Source of the DNA: Terriglobus aquaticus | GTDB taxonomy: Bacteria; Acidobacteriota; Terriglobia; Terriglobales; Acidobacteriaceae | DNA: 64,000 nt | Direction: 5' to 3' | Assembly: GCF_025685415.1 (NCBI RefSeq) | Contig: NZ_JAGSYB010000001.1 | Coordinates: 496,001 to 560,000 of the forward strand | In this document: piece by piece, positions 1 to 64,000 of the stretch | How positions within the stretch are numbered: the stretch's first letter is position 1 | How the letters are laid out: each line of letters opens with the position of its first letter | Program-made: the position numbers and the translations under genes | Notes under the pieces: model-generated | The model's input: only the letters and a program-made list of their open reading frames with translations | Databases searched by the model: none | What the model was told of the DNA's origin: nothing

Positions 1-1
1 G

Positions 2-685
2 CATCCCGACGACGAGCAGGCTCGCGCCATGGGACAGCCGCGCGGCAAGACCGAGTGCTGGTACGTGGTTGACGCAGAGCCCGGCGCGGCCGTGGCCTGC
101 GGTCTGCGCGCGGGTGTAGACCCGCAACAGATGCACGCTGCAGCCACGGACGGGACGATGGAGTCGCTGCTGCGCTACATCCCTGTTCAGCGCGGCGACA
201 TGGTGTTTGTGGATGCGGGCACGGTTCACGCGATCGGGCCCGGCGTCACGCTTTTGGAAACGCAGCAGACTTCGGACACCACGTTTCGCCTGTACGACTA
301 CGGCCGCCCACGCGAACTGCATCTGGACAAGGGCGTCGCCGTGAGCCGGGCAGAGACGCGCGCCGGCAAGGTGGAACCTGTGCTGATTGCGAATGGCGAG
401 CGGTTGATTGAGGAACAGTACTTCACCGTGGATCGCTTCGTTCTGCGCGCGGGAGAGACGCTGCGATTGGAAGATGCCGTGGGACGGCCGCACTGCTTTA
501 CCACGCTGCAGGGCAACGGGATCGTGAGCTCAGAGGCAGGCGCCGGAACGTTGCGATTCGCGGGTGCCACTGTCGTTCCGGCGAGCGCGGGCGCAGTCAC
601 GGTGGAAGCCATGGAGGACCTGGTGGTGGTGCGATCGATGCCCTCGCGAGTTCCCGTCGCACCCAGCCACGGGCGGGCGCTGTAG
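2..685 (+). CDS. manA: Mannose-6-phosphate isomerase, class I, C-terminal part (5' end outside window)
   Basis: Cytosolic zinc enzyme interconverting mannose-6-phosphate and fructose-6-phosphate, feeding GDP-mannose and polysaccharide synthesis. The reading frame is open to the window edge and starts inside a family motif (HPDDEQA), so the true start lies upstream. The GKTECWYV segment and the later block VDAGTVHAIGPGV...LLETQQTSDTTFRLYDYGR are characteristic of the type I cupin isomerases; His and Glu residues in these blocks are the usual metal ligands. About 227 residues of an expected 300-320 are present. The gene ends 10 bases before ruvC on the same strand, so the two may be co-transcribed. 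Confidence 0.93.
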   Translation, partial: HPDDEQARAMGQPRGKTECWYVVDAEPGAAVACGLRAGVDPQQMHAAATDGTMESLLRYIPVQRGDMVFVDAGTVHAIGPGVTLLETQQTSDTTFRLYDYGRPRELHLDKGVAVSRAETRAGKVEPVLIANGERLIEEQYFTVDRFVLRAGETLRLEDAVGRPHCFTTLQGNGIVSSEAGAGTLRFAGATVVPASAGAVTVEAMEDLVVVRSMPSRVPVAPSHGRAL

Positions 686-695
686 ACTCAGACCC

Positions 696-1199
696 ATGCG
701 CGTCTTTGGTATCGACTGCGGAACCGAGTACACCGGCTGGGGTGTGGTCGAGATGGTCGATGGCCCGCGGGAAAGCCGGTTGGAGCCCATCGCAGCGGGC
801 GCGATCAAGCTGGACCGGAAGCATCGCACGCCGCAGCGGCTGCACCAGGTGTACGTGGAACTGACAGCACTGCTGGAGGCGTATTCGCCGGAGGTGGTTG
901 CGATTGAGGACGTGTTCTTCGCTGCAAATGCAAAGAGCGCGTTGAAACTGGGGCACGTGCGTGGCGTTGCCATGCTCTCTGCCGCGGCGTGCGGCTTGCC
1001 GGTAGTCGAATACGCACCGCTCTCCATCAAATCCGCAGTGGTCGGGCACGGGCTGGCAGCGAAGGAGCAGGTGCAGTTTATGGTCGCGCGGCTGTTAGAC
1101 CTGGAGCGCGCGCCCGAACCGGCAGATGCCGCGGACGCGCTTGCCATTGCCATTTGCCACATCCACAACGCGCGTTCTGCGCAAGGACTTCTTCGTTGA
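696..1199 (+). CDS. ruvC: RuvC Holliday junction endonuclease
   Basis: Crossover junction resolvase that cuts the four-way junction with RuvAB in homologous recombination. The chosen start (ATG 696, 167 aa) puts the first catalytic Asp at residue 7 in GIDCGTEYTGWG; the upstream in-frame ATG would add a tail unlike the family. The second acidic motif is AIEDVFFAANAKSALKLGHVRG and the last acidic pair is in DAADALAIAICH. Length fits the family (about 160-175 aa). The stop overlaps the start of the next gene by one base (TGATG), which suggests translational coupling. Confidence 0.96.
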   Translation: MRVFGIDCGTEYTGWGVVEMVDGPRESRLEPIAAGAIKLDRKHRTPQRLHQVYVELTALLEAYSPEVVAIEDVFFAANAKSALKLGHVRGVAMLSAAACGLPVVEYAPLSIKSAVVGHGLAAKEQVQFMVARLLDLERAPEPADAADALAIAICHIHNARSAQGLLR

Positions 1200-1861
1200 T
1201 GCATCGCCCGAAACTTCTGCTCCGTTCCGTTCCATTCCTGATGTTGCTGAGCGCGAGTGCCGTGCAGGCCCAGGTTGCTTCGGGATTTCGGCTGAACGCC
1301 ACCTATGATCGCCCGGGACTGCCGGTGCCGCATTGGCAATTGCGCATCGCACCCACGGGTCAGGCTGAGTACACGTCAGAGCACGCCGCTGGAGCACCCC
1401 CCGCTGCTGCTACACCCATCACCTTCAAGCTGTCGCAGGCGGGAAGCGCGAAGCTGATGAAGTTTCTGAGCGATTCCCACGGAATGCAGCCCTGCGAGAC
1501 GAAGACCAAGGGCCTAGCGCGGATGGGGATGAAGACGCTGGAATTCCAAGAGGGCACGCACGCAGCGGCGAGCTGCACCTTCAACTACACGGATAACAAA
1601 CCGCTGGCCGCAGCTACGGAGTATTTGCTGGCGGTGAGTTACACCATCGAACAGGGAGCCACGCTGGATCACCTGCACCGGTATGACCGTCTCGGTCTGG
1701 ACCCGGTGATGACGCAGCTTGCGACGGCGTTCAAGAACGGGCAGGCCCAGGAAGTGCAGGCCATCCGGCCGACTCTGGCGTCGCTGGCGAACGACGACGC
1801 CGTGTTGGAGCGGGTACGCCAGAAAGCGGCGGAATTGCTGGTGGCAGCCGACCGCCCCTGA
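1199..1861 (+). CDS. Secreted protein of unknown function
   Basis: 220 aa with a clear Sec signal peptide (residues 1-25, basic start, hydrophobic core, ending AVQAQ). The mature part has no motif I recognise. Two Cys residues about 35-40 apart (PCETK and SCTFNY) could form a disulphide. The C-terminal third is helical and charged. The start is chosen because it begins the signal peptide and overlaps the ruvC stop by one base. Probably periplasmic or outer-membrane associated; the function cannot be assigned. Confidence 0.75.
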   Translation: MHRPKLLLRSVPFLMLLSASAVQAQVASGFRLNATYDRPGLPVPHWQLRIAPTGQAEYTSEHAAGAPPAAATPITFKLSQAGSAKLMKFLSDSHGMQPCETKTKGLARMGMKTLEFQEGTHAAASCTFNYTDNKPLAAATEYLLAVSYTIEQGATLDHLHRYDRLGLDPVMTQLATAFKNGQAQEVQAIRPTLASLANDDAVLERVRQKAAELLVAADRP

Positions 1862-1889
1862 CACTGGCCTCTGAACTCGTAGTGGGCGT

Positions 1890-3767
1890 ATGCTCAGCGC
1901 GATGAGGGCACATGCGGTAAGTCGGTTGGCTTGCGTTCGGCGATGGAGCGGGTCACAGGGAGTTGTATTGATTTGCGCCATTGCGGGCAGCCTCGCCTGC
2001 GCGCATCTCCCGCAATTGCTCGCCCAGACGGGCGCGCGTGAGCCAGGGCCGGCGGTCGCTCGCATGAGCTTGATCGATGGCGAGGTTCACGTAGCCAGCG
2101 CAGGGTACAACGCCGAAGCTGTGGATGCTGCCCTCAACATGCCGATCGGTCCCGGGCAGTCGGTGCGCACCGGAGCGAACGCGGACAGCGAAGTGGAGTT
2201 CCCGGATGGCTCGGTCTTGCGCCTGGCTGCGGGTAGTTCTGCAACGCTGATCCGGTTGCAGCCGCAAACGGAGATCGGTCTGGACGATGGGCTGTACTAC
2301 CTGGAGTTGCGTGCCGGTACCGATCCTCAATTTGTGGTCTACGCGGGCGAGGTCAGTGTGGCGCCGCTGGAGAACGCAAGCATTCGTGTTCGTGTGCAAA
2401 ACGGTCAGCCGGAGGTCGCTGTTCTGCGTGGCAGTGTGAGCGTGACCCGGCCCAACAGCTATACCGTCGACGTGCAACAGGGAGAAAGCCTTCGCGCTGA
2501 CGCGAAAGACTCGCGGCGCTACCTGCTGGCGGAAGGAGTCGCCGATGAGACGGCTGACCGCTGGAACGAGCGCCGGGCACAGCAGCTTGCCGACAGCAGC
2601 GCGAGTCAGACGATCGCCCGCGAGGATTATGCCGGGGACCAGGGCTATGGCTGGAGCGACCTGGATAGCAATGGTGCGTGGTACCCGCTGCCCGGAGAAG
2701 GCCTGGTCTGGCAGCCATACGGTGCCGACGCGAGTTTCGATCCATACGGGTTTGGGAACTGGGTCTATGCAGGTTTCGCGGGCGGCGGCGGATACGTCTG
2801 GGCGTCGGGCTATCCGTGGGGCTGGCTGCCCTACCACTGCGGATCGTGGAGCTTCTATCCCGGCTTCGGCTGGGGCTGGTTGCCAGCCGCCGGGTGCCGG
2901 AGCTACGGCGGGGGATGGCCGGTGGGAGGCCTTCCCGTGAAGAACGCCCCGCATGGGTGGCGCCCGCCGCTGCCGGTTCGGCCGCCTGCCACCGGAGGCA
3001 TCGTTGTGCGGCATCCGACTCTGCCGGGAGCGCCACAGAACACGGCGGTCCATCAGATCGCGCAGGGGCCCAGGCAGGCGAGATCACTCGAGTGGAACGG
3101 AGTCACGCTGCAGCCGCTGAAGCCGATTGCAGCCGCTCCGATAGCACGCGGCAGCTCCGCTGTGGGATCGGCGCTGCGGCGTGATTTTCCTCTGCAGGAT
3201 GGCACGCATGTTCCTGTGCTTGGGCGCGAGAGCACTGTCGCGGCGGTTATGCCGGGCCGAGCGCCGGAATGGCATGCCCCGACCGCCTCCCAGACCCGGA
3301 GTGACGAGGCGGACCGTACGGTTCCGCGTTCGGCGCCGACATCGGCCGGTTTGGCCGCTTCGGGGCACGCGACGTCCCAGGAAAGCCCGGCAGGTCCGGT
3401 GAATGCGGACGGAGCTGGTGGCGTTCTCGCAGCAGAGCCCGTCCTGAGCACAGGCTGGCACAGCCGGGTTTACTCGAACGTGCCTCCTGCGGCGAACCGT
3501 CCTGCGCCGGGCGGCTCGGTGGTGATCAGGCCCGCTGGTGTGCGGGCCGTACCTGCCGGTGCTGGCCCGGTGCTGCCGCCAGCGACTCGCCCGGCTTCTG
3601 CGATCGCACCTCCGGTCCGTCCTGCGCCCGTGACGATCGCACCGCCCCGAATCATTTCTCCTCCGCCAGCCCCGGTGCAGCACTCCAGCCCGCCGCCCCC
3701 GGCACCGGTGTTCCACAGCGCTCCGCCGCCGGCACCCTCAGCCGCTCCGGCTACTCACTCGAAGTAG
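1890..3767 (+). CDS. FecR-domain protein with aromatic YxWxY-type repeats and Pro-rich tail
   Basis: 625 aa. An N-terminal hydrophobic segment (about residues 22-45) acts as signal or anchor. A FecR-like domain follows (about 55-220; VRTGANADSEVEFPDGSVLRL and ...GSVSVTRPNSYTVDVQQGE). The middle (about 255-345) is rich in Trp, Tyr and Gly with repeated WYP, WQPYG, WVYAGF, WGWLPYH and GWGWLPA units, as in the DUF6600 family. The last 270 residues are Pro- and Ala-rich and low complexity. FecR domains usually sense or transmit signals across the periplasm, but no sigma factor or TonB gene is adjacent, so a structural envelope role is equally possible. An alternative start is ATG 1902. Its 3' end overlaps the convergent rsmA by 17 bases. 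Confidence 0.8.
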   Translation: MLSAMRAHAVSRLACVRRWSGSQGVVLICAIAGSLACAHLPQLLAQTGAREPGPAVARMSLIDGEVHVASAGYNAEAVDAALNMPIGPGQSVRTGANADSEVEFPDGSVLRLAAGSSATLIRLQPQTEIGLDDGLYYLELRAGTDPQFVVYAGEVSVAPLENASIRVRVQNGQPEVAVLRGSVSVTRPNSYTVDVQQGESLRADAKDSRRYLLAEGVADETADRWNERRAQQLADSSASQTIAREDYAGDQGYGWSDLDSNGAWYPLPGEGLVWQPYGADASFDPYGFGNWVYAGFAGGGGYVWASGYPWGWLPYHCGSWSFYPGFGWGWLPAAGCRSYGGGWPVGGLPVKNAPHGWRPPLPVRPPATGGIVVRHPTLPGAPQNTAVHQIAQGPRQARSLEWNGVTLQPLKPIAAAPIARGSSAVGSALRRDFPLQDGTHVPVLGRESTVAAVMPGRAPEWHAPTASQTRSDEADRTVPRSAPTSAGLAASGHATSQESPAGPVNADGAGGVLAAEPVLSTGWHSRVYSNVPPAANRPAPGGSVVIRPAGVRAVPAGAGPVLPPATRPASAIAPPVRPAPVTIAPPRIISPPPAPVQHSSPPPPAPVFHSAPPPAPSAAPATHSK

Positions 3768-4566
3768 CGGACGGGGAAGCGCCCAGGGCGTGGTACAGCG
3801 CCGCGAACTGCGACACGGAAAGAGCCTCCGCGCGCAGATCCGAGGTGACTCCGGCGGCCTCGCAGGCTGCGCGGATCCGATCCGGGCTGTACCCGGCGGA
3901 ACGCAGGTTGTTCCCGAGCGTCTTTCGTTTTTGCGCGAAGGCAGCCCGCAGAAGCCGGGTGAACGCAGCATCGTTCAACACGCCCAACTCGGACGATCGG
4001 TCCCTCATGCGGAGGTGCAGCACGGTCGAGAAGACGTCAGGTGGAGGCGAGAAGGCGCTGGGTGGGAGAGTCAGCATGGAACTCACGTCTGCGTGGCGCT
4101 GGACCGAGACCGACAGAACGCCGTAATCGCGGGAACCGGGCGAAGCGGCGACGCGGTCGGCAACCTCGCGCTGCATCATCACGACCGCCGTGTCGATTGC
4201 GCTGGCGTGCCGGCACAGATGCAGAAGGATGTCCGACGTGATGTAGTACGGCAGGTTGCCGATCACGCGCAGCTTACCGTTTTCGGGTCGTAGCGCCGAA
4301 AGATCTACGGTAAGAATGTCGGCTTCGAGGATCTGCACATTCGTCGCGTTCCGAAAGCGGAAGCGGAGCTCGGCTGCGAGGGCGCGGTCTAGTTCCACAC
4401 AGATCAGGTGGCCGGCGCGTTCGGCCAGCAGACCTGTGATGGCGCCGTGGCCTGGGCCGATTTCGAGGACCGTCTCGGTGGTGATGTCACCCAAGGCTTC
4501 GGCGATGCGCCGCGCGGCATCCGCATCGACAAGGAAGTTCTGCCCCAACTTCGGCTTGTGCTTCAT
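3751..4566 (-). CDS. rsmA: 16S rRNA dimethyladenosine transferase RsmA/KsgA
   Basis: 271 aa. SAM-dependent enzyme that dimethylates the two adjacent adenines near the 3' end of 16S rRNA late in small-subunit assembly. It shows the KLGQNFL start, the SAM-binding EIGPGHGAITG (residues 35-45) and the catalytic NLPYYITS (104-111). Length is typical. It is divergent from glgA with a 110-base spacer holding both promoters, and its end overlaps the FecR gene tail to tail. Loss of this enzyme gives kasugamycin resistance in known bacteria. Confidence 0.97.
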   Translation of the reverse strand: MKHKPKLGQNFLVDADAARRIAEALGDITTETVLEIGPGHGAITGLLAERAGHLICVELDRALAAELRFRFRNATNVQILEADILTVDLSALRPENGKLRVIGNLPYYITSDILLHLCRHASAIDTAVVMMQREVADRVAASPGSRDYGVLSVSVQRHADVSSMLTLPPSAFSPPPDVFSTVLHLRMRDRSSELGVLNDAAFTRLLRAAFAQKRKTLGNNLRSAGYSPDRIRAACEAAGVTSDLRAEALSVSQFAALYHALGASPSATSSE

Positions 4567-4676
4567 CGGGTAGCGGGGCAGGGCGCCAGACGGACTGGAG
4601 CGCAGGAGAAGTTCAGATGCATCGTAGAGTCGAAGCCCTCTGGTTCAGGGTAACGCGGGGGCTGTGAGGGTCATGT

Positions 4677-6164
4677 ATGCACATCGTTTTTGTGGCGCCG
4701 GAGTGCGCGCCGCGGGTCAAGACGGGCGGTCTGGGCGAGGTGCTCGGGGCTCTTCCCGCAGCCATCGCTGGCCTCGGCCATCGCGTAACGGTGTATGTCC
4801 CGCTCTATCGCAGCTTGCGGCTGGATATGGAGGAGCAGGGCGCGGCGCCTGTCGTGCTCGAAAGCCTTACCCTGCCCGGGCCCGGAAGCAACCGGTTCGC
4901 GCGTGTTCTGGATGGCGGCACCGACCGCGACGTTCAGTTCTACCTGGTCGACTGCCCTGAGTTGTTTGACCGGGAGGGCGTGTACGGTCCTCCCGGGGAG
5001 AACTACCTGGACAATGCGGTGCGCTTTGGTCTGTACTGCCGGGCGGTGCTGGAGGCCGTAAAGCAGCTTGGCGTCCCAGACGTTCTGCACCTGCATGACT
5101 GGCAGGCGGCGTTCGCCGCTATTTACTTGGCGACGAGCTACGCGGCCGATCCGATGCTGGGCAGGGTTGCGACCGTGTACACCATTCACAACGGCGGGTA
5201 CCAGGGGCTATTCCCACCGGAGCAGTTGACCGATTTGCTGCTGCCGTTGTCGCTCTTCTCTTCGGGTGTACTGAGGGCGGACAAGCAGGTGAATCCTTTT
5301 GCAGGAGCCGTGCGGTCCAGCGATCTGGTGACCACGGTGAGCCCGGGATATGCCGAGGAACTGAAGACGCCAGAGTTTGGCGAGGGCCTGGAAGAGGTGT
5401 ACTGCCAGCGTGGGAGGGACTTCGTCGGCATCCTTAACGGCATCGACGAAGAGGAGTGGGATCCCGCGACCGATCCTCACTTGGCCGCGCACTACTCGAT
5501 CGAAGATCTGACGGGCAAGCGAGAGTGCCGCGCCGACCTGCTGCGAGCCTTTGGAGCGGATGAGGTCGCGGACAGTACGGCGGTGATCGGCATGGTCTCA
5601 CGTCTTGCGGGTCAGAAGGGTTTCGACCTGATTGCCGAAGCGATGCCGAAGCTGGCCGAGATGAACCTGGTGCTGCTGATCGTCGGTCGGGGTGAGCCGG
5701 CGGTCGAGGCGCAGTTCCGCGATCTGGCCGACAAATACCCGGACCGTCTACGGGTTAGTCCTGACTTCTCCGAGGAACTGGCGCACAAGATGCAGGCTGG
5801 CGCAGACATGACGCTGATGCCCTCGCGGTATGAGCCGTCTGGGCTGACGCAGATGTACAGCCTGCGTTATGGGACGGTGCCGGTAGTACGGGCCACCGGC
5901 GGTCTGCGAGACACCGTGCAAGAGTGGGAAGAGGGAAACGGCTTTGTCTTCGAGGAGTACACCAGTGGAGCCTTGCTGGCCGCAGTTGGCCGGGCGCTGA
6001 AGGAGTTCGCCGACCGGGAGCGCTGGCGCGCCAGAGTGCAGAGGGGGATGGCGGTCAGGCGTGGATGGGATGGACCGGCGCGCGAGTACGACGCGGAGTA
6101 CCGGCGCGCCGTGGAGGCCCACGCTGCGCGCACCAACGTCGCCAAGCTGACGGAGAAGGTCTGA
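4677..6164 (+). CDS. glgA: Glycogen synthase (ADP-glucose type, GT5)
   Basis: 495 aa. Transfers glucose from ADP-glucose to the growing alpha-1,4-glucan. N-terminal Rossmann domain with the ADP-glucose-binding KTGGL (residues 16-20) and HLHDWQA; then TIHNGGYQG and GILNGIDEEEWDP. The C-terminal Rossmann domain has GMVSRLAGQKGFDL and the ERYEPSG-type motif (MPSRYEPSGLTQMYSLRYG). The start gives MHIVFVAPE directly, as in the family, with GAGGG upstream. Length fits. No other glg gene is nearby. Confidence 0.97.
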   Translation: MHIVFVAPECAPRVKTGGLGEVLGALPAAIAGLGHRVTVYVPLYRSLRLDMEEQGAAPVVLESLTLPGPGSNRFARVLDGGTDRDVQFYLVDCPELFDREGVYGPPGENYLDNAVRFGLYCRAVLEAVKQLGVPDVLHLHDWQAAFAAIYLATSYAADPMLGRVATVYTIHNGGYQGLFPPEQLTDLLLPLSLFSSGVLRADKQVNPFAGAVRSSDLVTTVSPGYAEELKTPEFGEGLEEVYCQRGRDFVGILNGIDEEEWDPATDPHLAAHYSIEDLTGKRECRADLLRAFGADEVADSTAVIGMVSRLAGQKGFDLIAEAMPKLAEMNLVLLIVGRGEPAVEAQFRDLADKYPDRLRVSPDFSEELAHKMQAGADMTLMPSRYEPSGLTQMYSLRYGTVPVVRATGGLRDTVQEWEEGNGFVFEEYTSGALLAAVGRALKEFADRERWRARVQRGMAVRRGWDGPAREYDAEYRRAVEAHAARTNVAKLTEKV

Positions 6165-6312
6165 ACGCGCCGTCTGGAGCGAGTGCTCCGCTGGAGCTCG
6201 ACGCAGGATGCGTGTTGCAGAGACAAAGTGGAGAGCCACGGCAAGCAAAGCCGGCCCACACTGCATCCAACTGCACGATTTCACCAAACAAGACGAGCAG
6301 GAGATCGGCACC

Positions 6313-7200
6313 ATGGAATGGACCCCCGGCGGGATGAGCAATGATGTGGAGGATCGCCGCGGCGACTCGGGCGGCGGTGGTGGGTTCCTGCCGTTCGGGG
6401 GCGGCGGTTTGGGCATCATTGGCGTGATCGTACTGGTGGTTCTGAGTCTGGTGACTGGCCACAACTTCCTGGGCCTGCTGGGCGTCGGCGGTGGAACGCC
6501 ACAGACACAAACGCGGCAAAGCAGTGGGCCCGTGCAGGAAAGCGCAGACGAGCATCGCGACACGCAGTTGCTCAGCTTTGTGCTGGATGACGCGCAGAAG
6601 TTCTGGACAGAAGACCTGCCGCAACAGATGGGGCGGCCATACCGGCATGCCAAGCTGGTGCTCTTTCGCAACCAGACGCAGAGCGGTTGCGGGGCTGCGC
6701 AGGAGGCGACTGGACCGTTCTACTGCCCGGAGGACGAGCGGGTCTACATCGACCTGGATTTCTGGGACGACCTGAAGCGCCTGGGCGGCAACACTGCAGA
6801 CTTCTCGCAGGCCTACGTTTTGGCCCACGAGCTTGGGCACCACGTCCAGAACATCCTTGGAATTGAGCAGAAGGCGCAGCAGATGATGCAGGACCGCAGC
6901 CAACGGAGCCGCGCGTCCGTGGAGCTGGAGCTGCAGGCAGACTGCTTTGCCGGCGTCTGGGGGCACTCCATGCAGCAGCGTGGAAAGCTGGATCCGGACG
7001 ATTTGCAGGAAGCCCTGAAGAACGCGGCTGCTGTGGGCGACGATCACATCCAGAAGATGGAACGCGGAACGGTTAGTCCGGAAAGCTGGACGCACGGCAG
7101 CAGTGCAGAGCGCCAGGGCTGGTTTAGCCGCGGGATGACGACGGGCGACGCCCGCCAGTGCAACACGTTCCAGGCGGGGCCGGACGGCTACCAACAGTAG
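6313..7200 (+). CDS. YpfJ-type neutral zinc metallopeptidase, membrane anchored
   Basis: 295 aa. The start at ATG 6313 gives MEWTPGG...NDVEDRRGD, matching the family opening, with AGGAG nine bases upstream; a longer in-frame opening from 6208 is not needed. A Gly-rich stretch leads to one transmembrane helix (about residues 34-58). The extracytoplasmic domain carries the zinc motif HELGHH (about 209-214) and a downstream Glu in ELQADCFAG, the likely third ligand. Members of this family are widespread but their substrates are unknown. It converges with uvrC with 20 bases between stops. Confidence 0.9.
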   Translation: MEWTPGGMSNDVEDRRGDSGGGGGFLPFGGGGLGIIGVIVLVVLSLVTGHNFLGLLGVGGGTPQTQTRQSSGPVQESADEHRDTQLLSFVLDDAQKFWTEDLPQQMGRPYRHAKLVLFRNQTQSGCGAAQEATGPFYCPEDERVYIDLDFWDDLKRLGGNTADFSQAYVLAHELGHHVQNILGIEQKAQQMMQDRSQRSRASVELELQADCFAGVWGHSMQQRGKLDPDDLQEALKNAAAVGDDHIQKMERGTVSPESWTHGSSAERQGWFSRGMTTGDARQCNTFQAGPDGYQQ

Positions 7201-7220
7201 TCGCTGATTGTGCTGCGTCT

Positions 7221-9227
7221 CTACTGAAGGATGCGCAGGCTGCCGCTGTTCGAAGTGGGTGTGCCGGTGCCGTCGATCGCTGCCTCGCGTTCGGCGAGGA
7301 AGAAGTCCCGGATCTTCTGTGCAGTCTTGGCGTTCACCACAGCTGTAAGGGCATCGGGCCCGGCGGCCTTAATGCCGCGAACGCTGCCGAAGTGCTCCAC
7401 CAGACGCTTGCGTGTGGTGGGGCCCACGCCAGGGATGTTGAGCAGCTCGGAATCGCGGTCTCGCATTTCGCGGCGCTTGCGGTGATAGGTGATGGCGAAA
7501 CGGTGCGACTCGTCGCGGATGCGCTGAACTAGGTGCAGAACGGGTGAGCGCCGGTCGAGGACCACGGGATCGTCCTCCTGGCCGTAGACGTAGATGACCT
7601 CTTCGCGTTTCGCAATGGACGCGAGCGGCTGCAGAGTGACGCCGATCTCTTCCAAGGCAGCGTAGGCGGCGTGGAGCTGGCCGAGGCCGCCATCAATGAG
7701 GATCAAGGACGGGAACGGTTCGCCGGACTCCTGCAGCTTGCGGTAGCGACGCTGAATCACCTCGCGCATGCTGGCGAAGTCGTCCACGCCGCTGACCGTT
7801 TTCACCTTGAACTTGCGGTAGTCGGACTTCTTCATCTCGCCCTTTTCCCAGACCACCATGCTGGCAACGGTCTCGGCACCCTGGATGTGCGAGATGTCGA
7901 AGCACTCGATGCGGGTGGGCAAGTCGGGGAGGTTTAGCGCGTCCTGCAACGCTTCAGCGATGGCGTTCTTGGATGGCTGCAGCGTTCGGAATCGCTGGTC
8001 GTAGCTTTGCTTTGCGTTCTGTCCGACCAGGTCGACGAGGGAGCGCTTGTCGCCGCGTTGGGGGGCCAGGATCTCGATCTTGCGGCCGCTCTGAGTGCTC
8101 AGCAACGAAGCGAGCGCCAGCCGATCGGGGAACTCGAGCGGAACGTAGATGGTGCGAGGCACGTACGGTTGGTCAAGGTAGTGCTGCTTGAGGAACGTGG
8201 AGAAGAACGCAGCCGGCGAGAAGGCTTGGGGCTGCGGGGGCAAGCTGTTCTCGACCACGGTTGAGAGCACGCCCGCATCGGCCTCGCTCCATGCGGGCTC
8301 AGGCTCTTCGGTGGGCGATGCTTCATCGGCATCGTCATCCTCTGCGCCGGCCATGAACTCCAGCTCAGGCAGGTCCTCCCAGAAGAAGTCGCGCTTATCG
8401 ACGATCTTGCCTTCGCGCATGTGGAATTGCGCTACGGCCAGCATCTCCCGGTCGAAGTGGTAGCCGAAGACGTCGGCATCTTCGTTCTCAGCGGAGGCGA
8501 TGCGCTGCTTTTCCTGAAGCTGGTGTACAGTGACGAGTTGGTCGCGGTACTTGGCGGCGAGTTCGTACTGCTCGTTCATCGCGGCGTCCGTCATGCGGCG
8601 CGTAATGCGCGACTCGAGCTCGCTTTCCTTGCCGTCCAGGAACAACTGAACGTCGCGGATGGCCTCGCGGTAGACCTCGGGAGCGACCAGGTTTTCGACG
8701 CACGGGGCTAGGCAGCGCTTGATGTAGAACTCCAGGCAGGGCCGCGGGTGGTAGCGATTCAGGTCGACCTTGCAGCTCGGGATCAGGAACGAGCGGTGAA
8801 TCAGGTCGACGATGCGATGAGCGAGGTTGCCGGGGAAGTAAGGACCGAAGTACTGCCCGCCGTCTTTGCGCAGCTTGCGGGTGACGAAGACCTTGGGGTG
8901 CCGGTCGCCCATGGTGAGCTTGACGTACGGATAGGTCTTGTCGTCGCGCAGCAGGATGTTGAAGCGCGGCTTGCGCTGCTTGATCAGGTTGTTCTCGAGC
9001 GCCAGCGCTTCGTGCTCGTTGGCGACCTGGATGTAGTCGACGTCGACCGCTTCACGCATAAGCGTGCCGGTCTTCGCGTTCATCTGGTTCTTCTCGAGCA
9101 GGTAGCTCGAAACCCGATTGCGCAGGTTCTTGGCTTTACCGACGTAGATGACCTCGCCGTCGGCATTTTTGTACAGGTAGACGCCCGGCTGTCGGGGAAG
9201 CGACCGGATTTTCTGCTGAAGGTCCAT
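7221..9227 (-). CDS. uvrC: UvrC excinuclease subunit
   Basis: 668 aa. Makes the two incisions flanking a DNA lesion after UvrAB recognition. Domains in order: GIY-YIG nuclease (about residues 13-90, PGVYLYKNADGEVIYVGKAKNLRNR), a Cys-containing region (CLEFYIKRCLAPCV), a UVR/UvrB-contact motif (about 200-240), the RNase H-like C-terminal nuclease (CFDISHIQGAETVASMVVWEKG; LILIDGGLGQLHAA), and a helix-hairpin-helix at the end (LLNIPGVGPTTRKRLVEHFGSV). An acidic insert (about 285-325, rich in E, D and A) is longer than in many homologues. Confidence 0.97.
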   Translation of the reverse strand: MDLQQKIRSLPRQPGVYLYKNADGEVIYVGKAKNLRNRVSSYLLEKNQMNAKTGTLMREAVDVDYIQVANEHEALALENNLIKQRKPRFNILLRDDKTYPYVKLTMGDRHPKVFVTRKLRKDGGQYFGPYFPGNLAHRIVDLIHRSFLIPSCKVDLNRYHPRPCLEFYIKRCLAPCVENLVAPEVYREAIRDVQLFLDGKESELESRITRRMTDAAMNEQYELAAKYRDQLVTVHQLQEKQRIASAENEDADVFGYHFDREMLAVAQFHMREGKIVDKRDFFWEDLPELEFMAGAEDDDADEASPTEEPEPAWSEADAGVLSTVVENSLPPQPQAFSPAAFFSTFLKQHYLDQPYVPRTIYVPLEFPDRLALASLLSTQSGRKIEILAPQRGDKRSLVDLVGQNAKQSYDQRFRTLQPSKNAIAEALQDALNLPDLPTRIECFDISHIQGAETVASMVVWEKGEMKKSDYRKFKVKTVSGVDDFASMREVIQRRYRKLQESGEPFPSLILIDGGLGQLHAAYAALEEIGVTLQPLASIAKREEVIYVYGQEDDPVVLDRRSPVLHLVQRIRDESHRFAITYHRKRREMRDRDSELLNIPGVGPTTRKRLVEHFGSVRGIKAAGPDALTAVVNAKTAQKIRDFFLAEREAAIDGTGTPTSNSGSLRILQ

Positions 9228-9429
9228 CGGGAGGGCGTCGGTGCTTTTCCAGTTTAGTCGTTCGCACCGGGAAGAAAGTTCCCGGTCTGCCCCTTGTTTG
9301 GATTCGCGGAAGCTTGGAGAGGAGGCGTTATGGCTTTTTGGATGAGCAACTTACAAGTTAGGCGCAGATTGGTCCCGCACGTGCAACATACTCATCGAAA
9401 CGTCGCGCCCATTTGGGCCACAGGGAGAG

Positions 9430-10203
9430 ATGCGAGTGAACAAGTGGGGATCTGACGCACAGAAGTCGAAGGTTGCACGGAATGTGGGTGTTGCCGCTTC
9501 GGCGGCCCTGGTCATTCTGTTGAGCACCGGCTGCAGTTCAAAGAATTATGTGCGTTCGCAGGCCGGACCGCTGATCAACCAGACGAACGACCTGGACGCG
9601 AAAACCGCGGCGGATCACCGGGCCATTGTTGACACGGACCAGCGCGCGCAGCAGGGAATCGCTACAGCCAAGACCAATGCGGCGGCTGCCGATCAGCATG
9701 CTGGCGCGGCACAGACCGCTGCTGATTCGGCAAATAGCAACGCGCAGCAGGCTTACAACCGCGTTGATTCGCTTGCAGGGACCGTAGCCGGGCTGGACCA
9801 GTACAAGCAGGTCTCCGATACCAGCGTGACGTTCAAGTTCGACAAGGCGACGCTGACCGCGAGTGACAAGCGGCAGCTCGACACGCTGGCCTCCAGCCTG
9901 CAGAGCTCGCGCCACTACATCGTGCAGTTGACCGGCGGAACCGATTCGGTGGGGAGTGCGCAGTACAACTACGAACTGAGCCAGAAGCGTGCCGACGCAG
10001 TGGCGAACTATCTACAAGCGAAGTACGGCATTGCGCCTCACAAGTTCTACCTGGTCGGCATCGGCAAGGACTCGGCTGTGGCGAGCAACCGCACGGCTGC
10101 GGGACGTTCGAAGAACCGGCGTGTCGACGTGCAGGTGTTGTCGAACATGCAGGACGAGAACACGACGGCTGCCGCGAACACAGCGCCGGCAAACCCAAGC
10201 TAA
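9430..10203 (+). CDS. OmpA-family peptidoglycan-binding lipoprotein
   Basis: 257 aa. Lipoprotein signal with lipobox LSTGC (acylated Cys about residue 35). Residues about 45-125 form an Ala-, Asp- and Gln-rich helical or coiled-coil stretch resembling Lpp-like spacers. The C-terminal OmpA domain (about 135-240) has TFKFDKATLT, the GGTDSVGSAQYNYELSQKRADAVANYL block and a closing KNRRVDV, which binds diaminopimelate-containing peptidoglycan. It resembles Pal without the Tol genes nearby. GGGAGAG precedes the ATG; a strong terminator follows. Confidence 0.88.
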   Translation: MRVNKWGSDAQKSKVARNVGVAASAALVILLSTGCSSKNYVRSQAGPLINQTNDLDAKTAADHRAIVDTDQRAQQGIATAKTNAAAADQHAGAAQTAADSANSNAQQAYNRVDSLAGTVAGLDQYKQVSDTSVTFKFDKATLTASDKRQLDTLASSLQSSRHYIVQLTGGTDSVGSAQYNYELSQKRADAVANYLQAKYGIAPHKFYLVGIGKDSAVASNRTAAGRSKNRRVDVQVLSNMQDENTTAAANTAPANPS

Positions 10204-10218
10204 CGCTTTCTCAATCAG

Positions 10219-10250
10219 GAAAAGGCCCGCTTTTGGCGGGCCTTTCTGTT
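10219..10250 (+). terminator. Rho-independent terminator after the OmpA-like gene
   Basis: A perfect 10-bp stem (10221-10230 with 10236-10245) with a 5-base loop, flanked by A and T runs. It lies 16 bases after the stop codon. The symmetric A/T flanks would let it also serve the convergent ribA. Confidence 0.9.
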
Positions 10251-10287
10251 CTGCGGTTTACGAGCAACGGTTGGGTGCTGCAAGACG

Positions 10288-10920
10288 CTAGAGCGAACTG
10301 ATGAGGTGACCCATCTTTTCGCGCTTCACCTGCAGGTAGCTCTCGGAATTGAGCGTTGGCGCGACCTCCGCCGAGAGGCGTTCGACCTGCACACCATGAG
10401 CTTGCAGGGCTGCTACTTTCTCCGGATTGTTGGTGATCAGCCGGACAGAGCGGATTCCCATCTGGCGCAGGATCTCCGCGGGCAGACTGAAGTCGCGATG
10501 GTCGCTGCGGTAGCCAAGCCGCACGTTGGCTTCGATGGTGTCCAGTCCCTGATCCTGTAGCTCATAGGCCCGCAACTTGGCCATCAGGCCAATGCCGCGG
10601 CCTTCCTGCTCCTCATAAATCACGAGGCCGGAGCCGTGCGCGACGATTGTGTCCAGCGCGAGTTCAAGCTGCTGACGGCAGTCACAACGAAGAGAGTGGA
10701 AGACGTCGCCAGTAAGACACTGCGAGTGGATGCGCAGGATGGGTGAGGGCTGCGACGCGATGTCTCCGTAGACGAGAGCGACCGCTTCTTCAATCCGCTT
10801 GCCCTGCGGCCCGGGTTCCTGATCCGGTGCCAATTCGCCCTCGAAACCGAGGATCCGGAAATCACCGGAACGTGTCGGCAGCTTGGCTTCGGCGACCTTG
10901 GTGACGCGACTGTACGACAT
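10288..10920 (-). CDS. ribA: GTP cyclohydrolase II
   Basis: 210 aa. First step of riboflavin synthesis: GTP to 2,5-diamino-6-ribosylamino-pyrimidinone phosphate, formate and pyrophosphate. The zinc ligands are in CLTGDVFHSLRCDC; the nucleotide and catalytic region is YEEQEGRGIGLMAKLRAYELQDQGLDTIEAN; then RSDHRDF and the ITNNPEK loop. The start MSYSRVTKV (10920) is chosen because everything upstream in this frame is low-complexity antisense to the kinase gene. It is the stand-alone RibA, not fused to RibB. Transcribed divergently from the LytS-like kinase. Confidence 0.96.
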   Translation of the reverse strand: MSYSRVTKVAEAKLPTRSGDFRILGFEGELAPDQEPGPQGKRIEEAVALVYGDIASQPSPILRIHSQCLTGDVFHSLRCDCRQQLELALDTIVAHGSGLVIYEEQEGRGIGLMAKLRAYELQDQGLDTIEANVRLGYRSDHRDFSLPAEILRQMGIRSVRLITNNPEKVAALQAHGVQVERLSAEVAPTLNSESYLQVKREKMGHLISSL

Positions 10921-11008
10921 ACCTGGAGTGTATAGATGCGTTCGCAGCACGATGGATGCGGGCAGGACAGTGGTGTGACAGGCTGCCGCGCACGCATAGA
11001 GTAGAGGG

Positions 11009-12409
11009 GTGCACGAGTTTGACAGCAAGCTGGTTCTGATCTCGCTGCTGGTGAAGCTGGGTGTGGCTGCGGCCGTCTCCAGCTCGCTGACGCGGTCGGT
11101 GGCGTTCCGCCGATTGCTGCTGATGCCGGAACGAACGTTGCGCGACCGGTTGAAGCTGATGCTGCTGGTGACCACGCCACTAGTGCTGGGAGTGTGGGTG
11201 CGCGATGTGGTCCCGAACTTTCTAGCGGCCGACCTTTCGCTGGAAACGATCGTCCTGCTTGGCATCGTGGTTGGGCCGTTGGCCGCGGTGTTAGGCGGCA
11301 TCCTGCTTGCGGTCCCCGCGATGCTGCATGGTGAGTACCTGACGCTGCCTGCGAACCTTCTGCTGGCAGCGGTCGCGGGAGCTTTCCACAGCTTCGTAGA
11401 CATTGAAGATGTCTGGTCGTTCTCGCCATTGATTGACCTGAGCCTGTACCGTTGGGTACGGCGGAATCTGAAGCGACCTCACCTGGATCGGCAGATTCTG
11501 CTGCTGCTGCTTGTGATGGTGCTGCAGGCCGCAGCAAGCGTGTTGTCGCACTTCTATCCCAAGCTCTACTTCAGCTTGCGGGATGAGCACTGGTGGATCG
11601 AGGCACTGGTGTGTGCCACTGCACCGGTGGTGGTTGGCATTCCGCTGAAGATCTGGAACGCGGTGCGCATTCAGCAGAAGCTGGAAGAGCAGACGCGATT
11701 GCTGCTGGAAGCAAGGCTGGACGCTCTGCAGCGCCAGATCAATCCGCACTTTCTCTTCAACACTCTGAACTCGATCGCTTCACTGGTGCGCCTGGAGCCG
11801 GAGCTGGCGCGCGAGATGGTGGTGAAGCTGGCCAATATCCTGCGCGTGCTGCTGAAACAGCGCGAGGCCTTTGTGCCGTTCCGGGAAGAGCTGGCGTTTA
11901 CGGATGATTACCTGGCCATTGAGGTCGTGCGCTTTGGTGAGAAGCTGCAGGTTCGCAAGGAGATCGCGCCGGAGACGCTGGACCTGCAGGTGCCGAGCAT
12001 GCTGCTGCAGCCCCTGATCGAAAACAGCATCAAGCATGGGCTGGAGCCGCGCATCAGTGGAGGCACGGTCACGCTGCGCAGCAGGCGTTTGGGCAACGTG
12101 TTGCGGTTAGAAGTGGAAGACGATGGCGTGGGCATTGCCCCAGGGCGCGAGGCAGTGTCGCCGGTGAGTGGGCTGGTACGGGCGGGCACGGGCATTGGCA
12201 TGAGGAATGTGCGGGAGCGGCTGCTGGTGCTGTTTGGAACAGCGGCTCACCTCGATGTTGAGAGCCGTCCGGGGCGCGGGACGCGTGTGAGCATCGAAAT
12301 GCCTCTGGTGTCCGCGGAAGACACTGTGGGGAGCGACCTGTCTCGCATGCGGGAAGATGTCCTCTCGGCACTGCAGACCTTACGGTCGCTGGGCGAGCGG
12401 GCCGGTTGA
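11009..12409 (+). CDS. LytS/YehU-type sensor histidine kinase
   Basis: 466 aa, GTG start. Residues 1-220 form a polytopic membrane module with several hydrophobic helices, resembling the 5TM-LYT sensor. The cytoplasmic part has the His_kinase family box QINPHFLFNTLNSI (phospho-His about 247), the N-box LIENSIKHGL (about 340) and ATP-binding DDGVGI and GTGIGMRNVRERL. These kinases normally pair with LytTR-type response regulators, but none is adjacent, so the partner is elsewhere. Its 3' end overlaps the convergent deacetylase gene by 30 bases. Confidence 0.92.
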   Translation: MHEFDSKLVLISLLVKLGVAAAVSSSLTRSVAFRRLLLMPERTLRDRLKLMLLVTTPLVLGVWVRDVVPNFLAADLSLETIVLLGIVVGPLAAVLGGILLAVPAMLHGEYLTLPANLLLAAVAGAFHSFVDIEDVWSFSPLIDLSLYRWVRRNLKRPHLDRQILLLLLVMVLQAAASVLSHFYPKLYFSLRDEHWWIEALVCATAPVVVGIPLKIWNAVRIQQKLEEQTRLLLEARLDALQRQINPHFLFNTLNSIASLVRLEPELAREMVVKLANILRVLLKQREAFVPFREELAFTDDYLAIEVVRFGEKLQVRKEIAPETLDLQVPSMLLQPLIENSIKHGLEPRISGGTVTLRSRRLGNVLRLEVEDDGVGIAPGREAVSPVSGLVRAGTGIGMRNVRERLLVLFGTAAHLDVESRPGRGTRVSIEMPLVSAEDTVGSDLSRMREDVLSALQTLRSLGERAG

Positions 12410-13276
12410 ATCGCGACCGACCTCTGCGAAGCTGATGCACTGAAAGTGGTCAGCCGGGAGTTGTGGGACTACGTCGAGAAGGGCTTGGCGTTCGATCTCC
12501 CGTGACTCGCGCAATTTAGTGTGCGCCTTCTGGAGTTCGGCATCGACATAACCCGGATGGCATACAAGTTCGTACGTACCCGGCGGAACTGAACTTAGAA
12601 TGCGCTCGAGGATCGAGCTGTCTAGAGAGCCCGTAGCAATCAGGCCGAGTGAGGCGTCGGGGCTGAGCATGCCTTCCTCAGCCAGCAGCCGCTGAAAGGC
12701 TGATTGGAACTGGTGCAAGAGGCGAAAGGGCAGCTTCCGCGACAGTGGTGCGGGTGAAATCGCCGAGCACCACGCAGGCTCAAATGGGTTCCGGATGCGG
12801 CGGATGCCCATGCGTTGAGCGCCGCGCATGACCGCACGCGCGACCCTGGGCAGGAGGTGTGTGTGTTTATGTGTATCGACGTGGGTGACTGCGATGCCTG
12901 CGTCCTGCAGCTTCGCGATCTGGGCCGCGACTTCAATCTCGATGTGTTTTGGTTTGGTGTAGCGGGCTTCGACTCCGAGGGCAAAGTCCGCCATCGACGA
13001 GGTGAAGGCGCCATTGGGCGCGAGAAGGGATGCGGCAATCGTGGGCGGGCTGGTTGGAGTGCCATCGACCAGAACCACATGGCAGCCAACACCGAGCGAG
13101 GGCAGATCGCGAGCGATCCGTGCGGCCTCGTCGAACTTGGGGCCACACGCCATCAGGGTGGTGCTGGTGAGTGCTCCCGCCGCGTGCAGTTCGGCTACAG
13201 CGCGGTTCACGCCGGCCGTCATGCCGAAGTCGTCGGCGTTCACGATAAGTTGGATTGGGCTGCCGGCGGAGGACAT
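12380..13276 (-). CDS. ChbG/HpnK (YdjC) family carbohydrate deacetylase
   Basis: 298 aa. Metal-dependent amidohydrolase of the family that removes acetyl groups from N-acetyl sugars (chito-oligosaccharides, or the hopanoid side-chain in HpnK). Motifs: LIVNADDFGMTAGVNRAV (metal Asp pair at the N-terminus), the THVDTHKHTHLLP His cluster, and a late CHPGYVD. Length and motif order fit. The substrate cannot be decided from sequence; no chitobiose transporter or hopanoid gene is nearby. Confidence 0.9.
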   Translation of the reverse strand: MSSAGSPIQLIVNADDFGMTAGVNRAVAELHAAGALTSTTLMACGPKFDEAARIARDLPSLGVGCHVVLVDGTPTSPPTIAASLLAPNGAFTSSMADFALGVEARYTKPKHIEIEVAAQIAKLQDAGIAVTHVDTHKHTHLLPRVARAVMRGAQRMGIRRIRNPFEPAWCSAISPAPLSRKLPFRLLHQFQSAFQRLLAEEGMLSPDASLGLIATGSLDSSILERILSSVPPGTYELVCHPGYVDAELQKAHTKLRESREIERQALLDVVPQLPADHFQCISFAEVGRDSTGPLAQRP

Positions 13277-13308
13277 CGCTTTGCTAGCGTCTCACACGTG
13301 CGCGGCGA

Positions 13309-13317
13309 TGCTACACT
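13309..13317 (+). promoter_or_regulatory. Extended -10 promoter element of tRNA-Val
   Basis: TGCTACACT lies 11 bases before the first base of the tRNA, the right distance for initiation just upstream. The same nine bases plus the following CG recur before tRNA-Asp. No good -35 is visible. Confidence 0.5.
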
Positions 13318-13328
13318 CGCAGAGGCGT

Positions 13329-13405
<77 letters not shown>

Positions 13406-13494
13406 CGCCTCCTCTCCTCATACCTTCACTACGCAGTTCTGATCTCGATGCGACCGCACGCGCAGTCTTGCGTGCAAGATTGCAGGAAAGCATC

Positions 13495-13526
13495 AAGGGC
13501 GGAGGTCCGGCAAGACCTCCGCCCTT
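13495..13526 (+). terminator. Strong hairpin downstream of tRNA-Val
   Basis: A perfect 13-bp stem (13495-13507 with 13514-13526), GC-rich, six-base loop, about 90 bases after the tRNA. The A/T ends are short, so it could be a terminator or an RNA-processing barrier. Confidence 0.6.
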
Positions 13527-13639
13527 CCGTGATGCGGCCCGTCGAACTAACCCGAGAAGAGAGGGGCAAGCTCAGAGTAGAGGCGATGTAGCCTATCGGC
13601 GATACTACTTTGGTTGTAATGTCTGTAGCTCAAGGGGAG

Positions 13640-13676
13640 AACGGGAGCCACGCAGGCGTGTGGCTCCCGTTCTTTT
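13640..13676. terminator. Hairpin terminator between tRNA-Val and the M61 peptidase gene
   Basis: A perfect 12-bp stem (13640-13651 with 13660-13671), eight-base loop, followed on the plus strand by CTTTT. It sits just beyond the stop of the minus-strand peptidase gene, so it can end transcription from both sides. The rest of 13406-13685 shows no gene. Confidence 0.75.
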
Positions 13677-13685
13677 GGCGTTAGC

Positions 13686-15620
13686 TTACTGTTGCGATCC
13701 GGCGGGTGCCGTCGTTCGTGGCTTGGTGATGTCGTCAAGGTAGTCGGACGTGCCCTCGACACGTACCATCACGGGGAACCGCTCGCCGTCGTGGTAGTCG
13801 ATGTCGATCGGGAACACCGCATCTTCCTGCTGCACCAGCAGGTGAATGGGATTCGTGTCGGTCTTGGAGGCGCGGATAGCCTCCCGAAGGGTGTCACCGC
13901 TGTAGGGTTTGCCATTCACGGCGAGCAGGGTCATGGACGGGGCGAGCTTTGCCTGATCCGACGGTCCGCCGTAGCGTACGTCGCCGATCTGTCCGCGCTC
14001 ATTGAGCCGCATGCCGAGTGAATACCACACGTTGGTCCCGGCGGTGCGGCGGCCATGTGCCTCCTCCATTAGCTTCTCGGAGGCGCTTGGCTTGTCCTGG
14101 TATACGAGCTTGTAGCCACCCTGGTCGATGCCTTCCAGGTCTGCGCGCACGTTGATGCTGCGAATGCGATCGCTGAGGAACTTCGCCCAGTCATAGGGAA
14201 CGACCTGGTTTAGATCGGCCACTAACTCCGGGAACTCGTACCCAACGATCAGCGGGCCGGTATTGCCGCCTTTGCCGAGAAAGATTTTAACGAAGTCATC
14301 GAGCGATTTCTGGTTGTTGGTGAGCTTGCGAATGGTCGTGTCGGCATCAAGCCAGACCAGTTCGCCCTCTTGGTAGTAATCCTGGCCGCGGCGCCAGTTC
14401 ACCCATTCGGAGTTGCCACCCCGGATGAGACTTCCGGCAACTGCTGTGTCTTCTGTAGGGCGCCAGTCGCGGCCAGCCTTGTAGTCAAGCTGCGCAGCCG
14501 AGGCAGCAAGCAGATCACGGTATTGCGCCTGGGTTTTCAGACCGGCACGGGCGGCGAGCACGTTCCCCCAGTACTGGGTCATGCCTTCGTATACCCACAT
14601 CAGATCGCCTTGCTGCGGTGTTGCGAAATCCGGCTGGTACAGACGCGCCGGGCGACGATATTTGCCGTTCCAGGAGTGCGTGAATTCGTGGGCCAACAAG
14701 TCGGCTTCCGCGAGCTGGTGCGCATCGTCCGAGAAGCCTTTCTCTCCAACGCCGTTGTCTGAGGATTGGCCGTGCTCCAGCCCCTCACCGCCCGCGACAT
14801 CACTGAGGGTGAGGAGGAAGTGGTACTCGAAGTAGTGGTGGGAAGCGTAGTTCGCGTCGGCCTCGCGCACCAGATTGTTGATGGCGTTCAGCGTCTTGGG
14901 CCGTAGATTCACATCATTCGGCGAATCGCTCACAACATCCAGGAAGTGGGCCGGCTTGATCTCCGGAGCAAGGGTGTACTCGTGAAAGTACTTGCCGGTG
15001 ATCACGGGGCTGTCTTCCAGTTGCTCCACGTTCGTGACGGCATATTTCGTGGTGACAGCACTCGCCTGCGGGCGGTGAGCGTCTTCGTTGACGCCTGTGG
15101 TTGGGGGCGTGGGGATTGTGCCCACGGGTTTGAGTGCCGTCCCGGTGCCCCAGCCAGCCGGTACCGTCACTGAGGGCTGGATTGCGATGTTTTTGACCGG
15201 CACGTTGGCCGGATACAACATGAGCCGCTCCCATTCGAGGACGCTCATGTTGCGGGTGACACGATTGCTGGTGATCGAGTCCAGGTGAACGTGGATGCTG
15301 GTCACACCTCTGGGGATCTCCACGTGAAACTCCGCCAGGTTCACATCGTCACGGCGCCAGGCCAGGGTCTGTCCGTTCGCGGTAAAGACTACGCCAGTGA
15401 TGTCGGCCAGAGGTCCGCCGGGCGCATGCGTTCCGGGAATCCAGCGTGGCGTGATGAAGGTGGCCGGGCCCGCCTTCACCGGGAGATCGATCTCTGCGTG
15501 GTACAGATGCCGGTACCCCTCCGTCAGGTCAGCCGTAATTTGAATGGGGGTTTGCGCGGAGGCGAGCGGGGCAGCGCAGGCGAGCAGGAGTGTAGCGGCA
15601 AGGGCGACGGCGGTTTTCAA
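13686..15620 (-). CDS. M61 (glycyl aminopeptidase-like) family metallopeptidase with PDZ domain
   Basis: About 644 aa from a TTG start at 15620, which opens a clean signal peptide (KTAVALAATLLLACAAPLASAQ) and has CGGAG upstream; ATG starts farther upstream would add an Arg-rich tail with no family sense. An N-terminal beta domain precedes the zinc site HEFTHSWNGKYRR (about residue 320), itself preceded by the GGEGLEHGQSS block typical of M61. The C-terminal part is PDZ-like (AKLAPSMTLLAVNGKPYSGDTL). Predicted to be an exported aminopeptidase; specificity is unknown. Confidence 0.9.
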   Translation of the reverse strand: MKTAVALAATLLLACAAPLASAQTPIQITADLTEGYRHLYHAEIDLPVKAGPATFITPRWIPGTHAPGGPLADITGVVFTANGQTLAWRRDDVNLAEFHVEIPRGVTSIHVHLDSITSNRVTRNMSVLEWERLMLYPANVPVKNIAIQPSVTVPAGWGTGTALKPVGTIPTPPTTGVNEDAHRPQASAVTTKYAVTNVEQLEDSPVITGKYFHEYTLAPEIKPAHFLDVVSDSPNDVNLRPKTLNAINNLVREADANYASHHYFEYHFLLTLSDVAGGEGLEHGQSSDNGVGEKGFSDDAHQLAEADLLAHEFTHSWNGKYRRPARLYQPDFATPQQGDLMWVYEGMTQYWGNVLAARAGLKTQAQYRDLLAASAAQLDYKAGRDWRPTEDTAVAGSLIRGGNSEWVNWRRGQDYYQEGELVWLDADTTIRKLTNNQKSLDDFVKIFLGKGGNTGPLIVGYEFPELVADLNQVVPYDWAKFLSDRIRSINVRADLEGIDQGGYKLVYQDKPSASEKLMEEAHGRRTAGTNVWYSLGMRLNERGQIGDVRYGGPSDQAKLAPSMTLLAVNGKPYSGDTLREAIRASKTDTNPIHLLVQQEDAVFPIDIDYHDGERFPVMVRVEGTSDYLDDITKPRTTAPAGSQQ

Positions 15621-15855
15621 ATGAGGCAATCTCCGGGAGATGAACTGGACGGGGCAGGGAACGAGTGCGAGAGCGTATGAGGAAATCCTATCCGGATTGA
15701 CGTGAGAGATCCTCAATGAGCCGCACGAACCTGGTGACCTCCACCTAGAGCTCACGCGTATTCGGCCGAAAGTGCGCGGCGTGATGCGCCAGCGATGGTC
15801 GAGGTACTTCAATTTTCCCGTTCTATGGACGTCGCTCACTACGAGCGCGGACTTC

Positions 15856-15864
15856 TGCTACACT
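15856..15864 (+). promoter_or_regulatory. Extended -10 element upstream of tRNA-Asp
   Basis: TGCTACACT, identical to the element before tRNA-Val and also followed by CG. It is about 98 bases from the tRNA, implying a long 5' leader. The remaining 15621-15962 stretch shows no gene. Confidence 0.4.
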
Positions 15865-15961
15865 CGTTTCTGTTGAGGCCTGCAGCAAGCAATTGTGGCG
15901 AGCACGACAGGATCGAGGGTTGAGCAGATTGTTCCCTTCGGTCGACAATCCAGCAGCATGC

Positions 15962-16039
<78 letters not shown>

Positions 16040-16066
16040 TACAAAGCAAAGAACTTAGCTTCGTAT

Positions 16067-16108
16067 GGGACCTAATGTGACAAGCGAATCAGGGTCCGAT
16101 TAGGGTCC
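16067..16108. repeat. Putative integrase arm-type sites
   Basis: Two direct copies of AGGGTCC (16091-16097 and 16102-16108, 11 bp apart), the second inside ATTAGGGTCC. A near-inverted copy, GGGACCTAAT, lies at 16067-16076. They are between the tRNA 3' end and the integrase stop codon, where arm-type binding sites are expected. Confidence 0.45.
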
Positions 16109-16109
16109 A

Positions 16110-17309
16110 TTACGCCCGCCGGGGTACCAAAAGCGAGTCAGTTTCAACCTCTCTCTGACCCACGTTGGGCACCATCATCCTTACAACCTTGCTCTGTGCG
16201 GCTCGTTTATGCGAGTTCACGGCCTGCGTGTATACGTCGAGCGTGATCCTGCTGTTCGCGTGCCTCAAGAGCTCCTGTACCGTCTTCACATCTTCCCCGT
16301 TCGCCTTCAGCAATGTGCCGAAGGAGTGACGGAAGGTGTGCCAGCCGATGTTCTTGGTGATGCCGGCCTGACGTGCCACCGGCCTGATGTAGCGCTTCAT
16401 GAGATTGTCCGGCCAGTAGGGTTGTTTCCCCTTCATGCGCGGACTGGCAAAGACCCAATCACCATCCATCGGGTACGGGCTGTTGCGCCGCCAGCGACGA
16501 AGATCTTCAGCCATGTACTCGTCCATCGGGACGGGCTTGGCGGAGGCTTCGGTCTTGCAGACGCCGACGACCTGATGCCAGATCGATTCGGTGACTCGAA
16601 TCTCCAAGTTCTTGAAGTCGACATCGTCCCAACGGAGTGCCAGGAGTTCGCTGACCCTCAGCCCGGTTGCGGCGTCGAGAAGCGCCAAGGTGCGCTCTCG
16701 AACCGCCAGTTTGCTGAGGAGAAGTTGGAGTTCGTGCAGTTCCAGAACGTCAGGAACTTTTTCTCGCTTCGCGCTTTGACGCACGAGTTTGATCGGATTT
16801 CGTTCGATCCACTCGTAGCGCATCGCGTGATGGAAGAGAGCACTCATGAGGTTCCGAATCTTTGCCTTCGTTCCCCTCGAACGCTTGATGCTACCCAGCC
16901 ACTCCTCTACTGCAACTGGTTTTATCTGATCTAGCCGATGTGTTCCCCAACGAGGCAGAACCCATCCCCTCAGATAGCATTCGTAAGCGGCGCGTGTTGA
17001 GAACGCTTTGCGTCCCTGATCTTCACCGGCAAGTTCTTTTAGCCGGTAGTGATCGACCAGTTCCGCGATCGTGCTCGGCCCGCCTTCAGTCTGCGGGGTT
17101 TCCTGGTTGGCGTCGATGCGCAATGCTTGAGCGGCTCTGAGGGCTGCTGCTTCGGTTGGCAAGGCGGCAGTAGTGCCGACGATTGCTTTCCGACGCTTAG
17201 TTCCGCCGTCAGATGTTGACTGCCACCAGCGGAACACCCAAACATCGGGTCCACTCCGCCGTTTTTCGCACTGCACGCTTCCTTGCTGATACCGTGTCCG
17301 CCTTGGCAT
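16110..17309 (-). CDS. int: Tyrosine recombinase (ICE integrase)
   Basis: 399 aa. Catalyses site-specific integration and excision. An N-terminal beta/arm-binding part (1-90) and SAM-like core-binding domain (about 78-170) precede the catalytic domain. The active-site set is Arg218 (ATGLRVSELLALRW), Lys258 region (TEASAKP), His324-x2-Arg327 (HTFRHSFG), His350 (LLRHAN) and Tyr360 (LDVYTQ). It is transcribed toward the tRNA-Asp, with the excisionase-like gene 76 bases upstream on the same strand. It is a single-copy phage/ICE-type integrase. Confidence 0.96.
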   Translation of the reverse strand: MPRRTRYQQGSVQCEKRRSGPDVWVFRWWQSTSDGGTKRRKAIVGTTAALPTEAAALRAAQALRIDANQETPQTEGGPSTIAELVDHYRLKELAGEDQGRKAFSTRAAYECYLRGWVLPRWGTHRLDQIKPVAVEEWLGSIKRSRGTKAKIRNLMSALFHHAMRYEWIERNPIKLVRQSAKREKVPDVLELHELQLLLSKLAVRERTLALLDAATGLRVSELLALRWDDVDFKNLEIRVTESIWHQVVGVCKTEASAKPVPMDEYMAEDLRRWRRNSPYPMDGDWVFASPRMKGKQPYWPDNLMKRYIRPVARQAGITKNIGWHTFRHSFGTLLKANGEDVKTVQELLRHANSRITLDVYTQAVNSHKRAAQSKVVRMMVPNVGQREVETDSLLVPRRA

Positions 17310-17385
17310 GTTTCTCCTATAGGCGTAGCGGATGGCTTGAACTAAGCCTATCGCACGCCGGGCAGAGGTTTTGTTGAAAATTGTC

Positions 17386-17634
17386 TTATCCGGCGAGACG
17401 CTCAGATATCCATCGGTCGATGTCGCTTGCGCGGAATCGCCACATGGACCCCAGCTGCAGACCCCTTACGATTCCTTGTCTGGCGTACCGCTGGAGCGTC
17501 TTGGGGTGAATGCGCATGATCGCCGCTGCTTCAGCGGCGTCGAGTAACGGTTCCGGGTGCATCTCCGCTGAAGTCGGAGGCTTTCTGGAAGCGGCGTCAA
17601 GCTCTGGATTAGGACGGGACGACAAGGGCTGCAT
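17386..17634 (-). CDS. Excisionase-like small helix-turn-helix protein
   Basis: 82 aa. Residues about 28-80 form a MerR-like winged helix of the HTH_17/excisionase type (LLDAAEAAAIMRIHPKTLQRYARQGIVRGLQLGSMWRFRASDIDRWI, split here as seen). The N-terminal 25 residues are Pro- and Ser-rich and unstructured, and a later Met (MHPEPLL) is an alternative start. Its place directly upstream of the integrase suggests a recombination directionality factor, perhaps co-regulated by the LysR protein encoded divergently. Confidence 0.8.
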   Translation of the reverse strand: MQPLSSRPNPELDAASRKPPTSAEMHPEPLLDAAEAAAIMRIHPKTLQRYARQGIVRGLQLGSMWRFRASDIDRWISERLAG

Positions 17635-17744
17635 GGTGACTCCTTGGCTTAGGCATTGCCTCGTCTGAGAGCAGACGATTCCTCAGCGTGCCTCGCGGCT
17701 CCGAAAGAGTCCAATACTTCCTATCTATGCCACCCGTGACAAAA

Positions 17745-17819
17745 CTTATAGAAGTAGTCGTTGGTTGCACGTAGGGAGCACCTTCAGGTAACCGGGCACC
17801 TCCAGGTGCCCCGTTGACA
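17745..17819. promoter_or_regulatory. Operator-like repeats and -35 element between xis and lysR
   Basis: Three signals are visible. CTTATAGAAGT at 17745-17755 is the exact reverse complement of a site after lysR. GCACCTTCAGGT at 17778-17789 and the perfect palindrome GGGCACCT-CC-AGGTGCCC at 17794-17811 are related sites whose centres are 18 bp apart. TTGACA at 17814-17819 could be a lysR -35, but no good -10 follows. LysR-type regulators often bind paired inverted repeats near divergent promoters. Confidence 0.5.
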
Positions 17820-17906
17820 GTGTTGGTACCTGCGGCCAAAGATTAGTCATGTCATTTCCACATAGCGGTGTGGAATGCACGGCCCACACCTGCGGAGCAC
17901 AGGGCC

Positions 17907-18860
17907 ATGTCAGAACCAGTAGAGTTTCGCCACCTCGAATATCTTGTCGCAATCAACGAAGGTAAGAACTTCACGAGGGCGGCTGAGAAGATGTATCGCT
18001 CTCAGCCTGCCATTAGTCAGCAGATCCGTGGACTAGAGAGCGACATTGGTTTCCCCATTTTTCTGAGACGAGGCAGAGACGGCGTCACGCCGACCCCTGC
18101 CGGCGAACTCGTCTTGAGTTGGGCTCGGACGGTTCTAAATGAACGGCGCGAGATCTTCGCGATCGCACGAGCGATCCATAAGGGCGAAGTGCCGACGCTG
18201 AGGCTGGGCTTCTCGTCATTTGTGAACCCAACACTCTTGACGACGTTCCGTCAGTGCTATTCCGATCTCTTTCCCAAGTGCGAGGTCATATTCTCAGGCG
18301 GTGATTCGGCTCTCATTGTGCAGAGGCTGGAGTCAGATGCACTGGATTGCGGCATTCTGCCATGCCCCATTGAAAGCAAAACTCTGGATGTAATCCCCGT
18401 CGCGCATTCTCAGCTTGTCGTGTGCATGAGAAGCGACGACCCATTGGCCTTACAAACACACCTCGATATCCACGAGGTAGCGCCGCGTATCAGAGTCTTC
18501 CGCGATCCCGAACTCCATCCGTCTGCCCATGCGCATCTGGTCCATTTGTTCGCTGAAGTTGGCATACCCATTAGCATTGCGAACTCGGTCACAAATCCTG
18601 CAGACATTCAATGGATGGTCAAAGAAAAGTATGGCCTAGCGCTGATCGATCAAGCATTGCCACTTGAGCCCGGCTTGACCACCCGACCGATTGCAGGAGT
18701 GAATTGGTCGGCACAGACGGCGTTCGTCACTAGCAAGAATAGCCAACACATCGCGGTTCCATTCATTCAGAAGTTCCTGAGGCAAGAAGGTCTTACTGTT
18801 CGGCGCAAACGCCCCCGCGGAGTGCGCGCGATGCCGAACCAGCTAGAACTGCTCGGATAG
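17907..18860 (+). CDS. LysR-family transcriptional regulator (likely ICE regulator)
   Basis: 317 aa from ATG 17907 (GGAG ten bases upstream); a start at 17868 would add 13 residues. Residues 1-65 are the winged HTH (FRHLEYLVAINEGKNFTRAAEKMYRSQPAISQQIRGLE), and the rest is the two-lobed co-inducer domain (PTLRLGFSSFVNPTLL; GLALIDQALPLEPGL). It lies between the integrase/excisionase pair and the transfer operon, with repeats on both sides, so control of excision and conjugation is a reasonable inference. The inducer is unknown. Confidence 0.88.
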   Translation: MSEPVEFRHLEYLVAINEGKNFTRAAEKMYRSQPAISQQIRGLESDIGFPIFLRRGRDGVTPTPAGELVLSWARTVLNERREIFAIARAIHKGEVPTLRLGFSSFVNPTLLTTFRQCYSDLFPKCEVIFSGGDSALIVQRLESDALDCGILPCPIESKTLDVIPVAHSQLVVCMRSDDPLALQTHLDIHEVAPRIRVFRDPELHPSAHAHLVHLFAEVGIPISIANSVTNPADIQWMVKEKYGLALIDQALPLEPGLTTRPIAGVNWSAQTAFVTSKNSQHIAVPFIQKFLRQEGLTVRRKRPRGVRAMPNQLELLG

Positions 18861-18864
18861 TCCC

Positions 18865-18888
18865 ACTTCTATAAGCAAAACTTTGCTT
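18865..18888. promoter_or_regulatory. Putative LysR operator before the transfer operon
   Basis: ACTTCTATAAG (18865-18875) is the inverted partner of the site at 17745-17755 on the other side of lysR. It overlaps a perfect palindrome AAGCAAA-AC-TTTGCTT (18873-18888). This 115-base spacer must hold the main promoter of the type IV secretion operon. Confidence 0.5.
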
Positions 18889-18976
18889 GATCTAAGAAAG
18901 AAGACTTGGACTCACCGATACCAAGTGACCTAGTTTCCTGACATGGCAATCACCACACGCCATCAGGAGAATCAGA

Positions 18977-19315
18977 ATGTCACTTCGTCACAATCTCAAA
19001 CTACTGAGCCGGAAGCTTACTCAAGCATTTCGTGTAATGATGCCGTCGCTCTTCGTGCTCGCTTTCGCGAGCGTTGCCCACGCACAAGGAACGATGGACT
19101 TCTCCGGCGCTCAGACGCTTATGGGAACGTTCAAGACGTTCGCCATCTATGCGGGCGCTGTCATCTGTTTTGGCGGTCTGATCTTCGCCGGCATTCGGAT
19201 GATGAGCGGTCGTTTCCAGGATGCCATTCCGGGGCTCTTCGGTGCGCTGTTTGGTGCCGGCGTTCTTGGATGGGGTGCGGGCTGGATTGGGTCTCTCACC
19301 GGGCAGTCGATGTAG
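18977..19315 (+). CDS. trbC: TrbC/VirB2-like conjugative pilin
   Basis: 112 aa. Signal peptide (about 1-36, ending VAHAQ) followed by two hydrophobic helices separated by a short loop (TFAIYAGAVICFGGLIFAG and FGALFGAGVLGWGAGWIG), the standard VirB2/TrbC pilin pattern. AGGAG lies upstream. It is the first gene of the transfer operon; the pilin is processed in the inner membrane and assembled into the mating pilus. Confidence 0.88.
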   Translation: MSLRHNLKLLSRKLTQAFRVMMPSLFVLAFASVAHAQGTMDFSGAQTLMGTFKTFAIYAGAVICFGGLIFAGIRMMSGRFQDAIPGLFGALFGAGVLGWGAGWIGSLTGQSM

Positions 19316-19323
19316 GAGCTGCC

Positions 19324-19593
19324 ATGTACACGACCAAGCGGGGAGAGCCGTTACCGATCAATCAGGCATTGAACAGGCCGAGAGCCAAGCTAGGGCTTGA
19401 CCTCTCGGCATGGATGGCCATCGTGTTTGTCTGCGTGACGGTTTTCCTCGTCGGTTTCAGAATGCTGGCAATCCTAAGCTTTCCAACACTTGCGGTCGGT
19501 GCATGGTTGATCGTCCGTAAACACCCAAAGATGTTTCAGCTGTGGGGCCTCAGCCTCGGCCAGAAGAGCTACTATGACCCGCGCAAATACTGA
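19324..19593 (+). CDS. trbD: TrbD/VirB3-like inner-membrane T4SS protein
   Basis: 89 aa from ATG 19324, eight bases after the pilin gene. Short N-terminal basic part (MYTTKRGEPLPINQALNRP) then one long hydrophobic hairpin (about 30-65), a size and topology typical for VirB3, which works with VirB4 at the base of the channel. Its 3' end overlaps the VirB4-like gene by 20 bases, which suggests coupled translation. Confidence 0.85.
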   Translation: MYTTKRGEPLPINQALNRPRAKLGLDLSAWMAIVFVCVTVFLVGFRMLAILSFPTLAVGAWLIVRKHPKMFQLWGLSLGQKSYYDPRKY

Positions 19594-21943
19594 ACTGATC
19601 ACACATACCCCATGGTTTGCGAAAGCGGGAGCGGCGTGCAGCATTGTCCCGATCTCTCGGTTCGTTGGCCCGAACATCTTCGCGCTGAAAGGCGGAGGTT
19701 ACGGGTGCCTCTTCTCTCTCACCGGCTTAGATGAAGAGTCCCTAACCGATCTTGAACTTGAGGCCCGCGTCCGGCAGCTTGAAGGCGCTCTGCGTGGATT
19801 GCCGGAGGGTTCGTGCCTCTATCAGTACACGCGAGTGATTTCTGGGTTCGATCTTCCCCGGCAGAGGCGATACAAGAACGAGGTGACGGAGACGTTCGCG
19901 AGCGACCGTCTCACGCACCTCGACAAGACGGCGGCCTTTCGGCGCATCGACCTCCACTGGTGCCTGACGCTGGAGCCCTCCCAGGCGAAGGCGTTCCAGC
20001 GCAAGCCAGACGAGAATGTCGCAGACACATCAAAGATGCTTTCCGATCTTGAGAAGACGGCCACCTTGTTAGAAGGCCACCTCGGCAGCTCTCTCGGTCT
20101 CAAGTTGTTGGGCAAGGCCGAAGCCTTCCAGTTCTTCAGCTACTTGTTCAATCTGGAGGAATGGTCAGGCCGCGATCAGCTTCGCGCAGATACAGGTGTT
20201 GACCGCCAGATCGTCAAGAGCCCGGTTGCCTGGCATAGCGACCATGTGCAGGTGGGGCAGCGCCACGTCCAGATGTTCTCCCTGAAGACGACACCAGAGG
20301 CTTCGCGTCCGTGTCTCTTCTCCGGCCTGCTCACCTTGGATTGCGACAGTGTTGTTTGCTCGACATGGCGGGTGAAGTCCACTTCGGCGGCCCGCAGTGA
20401 GATCGACGCTCAAGAGAAATTCATCTCCTTCTTCAAGGTGGGCGTCTTGACGCGCGTGATGAGCGGACGCGATAGCGCGTCGCTCGATACCGGAGCCGGA
20501 GCGAAAGCTGCCAACAACAACGTAGATGACCTCAGCGAAGTCATCCGGTCGCTCGACAAGAAGGCCCAAGGTGAGTTTTCCCTTCGCTTGCTCCTTGCGG
20601 CCCGCAGCGCGGAGCAGCTCCGCGACACCGCCCCCACTGTGCATCGGGTGTTCGTTGATGCGAGGGCGCAGGTCATGGAGGAGACACTCGGCAACCTCTC
20701 CGCCTTCTATGCGATGTTCCCCGGCAATCACAAGTTCAATGTCTTCCCGCTGTGGTTGGCCGAGGACCATCATGCTCGCCTCTCGTCTGTGTTCGCGCCT
20801 CATCTCGGACATCCTCATTCGGAGGACCTCGACTCCGAGTACCTCAACATCTTCGAGACGCGCACACGGACGCCGTTCTTTCAGGACGTGTATGTGGATG
20901 GCGTTCGCGTCATGCTCATCATCGGCCCTACCGGGACCGGAAAGTCAGTCCACGGAAACCAAATCATCTCGCTTGAACAGAAATATGGCGGCTACACCTA
21001 CATCTTCGACATCGGCGGGAGCTATGAAAGTGTTGTAGAGCTATACGGCGGCAAGGTTGATCGAGTCGGCAAAGATGGCCCTCGGGTGAATCCGTTTGCC
21101 TTGGAGCCTACCGAGAGCAACATCAAGTTCCTCTACTCGTTCGTGAAGCTACTTCTTACAAACGGCGGCGCCGAGCTGGAGCCGGAAGATGACGACGTGA
21201 TCCACAAGGCCGTGCAGGATACGTATCTGCTCGACGCGGCGAATCGCAGGCTGTCCAATCTGTTCCTTCCGAAGAAGCTCGACAGGTATTTGGCGAAGTG
21301 GGTTGGCAAGGGCATCTACAACGCAGTCTTCGACAACGTCGAAGACAGCCTATCGCTCTCGCGGCTCCAATGCTTCGACTTCCAGGGTGTGAACAACGAG
21401 CAGTACGCCGACCTGATCGAGCCGTTGATGGTTTGGTTGCTGCGTCGGATCAACGACGTCCTTTACGACCCAGCCAATCTCGGAGTGCCGAAGCACATCC
21501 TCATCGAGGAGATCTTCTCTTCGATGAAGAACAAGCAACTCTTGGACGGCGCTTTGGCTTCCATCAAGACCGTTCGCAAGAACCTTGGCGGCGTGACAAT
21601 GATCGGCCAGTCCGCCGACGACCTCGGTGCTAACGCAGACAGCATTGTGAACTCCTGTACCTCCTTCCTATTCCTCAAAGACGCCACCTTTAACCGGAAG
21701 CGCTACGCCGAGCTTTTCAAGATGAACGAGCAGCAGCTCGCTCTCTTCGAGAGCTTGCAGGACCGCGAAGGGCTTTACATCCGGCGCGATGGGTTGACGA
21801 AGGTCGTCACCCTGAATCTCGACAGTCGCAGCTACGCAACATTTTCGACCAAGCCGAAGGACCGTGTCCGCCGGACGAAGCTAATCGAAAAGTACGGACT
21901 CTCTGAGGGCATCTCTCGTTTTGCCCAGGGCGAGGCTGTGTAA
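19574..21943 (+). CDS. trbE: TrbE/VirB4-like conjugation ATPase
   Basis: 789 aa. The largest T4SS ATPase, energising pilus assembly and substrate transfer at the inner membrane. The N-terminal CagE/TrbE/VirB domain (about 30-390) is followed by the ATPase core with Walker A IIGPTGTGKSVH (450-460), the Walker B/Glu region HILIEEIFS, and a TMIGQSADDL motif near the sensor region. Length is normal. It overlaps virB3 by 20 bases and precedes the VirB9-like gene by 33 bases. Confidence 0.95.
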   Translation: MTRANTELITHTPWFAKAGAACSIVPISRFVGPNIFALKGGGYGCLFSLTGLDEESLTDLELEARVRQLEGALRGLPEGSCLYQYTRVISGFDLPRQRRYKNEVTETFASDRLTHLDKTAAFRRIDLHWCLTLEPSQAKAFQRKPDENVADTSKMLSDLEKTATLLEGHLGSSLGLKLLGKAEAFQFFSYLFNLEEWSGRDQLRADTGVDRQIVKSPVAWHSDHVQVGQRHVQMFSLKTTPEASRPCLFSGLLTLDCDSVVCSTWRVKSTSAARSEIDAQEKFISFFKVGVLTRVMSGRDSASLDTGAGAKAANNNVDDLSEVIRSLDKKAQGEFSLRLLLAARSAEQLRDTAPTVHRVFVDARAQVMEETLGNLSAFYAMFPGNHKFNVFPLWLAEDHHARLSSVFAPHLGHPHSEDLDSEYLNIFETRTRTPFFQDVYVDGVRVMLIIGPTGTGKSVHGNQIISLEQKYGGYTYIFDIGGSYESVVELYGGKVDRVGKDGPRVNPFALEPTESNIKFLYSFVKLLLTNGGAELEPEDDDVIHKAVQDTYLLDAANRRLSNLFLPKKLDRYLAKWVGKGIYNAVFDNVEDSLSLSRLQCFDFQGVNNEQYADLIEPLMVWLLRRINDVLYDPANLGVPKHILIEEIFSSMKNKQLLDGALASIKTVRKNLGGVTMIGQSADDLGANADSIVNSCTSFLFLKDATFNRKRYAELFKMNEQQLALFESLQDREGLYIRRDGLTKVVTLNLDSRSYATFSTKPKDRVRRTKLIEKYGLSEGISRFAQGEAV

Positions 21944-21976
21944 ACCGTGTCTCCACTTCACAACCAAAGGGCCCCT

Positions 21977-22816
21977 ATGAAACCGCCGATGATCCTAACC
22001 GTCATGTCTCTTCTCTCCCTCGCCTGTGGCGTTGCTCAGGCCTCGCCTGCGAATCCGCCGCATCGCCTTGAGCCGAACGCGCCGCGTTCCGTCACCGTAT
22101 CCGAGGCGCAGACGCCGCCCGTGATACGGGCCGGGCTGCTACAGTCCACCCTCATTCTCCTCCCGGCCGAAGAGAAGATCGCCACCGTCTTCGGCGGCGA
22201 CACGGTGGACTGGGTGTTCGATGGCGGCCATGTAGCCAGCCGCTTCATCAGCGTCAAGCCAAAGCTCGCCAACACGACCACCGATATTCACATCGTTTCC
22301 GATCACGGCAATGAATACACATTGCAACTTCAGGAGATCTCGGACGACGCGGACGCGCACTTCGATTCCAAGGTGTTCATCATCCCCGGTGACAAGGCCG
22401 CTAAGGACAGGCTTACAGACATGCCCGTCTTCGTCCCTGCCGCTGAGTTGGATAAGGCCAAGCAGGAGGCCGCAGCAGCAAAGGCCGCGCAAGCTGCTGA
22501 GTTGAAATCGGAAGAGGCCAAAGCGGAGACCTATCGCAGTCAGTATCCGGGCAGCCTGCACTTCGATTTCACCTGGGACGAGAAAAAGGGCAAAGAGCTT
22601 GGCCTCCAACAAATATGGCACGACGACAAGTTCACCTACCTGCGCGGCCAGTTTCAGGAGACGCCTGCGCTCTACGAGCTGAAGGACGGCAAAGGATCGC
22701 TCATCAACTTCGATTTCAACGCCGGCCTTTACACCGTGCCGAAGGAGCTGGACAACGGCTATCTGACGATCGGCAAGAAGCGCGTGGACTTCCATCGCAG
22801 CGGGGAGAAGAACTAG
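21977..22816 (+). CDS. trbG: TrbG/VirB9/CagX-like outer-membrane complex protein
   Basis: 279 aa from ATG 21977, chosen because it begins the signal peptide (MKPPMILTVMSLLSLACGVAQAS). The N-terminal domain contains LLPAEEKIATVFGGD and the C-terminal domain is beta-rich (YPGSLHFDFTW...IWHDDKFTYLRGQFQETPALYEL), the usual CagX pattern. An Ala-, Lys- and Glu-rich helical linker lies at about 165-195. It should line the outer-membrane pore with VirB10; no VirB7 lipoprotein was recognised. Confidence 0.88.
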   Translation: MKPPMILTVMSLLSLACGVAQASPANPPHRLEPNAPRSVTVSEAQTPPVIRAGLLQSTLILLPAEEKIATVFGGDTVDWVFDGGHVASRFISVKPKLANTTTDIHIVSDHGNEYTLQLQEISDDADAHFDSKVFIIPGDKAAKDRLTDMPVFVPAAELDKAKQEAAAAKAAQAAELKSEEAKAETYRSQYPGSLHFDFTWDEKKGKELGLQQIWHDDKFTYLRGQFQETPALYELKDGKGSLINFDFNAGLYTVPKELDNGYLTIGKKRVDFHRSGEKN

Positions 22817-22818
22817 CC

Positions 22819-24156
22819 ATGACCGACCAGAATCCCAACCCGCCCGCTACCGTTCCCGCGCAGCGTGAAGCTGTGGGGCCAGTGAAGAAGAGTACGCCTG
22901 TCATCATCGCGCTTGTCGTGATCGTCGGCCTCATAGGACTCGCGAACATATCGAGCCTTGTGAGCGGCAAGAAGAGAACCGCACCGCAGAGCGCTTTGCC
23001 GATGCGCCCCGCGACCGCAAATCCTCAGCAGGTCTCCAGCTTCGAGACGCAGCAGGCGACGGAAGCGAAGCGAGATTCCGAGGATCAGCAGCGGCGGCAG
23101 GAGCTGGCCGCCGAGATGCAGCAACTCCAGGCTGCGCAAAATGTGCCAGGGCCGGAGGCAGCTGGAGCGCCGCCCATGACTTCGGCCCAGCGTTCGGCGA
23201 TGTACGGCGACAGCCCGAATGCACCGAGCAAGACCTCCAATGTCTCGCAAGTACAAGCCGAGGCGAAACAGAAGGCTTTGGAGAAGGAAAAGGTGCATCA
23301 GGACGCTATTAACAGCGACACAGTCGCCATCGACTTCGCTCATCCGACGACCGCTACCCCCGCCGAAGGTCCGCCCACAGCTCAACCAACCGCCGTATTG
23401 GGCGAACGTGAAGAGATGACGCCGAAGTCAGCGTCGGAAACTATGGCAGGGTCAACTCGCGACGACGGAGAAGCCAGGAGGGGCGGAGGCGCTCAGGCGA
23501 TCTCAGATCAACAGGCGAGGTTGGCTGGTAAGAGCAATCCGATGGCACCCTATGACTTCGATTCCTATCAGGGTCAGCTTTACCGGGTATTTGAAGGAAC
23601 CGTTCTGGAAGGTGTCGTTACGAACCATATCGATGGCGGTTTGAACGGGCCGATCCTCATCATGCTCACGACCGACTACTACTCGCACGACCACCAGCAG
23701 CTTCTCATGCCACAAGGTACACGCCTGATTGGAACCGTGCAGAGTGTTGGCAATGCCCAGCAGCGGAAGATGTTTGTGACCTTCCACCGTGCGATCTGCC
23801 CGGATGGGTTCTCGCTTGAACTCGACAAGTATGTCGGCCTCGATCCACTCGGCACGACCGGCCTGGCTACCAAGGTTGACCACGGCTATTTGCAGGCGTT
23901 CGCGGCAGCGGCGGCGGTAGGCGGTCTCGGCGGTCTCGCCCAGATCGGCAACAGCGGCAGTGTCCTCTCGCCCTCGACCCAGATCCGTGACGGCATATCG
24001 GAGCAGTCCGCAGCCGAGGGAGAACAGGTACTCAACCACTTTCTCAACCGGCTACCGATCATCACGCTCAAGGAAGGCTCGCGTGCCCGCGTTTACATCG
24101 GCACCGACATACTCATCCCGTCCTACGCGGAACACCGCGTCGATTTAACCCTGTAA
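22819..24156 (+). CDS. trbI: TrbI/VirB10-like T4SS core protein
   Basis: 445 aa from ATG 22819, three bases after the VirB9-like stop. Cytoplasmic tail, one transmembrane helix (about 26-48, TPVIIALVVIVGLIGLANI), a long Gln- and Ala-rich periplasmic linker, and the conserved C-terminal beta-barrel (about 235-440): YRVFEGTVLEGVVTNHIDGGLNGPILIML, then PQGTRLIGTVQSVG and a closing GSRARVYIGTDILIP. It spans both membranes and senses ATP energy. Motifs and size fit well. Confidence 0.95.
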   Translation: MTDQNPNPPATVPAQREAVGPVKKSTPVIIALVVIVGLIGLANISSLVSGKKRTAPQSALPMRPATANPQQVSSFETQQATEAKRDSEDQQRRQELAAEMQQLQAAQNVPGPEAAGAPPMTSAQRSAMYGDSPNAPSKTSNVSQVQAEAKQKALEKEKVHQDAINSDTVAIDFAHPTTATPAEGPPTAQPTAVLGEREEMTPKSASETMAGSTRDDGEARRGGGAQAISDQQARLAGKSNPMAPYDFDSYQGQLYRVFEGTVLEGVVTNHIDGGLNGPILIMLTTDYYSHDHQQLLMPQGTRLIGTVQSVGNAQQRKMFVTFHRAICPDGFSLELDKYVGLDPLGTTGLATKVDHGYLQAFAAAAAVGGLGGLAQIGNSGSVLSPSTQIRDGISEQSAAEGEQVLNHFLNRLPIITLKEGSRARVYIGTDILIPSYAEHRVDLTL

Positions 24157-24177
24157 TCGTGCCATCTGGAGGCATAG

Positions 24178-24390
24178 ATGAAGGTCCGTATTCTCAAAAT
24201 CGCACTTTCCCTTGCCTTCGCTGTGTCTGCCAGCTACGCCACGGTTCACTTGATGCGGACAGTAAACGCAAGCGATGTCATTGACCGCGTTCTGTTCTAT
24301 GCAAATGTACCCGCCCGCTTCGGCGATGTCGTGACCAACTTCAAAATGCTTCCGGAGCGCATGAACCCCACCCGCTCTGAGTGCAACTAA
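24178..24390 (+). CDS. Small exported or membrane protein in the transfer operon
   Basis: 70 aa with TGGAGG before the ATG. The N-terminal 25 residues are hydrophobic (LKIALSLAFAVSASYATVHLM), acting as signal or anchor, followed by a short soluble tail with a single Cys two residues from the end (SECN). No family recognised. Its place between VirB10 and VirB5 genes, on the same strand and tightly spaced, supports a T4SS accessory role, possibly in the position of VirB7 though it has no lipobox. Confidence 0.7.
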   Translation: MKVRILKIALSLAFAVSASYATVHLMRTVNASDVIDRVLFYANVPARFGDVVTNFKMLPERMNPTRSECN

Positions 24391-24413
24391 CCCTCAACCC
24401 TTCAGGAGCCTCT

Positions 24414-25202
24414 ATGAAGTTCAACCTAACTAAACGACGGAAGTATCTGCTCGCGGGCGGGCTGCTTCTGGCAACAGCGACGCCGAGCTTCGCTCTCTTC
24501 GGAATCGGAGACATCGTCTTCGATCCCACGAGCTACGCAAGTCTCGTATCTCAGCTAACCACCCTTGAGTCGCAGTACAACATGCTCAAGAACAACGTCA
24601 CCCACTTTTCATTCAAGCAGCAATGGCAGACGACGCTCAATGCGCTCAAGAACGCGAACGTGGCGAATATGTTCGGTGAGACGGCGGGCGTCAATATAGC
24701 GCTCAACAGCAACTCGCCGCGTGCTTCGCTCACAGCATGGAAGACGGCGACCGTGCCGGTCAGCACCGGGACGACCACCTACCTCCAAGGGCAAACGGTC
24801 GGGAACAGCGCCCAGCTCTCCCAACTCGCCATGATCGAGATGTCCGATTCGGTATCGCCAGACTGTCTCACCGCAGTTGGACAATACCGGGCCGGGCGCA
24901 GCCAGAACGGTACAGCCAGCAGTTCTCTCACGCAGCAGCAGTTCGATACAACGTCAGCGACGAACAGTGAGGTGCAGCAGTTGAACCTTCTGAACGCCGC
25001 TCAAGCCCAGCAGTTGACGGAGATGCAGTCGCAGGCCGCTATGCACGTCTGCCTCGCCTCTCAGATGACTGTCGCCAACATGCAGCAGCGGAACGCCGCA
25101 GCACAGGACTTGAATACGGCGGCGGCTGTTCAACAGCAACGGACGGTCAACGACACGAGCGCCGCCAATGAAGGCAGCACCTGGACAAAATACCTGCCCT
25201 AA
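24414..25202 (+). CDS. trbJ: TrbJ/VirB5-like minor pilus component
   Basis: 262 aa from ATG 24414 (CAGGAG upstream). Signal peptide MKFNLTKRRKYLLAGGLLLATATPSFA, then FGIGDIVFDPTSYASLVSQLTTLESQYNML, the typical TrbJ opening, and long helical Gln-rich segments. Two Cys residues (PDCL, HVCL) may pair. VirB5 proteins cap the pilus tip. The C-terminus (NEGSTWTKYLP) closely resembles that of the next small gene product. Confidence 0.88.
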   Translation: MKFNLTKRRKYLLAGGLLLATATPSFALFGIGDIVFDPTSYASLVSQLTTLESQYNMLKNNVTHFSFKQQWQTTLNALKNANVANMFGETAGVNIALNSNSPRASLTAWKTATVPVSTGTTTYLQGQTVGNSAQLSQLAMIEMSDSVSPDCLTAVGQYRAGRSQNGTASSSLTQQQFDTTSATNSEVQQLNLLNAAQAQQLTEMQSQAAMHVCLASQMTVANMQQRNAAAQDLNTAAAVQQQRTVNDTSAANEGSTWTKYLP

Positions 25203-25214
25203 TCCGGAGAAGAA

Positions 25215-25484
25215 ATGCTGACAGCCATCAATACGAAGATTCTCCTTGCAATCCTTGCGGCACTGACCGTCATTGGCGGTGCCGCGATCTATCAACGCGA
25301 TCAGGCAGCGAAGACGGCAGCCGCCGCAGCGAAAGCAGCCCAACTTCTCCAGATACAGAAAGACGACAACGACTACCTCAAGCAGGAAAATGAGGCCCTT
25401 CGGAAAAAGGTTGAGGCTGACAAGAAGCAGCGAAATTCAGCCGCTGCCCATGAAGGCAAGACCTGGAAGACCTACATCCCCTAG
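25215..25484 (+). CDS. Small membrane-anchored coiled-coil protein with VirB5-like C-terminus
   Basis: 89 aa. One N-terminal hydrophobic helix (ILLAILAALTVIGGAAIY), then a charged Ala-rich coiled coil (KAAQLLQIQKDDNDYLKQ and following), then HEGKTWKTYIP at the end. That ending matches the C-terminus of the preceding VirB5-like protein almost position by position. No known family. It is 12 bases after the VirB5-like gene, in the same operon. Confidence 0.75.
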   Translation: MLTAINTKILLAILAALTVIGGAAIYQRDQAAKTAAAAAKAAQLLQIQKDDNDYLKQENEALRKKVEADKKQRNSAAAHEGKTWKTYIP

Positions 25485-25530
25485 CCCCGGACTTAAGCCG
25501 AGTCCCTGAAACCCAGAGAGAGCACCCGCC

Positions 25531-26448
25531 ATGTCTTCCATTGCGTTGTTAGCCCAGGCCCTTCCCAGCGCGAGTTCCGGCGTTGATTGGCTGTATCAGT
25601 TCACCAACAATCTGACCAACCTGACGACACAGAATGGCGGGGCTCTCACTCAGCTCGGGATGACGGAATTAGCCTGCATTTCATTCTTCATGCTCGTCAG
25701 CATGGTCGTGAACTGGCAAACTTCCACGATGACGTTCCGCCTGCATCATCACCCGATTCAAGCGGGCGATCTGACCAAGTTTCTCCTTCAGCTCATCATC
25801 TGCTGCCTCTTGGAGACCTACTGGGTCAACCCGTTCCCCGGTGCGAGCTTCGGCATCAACCACTTCTTTTCCTACATCGCCCAGGCGATGGTTGCAGCCT
25901 TCGATCAAAGCTCCCTGGACTCGCTCCTTCAGTTGCTCAAGACAGCCGGCGATCAGACGCAGATGCCGTCGTTCACCGCGCCGGTTCAGATCCTCTGCTA
26001 CTTCCTCGTGCAGATACTTTTGGGACTGGCTTCTGCCATTCTGTTTCTCATCAACTGCAGTGCGTTCATCCTCTATGGTGTGACGGCACTCTTTGGACCT
26101 ATTTTCGTCCCTTTGCTGATGACGAAAACCTTCCGTGCGAAGTTCTTTCACTTCCTCGATGTGCTCGTCAGCTTTGCCATGATTCGGGCCGTTGCCGCCG
26201 CCTTCATCTTCGTTTGGGCAGGATTTCTAAACGGATTCATTCAACAGACCTTCAACGGCAACTATTCGATGGAAATGTGGCTGGCTAATCTGATTCCTTG
26301 TGTCATGGTGTTCATCGCCTTCATCATCAACATGCTCTTCATTCCGAGCATGACTCAGGCTATCTTCGGCGGGGCATCGGGTCTGGGAGAGAGCGTATCT
26401 AAGCTCATTGGGACAGCTGCATCGACTGCCATCATGTCAGGAGGATAG
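25531..26448 (+). CDS. trbL: TrbL/VirB6-like polytopic membrane protein
   Basis: 305 aa with at least five hydrophobic helices (for example ELACISFFMLVSMVVNW, FLVQILLGLASAILFLINC, LYGVTALFGPIFVPLLM, FVSFAMIRAVAAAFIFVWAGF-type and LIPCVMVFIAFIINMLF). An N-terminal soluble stretch precedes them. Topology and place between VirB5 and VirB8 genes match TrbL/VirB6, the inner-membrane channel component. Confidence 0.88.
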   Translation: MSSIALLAQALPSASSGVDWLYQFTNNLTNLTTQNGGALTQLGMTELACISFFMLVSMVVNWQTSTMTFRLHHHPIQAGDLTKFLLQLIICCLLETYWVNPFPGASFGINHFFSYIAQAMVAAFDQSSLDSLLQLLKTAGDQTQMPSFTAPVQILCYFLVQILLGLASAILFLINCSAFILYGVTALFGPIFVPLLMTKTFRAKFFHFLDVLVSFAMIRAVAAAFIFVWAGFLNGFIQQTFNGNYSMEMWLANLIPCVMVFIAFIINMLFIPSMTQAIFGGASGLGESVSKLIGTAASTAIMSGG

Positions 26449-26452
26449 ACCC

Positions 26453-26638
26453 ATGTTCTGGTTTCTCTTACGAGTGAAAGCTTTGAATCGGCTGGGCTTC
26501 ACAAAGCCATTCAGGGTCGCCTTCCTGATCGTCTTCGTAGGCGCACTAATTGCCGGTCTCATTTATTCCTATGTCGTTTTCAGTGCGCTCAGCGAAAGGA
26601 GCCATACCCCCAATGTCCAGCACAATCGTAGCCAATGA
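26453..26638 (+). CDS. Small single-helix membrane protein in the transfer operon
   Basis: 61 aa from ATG 26453 with AGGAGG upstream (26438-26446 region). One central transmembrane helix (FLIVFVGALIAGLIYSYVVF) and a short hydrophilic tail. Its end overlaps the VirB8-like start by 26 bases. No family recognised; the strong ribosome site and operon position argue that it is real. Confidence 0.65.
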   Translation: MFWFLLRVKALNRLGFTKPFRVAFLIVFVGALIAGLIYSYVVFSALSERSHTPNVQHNRSQ

Positions 26639-27419
26639 AGTTCGTCTCACGCCGAAACAGTCGGTCCTGACCGACGAGATCGGAAACGAGGTCTACGCCT
26701 CCCACTATGCCGAACGGAAGCTCAGCCGATTCGTAATCGGAACCGAGACAGTTCTCCTGCTTGGAGCGTTCGGCTTGATCTTCTCTCTGGCTCACCGTCC
26801 GATCGCCAACCGGTACATCCGGATCGACGAGATGGGACGCGCACAAGCCATTGCGTACACCGACCTCAACTACAGTCCCCGGGAGGGCGAGGTGCGGACG
26901 TACCTGACGGATTGGGCGAATTATCGGTACACCGTTAGCAGAGACACCATCGCCAAGAAGTATCCGCTCAACTACTACTTCCTGTCGCAGAACTTGGCTT
27001 CTCAACTGATGGGCCAGGACAACCAAAACCACGTCGTCTCGCAGGTCGTCGGCGGACAGATTGAGCAGAGCGACGTGGAGGTCAAGAACGTCACCATCAC
27101 CTCCATGTCCGAAGAGACGGTACAGGGCGCGACGATTGCCCGTGGCACAGCCCTTGTGACCATCGACAAGCTCTACTCCCAGCGCAACTCGCGGGAGCCG
27201 AGGACGGAGCATTGGCTGCTCAGTGTTACCTACTATCTGAATCCCAAGCAGGTGAGCGACCAGGCCCGCATCTTCCCGCAGTTCGAGACGATCAATCCGC
27301 TGGGATTGACCATCACGGAGTTCCACGAGAACCGGATGTCCGTCGATCCAATGCCCGTCGGTGTCAATGCCGCCGCGCCAGCGGTAGCGACGACTCAAGC
27401 CACGGAGGGAGCGCGATGA
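26613..27419 (+). CDS. trbF: TrbF/VirB8-like inner-membrane assembly factor
   Basis: 268 aa from ATG 26613 (AAGGAG about 11 bases upstream); an earlier Met would run into the preceding gene. Short cytoplasmic tail, one transmembrane helix (about 43-62), then the periplasmic NTF2-like VirB8 domain (about 95-245; SPREGEVRTYLTDWANYRYTVSRDTIA, and RTEHWLLSVTYYLNP). VirB8 nucleates assembly of the secretion channel. It ends in a 4-base ATGA overlap with the VirB11-like gene. Confidence 0.9.
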   Translation: MSSTIVANEVRLTPKQSVLTDEIGNEVYASHYAERKLSRFVIGTETVLLLGAFGLIFSLAHRPIANRYIRIDEMGRAQAIAYTDLNYSPREGEVRTYLTDWANYRYTVSRDTIAKKYPLNYYFLSQNLASQLMGQDNQNHVVSQVVGGQIEQSDVEVKNVTITSMSEETVQGATIARGTALVTIDKLYSQRNSREPRTEHWLLSVTYYLNPKQVSDQARIFPQFETINPLGLTITEFHENRMSVDPMPVGVNAAAPAVATTQATEGAR

Positions 27420-28384
27420 GCTACCACCTCATACTGCCGTTCTTTCCAGAGGAACTGCGCGAGCTTTTGCTCGACCCTTCCATCTCGGATTTGATGATTA
27501 ACGGTACGACTGGCGTCTATGCCGACCGTGCGGGAGTGGTGCAGCATATTCCGCTGTCCGAGCCGTACACGAACGACCGGCTGCAGGCGGCGATTGAGCG
27601 CGTCGCGCGGATTCTGGGCCAGGACCTTACGACCCAGAATCCGATCCTCAATACCCGTCTGCCAGATGGCTCCCGTGTCGCCGTTGTCGGAGCGCCATCG
27701 TCCATCAACGGGCCGACGCTGACCATCCGTAAGTTCAACCGTTGGTATACCTCCGATGAGCTGATTGACTCAGGGAGTATGCCTGCCCATGTGCGGGATA
27801 CGGTGGTCGAGCTGATTGGCAAGAAGAAAAACGGCATCATCAGTGGCGGAACTGGCTCAGGGAAGACCACGCTCATGAAGGCTTTTCTTGACCATATCCC
27901 TCAGAACGAACGCCTGCTCATCATCGAGCAACCGGCAGAGCTGAAGGTCGCTCACCAGAACGCCGTTCGCTGGGAGGCTGTCGAGGAGATACCAGGCCAG
28001 GTCGCCATCACTCCAAGTGAGCTATTGGCCGCCGCTCTGCGCCACCGTCCCGACCGCATCATCATGGGGGAGATTCGCAATGAATGCGGGTACGACTTGC
28101 TCCAGGCAATGAACACCGGACATGGTGGAACGCTTTCCACGATCCACGCAAAGTCCGCGTGGGACGCCCTCAATCGTCTCTCCAATCTTGCCCTCAGTGC
28201 GCGACCCAATCTCAACCACGCTTTCATGCGGTCTGAGACGGCAGAAGCCATCGACTTCGTGCTCTATTGCGAGCGCGACCATACAGGCCGGCGTCGCGTG
28301 CGCGAGTTGATTACAGTCGGCGGCTACAGCCATGCAGATCAGAGCTTCCAGACCGAGGAGGTCTACCGCGCCTCCGCAGCCTAA
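27416..28384 (+). CDS. trbB: TrbB/VirB11-like secretion ATPase
   Basis: 322 aa. Hexameric traffic ATPase that switches the channel between pilus building and DNA transfer. N-terminal domain about 1-125; Walker A IISGGTGSGKTTLM (141-154), Asp/Glu box LLIIEQPAEL, His box and GHGGTLSTIHA. Size and motifs fit TrbB/PulE-type ATPases. It is the last gene of the secretion block; a 475-base spacer follows. Confidence 0.95.
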   Translation: MSYHLILPFFPEELRELLLDPSISDLMINGTTGVYADRAGVVQHIPLSEPYTNDRLQAAIERVARILGQDLTTQNPILNTRLPDGSRVAVVGAPSSINGPTLTIRKFNRWYTSDELIDSGSMPAHVRDTVVELIGKKKNGIISGGTGSGKTTLMKAFLDHIPQNERLLIIEQPAELKVAHQNAVRWEAVEEIPGQVAITPSELLAAALRHRPDRIIMGEIRNECGYDLLQAMNTGHGGTLSTIHAKSAWDALNRLSNLALSARPNLNHAFMRSETAEAIDFVLYCERDHTGRRRVRELITVGGYSHADQSFQTEEVYRASAA

Positions 28385-28859
28385 CACCCAGTCCAAACGC
28401 TAGAGAAACCAACCCGTATCCGAGGTCTTACCGATGCACCATCATGCTCCCATTCCGGCGGCCCAGCCCCACCTGTGTCTAAACGCCTTCAACGTGCCGT
28501 CCCCGAGCGGCGAAGAGCGCAACGGCAGTCGCGAGAGGCCGTCCTTTGAAGGAACTCTAGCCAGCAGGAATGAGCTGCGGTTTGGGCGAACATCCGCCGC
28601 CGAGAATCGAGAGAGTGACTTCGGCCCAGAAGGATTCATCCGTCTCGTATCCCGCCTATGCACGGTCACTGCTTCGGGGCTTAACCGGCGCCCTGCGGCG
28701 CGGCGCTCTTCTGCTTCGACTGCGTCGCCCTTCGGGTTACGGTTTCCTGCTTCGCCGGACCCTCCGCAAATGCAGAGCTTGGCACTTGGGAGCCGGGCCC
28801 ACTTCGCTTATTAGTGACCCGAGCAAGATCGGGAAATTCAACTCACGGAGATCACCACC
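28385..28859. other. Long noncoding spacer before ssb
   Basis: 475 bases with no convincing gene: the two longest open stretches (plus 28434-28814; minus 28442-28669) are low-complexity Arg/Ser/Pro-rich and lack ribosome sites. The second half has many GC-rich self-complementary words and CCCTTCGGG-type mini hairpins. Standing next to ssb and a primase gene and about 2 kb from the oriT candidate, it may hold a promoter, a single-strand initiation site, or only untranslated leader. Confidence 0.45.
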
Positions 28860-29255
28860 ATGTACCAGAACAAAGTCACCCTCATCGGCTTCCTCGGCAA
28901 CGACGCAGAAGTTCGCACCAACGACAACCGCAGCTTCACCACTCTCTCGTTGGCAACCAAGAGTTCCTACAAGAAGGACGGCCAGTACATCTCGCACACC
29001 GAATGGCACCGTTGCGTGATCTTCGGCAAGCTCAGTGAGTTCGCCGGCACGCTGAAGAAGGGCGCTCATCTGCAGGTGGAAGGCGAGCTGCGCAGCCGGG
29101 AGTACGAGACCAAGAAGGTCGGCAAGAAGCCAATCCAGAAGAAGACCATCTGGGAGATCCGGGTGAATTCGATTCTCAAGCTGGACCGGGCCGAGAAGGC
29201 AAGCCTAGAGGAGCAGGACGCAGACTCTCAACTCCCTCTGGAAGCGGCCGCATAA
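28860..29255 (+). CDS. ssb: Single-stranded DNA-binding protein
   Basis: 131 aa. One OB fold: MYQNKVTLIGFLGNDAEVRTNDN, ATKSSYKKDG...TEWHRCVIFGKL, GAHLQVEGELRSREYE. The tail is short and acidic-to-hydrophobic (EEQDADSQLPLEAAA) but lacks the usual DDxPF ending, so it may not recruit host SSB partners in the normal way. A plasmid/ICE-type SSB that coats the incoming single strand. Confidence 0.95.
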   Translation: MYQNKVTLIGFLGNDAEVRTNDNRSFTTLSLATKSSYKKDGQYISHTEWHRCVIFGKLSEFAGTLKKGAHLQVEGELRSREYETKKVGKKPIQKKTIWEIRVNSILKLDRAEKASLEEQDADSQLPLEAAA

Positions 29256-29277
29256 GCCGCTTTACTTCCATCAACTC

Positions 29278-29304
29278 GGGAGCCCGGTCGACGCCGGGCT
29301 TCCC
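29278..29304 (+). terminator. Imperfect hairpin between ssb and primase gene
   Basis: GGGA-GCCCGG pairs with CCGGGC-TTCCC (one bulged base, six-base loop). No T-run follows, so it may be an attenuator or RNA-stability element rather than a full terminator. Confidence 0.4.
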
Positions 29305-29323
29305 AACCTGTGAGACGCCCCCA

Positions 29324-30274
29324 ATGAACACGCAGACCGCACACGAATTCCTAACCCGATGCTTCCATCCAGGCGAGACGGTTGCTCTCCTGCTGCGTAG
29401 AGAGAATCCCGCATCGACCACGCAGCGAATCGTGACGGTGGAGCAGGCCACAGCACCACGTTATTTCGCGTGGCTGAGATATGAGAACTACAACGGCGCG
29501 AACGTCTATGTCGCTGCGAATCCGCTTCACTCTAGTAGCCGAAAGAGAACGAAGGACTGCATCGCCGAAGTCCGCCATCTCTACATAGACATCGACATAA
29601 ATGGTGAGGAGCGCATCGCAGCTCTGCGAGCGTCCGATGTCGTACCCACTCCAAGCGCGATCCTGTCCACTTCGCCCGGCAAGTATCAGGCGCTATGGAG
29701 GGTCGAAGGTTTTGACTTCGATCGGCAGGAGAACACGCTGAAGTTGCTGGTCATCGCCTTCGGGGGCGACTCCGCTTGTACTGACCGCAATCGGGTTCTT
29801 AGAGTGCCGGGATTCCTGAACCGGAAATACGATCCCGCTCACCCGGTCTCAGTCGAATACCACGGCGACTCCATCTATCGTCCCGAAGACTTTCGCTTGG
29901 ATGATGCATTGTTGAATACCGTATGTCCGTTTCGCGGTACCGCAAGGACATACGCGGCAGGAAAGAACACCCATTCGGAGCAGGATTGGGCGTGGGCTAT
30001 CCAACAGCTTTCACTTGGCGAGGATGCAGCGAATCTCACGCTTGAGCTTGCTTCCCGCCGCTCGGATAAACCCAACCCGCTCTACTACGCCCAGCGCACC
30101 ATCGACATTGCTTCGGCTCGCCTCATGTTGCTCAATGGTGCGGCGATCGAGGACGTAGTTGTCATGCTTGAACACCGTCGTTCTGCCGAAGTCCCAGCGG
30201 TCCTTTGCTCCTCTAGAGCGCGGGAGATTGTGACCACGGCACAGCGAATGATTGGCCGGTCAAAGTTTGCTTGA
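29324..30274 (+). CDS. RepB-type DNA primase-like protein
   Basis: 316 aa. Resembles the archaeo-eukaryotic primase fold in RepB/RepB-like mobile-element primases: the metal motif HLYIDIDINGEE (about 86-97), STSPGKYQALWRV (about 112-124) and DRNRVLRVPGFLNRKY (about 155-170) follow the DxD ... sxH/s-K ... R-P-G-F-N-K order. The C-terminal third is helical. It probably primes the complementary strand after transfer or during ICE replication. No separate helicase or initiator is adjacent. Confidence 0.75.
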   Translation: MNTQTAHEFLTRCFHPGETVALLLRRENPASTTQRIVTVEQATAPRYFAWLRYENYNGANVYVAANPLHSSSRKRTKDCIAEVRHLYIDIDINGEERIAALRASDVVPTPSAILSTSPGKYQALWRVEGFDFDRQENTLKLLVIAFGGDSACTDRNRVLRVPGFLNRKYDPAHPVSVEYHGDSIYRPEDFRLDDALLNTVCPFRGTARTYAAGKNTHSEQDWAWAIQQLSLGEDAANLTLELASRRSDKPNPLYYAQRTIDIASARLMLLNGAAIEDVVVMLEHRRSAEVPAVLCSSRAREIVTTAQRMIGRSKFA

Positions 30275-30299
30275 TTTCACCACCCAAAGGAGAAGCATA

Positions 30300-30614
30300 A
30301 TGCCACTGCTTGAAGTCGTCCAAACCCGTCAGATCAGCGCGTCCATTCGGCTCACTGACACAACCGCCACCCAGGTCGATCAATACGCCGCTTTCATCTC
30401 GGCTTGCGCCGACGATGTTGTCGAGCAAGCTCTCGCCTATGTCTTCAGCAAGGACCGCGACTTCCAGGACTTCCTGAAGACACCGGAAGCCCGGAAGGTC
30501 GCTTCGACCTTACGGATTCGCAAGGTTGCGGCTGCCGAGGCTTGCCCTCCAGCTTCTCCGAAGCCTTTGCCTGCGCCTATTGCCGCTCCCTTATCCCAGG
30601 CGAAAGGCGCTTGA
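30300..30614 (+). CDS. Small conserved-looking protein of unknown function
   Basis: 104 aa from ATG 30300 with AAAGGAG nine bases upstream. Residues 1-75 are well structured (QISASIRLTDTTATQVDQYAAFISACADDVVEQALAYVFSKD, in pieces), resembling a short DNA-binding or dimerisation helix bundle, and the tail is Pro/Ala-rich. Located between the primase and the oriT candidate; function unknown. Confidence 0.65.
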   Translation: MPLLEVVQTRQISASIRLTDTTATQVDQYAAFISACADDVVEQALAYVFSKDRDFQDFLKTPEARKVASTLRIRKVAAAEACPPASPKPLPAPIAAPLSQAKGA

Positions 30615-30710
30615 TCCTCCATTTCATTCCGGGGCAAAGGCACTGCGGTGCTGCGCACCGGAAGAATGTTGACACTCCACCCCTGCGAGGGTCGTGCAAA
30701 AGGCCATTTT

Positions 30711-30796
30711 GGATGCAGTTGTATACGTCCCTCGAATCAGCCGTTTAGCGGGATTCCGTATGCAACTGCATACAAGCCGTATGCGATTGCATACGG
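30711..30796. other. Iterated palindromes, candidate oriT/accessory-protein binding region
   Basis: Three related inverted repeats built on GTATGCA: a half-degenerate one (ATGCAGTTGTATAC, 30713-30726), a perfect GTATGCA-AC-TGCATAC (30758-30773) and a perfect CCGTATGC-GATT-GCATACGG (30777-30796). The last two centres are 21 bp apart, two helical turns. They sit just upstream of the accessory-coupling-relaxase genes, as oriT does in R388 (oriT-trwA-trwB-trwC). The nic site cannot be identified by eye. Confidence 0.55.
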
Positions 30797-30811
30797 CCTA
30801 GAAGGGACGAA

Positions 30812-31204
30812 ATGAAGTCACCAACAGTATCCCAAAACAGCGTCGTTGAGAGCCGCCTATCGCGCTCGCAAGGCCGCTCTTCCCGAGTCTGTGTGGCGCA
30901 GGCACGAATCACTGAGGATGAGCGTGAGCAACTGCTCGGAGCGGCGCGCGCTGAAGGAAGAGCTTTGGGCGAATGGGCTCGTGAAGTTCTGTTGCGGGCG
31001 GCGCGCCGCTCCGAAGACCCGCTCTTCACCGAACTCATTGCCACTCGGATGATCTTGCTGAACCTGCTCAAGCCGCTCGCTATGGGGCAGGTCGTCACGC
31101 CCGAGGATTTCACGCGCATCAGCGCAACCGTGCGCTCCGACAAGCGCAAGGTCGCCCAGGAAATCCGACAGCAATACGTCACCGCATCACCGAAGGAGTT
31201 GTAA
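30812..31204 (+). CDS. TrwA/MobC-like relaxosome accessory protein
   Basis: 130 aa. A ribbon-helix-helix-like core (about 30-62: ARITEDEREQLLGAARAEGRALGEWAREVLLRAA) is followed by a helical tail (about 70-125). These proteins bind oriT, help the relaxase nick, and often repress their own operon. The upstream palindrome cluster is the obvious binding target. Two bases separate its stop from the coupling-protein gene. Confidence 0.75.
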   Translation: MKSPTVSQNSVVESRLSRSQGRSSRVCVAQARITEDEREQLLGAARAEGRALGEWAREVLLRAARRSEDPLFTELIATRMILLNLLKPLAMGQVVTPEDFTRISATVRSDKRKVAQEIRQQYVTASPKEL

Positions 31205-31206
31205 TC

Positions 31207-33303
31207 ATGGCGACCCAATGGGGACGAAAAGAGACGATTATCTGGCCTCCGCATGTGCCGATGCTGAGCTATACAGCCGTTGCAACAGCCCTGCTATGCA
31301 CCTGCTTGTTCGTCTGGCAGAGGTTCACATTTTCAATGACGCCGCTCCAAAGGAGCTACATGACCGAGTACATCCGCTCCGATATCGGAGCCAAATTCAC
31401 CGCCCACGAGTCCTATCGGCTTCTCTATCTTGGAGGCGGGAAGGGCAAGCCGCGCCTGGCATTTCCAGTAGACTTCGCCCCCGGCGAAACCATCCTTCCA
31501 AATGGCAAGATTGTCCCGGTCGCGCTTTCGGACTTGGCGACCGCCCAGGGCTACCGTTGGTTCTACCGTGGGCCGGAACAGAAGCTCGCAGACCTCTCGC
31601 TGAACCGTTGGCTCCGCCTCACGGTTTTCGAGGACAAGGGCCTGTTGGATCTCTTCGCGATCAGCTTTGTTGAAGGCGGAGTCTGCCTCGCTGCCATGCT
31701 TTGGTTCGCCGTTCCCTACGACATCCGGCGCTTTAAGCAGATGAAGTATGGGCGGATTCTTCGCGGGCCGCAGTTGCTTTCGCCAAGCGAATTCAACCGC
31801 GCGCAGAAGGGCGACGGCATCGGCTTCAAGACAACCGAACTAGGAAAGATGATGCGGATTCCAGCACACAAGGAAGCCCAGCACTTCCAGATCATGGGCG
31901 ACACGGGCGTCGGCAAGACCCAGCTCATCGTCCAGATGCTCTGTCAGATTCAGGAGCGTGGCGAGTCCGCCATCGTCTACGATCCTGCCTGCGAATATCT
32001 CCAACGGTTCTACGACAAAGACCGCGGCGACATCGTTCTAAACCCTTTGGACGAGCGTTGCCCCTACTGGGGTCCGGCTCAGGAGATGGCCTCGAATGCC
32101 GAGGCCGACGCTATCGCAGCGTCGCTCTATCAGCCCGCCACCGACGCTAAGGACGAGTTCTTTCACCAGACTCCGGCACAGATTTTCGCCCATCTCTTAC
32201 GGAAGGGGCCGACTCCGCATCAGCTAGCCGAATGGATGGCCAGCAGCGAGACGCTGGAGCAAATGGTCGCAGGTACAGAGATGTCCTTCTACATCGACCG
32301 CAAGGCCGGCCCGCAGCGGGCAGGCGTGCTTGCATCCCTTGGACTGGTAGCAAAATGCTTCCGCCTCTTGCCGGAGAAAAACCAGACCGACCGGACTTGG
32401 AACGCCCGAACATGGGCGAAGGAACGCAAGGGATGGATATTCATTACGTCACGTCCGCCCGAACGCGAAACGCTGCGTCCGCTGCATTCGCTTTGGATCG
32501 ATTTGCTCGTCATGCGGCTGCTCACCGCGCCTCAGCCCGGACAGAAGCCAGTGTGGTTTGTGATCGACGAACTCGCCAGTTTGCAAAAGCTCCCGCAGCT
32601 CCATACGGCCATCACCGAGAACCGCAAGAGCAAGAATCCGCTGGTGCTTGGATTCCAAGGAAAGGCTCAGCTTGAGGTCATCTACGGCCACATGGCCGAG
32701 GTCATGCTGTCCCAGCCCGCGACCAAGATTTTCATGAAGACGGCGGAACCCAAAGCCGCCGAATGGATCTCTGAAGCCATCGGTAAGGTTGAGATCGAAC
32801 GCCTCAAAGAGACCAAGTTCGACGGCTCCCGCGCGGGCAAGAACTTCACTGTTGACCGCCAGATAGAGCCGCTGGTGATGGGTTCCGAGATCAGCGGATT
32901 GGACGATCGTCACGCCTATCTCAAGCTCGGAAATAACGTGGCAAGGTTCGACTTCGACTACCTCGACCTGCCAACTCCTACGCCAGCCTTCGTCCCACGG
33001 AAGTCGGCGGACGGGGAGATGAGCTTCGATCCCGAAACACTGCAGCCCCGCCGTCCTCAGATTCCGGTGTTAGAGGAAGCGGCAGCCGCACCAACTTCCG
33101 AGCCACAGTCCGGGGGCGGTGCTCCTTTGGCCCATAAGAAGACTAAGCAGACGGCCAGCGGTGTTCGACAGGAAGAGTCGGTCGGGCTCGCCCCTGAAGT
33201 CGGCTCGGAGCACGACGACCCGGAGAACGTGCGGGTGCCATTCGGCCCACATCACCTCGGATTGCACACGACAACCGAGGGTGTGGAGCAAGGGATCTTT
33301 TAG
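31207..33303 (+). CDS. trwB: Type IV coupling protein (TrwB/TraD-like)
   Basis: 698 aa. Membrane-anchored DNA pump linking relaxosome and secretion channel. Two N-terminal transmembrane helices (about 17-38 and 147-170) flank a roughly 100-residue periplasmic part; the cytoplasmic ATPase has Walker A IMGDTGVGKTQL (229-240) and Walker B VWFVIDELASL, followed by motifs typical of TraD/TrwB (LVLGFQGKAQLEVIYG). The periplasmic insert is longer than in R388 TrwB. A 70-residue variable tail may contact the relaxosome. Confidence 0.94.
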   Translation: MATQWGRKETIIWPPHVPMLSYTAVATALLCTCLFVWQRFTFSMTPLQRSYMTEYIRSDIGAKFTAHESYRLLYLGGGKGKPRLAFPVDFAPGETILPNGKIVPVALSDLATAQGYRWFYRGPEQKLADLSLNRWLRLTVFEDKGLLDLFAISFVEGGVCLAAMLWFAVPYDIRRFKQMKYGRILRGPQLLSPSEFNRAQKGDGIGFKTTELGKMMRIPAHKEAQHFQIMGDTGVGKTQLIVQMLCQIQERGESAIVYDPACEYLQRFYDKDRGDIVLNPLDERCPYWGPAQEMASNAEADAIAASLYQPATDAKDEFFHQTPAQIFAHLLRKGPTPHQLAEWMASSETLEQMVAGTEMSFYIDRKAGPQRAGVLASLGLVAKCFRLLPEKNQTDRTWNARTWAKERKGWIFITSRPPERETLRPLHSLWIDLLVMRLLTAPQPGQKPVWFVIDELASLQKLPQLHTAITENRKSKNPLVLGFQGKAQLEVIYGHMAEVMLSQPATKIFMKTAEPKAAEWISEAIGKVEIERLKETKFDGSRAGKNFTVDRQIEPLVMGSEISGLDDRHAYLKLGNNVARFDFDYLDLPTPTPAFVPRKSADGEMSFDPETLQPRRPQIPVLEEAAAAPTSEPQSGGGAPLAHKKTKQTASGVRQEESVGLAPEVGSEHDDPENVRVPFGPHHLGLHTTTEGVEQGIF

Positions 33304-33306
33304 ACC

Positions 33307-36087
33307 ATGCTCACCATCTCCAAACCACTCAGTTCCGGCCAGGCGCAGAGCTACCACAAGCTGGAGTTCACGTCGGAGACGCAGAACTATTACAAGCAGG
33401 GCGACGCTGTTCGGGGCGAGTGGCAAGGTCAGCTCGCTGCCCGCTTCGGGGTTTCCGGCGAAGTGTCGCCGCTCGAATTCTCCCGCCTTGCTGAGGGGAA
33501 GAATCCCACGACCGACGAGCAGATGGTCCGGCACCGGGCGGCGATGGAGTACAAGAACGCGGACGGCACGACGACTAAATCCGTCGAACACCGCGCCGGG
33601 TGGGATGCCACCTTTTCCGCTCCAAAGTCCGTGTCTCTCACTGCACTTGTAGGAGGCGACGACCGTGTGCGCGAAGCTCACCGCGCCGCTGTCACGACTG
33701 CTTTGGACGAGTTGGAGCGGTATACCCAGGCACGGATCGGTGGCAATCATCCCGCCGAGAATACAGGCAAGTTCATCGCTGCCAAGTTCGAGCATGACAC
33801 CGCCCGCCCGGTCGATGGCTATGCCGCGCCGCAGCTTCACACCCATGCCGTGATCTTCAACGTGACGGAGCGGGCAGACGGCACAACCCGTGCGGTTCAA
33901 CCCCAGGGTTTGTTCGACAGCCAGAACTTTGCGACGGCGGTGTATCAGTCGGAGTTGACATACCGGCTGACGAGGCTTGGATACGAAATCGAGCCAGGGA
34001 GAAGCGGTGCTCCCGAGATCAAGGGGTACTCGCAGGAGTACCTTGACGCGTCTAGCCCCCGCTCCCGACAGATCAAGGAACAACTGGAAAAGACGGGCCA
34101 CAGCGGTCCGGAGGCCGCGCAGATAGCCGCCCACTCCACCAGGGACCGAAAGCAGACTCTAACGGCGGAAGAGGTTCTGTCGGCCCATCGGGAGATGGCG
34201 GCCAGCTTCGGAGATCAACCGCAGCAGGTAATCACCGCTGCACGAGTCCGCGCCAATGAGGAGCAAGCGGAACGGACAACGTCCGCCAAGGAAGCAGTCA
34301 CGTTCGCTCGCGACAAAATCTTCGAGAGGGAGGCTGTCGCCGACGAGCGGATGATCTTGCGGGACGCTCTGCGTCGCGGCATGGGAGAGACAACGTACCG
34401 CGACATCCGAGTAGAGTTCAATCAGCGTCGGGAGATAGGAGATTTCAGCTTCGTCGGTGGAACGAAGCACAGCTCTGGCCGCAGCTTCACTACACCTGAA
34501 ACCATTGCCGCCGAACGTGCCAACATTCGCTATGTTCTGGATGGCAGGAACGCCGTCGAGCCGATCATGAGTGCGGAGTCGGCTAGGGAACATGCCAGCA
34601 CGAAGACCTTCCTCAGCGAAACGCAGCGCAGGGTAATTGAGCAAGTCCTCAACTCCGCCGACCGTATTCACGGATTGCAAGGACTCGCCGGCTCAGGCAA
34701 GACCAGCGGTCTTCAGTCGATCCGGGAGGGAGCGGAATCGGCTGGTTACAAAGTTGAGGGATTTGCGCCCACATCCAAGGCTGCAGGACAACTCCGTGAG
34801 GCTGGAATCGAGGCTACGACACTTCAGAGCTTCCTCGCCCGTGGTCAAAATCATTCAAGTACCGAGCCCCCCACCCGGCATCTCTACATGCTCGACGAGT
34901 CCAGTCTCGCGAGCACCAAACAGATGCGCTCACTCCTCGGCAGACTCGGTCCTAACGACCGCGTCCTGGTCATCGGTGACACCCGGCAGCATCAGGGCGT
35001 GGATGCCGGGCGGCCATTCCAGCAGATGCAGGAGGCCGGAATGCAGACCTCAAAGCTCGACAAGATCATGCGTCAAAAAGATGCTGAGCTGCTCAAGGCA
35101 GTCCAGCATTTAGCAAATGGAGAAACCGTAAAGGGGATCGCCATGCTCGCGGAGCAGGGCCGTGTCACTGAGATTCCAAACGGGCACGATCGCATTGCCG
35201 CCATCGCCAGGGACTACGCTGCGAATCCAAAGAACACGATCATTGTCTCCCCGGACAATCGGAGTCGTCAGGAGATCAATGAAGCCGTTCGCACCGAGCT
35301 ACGGAAAGGCGGAAGATTAGCGGAAGACGGCCAGGTGTTCCGCATCCTCACGCACCGATCAGACATGACAGGAGCAGACCGAACTTGGGCTGCTCGTTAC
35401 AACGCTGGCGACGTTCTCCAGTACACCGCCGGCAGCAAGGCCGAGGGGATCGAGCGCGGCAGCTTTTCGACCGTCCAGTCTGTCGATGCTCGTGCTAACA
35501 CCCTCACAGTCTCGTTGGAGGGCGGATCAACCGTCACCTACGATCCGCGTCGGCTGAGGGGTGTGAATGTCTTCCGGGAAGTCGAGCGGGAGTTCGCCAC
35601 TGGAGAACGGGTTCAGTTCACCGCACCGAACAAAGACCTCGGCGTCGCCAATCGCGACCTCGGAACCGTGGTCAGCCTCGAAGACGGCCAGGTTACTTTG
35701 CAAATGGATGGCAAATCCGCCCGCCCGGTTACATTCGACACAGCCGAGTTCCGCCAGTTTGACCACGGCTACGCCGTCACCTCGCATAGCTCACAGGGCC
35801 TCACCGCTGGCCGTGTTCTCGCTCATATGGACACCGATTCCTCGCGCGGCCTCATCAACGACCGGCTTGCCTATGTTGCCATTTCACGCGCCTCGGATGA
35901 TGCCCGCATCTACACCAATAATGCGGAAACCCTCGGAGAGCGTCTGGCATCGGATATCGCCAAAACCGCCGCCGTGGAGTTCCCGAAGCTGATTTCTGCT
36001 GGACAGGCCCAGGAGTCTTTCGGCATCTCTGGGAGTCGCGCGGTCGCGCCTGAGGTCGAACTCGAAGGGTTCAGTCTAGGAATCTGA
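33307..36087 (+). CDS. trwC: MobF-family conjugative relaxase-helicase (TrwC-like)
   Basis: 926 aa. N-terminal relaxase: candidate catalytic tyrosines YY (28-29), SAPKSVS (104-110), and the metal-binding His triad from FEHDTAR (His163) and PQLHTHAVIFN (His178, His180). The C-terminal half is a RecD-like 5'-3' helicase with Walker A LQGLAGSGKTSG (457-468), YMLDESSLAS, GDTRQHQGVDAG and the late YAVTSHSSQGLTAGR and LAYVAISRA motifs. It nicks oriT, stays bound to the 5' end and unwinds the strand. Four bases after the coupling-protein gene. Confidence 0.96.
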   Translation: MLTISKPLSSGQAQSYHKLEFTSETQNYYKQGDAVRGEWQGQLAARFGVSGEVSPLEFSRLAEGKNPTTDEQMVRHRAAMEYKNADGTTTKSVEHRAGWDATFSAPKSVSLTALVGGDDRVREAHRAAVTTALDELERYTQARIGGNHPAENTGKFIAAKFEHDTARPVDGYAAPQLHTHAVIFNVTERADGTTRAVQPQGLFDSQNFATAVYQSELTYRLTRLGYEIEPGRSGAPEIKGYSQEYLDASSPRSRQIKEQLEKTGHSGPEAAQIAAHSTRDRKQTLTAEEVLSAHREMAASFGDQPQQVITAARVRANEEQAERTTSAKEAVTFARDKIFEREAVADERMILRDALRRGMGETTYRDIRVEFNQRREIGDFSFVGGTKHSSGRSFTTPETIAAERANIRYVLDGRNAVEPIMSAESAREHASTKTFLSETQRRVIEQVLNSADRIHGLQGLAGSGKTSGLQSIREGAESAGYKVEGFAPTSKAAGQLREAGIEATTLQSFLARGQNHSSTEPPTRHLYMLDESSLASTKQMRSLLGRLGPNDRVLVIGDTRQHQGVDAGRPFQQMQEAGMQTSKLDKIMRQKDAELLKAVQHLANGETVKGIAMLAEQGRVTEIPNGHDRIAAIARDYAANPKNTIIVSPDNRSRQEINEAVRTELRKGGRLAEDGQVFRILTHRSDMTGADRTWAARYNAGDVLQYTAGSKAEGIERGSFSTVQSVDARANTLTVSLEGGSTVTYDPRRLRGVNVFREVEREFATGERVQFTAPNKDLGVANRDLGTVVSLEDGQVTLQMDGKSARPVTFDTAEFRQFDHGYAVTSHSSQGLTAGRVLAHMDTDSSRGLINDRLAYVAISRASDDARIYTNNAETLGERLASDIAKTAAVEFPKLISAGQAQESFGISGSRAVAPEVELEGFSLGI

Positions 36088-36129
36088 GCCAATGCTCTAA
36101 AATTGGTGCACGGAGAATTCTGAGCGCCA

Positions 36130-39048
36130 ATGAGTCTGACGGCCTATCACGCCAAGCTCTTTGCCCATGAGCTGACGAAACGGTCCAGCTCGGACAATGT
36201 GGACAAACTTGCGTCTGCACTCTCCGACGCGCAAGTTGACCTCAATCCGCATCAGATCGAAGCCGCGTTGTTTGCGTTCCGCTCCCCACTGTCGAAGGGG
36301 GCTATCCTTGCTGATGAAGTAGGCCTCGGCAAAACCATCGAGGCGGGCATTCTGCTAGCCCAGCATTGGGCGGAGCGGCGAAGGACTTTGCTCGTCATCT
36401 GCCCAGCCAACCTCCGCAAGCAATGGAGCCAGGAACTCCTCGACAAGTTTTTCCTCCCCAGTGTCATCCTTGAAGCCAAAACCTTCAACGAGGCGATTCG
36501 AGCGGGCATTCTGAACCCGTTTCAGCAAAGTAAGATCATCATTTGTTCCTTCCAGTTTGCCCGATCAAAGGAACCCTATCTGCGAACCACTCCGTGGAAT
36601 CTGGTCGTTATCGACGAGGCCCACCGACTTCGGAACGTCTACAAACCCGGCAATAAGGTGGCGAACTCCATCAAGAATGCCGTTAGCGGCTTTCAAAAGG
36701 TTCTGCTAACGGCCACTCCGCTGCAGAACTCCCTTCTGGAGCTTTACGGGCTCGTCAGTATCGTAGACGAGTTCACCTTTGGCGATCTCCGCAGCTTTCG
36801 CGCACAGTTTGGTCGTCTGGCTGGTAAAGCGGACTTCGACGCTCTCAAACAGCGGCTACGTCCGATCTGCCAACGCACTCTGCGACGGCAGGTGCTCGCC
36901 TATGTGCCGTATACCAACCGACACGCGATGGTTCAAGAGTTTTACCCAAGCCCCGCCGAACAGCAGCTCTACGAACTCGTCTCCGACTACCTCATGGGGG
37001 ACAAGCTGTACGCTCTTCCAGCCAGCCAGCGCCAGCTCATGACGCTCATTCTGAGGAAGCTGCTTGCGTCTTCGACCTACGCCATCTCCGATACTTTGCT
37101 TGGGCTTGCTACCAAGCTGGAGACGGCGGAGGCTGACCAGCAGAAGGCCGCCGAGGTTCCCGCCTCCCTTGCGGATGACTTCGAGACGCTTCCCGAAGTG
37201 CAAGAAGAATGGGTTGATGAGGATGAGGGATCGGAATCGGAGTCTGACAGAGCCGATGGAAAGAAGCTACCGGAACGACTCTCTCCAGAGCAATTAGCCG
37301 AACTTCGCGCTGAAAAGGACAAGCTCCACCAGTTCCACGCTCTGGCCAAGGCAATTCAGACGAACTCAAAAGGCGACGCACTTCTCACAGCGTTGCAGCG
37401 TGGCTTCGAGGCCGCACGCACGGTTCGCATGGAAGATGGAACTGGCGCTCTCCAGCAGAAAGCCATCATCTTTACCGAGTCCCGCCGTACCCAGGTGTAC
37501 CTATTTAATCTGCTCCAGCAGACTGAGTTCGCTGAGAAAGTTGTGCTCTTCAACGGTACGAACACCGATCCCCAGAGTCAAGCAATCTATCAGGCTTGGA
37601 TGAAACAGCACGCCGGGACTGACCGCATTACCGGATCACCTACCGCCGACAAGCGAGCAGCCCTGGTCGAATACTTCCGAGACACGGCCAGCATCATGAT
37701 TGCGACTGAGGCGGCGGCAGAAGGAATCAATCTCCAGTTCTGCAATCTGGTCGTGAACTACGATATGCCGTGGAATCCTCAGCGTATCGAGCAGCGTATT
37801 GGCAGATGCCACCGGTACGGCCAAAAGTTCGACGTGGTTGTTGTGAACTTTCTCAACAAGGCGAATGCCGCCGATGTGCGTGTCTACCAGCTCTTAGCCG
37901 AGAAGTTCAAACTGTTCGACGGGGTTTTCGGCGCTAGCGATGAAGTCATCGGCGCAGTCGAGTCGGGTGTGGACTTTGAAAAGCGCATCGTCACTATCTA
38001 CCAGCAGTGCCGCACGACCGAGCAGATTGAGTTTCAGTTCGACCAGCTCCAACAGGAGCTTGAATCGCAAATCGCCCAGGCGCGGAGCGACGCAAGCGAA
38101 CAGCTCCTCAATAATTTCGATCAAGACGTCATAGATCGGGTTCGCGTTTCGAGCGGAGAATCGCTTGGACGCTTTCAAGACTTGCTTTGGAGGCTTACGG
38201 CCTTTTATCTCGCTCCGTTCGCGCGCTTCGATACGCCGGGCCACTCGTTCTATCTGGAGCGTGATCCATTTTCAGCAAACGCCCGCAGCGAGCAACCGGT
38301 GAACCCTGGTCCTTACCGCATGGGTAAGAACGTCGAGGATGCAAATACCTATCGCGTTGGACACCCACTGGCACAGGAAGTCTTGCGGAGTTGTTGCGGG
38401 CTTCCAACGCCAAAGGTCGAAATCCGCTTCGATCTCAGCAGTAGCGGCAAGCGTATTGCGGCCTTGGAGGTCTTACCAATCCGAAGCGGCTGGCTCGCTT
38501 GCTCGCGGTTTACTCTCAACGGATTTGAGACGGAAGACCACATCTTGCTTAGCAGCGTCTTGGACGACGGGCAGCCGCTTGAATCGTCTGCCTGCAAGCG
38601 TCTTTTTGATCTTCACGGAGAAGCTGGACAGCCGCTAGTGCTGGAACCGCCGGATTCGCTTCAGTCAGAGATGAATAAAGAGCAGCAACGTGTTCTTGGC
38701 GAGCTTGAAGAGAGGAGCGGAAAGTGGCTCGACTCTGAAATCGAGAAACTCGACCGATGGACCGAAGATCTCAAGTACGGTCTTGAACAGGAAATCAAAG
38801 ATCTGGACAAAGAAATCCGCGAAACCAAAAGGCAAGCAAAAGTGGCCGTCGCTTTGGAGGCAAAGCTGCCCTTGCACCGCAGAGCAAAGGAATTGGAGGC
38901 TGATCGAGCCAGCAAACGCCGCGATCTCTTCAATGCGCAAGACGAGATAGATACTCGGAAGGAAAGCTTAATCTCGGATATTGAATCGAGACTGAGAAAG
39001 AATGCGGATGTCGAAGTTCTTTTCGTATGCAGGTGGACTTTGGAATAG
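36130..39048 (+). CDS. SNF2/RapA-like superfamily 2 helicase of the defence operon
   Basis: 972 aa. Helicase motifs: Q-like NPHQIEAA (39-46), Walker A ADEVGLGKTIEAG (61-73), DEAH (162-165), LLTATPLQN, and motif VI QRIGRCHRYGQ (555-565). An acidic low-complexity loop (355-374) and a long region between the two RecA lobes are unlike RapA proper. The last 120 residues (about 845-965) form a charged coiled coil. This is a double-strand DNA translocase. First of five same-strand genes with gaps of 9 or fewer bases; it resembles the SNF2 partner seen in DISARM but no DrmA or DrmB is present. Confidence 0.88.
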   Translation: MSLTAYHAKLFAHELTKRSSSDNVDKLASALSDAQVDLNPHQIEAALFAFRSPLSKGAILADEVGLGKTIEAGILLAQHWAERRRTLLVICPANLRKQWSQELLDKFFLPSVILEAKTFNEAIRAGILNPFQQSKIIICSFQFARSKEPYLRTTPWNLVVIDEAHRLRNVYKPGNKVANSIKNAVSGFQKVLLTATPLQNSLLELYGLVSIVDEFTFGDLRSFRAQFGRLAGKADFDALKQRLRPICQRTLRRQVLAYVPYTNRHAMVQEFYPSPAEQQLYELVSDYLMGDKLYALPASQRQLMTLILRKLLASSTYAISDTLLGLATKLETAEADQQKAAEVPASLADDFETLPEVQEEWVDEDEGSESESDRADGKKLPERLSPEQLAELRAEKDKLHQFHALAKAIQTNSKGDALLTALQRGFEAARTVRMEDGTGALQQKAIIFTESRRTQVYLFNLLQQTEFAEKVVLFNGTNTDPQSQAIYQAWMKQHAGTDRITGSPTADKRAALVEYFRDTASIMIATEAAAEGINLQFCNLVVNYDMPWNPQRIEQRIGRCHRYGQKFDVVVVNFLNKANAADVRVYQLLAEKFKLFDGVFGASDEVIGAVESGVDFEKRIVTIYQQCRTTEQIEFQFDQLQQELESQIAQARSDASEQLLNNFDQDVIDRVRVSSGESLGRFQDLLWRLTAFYLAPFARFDTPGHSFYLERDPFSANARSEQPVNPGPYRMGKNVEDANTYRVGHPLAQEVLRSCCGLPTPKVEIRFDLSSSGKRIAALEVLPIRSGWLACSRFTLNGFETEDHILLSSVLDDGQPLESSACKRLFDLHGEAGQPLVLEPPDSLQSEMNKEQQRVLGELEERSGKWLDSEIEKLDRWTEDLKYGLEQEIKDLDKEIRETKRQAKVAVALEAKLPLHRRAKELEADRASKRRDLFNAQDEIDTRKESLISDIESRLRKNADVEVLFVCRWTLE

Positions 39049-39057
39049 AGAGGCCTC

Positions 39058-39267
39058 GTGGACAACACAACGATCGCACTGCCAAAGACCGCCGACGAAG
39101 AACTTGCAGATAAGATCGCGGATTCGCTTGGTGCCGCAAAACTCATCTCGACAGAAAAACTACCGCGAGTCAGGGACGGCCTACGTAAAGGCAACTTGAC
39201 CAGTGCGGATTGGAAACTGCTGGTTGAGCTTAGTGAACCAACAAAGTCCGGAGGCACTGCCGAATGA
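39058..39267 (+). CDS. 69-aa protein coupled to the SMC-like ATPase gene
   Basis: 69 aa, GTG start with GAGAGG just upstream, nine bases after the helicase stop and ending in a 4-base ATGA overlap with the next gene. Acidic and helical (ADEELADKIADSLGAAKLIS, then KLPRVRDGLRKGNLTSADWKLLVE). No family recognised. Its tight coupling suggests a stoichiometric partner, adaptor or inhibitor of the following ATPase. Confidence 0.7.
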   Translation: MDNTTIALPKTADEELADKIADSLGAAKLISTEKLPRVRDGLRKGNLTSADWKLLVELSEPTKSGGTAE

Positions 39268-41630
39268 AGATGCCAATGCAGCAGCTTTCGATTTCTGGAT
39301 TCCGTGGGGCCACGAAGTCCATAGACCTCATTTTTGAAGACAAGCCCGTTGTCATGATCTTTGGTGAAAATGGCACTGGCAAGTCAACAATCGTCGATGC
39401 CATCGACTTCATCTGTAACGAATGTGCTGGCCCCCTTGAGGGTAGGCAATCCACACCTGTAAAGGAATACTTGCCGTCACTGGGCGGCAAGGCCGCCGAT
39501 TTGAAGGTGCGACTCAAGTGGGCCGCTAAGACCTGGAGCGCTACTTTAGACGGTGCCAAAGCAAAGGTAGTCGGAGGATCGCCGCGCCCAAAAGCTAGAA
39601 TTCTGCGTCGCACACAGATTCTCGAAATTGTGGACGCACAGCCAGCGAAACGATACGAAGCGTTCAGCAGATTCGTGGCTGTGCCAAAGGTCGAGCAGTC
39701 GGAGAATGCCCTGCGAGAGGCCGTCCGGACCGTTGACGCAGAGTTTGATGCAGCGGCCAGAAGTCTCTCAGAAGCTCAAGCTGCCTTAAAGCGACTTCAG
39801 ACCGAGGCCGGAGCTTCTGCCATAGACCTGATGAAATGGGCCAAAGACAAGAACGACGTAGATCCGAAAGACCTAACTGCGCGAACGCAGCACATCACGA
39901 CTTTGCTTTCTTCGGTTCAATCAGCGAAAACCGCTTTGAACGGCTTGAATCAGATACGCGGTCAGGCAGCGGAAGACGCGAAATCAATCGAGTCGCTGAC
40001 TATCGACTTGCAGGCAGCCGAAGAACAAAGCGAAGAAGCGAAGAATGACCTCTTGAAGCTCCTGGATGTTGCGGCGGCCTACTTGACTGCACATGATGAC
40101 CAGGACTCCTGCCCAGTCTGCGAACGACCAATAGACCGAGCCGAACTCATAGTCCGCTTGAATGCCCGTAAGGCGTCCGGCGCAGCGGTTATCGCCGCAT
40201 CTGCCGAATTGGATGCTGCCAAGAAATCAGAAGATCGTCGCCAAACATTGGTGAGAGATGCACGAACTCGTTTCTTGAAAGCTGCTGCGACCCTACTCAA
40301 AGCGTTTAGCGAATCACAATCTCCGGCGGTCGCGAACACGAAGATCGAATGGAGTACGTTCTCGCTGGTGCAAGACGTAGTCGCGGATGAACAAGTAGAT
40401 GCTGCTGACCTACAAGCCCAAAGCCTCTTAGCTGTCTGTGAGTCATACGATCCAGCGCTTCAATCAGAGCGCACCGGGCTTTCGGCACAGCTTGAAGCAC
40501 TACGAGCGATCAAACTTCAATTCGCGGCGGTGGTGAAGTCCAGCAAGCAAGCAAAGGCGCAGGAGACGCTTAGCAAACGATTGAAAGCTGTCCTAAACAT
40601 TGTGGAAGCGCAGCGTAAGGCTTACGTCGATCAGGCTCTTGCGTCAATTACGCAGCGTGTCGATTCGCTTTATGCCAAGCTCCACCCCGGCGAAAAGCTG
40701 GGCGACATCAAGCTACAGCTTGATCCCAACAAACGAGGGAGCCTAAATGTTTCGAGTCGATTCGAGTCCAAGACCGGCATCCCTCCGCAAGCGTATTACA
40801 GCGAAGCTCACATGGACACGCTGGGCATCTGCATCTTCATTGCACTTGCGGAGAAGGACGTTGCGGCGAACACACTCCTAGTCTTGGATGACGTGCTCAC
40901 ATCTGCCGATCAGCCGCACGTTGACCGATTCATCAGTGTGATTCACGAAGAACTGACGCTACCCGTTCTTATCACGACACACTATAGGCCGTGGCGTGAC
41001 CGCTATCGGTATGCGACTGGACCCGTGGGGAATGTCCATTTGATCGAACTTCTCTCCTGGACGCAGGAGCGCGGCGTTCGGCACACAAAGACCAAACTGG
41101 AGATTGACCAGTTAAAGGCACTACTAGCTATTGAACCAATCGACCGTCAGGCTCTCGCTTCGAAAGCAGGTGTTCTCCTGGAGGCGGCGCTGCGGGAGCT
41201 TTGCATCCAGTACAAATGCAAAATGTCTTTCAATGCCGAGGGACAGCACACTCTTGGTGAGTACCTGAACGGAATCGACTCAAAGCTCCGCAAGCTCATG
41301 AAGTGCGTAACGAATAGCAAAAGCGTACCTCCCTCCACGCCGACACAGACCTCAACCGACATACTCCCGTTGTTGGCGGCGGTGGATTCCATGACTTGGA
41401 TACGGAACCAAGTCGGCGCGCATTTCAACTTGTCCGGTATGGACCTCACGGACGCACAAATCAGCGAATTCGCTAAATCAACGTGCAGCCTTCTTGATGC
41501 GTTGATTTGTCTTGAGTGTGGAGAACTGCCAAGAAAGAACACTGGTTCCTGCTTCGCATGCACTTGCAAAAGCCAAGAATTGCACCCACTGACAAGCCCC
41601 GGAGCATCAGCCGCTCAGACTGGTAATTGA
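39264..41630 (+). CDS. Zinc-hook SMC/Rad50-like ATPase with C-terminal HEPN-like domain
   Basis: 788 aa. ABC-type ATPase split by a coiled coil: Walker A FGENGTGKSTIVD (33-45), coiled coil 140-280, zinc-hook CPVC (283-286), returning coil to 470, signature-like YSEAHMDTLG (512-521), Walker B LLVLDDVLTSAD (538-549) and His switch ITTHYRPW (570-577). The C-terminal part is unusual: a helical domain (about 625-740) ending with RNQVGAH (714-720), an Rx4-6H pattern of HEPN RNases, then a zinc ribbon (Cys749, 752, 763, 766). The layout recalls RloC, a zinc-hook ATPase with an anticodon-nuclease domain, but overall relatedness needs a search. Confidence 0.82.
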   Translation: MKMPMQQLSISGFRGATKSIDLIFEDKPVVMIFGENGTGKSTIVDAIDFICNECAGPLEGRQSTPVKEYLPSLGGKAADLKVRLKWAAKTWSATLDGAKAKVVGGSPRPKARILRRTQILEIVDAQPAKRYEAFSRFVAVPKVEQSENALREAVRTVDAEFDAAARSLSEAQAALKRLQTEAGASAIDLMKWAKDKNDVDPKDLTARTQHITTLLSSVQSAKTALNGLNQIRGQAAEDAKSIESLTIDLQAAEEQSEEAKNDLLKLLDVAAAYLTAHDDQDSCPVCERPIDRAELIVRLNARKASGAAVIAASAELDAAKKSEDRRQTLVRDARTRFLKAAATLLKAFSESQSPAVANTKIEWSTFSLVQDVVADEQVDAADLQAQSLLAVCESYDPALQSERTGLSAQLEALRAIKLQFAAVVKSSKQAKAQETLSKRLKAVLNIVEAQRKAYVDQALASITQRVDSLYAKLHPGEKLGDIKLQLDPNKRGSLNVSSRFESKTGIPPQAYYSEAHMDTLGICIFIALAEKDVAANTLLVLDDVLTSADQPHVDRFISVIHEELTLPVLITTHYRPWRDRYRYATGPVGNVHLIELLSWTQERGVRHTKTKLEIDQLKALLAIEPIDRQALASKAGVLLEAALRELCIQYKCKMSFNAEGQHTLGEYLNGIDSKLRKLMKCVTNSKSVPPSTPTQTSTDILPLLAAVDSMTWIRNQVGAHFNLSGMDLTDAQISEFAKSTCSLLDALICLECGELPRKNTGSCFACTCKSQELHPLTSPGASAAQTGN

Positions 41631-41634
41631 TCGA

Positions 41635-43323
41635 ATGCAGAATAAACAACGACTCGAACTGACATGGATTGGCAAAGAGAACCGGCCACGGTTGGAGCCA
41701 CGGATTCTGCTTGAAGACCCGGAGAAAAGCTATCACGCAAAGAAGCGCCTTACCGACAGCGACATCTTCGATAACCGCTTGATTTTTGGCGACAACTTAC
41801 TTGCCTTGAAAGCTCTTGAGCAAGAATTCGCCGGGAAGGTGAAATGCGTCTTCATTGATCCGCCTTATAATACCGGCTCCGCGTTTACGCATTACGATGA
41901 CGGAGTTGAACATTCCATTTGGCTTTCGCTTATGCGCGACCGTTTGGAATCCCTGCGCCGCCTACTCGCTGCGAATGGAAGCATCTGGATATCTATCGAC
42001 GACAATGAGGCGCATTACTTAAAGGTCCTCTGTGATGAAGTGTTTGGACGAGAGTGCTTTGTCGCAAGCATTATTTGGGAAAAAGCAGACTCTCCACGAA
42101 ACTCTGCTCGACAATTTTCTAGCGACCACGATTACATCCTTGTCTACTCCAAGAACCCGGACTGGACTCCTCAACGGTTGCCACGAACTGAGGAGTCCGA
42201 TTCTATATATGGAAATCCCGACGAAGATCCCAGAGGAGTGTGGCTTCCTGGAGATCCATATGCGAACAAGCCATATTCCAAAGGTCTCTACACTATGACC
42301 GGACCATCTGGTAGGACATTTAAACCTCCACCCGGACGCTACTGGCGTGTGTCAGAAGAGAAGCTTCGTGAACTGGACCAGGATGGCCGGGTATGGTGGG
42401 GACCGAAAGGTGAGGCGCGGCCTAGTATCAAGCGCTACCTTGCGGAGGTCTCTGACTTGGTTCCTCGCACGCTTTGGCACAAACAAGACGTTGGTAGCAA
42501 TCGGACCTCGAAAAACGAGATGCGTGCGTTGTTTCCTGGTGATGAGTCATTTACAACTCCGAAACCAGAGAAATTATTGGAAAGACTACTTTTGATTGCA
42601 ACTCAGGCAGGAGACCTTGTGCTTGACTCGTTCGCTGGGTCTGGAACAACAGGCGCTGTGGCACACAAAATGCGTCGTCGTTGGATCATGGTCGAACTCG
42701 GCGAACACGCGCATACCCACGTTATTCCTCGCCTCAAGAAGGTCATCGACGGTGAAGACTCGGGGGGAGTGACCGAAACGACAGGTTGGAAAGGCGGAGG
42801 CGGATTCCGTTACTTCCACATTGCGCCGTCTCTACTTGAAAAGGATCGGTTCGGCAATCTCATCATCAGCAAACAGTACAACGCCGCGATGCTAGCCGAA
42901 GCGATGTGCAAGGTCATGGGTTTTACCTACGCGCCGAGTGACGAACTGTATTGGCAGCAAGGCCGATCCACCGAGAATGATTTTCTCTACGTCACAACCC
43001 AAACGCTCACTCGTGAGCAGCTCGCCAAATTGAGTGATGAGGTTGGCGACAATCGCAGTCTTCTCATCTGCTGCGCTGCGTTTCGTGGCAAGGCCGATGC
43101 CTTCCCAAACCTGACCATAAAGAAGATTCCGTCCGCCGTACTCGCAAAGTGCGAGTGGGGGCATGACGATTACAGCCTCAACGTCGCCAGCCTTCTGAAA
43201 GCTGCGCCACAAGTGGAATTTGCTCCATTGGTCTCTGAACAGACGCTCACTCCCAAGCAGGCTCGCCGCCGTGCGGCGCAACCGAACCTGTTTACGACTG
43301 ATGAGAACGGAGGTGCGGAATGA
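41635..43323 (+). CDS. mod: Type III-like DNA adenine methyltransferase (Mod)
   Basis: 562 aa. Beta-class N6-adenine methyltransferase: catalytic DPPYNTGSAF (75-84) precedes the SAM-binding DSFAGSGTTGAVA (331-343). A target-recognition region lies between. The C-terminal 150 residues (from about 400) are extra to the catalytic fold and may bind the Res subunit. Four bases after the SMC-like gene; its stop overlaps the Res start (ATGA). The recognition sequence cannot be read from the protein. Confidence 0.93.
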   Translation: MQNKQRLELTWIGKENRPRLEPRILLEDPEKSYHAKKRLTDSDIFDNRLIFGDNLLALKALEQEFAGKVKCVFIDPPYNTGSAFTHYDDGVEHSIWLSLMRDRLESLRRLLAANGSIWISIDDNEAHYLKVLCDEVFGRECFVASIIWEKADSPRNSARQFSSDHDYILVYSKNPDWTPQRLPRTEESDSIYGNPDEDPRGVWLPGDPYANKPYSKGLYTMTGPSGRTFKPPPGRYWRVSEEKLRELDQDGRVWWGPKGEARPSIKRYLAEVSDLVPRTLWHKQDVGSNRTSKNEMRALFPGDESFTTPKPEKLLERLLLIATQAGDLVLDSFAGSGTTGAVAHKMRRRWIMVELGEHAHTHVIPRLKKVIDGEDSGGVTETTGWKGGGGFRYFHIAPSLLEKDRFGNLIISKQYNAAMLAEAMCKVMGFTYAPSDELYWQQGRSTENDFLYVTTQTLTREQLAKLSDEVGDNRSLLICCAAFRGKADAFPNLTIKKIPSAVLAKCEWGHDDYSLNVASLLKAAPQVEFAPLVSEQTLTPKQARRRAAQPNLFTTDENGGAE

Positions 43324-46007
43324 AGCAATCCGGTAACGCTATCGCCAATCGCCTCAGCCTTCGCTTGCCACAACGTGAGTCGCTGGAGATCCTTGACCGC
43401 ATCTGTGACCTGCTCTCGCTACAAAAGGATCAAGACGCCACTCAAGCGCTCGCCACCGTTCGTGCCGAGTTTGCAAACGTCACCGACTTCGAGCGTGACT
43501 TTCCCTCGCTGTGCTTTGCGTTGGCAACTGGCGTCGGCAAGACCAGGCTGATGGGTGCATTCATTGCCTATCTCCATCAGGCGGAACGCATCCGTCACTT
43601 CTTCGTCCTTGCCCCGAATCTGACGATCTACAACAAGCTCATCTCAGATTTCACGCCAGGTTCGCGCAAGTACGTCTTCCAAGGACTGTCTGATTTTGTC
43701 ATTCAGCCCCCGGAGATCATCACTGGTGACAACTATGAGAGCGGGCGCGGTGTTCGTTCCGAGCGCCTGAGCCAACCCGCGATCCCCGGCCTCAAAGACC
43801 CCGATGCGCCTGTTCACATCAACATCTTCAACATCAGCAAGATCAACTCTGAGGTTCGTGGCGGCGCGGAGCCACGCATCAAGCGGCTACAGGAGTACAT
43901 CGGGGAAAGCTATTTCGAGTACCTGTCCGAGTTGGACGATCTCGTTCTCTTGATGGATGAGTCGCACCGCTATCGCGGCAAAGCCGGAATGCGGGCGATC
44001 AACGAACTCAAACCGATCCTGGGGCTTGAGCTGACTGCCACACCGCGCACCGAGACAGCCGGTGGTGCGGACTTCAAGAACGTCATCTACAGCTACCCCC
44101 TGTCCTCAGCGCTTCGGGATGGATTCGTAAAAGAGCCAGCCGTAGCGACCCGCGAAAACTTCCGTGCAGAAAATTACGACGAGGCCGGCCTTGAGAAGCT
44201 GAAGCTGGAGGACGGTGTTCGCATCCACGAACACACGAAAGTCCAGCTCGACATCTACGCCCGAGAAAACATGAAGCCGCTGGTGAAGCCGTTCATGCTT
44301 GTTGTGGCGAAGGACACCACGCACGCGAACGATCTTCAAAAACGGATCGAAGCCGAAGACTTCTTCGGAGGGCGCTATAAAGGCCGCGTCATTACCGTCC
44401 ACTCCAACCAAGCCGGCGACGAGAAGGACGAAACGGTGCAGCAGCTTCTCTCTGTTGAAGATCCCGCAAACCCGACCGAGATCGTCATTCACGTCAATAT
44501 GCTCAAAGAAGGCTGGGACGTGACGAATTTGTACACCATCGTTCCGCTTCGCACGGCGAATTCACGAACGCTGGTCGAACAGTCCATCGGACGCGGTTTG
44601 CGTCTTCCTTATGGAAAGCGGACTGGCGTTCCCGACGTGGATCGTCTGACCATCGTTTCGCACGATCGTTTCCAAGAGATCGTTGACCATGCCAACGATC
44701 CCAACTCGATCATTCGCACGGGCATTGTCATCGGGCGGGATATTCCCTATACACCGACGAAGGCTGTCACCATCGAGCCCGTCTTTATGACTCAGTTGGG
44801 TTTGGGCATCGCACCTGCGGCTCCCACGCCGGGTGCCCCGCCTCAGCCCGCTCCGACAATTAGCGAGCCCGAGCGAAAGACCGCCGAAGTGACAATGCAA
44901 GTCATTCGGCAACAATTTGAGAGACTGACTCGCTCAGGCGATCTTAAGACACGGGATGTCCAACAGCGCATCACCGCGCGAGTAACAGAGCTGATGCAGC
45001 CAGTTCAAGGCGAACTTGCATCCATCTTGCCACCGGTAGATGTCGCCTCGGTCGTCGAGCGCGTCACAAGCGCGATTGCCGAACGAACAATCGACATTCC
45101 GAAGATCATCGTGACGCCGAAAGGTGAAGTGACTGTCGGCTACCAGGACTTCGATCTCGACTGCGCCAGCTTCCGCCAGCCACCGGCCGAGAAAGACTTG
45201 CTTGTACAGCACCTGATGAACAATCAGCGTTTCAAGATTGTTAGCGGTGATGGCATCGTTCTCGAAAAGAATCTTGAGGACTATATCGTTCGCGGTCTCA
45301 TCGACAAGGACGACATTAATTACGACGAGCACGCCGAACTTCTCTACAAGTTGGCGGGTCAGATGGTGCGCCATCTCCAGTCGTACCTTCAAACCCCGGA
45401 AGACGTATTGAATGTGTTGCAGTTCTATCAGACGCAGCTTGTCACGCTCATCCATGCCCAGATGAACCAGCATTACGTCGAGAGAGCAACTGAGTACGAG
45501 GTCACAGTCTCGAAGGGCTTCCAGACTCTTACCAGTAGCATGGCGGCGATGCAGACCGACCAAGCAATCCTCCCATTCCGCGCTCCGGTTGAAGAACGTC
45601 TCCTGATTCGAGGAATGCTCTTCGGAGGATTCTCGAAATGCCTATATCCCACCCAGAAGTTTGACTCAGACACCGAGCGGCGTTTCGCCATCATCCTTGA
45701 AGACGAGACTTCAGTTCTCAAGTGGCTCAAACCACCCAAAGATGTTCTGAGGATTTATTACTACCAGGAAGAGGTCTACCAACCGGATTTCGTCGTCGAA
45801 ACGGCAACCGCTCGATACCTCTGCGAACCGAAGCGTGCAAGTGAGATGACCGATGAGGTTGTGTTGCTGAAAGCAAAGGCAGCGAAGCTGTGGTGCCAAC
45901 ACGCGAGTACTGTTAGCGAGAAGCCTTGGCACTACCTGCTTATTCCCCACGACGCCATCAGCCAAAGCTCAACCTTTAGAAATCTGACCCAAAGATTTGC
46001 ACTCTGA
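43320..46007 (+). CDS. res: Type III-like restriction helicase-nuclease (Res)
   Basis: 895 aa. Superfamily 2 helicase with Walker A ALATGVGKTRLM (67-78), DESH box (213-216), LELTATPRTE and motif VI-like VEQSIGRGLRLPYG. The C-terminal PD-(D/E)xK nuclease is seen in QPDFVVETATARYLCEPK: Asp823 and Glu836-x-Lys838. All catalytic pieces appear intact. Paired with the overlapping mod gene as in type III systems, where Res cuts after translocation or sliding between two head-to-head unmethylated sites. Confidence 0.92.
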   Translation: MKQSGNAIANRLSLRLPQRESLEILDRICDLLSLQKDQDATQALATVRAEFANVTDFERDFPSLCFALATGVGKTRLMGAFIAYLHQAERIRHFFVLAPNLTIYNKLISDFTPGSRKYVFQGLSDFVIQPPEIITGDNYESGRGVRSERLSQPAIPGLKDPDAPVHINIFNISKINSEVRGGAEPRIKRLQEYIGESYFEYLSELDDLVLLMDESHRYRGKAGMRAINELKPILGLELTATPRTETAGGADFKNVIYSYPLSSALRDGFVKEPAVATRENFRAENYDEAGLEKLKLEDGVRIHEHTKVQLDIYARENMKPLVKPFMLVVAKDTTHANDLQKRIEAEDFFGGRYKGRVITVHSNQAGDEKDETVQQLLSVEDPANPTEIVIHVNMLKEGWDVTNLYTIVPLRTANSRTLVEQSIGRGLRLPYGKRTGVPDVDRLTIVSHDRFQEIVDHANDPNSIIRTGIVIGRDIPYTPTKAVTIEPVFMTQLGLGIAPAAPTPGAPPQPAPTISEPERKTAEVTMQVIRQQFERLTRSGDLKTRDVQQRITARVTELMQPVQGELASILPPVDVASVVERVTSAIAERTIDIPKIIVTPKGEVTVGYQDFDLDCASFRQPPAEKDLLVQHLMNNQRFKIVSGDGIVLEKNLEDYIVRGLIDKDDINYDEHAELLYKLAGQMVRHLQSYLQTPEDVLNVLQFYQTQLVTLIHAQMNQHYVERATEYEVTVSKGFQTLTSSMAAMQTDQAILPFRAPVEERLLIRGMLFGGFSKCLYPTQKFDSDTERRFAIILEDETSVLKWLKPPKDVLRIYYYQEEVYQPDFVVETATARYLCEPKRASEMTDEVVLLKAKAAKLWCQHASTVSEKPWHYLLIPHDAISQSSTFRNLTQRFAL

Positions 46008-46032
46008 CATTGACTTATTGGCTACAGTTGAT

Positions 46033-46056
46033 CCTGCGTACCGTCGCGCAGGGCTT
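46033..46056. terminator. Weak hairpin between convergent res and Argonaute genes
   Basis: CCTGCG (46033-46038) pairs with CGCAGG (46047-46052), eight-base loop, followed by GCTTTC. It lies in the 49-base gap between two convergent stops and is the only terminator candidate there. Confidence 0.35.
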
Positions 46057-49000
46057 TCAGATGAGGAGACGGTAATCATAGGGTGCCGAGCCAAAATGAT
46101 TAAGGTACATTCCCACTCGCGCAATTGCGCTTGCTGAATCCAGACTGGCCGGCAGCCGTGAGTAATAGTCAAAATGATTCCAATTCATCTTGGACAAACC
46201 CAAGATCTCTGACGCCACTAATGCGAGTTCCGACTCGCCTCGATAGCGTTTGATGAGCAGTGGGGCGGGAATGCGTCGCTTGCCCTGATAGTATTTGAAT
46301 CTTTCATTCTGGACACTTGGCGCGTGGCCGTGGACCCAGAGCAATGCAGCGTCATCGCCAAGCACAATAGCTGCGCCTCTTGGCATAGGAAATTTGTCGA
46401 TAATGGGCTTACCGTTCTGCATTCGTGAAGCAAGAAAACGGATCGACTCCTCAGTATTAATTTCGATCAATTCGACATTTGGAACTCCCTCAAGCCCCTG
46501 TGAAAGTCCATCCTGTTCGTCTTTGGTAAAACGCGTCCGCTTATGAATGACGACGCGTTTAGGCAGGCGCATTCTGGCGTCGAAGAACAGTTGCCGGATC
46601 GTTTCGCCAGTACGCCTTGCGTCATCCAGGGACATGTATGGATTTTTTCCGCGAATGATGGGGTGTTCGATGCGGCCAAGTCTGAACTGCAAACCCTCCC
46701 CCCGCGCGCTGTAGATATGACTGCACCCTAAGAGAATTTGCCTACCTGTTGCGGCTTGTGAATCAACACTATAGCCAATTCCCACAAAAGCGCTGTCGTC
46801 ATCCAGGCAATCAAGCCGCCACGGAGTCCGCATCGTCTTTGCGTATAGCGCGAGAGATATCCACCACTTCACCCTGCAACTCAGATTGGCAATAACGGTA
46901 CGTTCACGTAGAAATTGAGTGCTCTGGCCGTTGCGGGCTGCATAGGCTTTCACGTAATCGTGAAGGTCGAAGTGTTCACTGTTCTCGTTTACCAATTCAT
47001 AGGGAGCCCACTCATTTGGAACGAAGATAACCGAAATGGCTGATGGGTTGAGACTCCGTATACGATCCAAGGCAGAGCAGATACCTTTAGCGATTTGCTT
47101 TGCGCACTGCAAGGCACTCCCCGAAGGATTCACAGCTAAAGTCTGCCAAGTCGCTTCGCCGGGGCGAGCATGTATCAGCGGCAGGGAAAAACCAGCAGCA
47201 AAACCCGGAAAAGGTTGGAGATAGTCAAGCTCAGTTCTATTGGGCTCGCTCCGTTCGCCCAATTGACACATAAATCGTTCCAAATTGCGGCCATGGTTTG
47301 CAGGACAGATCGCCGCTAATTCTGAGCTAGTTGATAGACCTGCACTTGTCACCGAATAATCCCAGGGACGGTTGTTGACCAGCCCTTTCAGCGGGTTCGC
47401 GTCTTTCACCTCGCTATTGCCAGACTTCGAACTGAAAATTAGCTTGGCATCCTCTACAACGAAACCGCCAAATGATGAGTGGCGCTGGAGTTCAGGCCTA
47501 AGCGCCTGACGGCCTGGCTGAAACAATCCGGCATACAACGGAGTTTTCCCGATGAAAAAGTGTTGTCCGCTAGCATCAGGGATATCGACATTGGTAATTC
47601 TTGCCGTCCAGCGTTTCAAATCGGTGTCGTAGATGTCATTGTGTTGATAACCATAAACCGCGTTCCGCAACACCTTTGTGGCTTCCTCATCTGCCATCTC
47701 ACCGCTTGCCGTTTTTGCAATTACCTCGGGGGTCAGCAGGACGTATGCTTTACCCTTCAGGATCGCTAGTCGAAATGAAAGTGCTCTATGAATAGCGAAA
47801 CTTTGCTGGTTGTATGTTCTGTTTTCGTGTGAATCGACATCCCAAACACGACCACCATCGGTCTCGATCTGACAACTCTTCGCCACGCTACGCACAAGCG
47901 CCCTTCGCATCAGGGATTGAATGCGGTTGTCTCGCGCCAACTCATCAGGGGAGATCGCGACAGCGACAGGTGTCCCAACTACAGAAGACGCTAGGGACGA
48001 ACGAATAGTCGATATTGAGGCTAGGAAAAAGGCACCCGATGAGTGTGTTACCCAAGCCCCGTCGACATCTTTCATCTGCGTGTCGAGCCAAGCGCGCGGT
48101 CTCGATTGATCCGGAAACCTGAGTTCAACTTTTGTGATCTCGCTGGGTGTCGTCAGTGGATATGCATTACTCTTTGCCAAACTGGAGGCAGCCTCGGCGC
48201 GTGGTGAGAATTTACCTTTACGACTTTGGACTTTACTTGTTGCCACTAAAATTTCTTTGGCGGACTGCAAGTCTGCGTCCGTCAAAAGTCGAAGCGCTAT
48301 GCGTTCCATCAGGTCGTCGAAGCCTTGCGATGTGATATAAAAAGCCTCCCGTCCCGCGTTGACTGCTAGCTCCAGCAATGTTCTGACTTCCGGCGTCGGT
48401 GTCGCCTGCATTCCGCACCAGTAAAGCCGGCCCGCGTATCCGGTGGAGTAAGCTGCCGATAACGCAGACATTACGGAGTGATCTCGCCCGCTATATCCAA
48501 TTACTACAAGATCGTGGTCACGAAGATCGGCGACAAGTTCATCCTGCAATCCTGTCTCCTGTTGTTGAAGCTCCACGGCTGTATTTTTCAACTCGTCGTA
48601 GCGATAGTCTCCGTGTAGGGAAACCACGCGCAGGTCGCCCAACGAAGGAACCAGGCCGACGCGTTGCTGGGTGTCGATCCCCACTTCAATACAAGAGACA
48701 TTTCCCGCTGAACACGCTCTTGCAGCAAGTCCATCAAAATTTGTGGTCCAGACGGTTCGAATCAGGCCGATCTTAGATAGAAGTGGAACCAAGCGATACC
48801 CGATGAACGGTGCAGCGCTCCGCACATAGTTCTGAAAAAAACTTCTTCTATCAGTTGAGGTTGGAAAGCACGCTTGAGCATAGACGGCGTACTCGCTTGC
48901 GTCGGCATTCGGTGGAAAACCTCCCCTCCGGTCCAACCAATCCTGAATGCGCCTTTTCGTTCCCGGCAACGAGAGTTCACCAACCGATTCACGAAGAGCC

Positions 49001-49206
49001 GGGTTATTCGTGGCGAAAATATCCTGCTTCCACTCCCAAATGCACCGTTCCGCAGATGGCATCCCAGAGGAAATTGATGCTCCAGCACCCAAGAGAAGGC
49101 TTATAGATTTGCCACGATTGACGGCCAATGAGCGTACTAAGGCATCGAGTTCGAGGATAACTGTCTTCGTGCTCTGCATAGGCAAGATTACAAGTGAAAC
49201 TATCAT
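46057..49206 (-). CDS. Single-chain SIR2-APAZ-short Argonaute (fused SPARSA-type)
   Basis: 1049 aa in one chain. SIR2 NADase domain (about 30-310): LLLGAGASIS (38-46), TTNFDGL (154-160), SLHGDY (196-201) and VVIGYSGRDHS (234-244). An APAZ-like linker follows (about 330-640). The end is a short Argonaute: MID with LALYAKTMRTPWRL (785-798), then PIWI with FVGIGYSVDS (807-816) and RVVIHKRTRF (884-893). Gly811 replaces the first catalytic Asp and the usual RDG-like Asp is absent, so it should bind but not slice. Known SIR2-APAZ/pAgo systems use guide RNA to sense invader DNA and deplete NAD+. The start could instead be ATG 49179. Confidence 0.88.
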   Translation of the reverse strand: MIVSLVILPMQSTKTVILELDALVRSLAVNRGKSISLLLGAGASISSGMPSAERCIWEWKQDIFATNNPALRESVGELSLPGTKRRIQDWLDRRGGFPPNADASEYAVYAQACFPTSTDRRSFFQNYVRSAAPFIGYRLVPLLSKIGLIRTVWTTNFDGLAARACSAGNVSCIEVGIDTQQRVGLVPSLGDLRVVSLHGDYRYDELKNTAVELQQQETGLQDELVADLRDHDLVVIGYSGRDHSVMSALSAAYSTGYAGRLYWCGMQATPTPEVRTLLELAVNAGREAFYITSQGFDDLMERIALRLLTDADLQSAKEILVATSKVQSRKGKFSPRAEAASSLAKSNAYPLTTPSEITKVELRFPDQSRPRAWLDTQMKDVDGAWVTHSSGAFFLASISTIRSSLASSVVGTPVAVAISPDELARDNRIQSLMRRALVRSVAKSCQIETDGGRVWDVDSHENRTYNQQSFAIHRALSFRLAILKGKAYVLLTPEVIAKTASGEMADEEATKVLRNAVYGYQHNDIYDTDLKRWTARITNVDIPDASGQHFFIGKTPLYAGLFQPGRQALRPELQRHSSFGGFVVEDAKLIFSSKSGNSEVKDANPLKGLVNNRPWDYSVTSAGLSTSSELAAICPANHGRNLERFMCQLGERSEPNRTELDYLQPFPGFAAGFSLPLIHARPGEATWQTLAVNPSGSALQCAKQIAKGICSALDRIRSLNPSAISVIFVPNEWAPYELVNENSEHFDLHDYVKAYAARNGQSTQFLRERTVIANLSCRVKWWISLALYAKTMRTPWRLDCLDDDSAFVGIGYSVDSQAATGRQILLGCSHIYSARGEGLQFRLGRIEHPIIRGKNPYMSLDDARRTGETIRQLFFDARMRLPKRVVIHKRTRFTKDEQDGLSQGLEGVPNVELIEINTEESIRFLASRMQNGKPIIDKFPMPRGAAIVLGDDAALLWVHGHAPSVQNERFKYYQGKRRIPAPLLIKRYRGESELALVASEILGLSKMNWNHFDYYSRLPASLDSASAIARVGMYLNHFGSAPYDYRLLI

Positions 49207-49561
49207 AGCCCGTTGAGGGAGGTTTCCTCCCTGTCTGCGGCCCTTCGGTCCTCCGCCACCCTCCTCAGCGGGCCTTTCCCGCCCGCAACGCCCACCCTGT
49301 AAGCGTCCGCTTCGCGATCAAGAACAGTGAACGGACCGTGCGCTAAGGGGCGCTGCCCCGATCGCGCGGCGACAAGGGGTTTCCCCAATCTTCCGCGCTT
49401 CGCTTGTGCAGACCGGCCTTTGGCCGCCTCCGCTTTGCTCCGGTGGGGAGACCCCTCCCCTTGCGCCTTGCTACCCCCGCCTTCGCCAGGTGGCGTTCGG
49501 CATGTACATGCCGCGTTTCAACGCGGAAGTGCAAAGGCCAACACCCAAGGAGGAAGCACCC
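49207..49561. other. Noncoding spacer between Argonaute and ardC with two nested palindromes
   Basis: 355 bases, GC-rich, no convincing gene. It must contain the divergent promoters. At 49498-49513 is a perfect palindrome CGGCATGT-ACATGCCG, overlapping CCGCGTT-TC-AACGCGG (49511-49526). They lie about 36-64 bases before the ardC start, a position suited to an operator or an mRNA hairpin. Confidence 0.5.
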
Positions 49562-50476
49562 ATGAACACCACCGCAAGCACCGTCACCCCCATCAGCGAA
49601 AACCCCAAACAGCCGCAGCAACGGCAGACCGCCAAAGACATCATCGCCGCCAACGTGAAGAGCCTTATCGAGCAGCTAGAGGCCGGACACTCGGACGCCC
49701 TCACCGCGTACCTCGACGCGATGGGCCGCTTCCACAACTACAGCTTTGGAAACATTCTGGAGATCGCACGGCAACGACCGACCGCAACCCGCGTCGCTGG
49801 CCTGTACGCATGGAACCAGCTAGGACGGAAGGTGAAGAAGGGCGAGAAAGGGATTCGGATACTTGCCCCCATCGTCGGCATCAAGCGCAAGAAGGACGAG
49901 GAAGCGCAGAAGGACATCACCAAGCAGAACACACGCGTTTTGGTCGGCTTCCGCAATGCCTATGTATTCGACGTGGAGCAAACCGAGGGCGCGGAGCTTC
50001 CGACCATGCGGGAGATGAGCGGCAGCGTTGGCGACAACCGCGACCGTCTTGTTTCCTTCATTGAGGCCCAGGGCATCGAGCTTTCCTTTAGCCAGAAGAT
50101 CGCTCCCGCGCTTGGCATGAGCTACGGCGGAAAGATTGCCATTCTTCCCGGACAGTCCGAGGCCGGGGAGTTCAGCACCCTTGTCCATGAACTCGCGCAC
50201 GAGATGTTGCACAAGGCCGAGCGCAGGACGACCACGACCAAGGTAGTACGCGAGACAGAGGCCGAAGCCATCGCCTTTGTGATCGGCAAGGCCGTAGGAC
50301 TCGAAACCGGAACGGCTAGCGCCGACTACATCAATCTCTATCATGGCAACGCCTCACTCTTGATCGAGAGCTTGGAAGTCATCCAGCAGACCTCCGGCGT
50401 CATCCTTGCCGCCTTGCAGCCGCCGACCGCAGCAGAGGCCGAGATGCCCGATGCAGAACTGGCGAAGGTGGCGTAA
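49562..50476 (+). CDS. ardC: ArdC-like antirestriction protein
   Basis: 304 aa from ATG 49562 (AGGAGG upstream). N-terminal ArdC ssDNA-binding domain (about 20-140: LDAMGRFHNYSFGNILEIARQ, GIRILAPIVG) and C-terminal IrrE/ImmA-like metallopeptidase domain with HELAH (209-213) and a downstream Glu in RETEAEAIAFVIG. In plasmids such proteins protect incoming single-stranded DNA from host restriction during conjugation. The motif supports a zinc enzyme but its substrate is unknown. The next gene begins directly after its stop. Confidence 0.9.
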   Translation: MNTTASTVTPISENPKQPQQRQTAKDIIAANVKSLIEQLEAGHSDALTAYLDAMGRFHNYSFGNILEIARQRPTATRVAGLYAWNQLGRKVKKGEKGIRILAPIVGIKRKKDEEAQKDITKQNTRVLVGFRNAYVFDVEQTEGAELPTMREMSGSVGDNRDRLVSFIEAQGIELSFSQKIAPALGMSYGGKIAILPGQSEAGEFSTLVHELAHEMLHKAERRTTTTKVVRETEAEAIAFVIGKAVGLETGTASADYINLYHGNASLLIESLEVIQQTSGVILAALQPPTAAEAEMPDAELAKVA

Positions 50477-50893
50477 ATGCAGACCATCCTTCGCATTCTC
50501 AAACAGGCCGGAGGTTGGCACCACGGCCTGTACCTCAAGATCGAAAACCCGCCTTATATGGCTTTGGTCATTGAGGCGACCGATGAATCAGGCCCGTGTG
50601 GTCTGCCCTCTGTCTCTGTCGCGCACTACGGCGAACAGAACGGCGACCTCATGCGCGACCCGGAGATGTGTTTCGAGCTTGGATTAGCGGACGGGCCACA
50701 CCTGAACGCCTTCTATTACCGAAACGACTTTGTAGGCGTAGAGCAGTGGAGCCGCACAATCGTCCGCGACAACTACGTTTATCTCGTCAGCTTGCACCAG
50801 CAGCACGAGCGATTCGCCAAGGTGTGGGACAACAACCTGCGATTGCAGGGCTTCGCCGAAGCCTTCGAGCAACAGCAAACCCCACGCGCCTAA
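50477..50893 (+). CDS. Conserved plasmid-type protein of unknown function (DUF6908-like)
   Basis: 138 aa, starting at the base after the ardC stop, so clearly co-transcribed. A compact single domain rich in aromatic residues (WHHGLYLKIENPPYMALVIEA; HLNAFYYRNDFVGVEQWSR). The pattern resembles DUF6908 proteins found with antirestriction and partition genes on plasmids; that assignment is from memory of the family and is not firm. Function unknown. Confidence 0.65.
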   Translation: MQTILRILKQAGGWHHGLYLKIENPPYMALVIEATDESGPCGLPSVSVAHYGEQNGDLMRDPEMCFELGLADGPHLNAFYYRNDFVGVEQWSRTIVRDNYVYLVSLHQQHERFAKVWDNNLRLQGFAEAFEQQQTPRA

Positions 50894-50976
50894 AACCTTT
50901 CCCGCCCCGGAGCGGATGGGAAAGTGCGTCCGCTCCACAACCTTAGTGCAGTGCAACCCCCTCAAGGAGAGCAGCC

Positions 50977-52662
50977 ATGCAGGATTCTTCCGCCTTCCAA
51001 TTTCTAGCAATAGACACTATCCACGAGTCCACCACCAACCCCCGCCGGACGTTCGATGAAGCCAAGCTGTACGAGCTTGCCGAGTCCATCAAGCACAACG
51101 GCCTCATCCAGCCCATTACCGTCCGACCCAATAACCAAGGCTTCGAGATCGTTGCAGGAGCCAGACGCTACCGTGCCGCCCAACTTGCCGAGTTGTTTTC
51201 CGTCCCCGCCCGTATCGTTGAGATCGACGACGCCAAGGCACTCGAATGGCAGCTAGTGGAGAACAGCCAGCGGGTGGACGTGCATCCCTACGAGGAGGCG
51301 CAGGGCTTCCAACGCTTGCTCGACATCCCCGGCTACGACGTTGCCACGTTGGTCGAGAAGTCAGGCAAGAGCGCAAGCCACGTCTACGCCCGTTTGTCTC
51401 TTCTCCAACTCATCCCCACTGTGGCTGAGGCGTTCACCCAGGAGCGCATAACGGCCAGCCACGCCAACCTCATCGCCCGTCTACCGCAGGAGAGCCAGGC
51501 CGAAGCCTTCGAGCAGTGCTGGCGCAAGGACTGGCAGGACAAAGAGCCTCACCTATTACCCGCAAAGCACGTTGCCGCGTGGATACAGGCCAACCTCTAT
51601 CTCTCCCTCGCGGATGCACCATTCGACCGCGAAGACCCAACCCTCAATCCCGCCGCCGGAGCTTGCGTTACTTGCCCCCGGCGCAGCGGGTACAACACGT
51701 CCCTCTTCTGCGACGTTCAGGGCGACCAGTGCCTTGACTCCGCTTGCTACCACAGCAAGGTTGAGGCATTCCTTGACAGGGAGATTGCCGCCCACCCCGG
51801 CCTCGTCCAGATCGAGAACGGCTGGCGCAATCCCAAGGAGCAGCGACCCGGAGCCGTGCAGCGCGGCCACGTTCGGGAACTTCCCGACGTGATCGACAAC
51901 CCCGACGCGGAGCCGGTCATGCCGTGCGAAGCCGCCAAACCTGCCATCGTCGTGTACGGAAAGCAGCTTGGCCGCAAATTGACCGTTTGCACGGACAAGC
52001 ATTGCCCCGTGCATGACCCGCAAGCGGCAGCCGAAGCAGCGGCCCACCCAGTGCCGACAATGCCGCCGCCGCACGAAGCCGAGACGGAAGAGGAGGCCGC
52101 AGAACGAGAAGCCGAGCATGAACAACGCATGACGGAGTACAAGGCCGAGCAGGAACGCAAAGAGGAGGAGCGTAAAGCCGAGTTCGACCGACAGCAGAGG
52201 GAGTACGAGGCCGAGCAAGCCCGCCGCGACAAACAGCGTAAGGCAAGAGTCGCCACCTTCGAGCGCATCATCGAACAGGCCCCTGCAGCGTTCAATCCAG
52301 CACAGATGCGCGTCTTCCTTCGCTTGCTCATCCATTTGGACTACAGCTTCCTTGAGGAGGTAGCTAATCACTACGCCAACGGCAATGAGAACTCCCAACA
52401 GTCGTACGATGAGATCGTGCTGGCCGCCTTGGACGGCACCGCAGACGAGAAGCTTACCGGACTCGCCTTGCGCCTCGTCCTCTCTGACCACGTCGGCATT
52501 CCTCACGAAAGCCAACCAGACTTGCTTGCAGAGGTCGAGCAGGTTTTCGCGCCGAAGAAGCCCAAAGCCGTCAAAGCCAAAGGAGACGGTTCGAGCAAGC
52601 CAAAGCCGACAGCAGTAAAGGGTCCGGTAAAGAAAGAGACGAACAAAAAGAAAGCGGCCTAA
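50977..52662 (+). CDS. parB: ParB-like partition/nuclease-family protein with Cys-rich middle
   Basis: 561 aa. N-terminal ParB domain (about 8-100: NPRRTFDEAKLYELAESIKHNGLIQPITVRP; GARRYRAAQL; ENSQRVDVHPYEEAQGF) and a helix-turn-helix (about 115-140, VATLVEKSGKSASHVYARLSL). A middle section has CVTCPRR...FCDVQGDQCLDSACY and a later CTDKHCPVH, likely zinc-binding. A long Glu-, Lys- and Arg-rich coiled coil (about 365-430) and a Lys-rich end follow. No ParA is adjacent and no parS repeats were seen, so it may act as a DNA-binding regulator rather than a segregation factor. Confidence 0.88.
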   Translation: MQDSSAFQFLAIDTIHESTTNPRRTFDEAKLYELAESIKHNGLIQPITVRPNNQGFEIVAGARRYRAAQLAELFSVPARIVEIDDAKALEWQLVENSQRVDVHPYEEAQGFQRLLDIPGYDVATLVEKSGKSASHVYARLSLLQLIPTVAEAFTQERITASHANLIARLPQESQAEAFEQCWRKDWQDKEPHLLPAKHVAAWIQANLYLSLADAPFDREDPTLNPAAGACVTCPRRSGYNTSLFCDVQGDQCLDSACYHSKVEAFLDREIAAHPGLVQIENGWRNPKEQRPGAVQRGHVRELPDVIDNPDAEPVMPCEAAKPAIVVYGKQLGRKLTVCTDKHCPVHDPQAAAEAAAHPVPTMPPPHEAETEEEAAEREAEHEQRMTEYKAEQERKEEERKAEFDRQQREYEAEQARRDKQRKARVATFERIIEQAPAAFNPAQMRVFLRLLIHLDYSFLEEVANHYANGNENSQQSYDEIVLAALDGTADEKLTGLALRLVLSDHVGIPHESQPDLLAEVEQVFAPKKPKAVKAKGDGSSKPKPTAVKGPVKKETNKKKAA

Positions 52663-52702
52663 CTCCATCCACTTTGGCCCCGGTTTCGTCCGGGGCCGCT
52701 TT
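52651..52702 (+). terminator. Terminator after the ParB-like gene
   Basis: An inner perfect 8-bp stem GGCCCCGG/CCGGGGCC (52676-52683 with 52690-52697) and an outer 9-bp pair AAAGCGGCC/GGCCGCTTT (52651-52659 with 52694-52702) are alternatives because they share bases. The run ends in TTT. The rest of 52703-52892 shows no gene. Confidence 0.6.
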
Positions 52703-52892
52703 GTGTTCCGACACGCCGCGAAATCGCGCCTGGAGACACCCCTTCGGTTTCTCCCGGACCCTCATCCCGCTTTGCTGCCGGCCCTCGCTCACCGGCTGCG
52801 CGGCAGGAGTCAAGTTCCTCCTCCTGCACCTTCCCCTTGCGGATGAAGCGACGTTTAACTATTTCCGAGACCTGCCTTTGAATGTCTCAGGC

Positions 52893-54020
52893 TCATAAGT
52901 TGCCGGTTCGGAAAGCCAGTTGTTCCGCGAGCGTCGGCATCGTGTCGGGACGATGGGGAATGTCGAGATGCAGCGACCCATCTGGATTCTCTCGAAACGT
53001 AAACCCGGCCCGGTTGTATAGTTCGCGTACCACGTCACTCAGAGGATTGAATACGTTTAGATCAGCGAACTTGGGATAGACATCCAAGAGCTTCATAAGA
53101 CCTTCTCGCAACTCCATGATCAACGACGCAAACTCCGAATGCGCGTTGATCTCTGTTGCAGCTTTCGGCGCAGCGTCTGCCAAGCTCACGTCGGTCTTCG
53201 CTAGATAACCGAACAGGTAGCCCGCGTATACGATAACGTGGCGTATTTGAATCGATACTTCTGAGAGAACCCGTTCAACATTCCCGTGCATTCGATAGTG
53301 TCGAATAGATTCTGTTATTGCAGGCCAAGCATTCTTGAGCCGATCGCAGAAGCCATCCTCATATCCCTTCAACGTCTCCGCATTTCCGTATTGGGCGCTC
53401 AAGTATTCCGCCATGAATTCCGACCAGCACGCCATCGCAGGTTCCTTCAAATATCTCTCAACGGGCGCCCATTTCTGGAGAAAAGTGTCTGCCCCCATGT
53501 GTTTCATCTGCATCGCGTGGTCATGAACGTGCCCACATTCATGGGCGATCGTATGGATGGTGAGAGCTCGAAGAGCTTGGAGTTGCTGTTGCGTTTCCAC
53601 GGAAGGATCTTCGGGTTCGTAAGACAAAGAACGTGCATAGGAGGCGTTCAACGCAATCACTGATTTCCAGACATCCCCACGCTTCACGGTCGGAGCCATA
53701 GCGATGCCGGTGGCTACATCATCCGCAGTAGGAATGATTACCTGCGTCGCACCGACTCCGCGGTCAATCGAGGCAAGTGTCTCTGGATAGTTGAATGATA
53801 TGAAGACCTGCTCCAACTGACTGAGGTCCATTACCCGACCAAATATTTCGAGATGGAATCGCACAGCCTGACCGCAGCGTTCTGCGTCGTCTTTGTCGGC
53901 GAAATAGCAAAGCGTGATGACGAGATTGTTTGGGAGCGAGCAAGGCTTCCGCAAGAACTCCGCGACTTCCTCCTCGGATATTGCTTCTTGTGTTGCTGTA
54001 GCGCCCTTCTCTTCAAGCAT
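52893..54020 (-). CDS. Uncharacterised HExxH (zinc peptidase-like) protein
   Basis: 375 aa, no signal peptide, acidic. A gluzincin-like HECGHVHDH (His160, Glu161, His164) and a downstream CWSEFMAEYLSAQYG whose Glu residues could be the third ligand. No family recognised. On the minus strand, next to the SRAP gene (36-base gap), perhaps the same transcript. Base use resembles the rest of the accessory region. Confidence 0.65.
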   Translation of the reverse strand: MLEEKGATATQEAISEEEVAEFLRKPCSLPNNLVITLCYFADKDDAERCGQAVRFHLEIFGRVMDLSQLEQVFISFNYPETLASIDRGVGATQVIIPTADDVATGIAMAPTVKRGDVWKSVIALNASYARSLSYEPEDPSVETQQQLQALRALTIHTIAHECGHVHDHAMQMKHMGADTFLQKWAPVERYLKEPAMACWSEFMAEYLSAQYGNAETLKGYEDGFCDRLKNAWPAITESIRHYRMHGNVERVLSEVSIQIRHVIVYAGYLFGYLAKTDVSLADAAPKAATEINAHSEFASLIMELREGLMKLLDVYPKFADLNVFNPLSDVVRELYNRAGFTFRENPDGSLHLDIPHRPDTMPTLAEQLAFRTGNL

Positions 54021-54056
54021 CCTGCTCTCCGTCCGTCTACGGTATTGATGGTTATC

Positions 54057-54776
54057 TTACAAAGGCAAGAGTCCCGACTCTGCGGCTTGTTCAGCTTGAC
54101 GCATCAGTTCAGGGCCGTTGTTTCGAACATTGTTCACTTTCGGATCCGCTTCATGCATCTCCATAGCTTCTGACTCGAACGGCCTTAGAAGATCGAGCGG
54201 TAGCCGTTCCATTTCCTCCCGGTCAAGCCAACGGTCGTAATCCCGGGAGTGCAGAATGACGGGCATTCGCGGATGAATCTGTGACATCAACTCATTCGCC
54301 TCAGTCGTCACGATGGCATAGGACTGAAGCCAGTGGCCTTCCCCGTCCTTCCAGGCATCCCAGATGCCGGCGAACGCGAACAGACTTCCGCTCGACAACT
54401 CAAAAACATACGGTTGTTTTGGTGCTTTGCCCTCTTTGGGCCATTCGTAAAAGGCGTTTGCTGGAATGAGGCAGCGCCGTTTCTTCATCGGTTCTCGCCA
54501 TGTGCGCGACGTAGCAATCGTCTCCGCCCGAGCGTTGATTGTCGAAAGCCCCTTTATCTCTTTCAGGTCTTTCGTAAAAAACGGGATAAGACCCCACCGA
54601 GCCAGGATGAGCTCCCGCTCTCCGGTTTCTCGGCTCTGGCGGATGATGGGCTGATGCATGGTGGGCGTTACGTTGTAATCGGCCGCAGGCATCGGCAAGT
54701 CCGGTGGGCTCGGATTCGCATGGAAATGCTCAGCAATCTTTTGTTTGTCACTTCGTCTCACGTATCGTCCACACAT
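54057..54776 (-). CDS. yedK: SRAP-domain protein (YedK/HMCES family)
   Basis: 239 aa. Forms a covalent crosslink to abasic sites in single-stranded DNA, shielding them from strand breaks. Key residues are all seen: Cys2 (MCGRY), Asn81 (STINARAET), Glu111 (IPANAFYEW) and His168 (QIHPRMP). Full length. Its ssDNA activity would suit an element that enters cells as single strands. The preceding 90-aa gene ends two bases before its ATG. Confidence 0.95.
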   Translation of the reverse strand: MCGRYVRRSDKQKIAEHFHANPSPPDLPMPAADYNVTPTMHQPIIRQSRETGERELILARWGLIPFFTKDLKEIKGLSTINARAETIATSRTWREPMKKRRCLIPANAFYEWPKEGKAPKQPYVFELSSGSLFAFAGIWDAWKDGEGHWLQSYAIVTTEANELMSQIHPRMPVILHSRDYDRWLDREEMERLPLDLLRPFESEAMEMHEADPKVNNVRNNGPELMRQAEQAAESGLLPL

Positions 54777-54778
54777 AT

Positions 54779-55051
54779 CTAAACCTCACCACAACGCGTG
54801 CAACCAAGGACGTGTTCCGCAAAACTATCCCACTCGGCGATACCGCCAAACGCTGAACTGCGGAGGTCGTTGAAGTCCTTCGGTTCGAGAAAAGTGTAGT
54901 CCGCAGGACGTGCCCGAGCGAATTCTTCTAGGAGACGCGTTCCAACATCGCAGGGTGAGAAGACCTGAATGAGGGGATCTTCCCGTGATATGGAATTGTG
55001 GGCCAACACGCCTCCAAGCCCGCTGCGCTGCGGATAAAACCATTGTGGCAT
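54779..55051 (-). CDS. Small protein of unknown function upstream of the SRAP gene
   Basis: 90 aa, no signal or membrane segment. Residues such as VGTRLLEEFARARPADYTFLE and the end CTRCGEV are notable: a C-x2-C pair at the very C-terminus could bind metal with a partner. The stop lies two bases before the SRAP start, implying co-translation. No family recognised. Confidence 0.6.
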   Translation of the reverse strand: MPQWFYPQRSGLGGVLAHNSISREDPLIQVFSPCDVGTRLLEEFARARPADYTFLEPKDFNDLRSSAFGGIAEWDSFAEHVLGCTRCGEV

Positions 55052-55081
55052 ATTCGCCTCTTCTTCGCCTATACTCGACCG

Positions 55082-55369
55082 ATGAAAGTTGTTGGAAACG
55101 AGCGCCGCCCAGACTGGCCGAAACTTGGCCCGTCCATCATCATCGCCACGGCGTTGATCGTCGCAATCCGCACAGCCAAGTGGGTAGCAAAATCGTCGGC
55201 GGACGCGCAGTTTTCAGATGTAGACGTTGAACTGGATAAAGAAGTCAGCTTCGCGTCACGCATCAGCATCCGTGTAATGCACGAACTGCTCCGAAGGCAT
55301 GAAAGCCTCTTCCCGCAGCGGGTCGAACCCATTTATGAAGGTGGATCAGAAGAAGACAGCCCGCAATGA
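55082..55369 (+). CDS. Small protein with a possible membrane helix, unknown function
   Basis: 95 aa from ATG 55082. One moderately hydrophobic segment (LGPSIIIATALIVAIRTAKWV) then a charged region (DVDVELDKEVSF; RVMHELLRRHESLF). Divergent from the 90-aa gene with only 30 bases between starts, so promoters overlap. Real-gene status is uncertain. Confidence 0.45.
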   Translation: MKVVGNERRPDWPKLGPSIIIATALIVAIRTAKWVAKSSADAQFSDVDVELDKEVSFASRISIRVMHELLRRHESLFPQRVEPIYEGGSEEDSPQ

Positions 55370-55477
55370 AACAGTCATCCTTTTCTTCTAGCCCTCGTCT
55401 GCACGGCAGCTCGACCTTCCACTCCGCGAAGAAAAAACTTCAACTAAAGAGGCTGCAGAATCGTTCTACCGCATGGC

Positions 55478-58348
55478 TCAAAAAGCAAAACGCATTTGCA
55501 GTTCCAGGCGACGATTCGTCGCTGACTCGGAAAACGATGTGCCAGTCTGCGTATTCGCTCCCGCAGACTGGTTTGCTCTGCCGAAGAGTGGCGACGCAAT
55601 ATTCCCAATTATTAATCCCGGATTGTTGTGGTTCGTGACGTTCCGCACCTGTAGTGTGAGCACCAAACTGTAGCGTGGCTTTGACTCCTTCGGCTTTCCC
55701 GAAGCGTCCAGTCCGGAACCGGACGATCCGAAGCCCAACGTCTTGCTGACTCGCATATTCAATTGCACGGAGCCGGGCCCACGTCCTGAGTTTCGCCCCA
55801 AGATCGTCTCACCAGCGCTTGGGGTGGGATCGAGCAAGCCGTAAGAGGTTTGGATCAAACCCGCCTTGTTTTGGTTTAGGGCGATTCCAGGCCGACCGTT
55901 GAACAGCGTCGTGCCATACAGATCACGCCCCACCGTGATATTGAACGGAGCGCCGGAGCGAACAGTCAGTAATGGGCTCCAGGTCGTCTTCCACAGTGTC
56001 TGGATCGTTCCGCCGAATGTCTCAAAGTTCCGCACGTCCGTAGATGCGGGACCGTACTCTCCGGCAGAGCTGTAGGGATTGGCCGGGAAGGTAGTCGGGC
56101 CATCCGTATTGCTGCGTGCGTAACCGAGGGTATACGAGCCGAAGAGCGAGATCTTCTTTGTCGCTTGCGAGTTCGCATTGAGGATCAATTGGTTCTGGTT
56201 ATACAGACCTTCGGATTGCGCTTGAAACACCGGATTGCTGTTTCCTAGTGGATAGCTTCCGCTTCCCGGGAGTCGTGCGTTGATGTCTTCGGAACGAAGC
56301 TGATGCAATCCGTGCGTGTTCGAGTAGCTGATCGCCAGCGATGTGTGGAACGGCAACTGCTGCTCGACGCTAATCAGCGACTGGATGTAATACGGGGCGC
56401 GGAGATTTGGAGCGTTCTGCTGAATGACCTGGCCTGCTTGCGAAGACGCAACGGTCGATAGTGGAGGTACAGTCGGATAGAAGTCGGGGTTATCCACGAC
56501 GTATTGTTGCTGCGTGATCCCGTTATAGCGCAGAGCGGTCAGCGTGTTGGAGAGAACGAATCGATCATAGAAAACCCCAAAGCCCCCACGCAGAACCAAC
56601 TTCTGCTGCGCCCGCTTCGGCGACCAGGAAACCGCCAATCGCGGTGCCCAATCACGGTGATCGGGAATGTTGTTCTGCACCTCATATCTCAAGCCGGCAT
56701 CGAGGCTAATGTTCTGCTTAATCTTCCAGGTATCTCCGACAAAGAGTCCAAGATCGACCTGAGACAGCGAAAGGAGCGGATTACCCGCGCTCAAAGTGAA
56801 CTGCGAGGCTCCTCCACCTAGCGCCCGTATCTGTGCGGCACTGTAACCCGCCTTTTGAAGGGAAGCGGTGCGCTGATACTGCTCTATAGAGGAAATCGGC
56901 ACAAGGATGGGGTTGCCACTACCGTCAAGAATCGGCTGGTTGTTGGCGTCGAGTTCTGGCCCGGTAACGCCGCCGAACGTGAATGTTCCGTTGAAGTCCT
57001 GCTCAGAGAGATTGCTGTCCGAGGTTGCGCGAAGCCTTGCTCCAAAATGGACGACGTGACTGCCGCGGTTCAACGTCGTCAAATTCTGTAACTCATAGTT
57101 CCGCTGCACGTCCGAGGAATTCCCGACCGGCGAACCTCCGCCCGTGAACGCGTTGAGCACTTGAATCGATACGCCGGGATTGTCGGCGAAATTGCTGCTG
57201 CTCACGTTGAAGAACTGGAATCGTGTCTCATTGACTGCCGTTGCTCCAAGGACAGCTGTCTCGACCACCTGCGTCGTCTGCGAAAGGGAGTGCGCGTGAT
57301 AAGCCGTCTCCACTAGATTGAATCCGCCGAGGCCAGAGTTCGGAATATCGGCGTCCGTGACGCGGTAGCGAACGCTCAAAGTGTTGTTCTTCGTGAGTTG
57401 ATAGTCAATCTTCGGTGTGATGATCGTCTGCATCTGCGCGACGCTGTAGACGGTCGAGTAGGGCGAGATGATCGCAAGAGAAGTCAGATCGAGGGTCGCT
57501 CCGTTGATGACCGCGCCATTGTCCGTATCCTCATATCGGCCATCGAACGTGAATGTCGTTCGATGATTGAGAGGGCCCACCACGTTCACTCCATACTCGC
57601 GCAGCAGGAACGGGGCCTTGACGCTCGCGTAAGGATTTCGGGAGTTGAATGTGTCACTGCCGATGTTGAACGAACCGCTTCCGTGAAACTGATCGGAGCC
57701 AGGCTTGGTGAAGATTTCAATGCGACCCAGGCCAAGTTTGTCGAATTCTGGCGAGAACGGATTTTGATTGATGCGGATCTCGCGAATGGATTCCTTTGGC
57801 GGCATCTCGCCAGAGCTGAAGCCATCGATGTAGAACGAGCCTCCGCTGGGACCGGCAGTCGGCCCGGCGAGTGCTTGCAGATCGGAAGCGAGATCGTCAG
57901 GGTTGTCAGCCAGCGAGTCGAGCGCAGAGCCGCTGAGAACAACTGCGCTTGCGTTGTTCGCCGCATCGACCGATAAAGTGGAATGGTCGGTCGCATCAAC
58001 GGTGACCTGTTGCACTACGGAACTCACTGTGAGCACTAGGTTCAGGCTTGCGGTCTGGCCTTTGGCAACGAACGTCTGTGGCTGCTTAAGATCGAATCCG
58101 GGATAAGAGGCCGCGATTCGGTACGTTCCCGGTGCCAGGCCGTTGAAACTGTAGGCTCCGTCAGACGAGGACTTCGTGGTGATTGTCTTGCCGGTGGTGC
58201 TGGTGGCCGTCACTGTCGCATCCGGTATGACTGCCCCCGTTTCATCGCTCACATGCCCATGCACGGCGGCGGTTTGCGCTTGGGCGGCGAGTATCGGAAC
58301 AAAGTATCCCAATAGAAGAACGGTGAAGATTGTGAGGACTCTACGCAT
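55478..58348 (-). CDS. TonB-dependent receptor with carboxypeptidase-regulatory-like domain (Oar-like)
   Basis: 956 aa. Signal peptide (1-24, ILAAQAQ), a CarboxypepD_reg-like beta-sandwich (about 28-110: VHGHVSDETGAVIPDATVTAT; YSFNGLAPGTYRIAAS), a plug (about 115-205, YIDGFSSGEMPPKESIREIRI) and a long outer-membrane barrel with many aromatic alternating strands, ending in Phe (LELQMRFAF). This architecture is abundant in Acidobacteriota. The substrate is unknown. It is 147 bases downstream of the sensor kinase on the same strand. Confidence 0.93.
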   Translation of the reverse strand: MRRVLTIFTVLLLGYFVPILAAQAQTAAVHGHVSDETGAVIPDATVTATSTTGKTITTKSSSDGAYSFNGLAPGTYRIAASYPGFDLKQPQTFVAKGQTASLNLVLTVSSVVQQVTVDATDHSTLSVDAANNASAVVLSGSALDSLADNPDDLASDLQALAGPTAGPSGGSFYIDGFSSGEMPPKESIREIRINQNPFSPEFDKLGLGRIEIFTKPGSDQFHGSGSFNIGSDTFNSRNPYASVKAPFLLREYGVNVVGPLNHRTTFTFDGRYEDTDNGAVINGATLDLTSLAIISPYSTVYSVAQMQTIITPKIDYQLTKNNTLSVRYRVTDADIPNSGLGGFNLVETAYHAHSLSQTTQVVETAVLGATAVNETRFQFFNVSSSNFADNPGVSIQVLNAFTGGGSPVGNSSDVQRNYELQNLTTLNRGSHVVHFGARLRATSDSNLSEQDFNGTFTFGGVTGPELDANNQPILDGSGNPILVPISSIEQYQRTASLQKAGYSAAQIRALGGGASQFTLSAGNPLLSLSQVDLGLFVGDTWKIKQNISLDAGLRYEVQNNIPDHRDWAPRLAVSWSPKRAQQKLVLRGGFGVFYDRFVLSNTLTALRYNGITQQQYVVDNPDFYPTVPPLSTVASSQAGQVIQQNAPNLRAPYYIQSLISVEQQLPFHTSLAISYSNTHGLHQLRSEDINARLPGSGSYPLGNSNPVFQAQSEGLYNQNQLILNANSQATKKISLFGSYTLGYARSNTDGPTTFPANPYSSAGEYGPASTDVRNFETFGGTIQTLWKTTWSPLLTVRSGAPFNITVGRDLYGTTLFNGRPGIALNQNKAGLIQTSYGLLDPTPSAGETILGRNSGRGPGSVQLNMRVSKTLGFGSSGSGLDASGKPKESKPRYSLVLTLQVRNVTNHNNPGLIIGNIASPLFGRANQSAGANTQTGTSFSESATNRRLELQMRFAF

Positions 58349-58495
58349 AAGGCTGCTTTATGAAGGTCCTAGACGAGATTGGCGGAGGCCAGACAAAGCC
58401 CTGCGACTGCTACTAGTTATAGCGTTTGGCCATTCGACGGAGGTCTGAAGAGTTCCTTACTAATTTCTGACCGAGAGTTAAGGGGCCGTCAGTTG

Positions 58496-59926
58496 TCATG
58501 ACGATTTGTGAGGCAAGGTATGGGTTTTGGAGGCCGGAATACGGATGGTGAAAGTGCAACCTTCCCCAGGCTCAGACACGAGATCAATGCTGCCTGCGTT
58601 GACCAATACAGCCCATTTCACAATAGAGAGGCCAAGGCCCGTTCCGCCCTCCGCGCGTGTGCGCGCCTCGTCTACACGATAAAAGCGTTCAAATACCTTC
58701 TCTCTATGCTCAACAGAGATTCCGGGGCCGCTGTCCTGAATCTCGATTGCCACCGTATCAACATCGAAACAGACATCGACTCGGATGCTTCCTCCAACCG
58801 GGGAATACTTTACGGCGTTGTCCAGAAGGTTTATGACTGCCTGGCGCAGGATGAGTCGATCACCCCAAAGCGTGATAGACGGGTTACCTTCCACGACAAC
58901 ATTTTGCTGCTTCTCCTCTGCGAGACTTTCAAGCAGGGTTGCGGCTTCTTGTACGAGTTCCAGAGCGTTCACTGGAGCTTGGTGAAGGTCGATCTGTCCC
59001 GCGTCCGCTCTACTGATCGTCAGCAGGCTTTCTACCAAGCGGGTAAGACGGTTGACCTCTTCAAGCATGCTGCCAATGATGTCCCGATAGTAGGGGCCAT
59101 CTCCGGTTTTTTGAAGTGCCACTTCGCCTACGCTCCGGATTGCTGTCAAAGGCGTTCGCAGTTCATGCGAGGCATCAGCCGTGAAGCGTCTCAACTGGTC
59201 GAACGATCCCTCCAACCTGCCAAGGGTTAGATTGAAGGCTTGCCCAAGGTGCCCGAGTTCATCATCCGGGTTCGAAATAGCGAGTCTGGCGTCCAGTCGT
59301 TCGGCACTGATTTTGGCAGCGTGTCGTGCCATGAGATCTACGGGAAGAAGGGCCCGACCGGCCAACGCATACCCGGCCAGGCCAATCAGCAGGACTATGA
59401 TCGGAAGCCCAATGCTCAGGACGCCCACCATCTCCCAGAATTCGCGCCACAATGGCTCTTCGCTTACCCCGAGACGTAGAACCAGAGATTGCCCTTCAAC
59501 TCTGTGGATACGGCTTGCGACGCGGATTCTCGTGCCATTGGACAAACGAATGGTTTGGGTCGGTTCGTGCCGGTGATTGGCGTTGAGGTGTACCGGTGGT
59601 CCCAAGGCAGCCCCTTCGAGTTCGTTCGAGCGATAGAGCAGAAAGCCATCGGCTGAAAAGACTTCCAGCAGGTAACCGCGTTCAAAGTCACTTTCTCTCG
59701 CTTCGCCTTCATCGGAGCCTATTTCTAAGTGGCCTTCTGAGGACAGTCGGAGGAGCCCTTCGACTGTCTCGATATCCCGGTCGAGGCCAAGGTCAAGCTG
59801 CTGCCTGAGATTGTGCAGAAAATACACGGACGTCCCGCCCGCATACAGGGCAAGAGCCAGTGTGAGCAAGAGCCCATACAGAATCGTCAGCCGGCTGCGG
59901 AGACTCTTTCCGAGGAGAGTAATCAT
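58496..59926 (-). CDS. HisKA sensor histidine kinase (CusS/heavy-metal-type layout)
   Basis: 476 aa. Two transmembrane helices (about 13-37 and 167-190) bracket a periplasmic sensor; then HAMP, HisKA with phospho-His254 (ADASHELRTPL), N-box LLDNAVKYSP, G1 QDSGPGIS and G2 GTGLGLSIVK. The overall layout resembles CusS/copper-sensing kinases, but the sensor lacks obvious metal-binding His/Met clusters, so the signal is open. The ATG overlaps the regulator stop by four bases. Confidence 0.92.
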   Translation of the reverse strand: MITLLGKSLRSRLTILYGLLLTLALALYAGGTSVYFLHNLRQQLDLGLDRDIETVEGLLRLSSEGHLEIGSDEGEARESDFERGYLLEVFSADGFLLYRSNELEGAALGPPVHLNANHRHEPTQTIRLSNGTRIRVASRIHRVEGQSLVLRLGVSEEPLWREFWEMVGVLSIGLPIIVLLIGLAGYALAGRALLPVDLMARHAAKISAERLDARLAISNPDDELGHLGQAFNLTLGRLEGSFDQLRRFTADASHELRTPLTAIRSVGEVALQKTGDGPYYRDIIGSMLEEVNRLTRLVESLLTISRADAGQIDLHQAPVNALELVQEAATLLESLAEEKQQNVVVEGNPSITLWGDRLILRQAVINLLDNAVKYSPVGGSIRVDVCFDVDTVAIEIQDSGPGISVEHREKVFERFYRVDEARTRAEGGTGLGLSIVKWAVLVNAGSIDLVSEPGEGCTFTIRIPASKTHTLPHKSS

Positions 59927-60606
59927 GGAGCCTCCTCACTCAGCAGGAATCCGACTCCACGTACCGTATGCAGCAATTTGATTGCAAACGGATCATCCAG
60001 TTTCTTCCGTAGGCGCGCCACATGAACATCAATCACGTTGTCCAGTGGAGTGGCACGTCCGGGTTCCTTCCACACATCTCGCACCAACATCTCGCGAGAA
60101 ACGACTCTCCCTTTGTTCCGCGCGAGGTATTCGAGCAATTCGAATTCGCGAACCGTAAGCTCGACCCGGCCGCCCTCACGCTGTACCGTTCGGGTCACCG
60201 GGTCGAGTTCCAAAGTTCCGATTTTGATCAGAGTGATTGGCTCGGTCTTGCCACGGCGTAAGAGCGCCCGGATCCGCGCGCTCAGTTCGGAGAAGGCAAA
60301 AGGTTTGACGAGATAGTCGTCGGCTCCCGCATCCAAACCAGCCACGCGAGATTCCACCGCGTCTCTTGCAGTGAGGAGCAGAACCGGCGTTGAAACGCCT
60401 TGCTTGCGGAGGGCGGTCAATACCTCCAAACCATCGCGCCCGGGCAGCATGACATCGAGCACGATCAGATCAAAGACGCGATTGCTGGCGAGAAAAAAAC
60501 CGTCCTCACCCGTAATTGAAAGCGTGATTTCATAGCCTTCGGCCTGCAATCCTTCCTGCAAGGCTTGACCGACTTTCGGTTCGTCTTCGATCACGAGGAG
60601 TCGCAC
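59923..60606 (-). CDS. OmpR-family response regulator
   Basis: 227 aa from GTG 60606 (AAAGAGGT upstream); longer starts add a tail without homology. Receiver domain with acidic pair IEDEP, phospho-Asp51 (LIVLDVMLPG), Thr in LLLTARD and Lys in DDYLVKPF. Winged-helix output domain (about 128-225: VELTVREFELLEYLARNKGRVVSREMLV and the IDVHVARLRKKL wing). Partner of the overlapping kinase. Divergent from the propeller operon across 188 bases. Confidence 0.93.
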   Translation of the reverse strand: MRLLVIEDEPKVGQALQEGLQAEGYEITLSITGEDGFFLASNRVFDLIVLDVMLPGRDGLEVLTALRKQGVSTPVLLLTARDAVESRVAGLDAGADDYLVKPFAFSELSARIRALLRRGKTEPITLIKIGTLELDPVTRTVQREGGRVELTVREFELLEYLARNKGRVVSREMLVRDVWKEPGRATPLDNVIDVHVARLRKKLDDPFAIKLLHTVRGVGFLLSEEAP

Positions 60607-60794
60607 GCATTTACCTCTTTCCTGTATAGAGGCTAATCGAATCTCAAGGACTGAAGTGTTGCTGGACCTCTCCTTAATCCGAATTAAGGCAATCGTAAGC
60701 AGATCGTCAGTGTTACCTCTCCTTGAGGCGACTATACCTACCGATATGGCGTTATGAATCACAACGTAGGAAAAGCTGTCAGGAGACTCATCGC

Positions 60795-61814
60795 ATGGGA
60801 ATCGCCCGCCGTACAAGAAGAGCAATTTATCTAGCGATATTCGTCACTCTCTCACTTTCAACATCGCTCGCGCAGCCATCAGGAACGGCAAACAAGGTCT
60901 TGACGACGGTCGCGGACATTCCAATGCCAGGTGCCGCGGTTCGCTTTGACTATCAGACGTTCGATCCATCCAGCGGACGCCTCTACATCGCCCACATGAA
61001 TGCCGACCAGTTGGTCGTGTTTGACACGTTAAAGAGGCAGGTCCTGGCCAATCTTGACGGTTTCAAACGTGTCCACGGAGTAACCGTTGCACCCGAGATT
61101 CACCGGATTTACGCTTCAGTGACCGGAGACCACCAGGTTGCGGCCGTCGATTCCGAAACGTTCAAGATTGTCGGTACTGCCGGTCCGGTCATCTACCCGG
61201 ACGGTCTGGCCTACGCGCCAAAGCAGAACAAGATTTTTGTGTCCGACGAACACGGAGGAGTGGATGCCGTCATCGACGCGGGAAGCAATAAGCTCATCAC
61301 CAGCATTGCCTTGGGTGGCGGCGCAGGGAACACTGTCTATGATCCTGCCTCCGGGCACATTCTCGTCGCCGTACATGGCTTGAATTTGATTGCAGTCATC
61401 GACCCCGCTTCGAATCAGATTCTGAGCCGTGTACCGCTGGCAGGCATTAAGAATCCTCACGGGATCGCACTTGACAGTGCCGCTCGAATTGCGTTCGTTG
61501 CCGGCGAAGGAAACCACTCGCTCGCCATGGTGGATCTAAACACGATGAAGGTTCTGTCTACTTATCAGGTGGGGGACGACCCCGACGTTCTCGCATACGA
61601 TCCCGGACTGAAACGTTTGTACGTCTCCGCCGAATCCGGTACGGTGACTGTCTTTCAGAGTAATGACAAGAGTCTTACGCTACTGGGTTCGTTTGACATG
61701 CCTCATGCACACACGGTCTCCGTCGATCCCAAGACCCACCTTGTCTACTTTCCGCTGGAGAACGTGGACGGCCATCCTCTGCTAAGGATTATGCGGCCCG
61801 TCGATCAGAAATGA
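60795..61814 (+). CDS. Secreted YVTN-family beta-propeller protein
   Basis: 339 aa from ATG 60795 (AGGAG nine bases upstream). Signal peptide (about 1-31). Repeated blades of the YVTN/YncE type: GRLYIAHMNADQLVVFDT, HRIYASVTGDHQVAAVDS, NKIFVSDEHGGVDAVIDA, GHILVAVHGLNLIAVIDPAS, RIAFVAGEGNHSLAMVDL and KRLYVSAESGTVTVF. Likely periplasmic or surface-bound; biochemical role unknown. First of three consecutive propeller genes. Confidence 0.88.
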   Translation: MGIARRTRRAIYLAIFVTLSLSTSLAQPSGTANKVLTTVADIPMPGAAVRFDYQTFDPSSGRLYIAHMNADQLVVFDTLKRQVLANLDGFKRVHGVTVAPEIHRIYASVTGDHQVAAVDSETFKIVGTAGPVIYPDGLAYAPKQNKIFVSDEHGGVDAVIDAGSNKLITSIALGGGAGNTVYDPASGHILVAVHGLNLIAVIDPASNQILSRVPLAGIKNPHGIALDSAARIAFVAGEGNHSLAMVDLNTMKVLSTYQVGDDPDVLAYDPGLKRLYVSAESGTVTVFQSNDKSLTLLGSFDMPHAHTVSVDPKTHLVYFPLENVDGHPLLRIMRPVDQK

Positions 61815-61842
61815 ATGAGCAAAAACGTCTGGAGGCTGGCCC

Positions 61843-63267
61843 GTGAGTCTTTCTCTAATCAGAATCGCCGGAATTTCTGCTTTCGTACTGACACTCGGTG
61901 GCTCTGTGTCAAGAAGTCATGCCCAGACTCTTGACTCTCAGGTGCTCTTTGTCTGTGAACACGGCAATGTGAAGAGCCTTATGGCGGCGTCTTACTTCAA
62001 CCAACTGGCTCAGGAGCGTGGGCTGCGTTATCGGGCAGTATCTCGGGGTACTGCTCCGAACTCAACCACCGTACCGAACGCGATTATTCAAGGCTTGGCC
62101 GGCGACGGCTTCAACGTGAGTTCATTTCATCCGTCGGCGGTGAAGACTTCCGACGTATCTGCATCTCAGCGTGTCATCACGATCGGGACAGAGCTGCCCG
62201 CGGACGCACAGGAGGCGGCTCAGGCGAAGATAGAGCAGTGGAGCGACGTGCCAGCCGCCAGCGATGACTACAGTGCAGCGCGTGCAGCTATCAAGAGACA
62301 TGTCGAAAGCTTCGTCGCCTCTCTCGAAGCGACGAACCTGCTTACGAAGACGGCGGTCATCGAAGTGTCCGGCCCGAAAGGGCAGCGCTTCGACTATCTC
62401 GCTATCGACCCGGAGGATCACTACCTCCTGTCAGCGCATCTGGGCCCCGGCATCATGTATGTCGTCGACCTGCGCACGAATATATTGGTCAAGGCTATTT
62501 CGGGCGTCCCGGGAATCACTGGGGTGGAGTACATTTCGGACAGACACAAGGCCTATACCTCGGATTGGGGCGAAGGAAAGATAGGTGTTGTCGACCTCAA
62601 GACCATGGCAGTCGTCAAACGTCTGCCCACGGAGTCGAAGCCTAACGGCATCTCCTACGCTCAAGAGTTCGGGAAGGCATACGCCGTCAATACGCTTGCC
62701 AAGGCTGTCAGCGTAATTGATGTTGAAAAGGATGAGATTGTAAAGATTCTGCGATTCGACAGTGAGACCGGAACACCAGGCTACGATTCGGTTGCCAAAC
62801 GGATGTATGTCAGTCTACGTTCGACCAACGAGGTTGCAGAGATCGATCCCGCAACCGATCGCATTGTGGGCAAGTATCCGGTCGATGGCTGTGTCTTTGA
62901 TCACGGCATGGCGATCGACTCGGAACACCATCGCGCATTCCTGCTCTGCGGGAGAAGCCAGAACCTCACAGTCTTCGCGCTTAACAGCCACAAGGCGATT
63001 GCTCATTTTCCGATACCGGCCGGTGCGGATGTGGTGAAATACGACTCCGGCAACGGCCGAGTCTACGCCGCGTGTTCCAGCGGTTCCATCTCAGTGGTTC
63101 AGGAAGACGACCCAGACCATTTTCACAAGTTGGGAGATGTTCCCGTAGCCCAATCGGTCCACAGTCTCGCCGTTGATCCAGCCACGCATCGGGTGTACGC
63201 CCCGGAGCAGGAGGAAGACGGCAAGCCCGTCGCACGGATCATCGTCTACGAGGCTAGTCACAGGTGA
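61843..63267 (+). CDS. Secreted LMW-phosphatase/ArsC-like domain fused to a YVTN propeller
   Basis: 474 aa, GTG start. Signal peptide (about 1-27), then a low-molecular-weight tyrosine phosphatase/ArsC-like domain (about 30-165): VLFVCEHGNVKSLMAASYF gives Cys38 in a C-x5-K arrangement, with Lys where the P-loop Arg is normal. Residues 170-470 are YVTN blades (DHYLLSAHLGPGIMYVVDL; KAYTSDWGEGKIGVVDL; KRMYVSLRSTNEVAEIDP; HRAFLLCGRSQNLTVF). The domain pair and export signal are unusual: ArsC-type enzymes are cytosolic. Function cannot be assigned. Confidence 0.85.
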   Translation: MSLSLIRIAGISAFVLTLGGSVSRSHAQTLDSQVLFVCEHGNVKSLMAASYFNQLAQERGLRYRAVSRGTAPNSTTVPNAIIQGLAGDGFNVSSFHPSAVKTSDVSASQRVITIGTELPADAQEAAQAKIEQWSDVPAASDDYSAARAAIKRHVESFVASLEATNLLTKTAVIEVSGPKGQRFDYLAIDPEDHYLLSAHLGPGIMYVVDLRTNILVKAISGVPGITGVEYISDRHKAYTSDWGEGKIGVVDLKTMAVVKRLPTESKPNGISYAQEFGKAYAVNTLAKAVSVIDVEKDEIVKILRFDSETGTPGYDSVAKRMYVSLRSTNEVAEIDPATDRIVGKYPVDGCVFDHGMAIDSEHHRAFLLCGRSQNLTVFALNSHKAIAHFPIPAGADVVKYDSGNGRVYAACSSGSISVVQEDDPDHFHKLGDVPVAQSVHSLAVDPATHRVYAPEQEEDGKPVARIIVYEASHR

Positions 63268-63282
63268 ATGGGAGGCAGTGAA

Positions 63283-64000
63283 ATGCGTAAAACTACCTTG
63301 GTTATTCTTCTAGTATCGCTATGCGGTTGGCCAACTGTTTCTCCCGCGCAGTCTGCAAACGCCGAACCTCTGAAGCTGATTGCCACGATCCCTTTGCCGG
63401 ACGTCCAAGGCCGCATCGACCACCTTTCCATCGATATGAAAGGCCAGCGCCTCTTTGTCGCGGCCCTCGGAAACAATTCTCTCGAAATCATCGATTTGAA
63501 AGAGAATAAGCGAATCCATTCCATCGCCGGGTTGGCGGAACCTCAGGGTATCGCTTACATTCCTTCATCCAATCATCTCTTTGTAGCCGATGGCAAAGAT
63601 GGTTCCGTCCGTGAGTTCGATGCAGCGTCCTGGAAGATGCTCAATTCGATCTCCTATGGCGATGATGCCGACAACCTGCGCTTCGATCCGGCCAGCGGCC
63701 ACATCTGGGTGGGCTACGGAGGAGGTGCCTTGAGTGAATTTGACCAAGACGGAGCGAAGCTGGGAGAGATCAAAGTTGACGCGCATCCCGAATCCTTCCA
63801 ACTGGAAAAGAACGGATCGAGAATGTTTGTCAACCTGCCTGGAGCCCGGAAGATCGCGGTTGTGGATCGCAAGGCTAGATCGATATTGGCGTCGTGGAGG
63901 ACTGGAGGTCCGCTAGCCAACTTTTCCATGGCACTGGACGAACAGAACCACCGGTTATTCGTGGTCACCCGTCTTCCGGCGCGTCTCATTGTGCTGGACA
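63283..64000 (+). CDS. YVTN beta-propeller protein, N-terminal part (3' end outside window)
   Basis: The frame is open from ATG 63283 to the window end (about 239 residues seen). GGGAGG lies upstream. Signal peptide (MRKTTLVILLVSLCGWPTVSPAQS), then blades DHLSIDMKGQRLFVAALGNN, NHLFVADGKDGSVREFD, GHIWVGYGGGALSEFD and SRMFVNLPGARKIAVVD. Third propeller gene of the run, 15 bases after the fusion gene, so one transcript is likely. Confidence 0.86.
   Translation, partial: MRKTTLVILLVSLCGWPTVSPAQSANAEPLKLIATIPLPDVQGRIDHLSIDMKGQRLFVAALGNNSLEIIDLKENKRIHSIAGLAEPQGIAYIPSSNHLFVADGKDGSVREFDAASWKMLNSISYGDDADNLRFDPASGHIWVGYGGGALSEFDQDGAKLGEIKVDAHPESFQLEKNGSRMFVNLPGARKIAVVDRKARSILASWRTGGPLANFSMALDEQNHRLFVVTRLPARLIVLD

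Follow-up and report, generated by a model that had tools for sequence, protein, structure and literature searches.

A type III restriction operon of Terriglobus aquaticus with an exchangeable accessory slot and a putative PrrC/RloC-like guardian effector

In a type III restriction-modification (R-M) operon of Terriglobus aquaticus, genes for an SNF2-family helicase, a 69-aa protein and a zinc-hook ATPase precede Mod and Res, which raises the question whether the five form one machine or a conserved core with a replaceable part. The operon occupies positions 36130-46007 (+) of a 64,000-nucleotide stretch (contig NZ_JAGSYB010000001.1, 496,001-560,000), referred to here as the window, and consists of five same-strand open reading frames (ORFs). 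The initial annotation, made from the sequence alone, listed these five genes with gaps of +9, -4, +4 and -4 bases, and ORF coordinates and translations confirmed both. The same order recurs in other genomes, in a Binatia metagenome-assembled genome (MAG) and in a contig of a viral collection, so the arrangement is not due to chance.

The operon is carried on an integrated element of ∼65.8 kb in a tRNA-Asp gene. Its extent was derived from the spacing between attL (15995-16039, +), which is the 3' half of tRNA-Asp, and an exact 45-bp copy beyond the window at C1:577751-577795 of the genome. A phage-type (tyrosine) integrase gene is predicted at 16110-17309 (-), and a TraD-like coupling protein and a MobF/TrwC relaxase are encoded just upstream of the operon (31207-36087, +). 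The latter region is partly matched, at 65-72% DNA identity, in locus L057, which comes from the same family as the window.

The conserved SNF2-Mod-Res core

Relatives were sought in 396 genomes of the window's phylum, 399 genomes of one class, and plasmids. Res was detected in 18 and SNF2 in 19 of the 396 genomes; they share 16, against an expectation of 0.9. The co-occurrence of all five families that the initial annotation had proposed as a check was borne out for these two genes, whereas the ATPase is present in 11 of 34 loci (see below). The three-gene core of DrmD-like SNF2 helicase, type III Mod and type III Res is conserved, and its catalytic motifs are intact. SNF2, a helicase or translocase by profile matches to its ORF (36130-39048, +, 972 aa), is the constant first gene of the core. 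It scored 113 bits against SNF2-rel_dom in Pfam and also matched Helicase_C, and the residues tested in Walker A, DEAH and motif VI are identical in 36/36 aligned sequences.

Mod (41635-43323, +, 562 aa), a beta-class DNA methyltransferase, matched N6_N4_Mtase in Pfam at 167 bits and shows the type III layout, with DPPY (residue 75) before FxGxG (motif I, residue 331) and an internal variable segment. The DPP of motif IV is present in 42 of 44 aligned sequences (the other two have gaps), followed by Y in 37 and F in 5, and D331 and G335 of motif I are found in all 44. Res (43320-46007, +, 895 aa) likewise has type III character, an SF2 helicase with a C-terminal PD-(D/E)xK nuclease motif (PD-ExK, residues 822-838), and matched ResIII in Pfam at 71 bits. 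The residues tested in its Walker A, DESH, motif VI and PD...ExK are conserved in 38-39 of 39 aligned sequences. PADLOC, a check that the initial annotation had also named, gave DrmD (647 bits), MTase_III (740 bits) and REase_III (768 bits) as best models for the three core proteins. The association has exceptions and extensions: in L064 and L071 no SNF2 lies within ∼12 kb upstream of the Mod/Res genes, and SNF2 also lies upstream of the EcoP15I-like Mod/Res of L077 and of a third type III subfamily (L073, L074).

The DrmD models, which SNF2 matches best in NCBIfam (649 bits) as in PADLOC, could indicate a DISARM-like system in which a DrmD helicase and a methyltransferase were kept and their partners replaced. 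We regard this as highly improbable. SNF2 falls below both NCBIfam DrmD cut-offs (649 bits against 950, and 270 against 610), the best models for Mod and Res are those of type III, and no DrmA, DrmB or DrmC gene was among the PADLOC matches listed for the fifteen neighbouring ORFs, in agreement with the earlier remark that DrmA and DrmB are lacking; the one match to a DrmA model is SNF2 itself. With no DrmA/DrmB gene among the matches listed for these ORFs and SNF2 below both cut-offs, membership in DISARM was rejected.

An exchangeable slot between SNF2 and Mod

The interval that holds the 69-aa gene and the ATPase differs in content from locus to locus. Its limits (38823-41643, +) were placed at the DNA break points between the window and L057, and it takes in the last ∼74 codons of SNF2. 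In 34 readable SNF2-Mod loci, the slot holds the ATPase in 11 (9/32 without L002 and L077, which were drawn with the ATPase itself), is empty in 6, and contains other genes in 17. Of the 12 kinds of cargo, the 69-aa gene with the zinc-hook ATPase is one, and AIPR, PLD nuclease, OLD-TOPRIM, Schlafen, Abi_2, YhcG and DUF2130 + AAA_13 are among the others. Eleven of the 17 other cargoes belong by name to abortive-infection, nuclease or Schlafen families, while the remaining 6 (DUF3800, DUF2130 + AAA_13, an M78 peptidase and an unassigned protein) carry no Pfam name of a known effector.

The set of 34 comprises loci in which the SNF2-Mod interval could be read. Left out were six loci with this interval hidden by contig ends (L051, L059, L060, L065, L072, L076), a decayed locus (L056), the two without SNF2 (L064, L071), four with Mod/Res only and Res identities of 26-29% over ∼230 residues (L034, L035, L037, L038), one in which the contig start cuts the ATPase (L045), a distant ATPase beside a methylase-like protein and no SNF2 (L046), the two with the third type III subfamily, where the slot is absent (L073, L074), and an SNF2 at 33% identity beside unscanned genes (L075). 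Res matches on two contigs of genome G669 and a minor SNF2 match in G321 also stand outside this set.

Close relatives display the exchange directly. L057 aligns with the window at 82% DNA identity, and its SNF2 and Res are 88% and 93% identical in protein sequence, but the slot holds a different cassette; the ATPase search found no match in that genome at E <= 1e-8. Apart from the slot, the swap affects the central segment of Mod (42085-42593, +), where identity to L057 is low over residues 141-320. By its position, this segment is presumably the target-recognition domain. The pairs L041/L050 and L040/L047 repeat the pattern, so that in all three pairs the core genes retain 71-86% DNA identity and both slot and central Mod segment differ. 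The SNF2 tail is less conserved than the body in two swapped pairs (0.49/0.93 in window/L057 and 0.65/0.94 in L041/L050) but not in L040/L047 (0.77 against 0.74), and tail and body are alike in three same-cargo pairs (0.89/0.86, 0.97/0.96 and 0.91/0.93). The idea that the tail tracks cargo class was not supported (class test p 0.196; tail of L040/L047 not lowered). Mapped onto the SNF2 tree, the presence of the ATPase requires 8 changes, little below the mean of 9.4 for shuffled labels, and 100 of 500 shuffles needed 8 or fewer.

The initial annotation had taken the three extra genes for fixed parts of a five-gene unit. SNF2 does come close to this (16/18 Res genomes) and the SNF2-Mod-Res core stands, but the pair of 69-aa gene and ATPase is exchangeable and absent from the slot in 23/34 loci. 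What had been put forward as a new composite system is better described as a type III R-M core whose accessory slot takes interchangeable genes. A machine in which SNF2, the 69-aa protein and the ATPase form a complex with Mod/Res, and the ATPase loops or scans DNA during restriction, would fit the tight coupling of all five genes, the location in the slot of 8/8 full-length ATPase matches of the 396-genome sample (window included), and the unchanged order in L002 (the Binatia MAG) and in L077, the latter with SNF2, small gene and ATPase ahead of EcoP15I-like Mod/Res. The same core with an empty or different slot, close relatives included, argues against it, as does a relative of the small gene-ATPase pair on plasmids with no annotated R-M gene within 9 kb (two plasmids inspected of the five in which the match covered most of the query), and we think such a machine quite unlikely.

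The slot may also be a landing site only. It would then be a recombination hot spot in a mobile defence operon, with the cargo acting as an independent abortive-infection system. Slot contents are mutually unrelated and change often, PIN toxin-like genes and an insertion sequence are found there as well, and the plasmid pair stands alone, all of which favour this explanation. The confinement of full-length ATPases to the slot in the 396-genome sample speaks against it, as do the main cargo genes, which run codirectionally with the core in 28/28 non-empty loci. On balance we consider it unlikely, though less so than the five-gene complex.

The zinc-hook ATPase and its small partner

The ABC/SMC-like ATPase (39264-41630, +, 788 aa) matched AAA_23 in Pfam (49 bits), and a PDB sequence search returned weak matches only, mostly SMC/Rad50 heads. 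The zinc hook noted earlier is present as a CPVC motif at residues 283-286, and the protein terminates in a cysteine-rich tail (C-x2-C...C-x-C). No match to the ATPase was found in the phages collection.

The C-terminal region (41034-41627, +) contains R714-N715-x-x-G718-x-H720, which is invariant in 12/12 aligned sequences (the window and 11 relatives), as are the P-loop residues in the same sequences. The motif falls within the HEPN Rx4-6H motif as given in passages of PMC3710099. The arginine is lost in distant relatives of the ATPase from Rhizobium and a BREX type 5 locus. In a VIA-align comparison with the C-terminal model, 10 of the first 16 rows were HEPN, Csm6 or MntA-HepT proteins by title (Z 8.0-5.5), and the best score of 8.0 lies in the range (Z < ∼13) in which helical bundles can reflect a common arrangement. 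Five other or unknown-function proteins and one ribosome-bound ligase made up the remainder, and vinculin/talin/FAT-type bundles prevailed from Z 4.3 down. Foldseek found no match to this model (pLDDT 68, two sequences) at E <= 0.001, and the region has no Pfam match. The earlier HEPN assignment gains from the invariant motif and from the HEPN proteins leading the structural ranking, and is tempered by the missing Pfam match and a ranking below sure-match level. The ATPase probably ends in a HEPN domain, as judged from motif and model, and the model suggests a HEPN fold.

The 69-aa gene (39058-39267, +) has a GTG start, and its product had no family match in profile searches and a single match in the plasmids, at E about 1. 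A similar short ORF, sharing L, G, D and W, abuts or overlaps the ATPase start in 9/9 aligned sequences and in L077, so the gene is probably real; L041 has an ATPase without a detectable small ORF. The AF2 model (pLDDT 69) suggests three helices.

Proposed function and relation to known systems

We favour, with somewhat more confidence than doubt, the interpretation that the operon is a type III restriction core equipped, on a mobile element, with a guardian suicide effector that resembles PrrC/RloC and can be exchanged. Mod would methylate the target and Res would cut DNA left unmodified, with the SNF2 protein probably translocating on DNA and thereby aiding sensing or restriction. The slot would contribute a guardian encoded by two genes. 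Its zinc-hook ABC ATPase carries a putative HEPN ribonuclease, which would be held silent by the ATPase moiety and possibly by the 69-aa protein. A blocked R-M core, or persisting foreign or broken DNA, might fire the guardian, which would then cut RNA so that the infected cell halts translation. An RNase activity, such a trigger, the role of the 69-aa protein, a link between SNF2 and effector, and an anti-phage function are all predictions of this scheme.

A broader version is tentative, and we would sooner doubt than adopt it: SNF2-Mod-Res might be a universal socket, in which the DrmD-like helicase, adapted through its tail, serves as common sensor or gate over many unrelated suicide effectors. 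This reading includes, as parts of the same claim, that the central Mod segment and the effector are swapped as cassettes while the core stays in place, and that one SNF2 socket has come to be combined with three different type III Mod/Res families. Restriction-linked suicide effectors have so far been reported one family at a time, as with PrrC, the HEPN families and the backup effectors of BREX. The operon described here, a conserved type III core with SNF2, has a defined slot, the contents of which are exchanged among close relatives. If the core controls what the slot holds, the contents would amount to a naturally occurring collection of plug-in effectors served by a single sensor, and new effectors could be sought in the interval that separates a DrmD-like helicase gene from a type III Mod gene.

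The initial annotation knew of no complete named system of this kind, and titles and abstract openings in the open-licence literature likewise yielded none with the SNF2-slot-Mod-Res set. Type III R-M requires two head-to-head sites and involves hemimethylation. Mod and Res of the window agree with such systems, exemplified by EcoP15I, in their motifs and best PADLOC models, and Mod matches two solved Mod proteins, 6k0w (165 bits) and that of EcoP15I (4zcf, 119 bits). EcoP15I Res is distant from the window Res (32 bits over ∼100 residues), whereas the Res of L077 reaches 215 bits. Compared to a classical type III system, the window operon adds the upstream SNF2 helicase and the accessory slot.

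SNF2 belongs to the same broad helicase group as those of BREX, BREX-related (Hma) and DISARM systems (DrmD, BrxHI/BrxHII and HmaA matches). In Halorhabdus, a distant small gene-ATPase pair is situated between pglX and pglZ of a type 5 BREX locus. Assignment to BREX or Hma was rejected, with no PglZ, BrxC or DUF499 among the matches listed for the fifteen neighbouring ORFs scanned. The ATPase partially matches LmuB (72 bits) and differs from it by the HEPN-like tail; Lamassu was set aside, with no LmuA among the matches listed for these ORFs.

There is also a likeness to RloC and PrrC, anticodon nucleases that are ABC ATPases with a C-terminal HEPN domain; the window ATPase shares with them the Rx4-6H motif. 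RloC has a zinc hook, and the title of its paper calls it 'zinc-responsive'. The window ATPase scores only 18.3 bits against Pfam AAA_13 (cut-off 36), which we take to be the RloC/PrrC model, and a canonical RloC/PrrC was rejected on this ground. A suicide gene within an R-M operon has its parallel in PrrC, which according to PMC3710099 sits inside the EcoprrI type IC operon, with further HEPN/R-M linkages known; backup effectors occur within BREX loci as well, according to PMC12839542. PrrC/EcoprrI is a type I arrangement, whereas the window operon is type III; its ATPase is accompanied by the 69-aa gene, ends in the cysteine-rich tail and lies in a slot that unrelated genes also use.

The operon and its mobile element

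The initial annotation described five genes at 36130-46007, separated by +9, -4, +4 and -4 bases; ORF coordinates and translations, all on the plus strand, bear this out. Pfam, PADLOC and NCBIfam identify gene 1 as an SNF2 helicase with DrmD as best match, gene 3 as an AAA_23 ATPase, and genes 4 and 5 as the Mod and Res of a type III system; none of the three gives a family name to the 69-aa protein of gene 2. The 3′ half of a tRNA-Asp (15995-16039) is repeated exactly, over 45 bp, at C1:577751-577795 of the genome, and an integrase gene (minus strand, 16110-17309) adjoins the tRNA half; together they mark an integrated element of ∼65.8 kb containing the operon. The element also encodes VirB4-like, TrbI, TraD-like and MobF genes, and a protein with an ArdC N-terminal (anti-restriction) domain (plus strand, 49406-50476) shares it with the restriction operon. 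TraD- and TrwC-like genes precede the operon. In convergent orientation to the operon, 49 bp past Res, lies a long SIR2-argonaute fusion (1049 aa; minus strand, 46057-49206; PADLOC pAgo, 1261 bits), a second defence gene of the same element. G+C content is 0.53-0.55 over the operon versus 0.61-0.66 ahead of the element. The relaxase gene has a DNA match to a Granulicella plasmid.

A conserved core with a variable slot

The three genes ahead of Mod had been regarded as fixed parts of one system. This largely holds for the helicase: among 396 genomes of the window's phylum, Res (E ≤ 1e-60) was found in 18, SNF2 (E ≤ 1e-100) in 19, and both in 16 (p = 1e-23, a value that ignores kinship). It does not hold for the ATPase, which occupies the SNF2-Mod interval, or slot, in only 11 of 34 compared loci with readable SNF2 and Mod (window, L002, L020, L039-L044, L061, L077). 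The two genomes with Res only have a locus at a contig end (L051) and a decayed locus with an SNF2 fragment (L056). Three genomes have SNF2 only (L073, L074, L075), and in L073 and L074 it immediately precedes a type III pair of another kind (PADLOC models PDLC03646 for MTase_III and PDLC03654 for REase_III). On L077, a viral-collection contig, the locus at 4938-15174 has SNF2, small ORF and ATPase followed by Mod and Res of the EcoP15I kind, scoring 234 and 215 bits against 4zcf, compared with 32 bits for the window Res. L073, L074 and L077 bring to three the number of type III subfamilies that follow this one helicase family. A class sample of 399 genomes, overlapping the first set, contained Res in 20 genomes at E ≤ 1e-100; two of its loci, L064 and L071 (Res identity 62% and 35%, respectively), are exceptions to the core rule, with Mod and Res, a ROK or PLD-like gene upstream, and no SNF2 within ∼12 kb upstream. 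More distant Mod/Res pairs on plasmids stand alone in all four inspected (L034, L035, L037, L038).

Cargo in the 34 slots was named by Pfam and PADLOC. The ATPase share was 9/26 in loci drawn by Res from genomes, 0/6 in loci drawn by Mod from plasmids and 2/2 in loci drawn by the ATPase itself. A short ORF lies ahead of the ATPase in 10 of the 11 loci (the exception is L041), and L039, L040 and L042 hold extra genes beside it (respectively a PIN protein plus a 123-aa ORF, AbiV HEPN, and PLD nuclease). Six slots lack a main gene (L029, L036, L049, L055, L062, L063), and the spacing there ranges from -16 to 162 bp. Other cargoes are AIPR (four loci), PLD nuclease, DUF3800, and DUF2130 with an AAA_13 ATPase (two each), and, at single loci, Abi_2, OLD with TOPRIM, an HTH-M78 peptidase with DUF4411, Schlafen AlbA_2, Abi_C (AbiJ in PADLOC), a YhcG nuclease, and a 527-aa protein (L032, 6359-7942) that has no Pfam or PADLOC match and is a candidate new effector. 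L047, L054, L065 and L069 show a second insertion point, where YhcG nuclease or RhuM genes separate Mod from Res.

Exchange of the slot and the central Mod segment

DNA of the window and of L057, from the same family, is 82% identical at 36089-38822, does not match until 41644, is 78% identical from there to 42084, again does not match until 42594, and is 83% identical on to 45977. Two pieces have thus been replaced: the slot together with the tail of SNF2, and the central segment of Mod (42085-42593, by position a putative target-recognition domain). The L057 slot holds DUF2130 and AAA_13, and its genome has no match to the ATPase at E ≤ 1e-8. The same pattern separates L041 from L050 (same genus; ATPase versus AIPR) and L040 from L047 (ATPase and AbiV versus OLD), and in the latter comparison the L040 slot contains a 103-bp stretch matching the start of Mod. 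L042 and L043 are set apart by one extra PLD gene and by their Mod segments. In L055, Mod is 79% identical, central segment included, SNF2 is 42% identical, and the slot is empty.

On an SNF2 tree built by a quick method, the ATPase label requires at least 8 changes, against a mean of 9.4 in 500 shuffles, 100 of which gave 8 or fewer; all slot labels together require 17, below every one of the 500 shuffles (mean 21.7). Slot contents thus have some inertia, but the ATPase label is nearly independent of core descent.

The slot ATPase and its possible role

Twelve aligned ATPases share invariant P-loop residues (G-x-x-G-x-G-K-S), a CPxC hook, and R714, N715, G718 and H720 (numbered in the 788-aa window protein), and their tails carry four cysteines in at least 90% of sequences. 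Relatives from Rhizobium (L017) and from a Halorhabdus BREX type 5 locus (L019) keep the HEPN histidine and have lost the arginine; in the latter, a small ORF and the related ATPase with its degenerate motif lie between pglX and pglZ (7350-10014). The final 198 residues were modelled with AlphaFold2 from two sequences at pLDDT 68, and Foldseek with this model gave no match at E ≤ 0.001. After re-ranking with VIA-align, 10 of the first 16 rows were HEPN, Csm6 or MntA-HepT by title (Csm6 and HepT contain HEPN domains), one was a ribosome-bound ligase, and five had unknown or other functions; rows at Z 4.3 and lower were mostly unrelated helical bundles. Because even the best alignment, to 2hsb (Z 8.0, 3.5 Å, 121 residues), falls short of what the tool counts as reliable for helical folds, the motif carries the predicted HEPN assignment, with the modelled fold in support. 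The 69-aa protein, modelled as three helices, is poorly conserved except at L42, G45, D51 and W52.

The proposed model for the cargo ATPase is PrrC, described as an RNase of ABC-HEPN type whose gene lies within a restriction operon; the restriction enzyme keeps it inactive and, when blocked by a phage, releases it (PMC3710099, PMC12707154). The HEPN motif, the intact restriction enzymes and the AIPR, Abi_2, AbiJ, AbiV, Schlafen and OLD families of the slot fit a guardian slot, whose suicide effector would be kept silent and fire when the core is blocked; control might lie with SNF2 or with Mod/Res. Alternatively, the cargo may only hitchhike, working alone and independently of the core. All eight full-length ATPases in the 396-genome sample sit in the slot; the sample gave two more, weak matches, one cut by a contig start (L045) and one outside such a slot (L046). 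The pair of small ORF and ATPase stands alone on one Hymenobacter and one Fibrella plasmid. We consider hitchhiking rather unlikely and favour the guardian reading.

Searches of an open-licence library listed no description of the core formed by SNF2 and a type III pair, of its defined slot, or of cargo and Mod segment being exchanged together. As a class, effectors associated with R-M or BREX operons are familiar: in 2008 AIPR was already described as frequent in R-M operons (PMC2292703), and backup effectors have been catalogued for BREX (PMC12839542).
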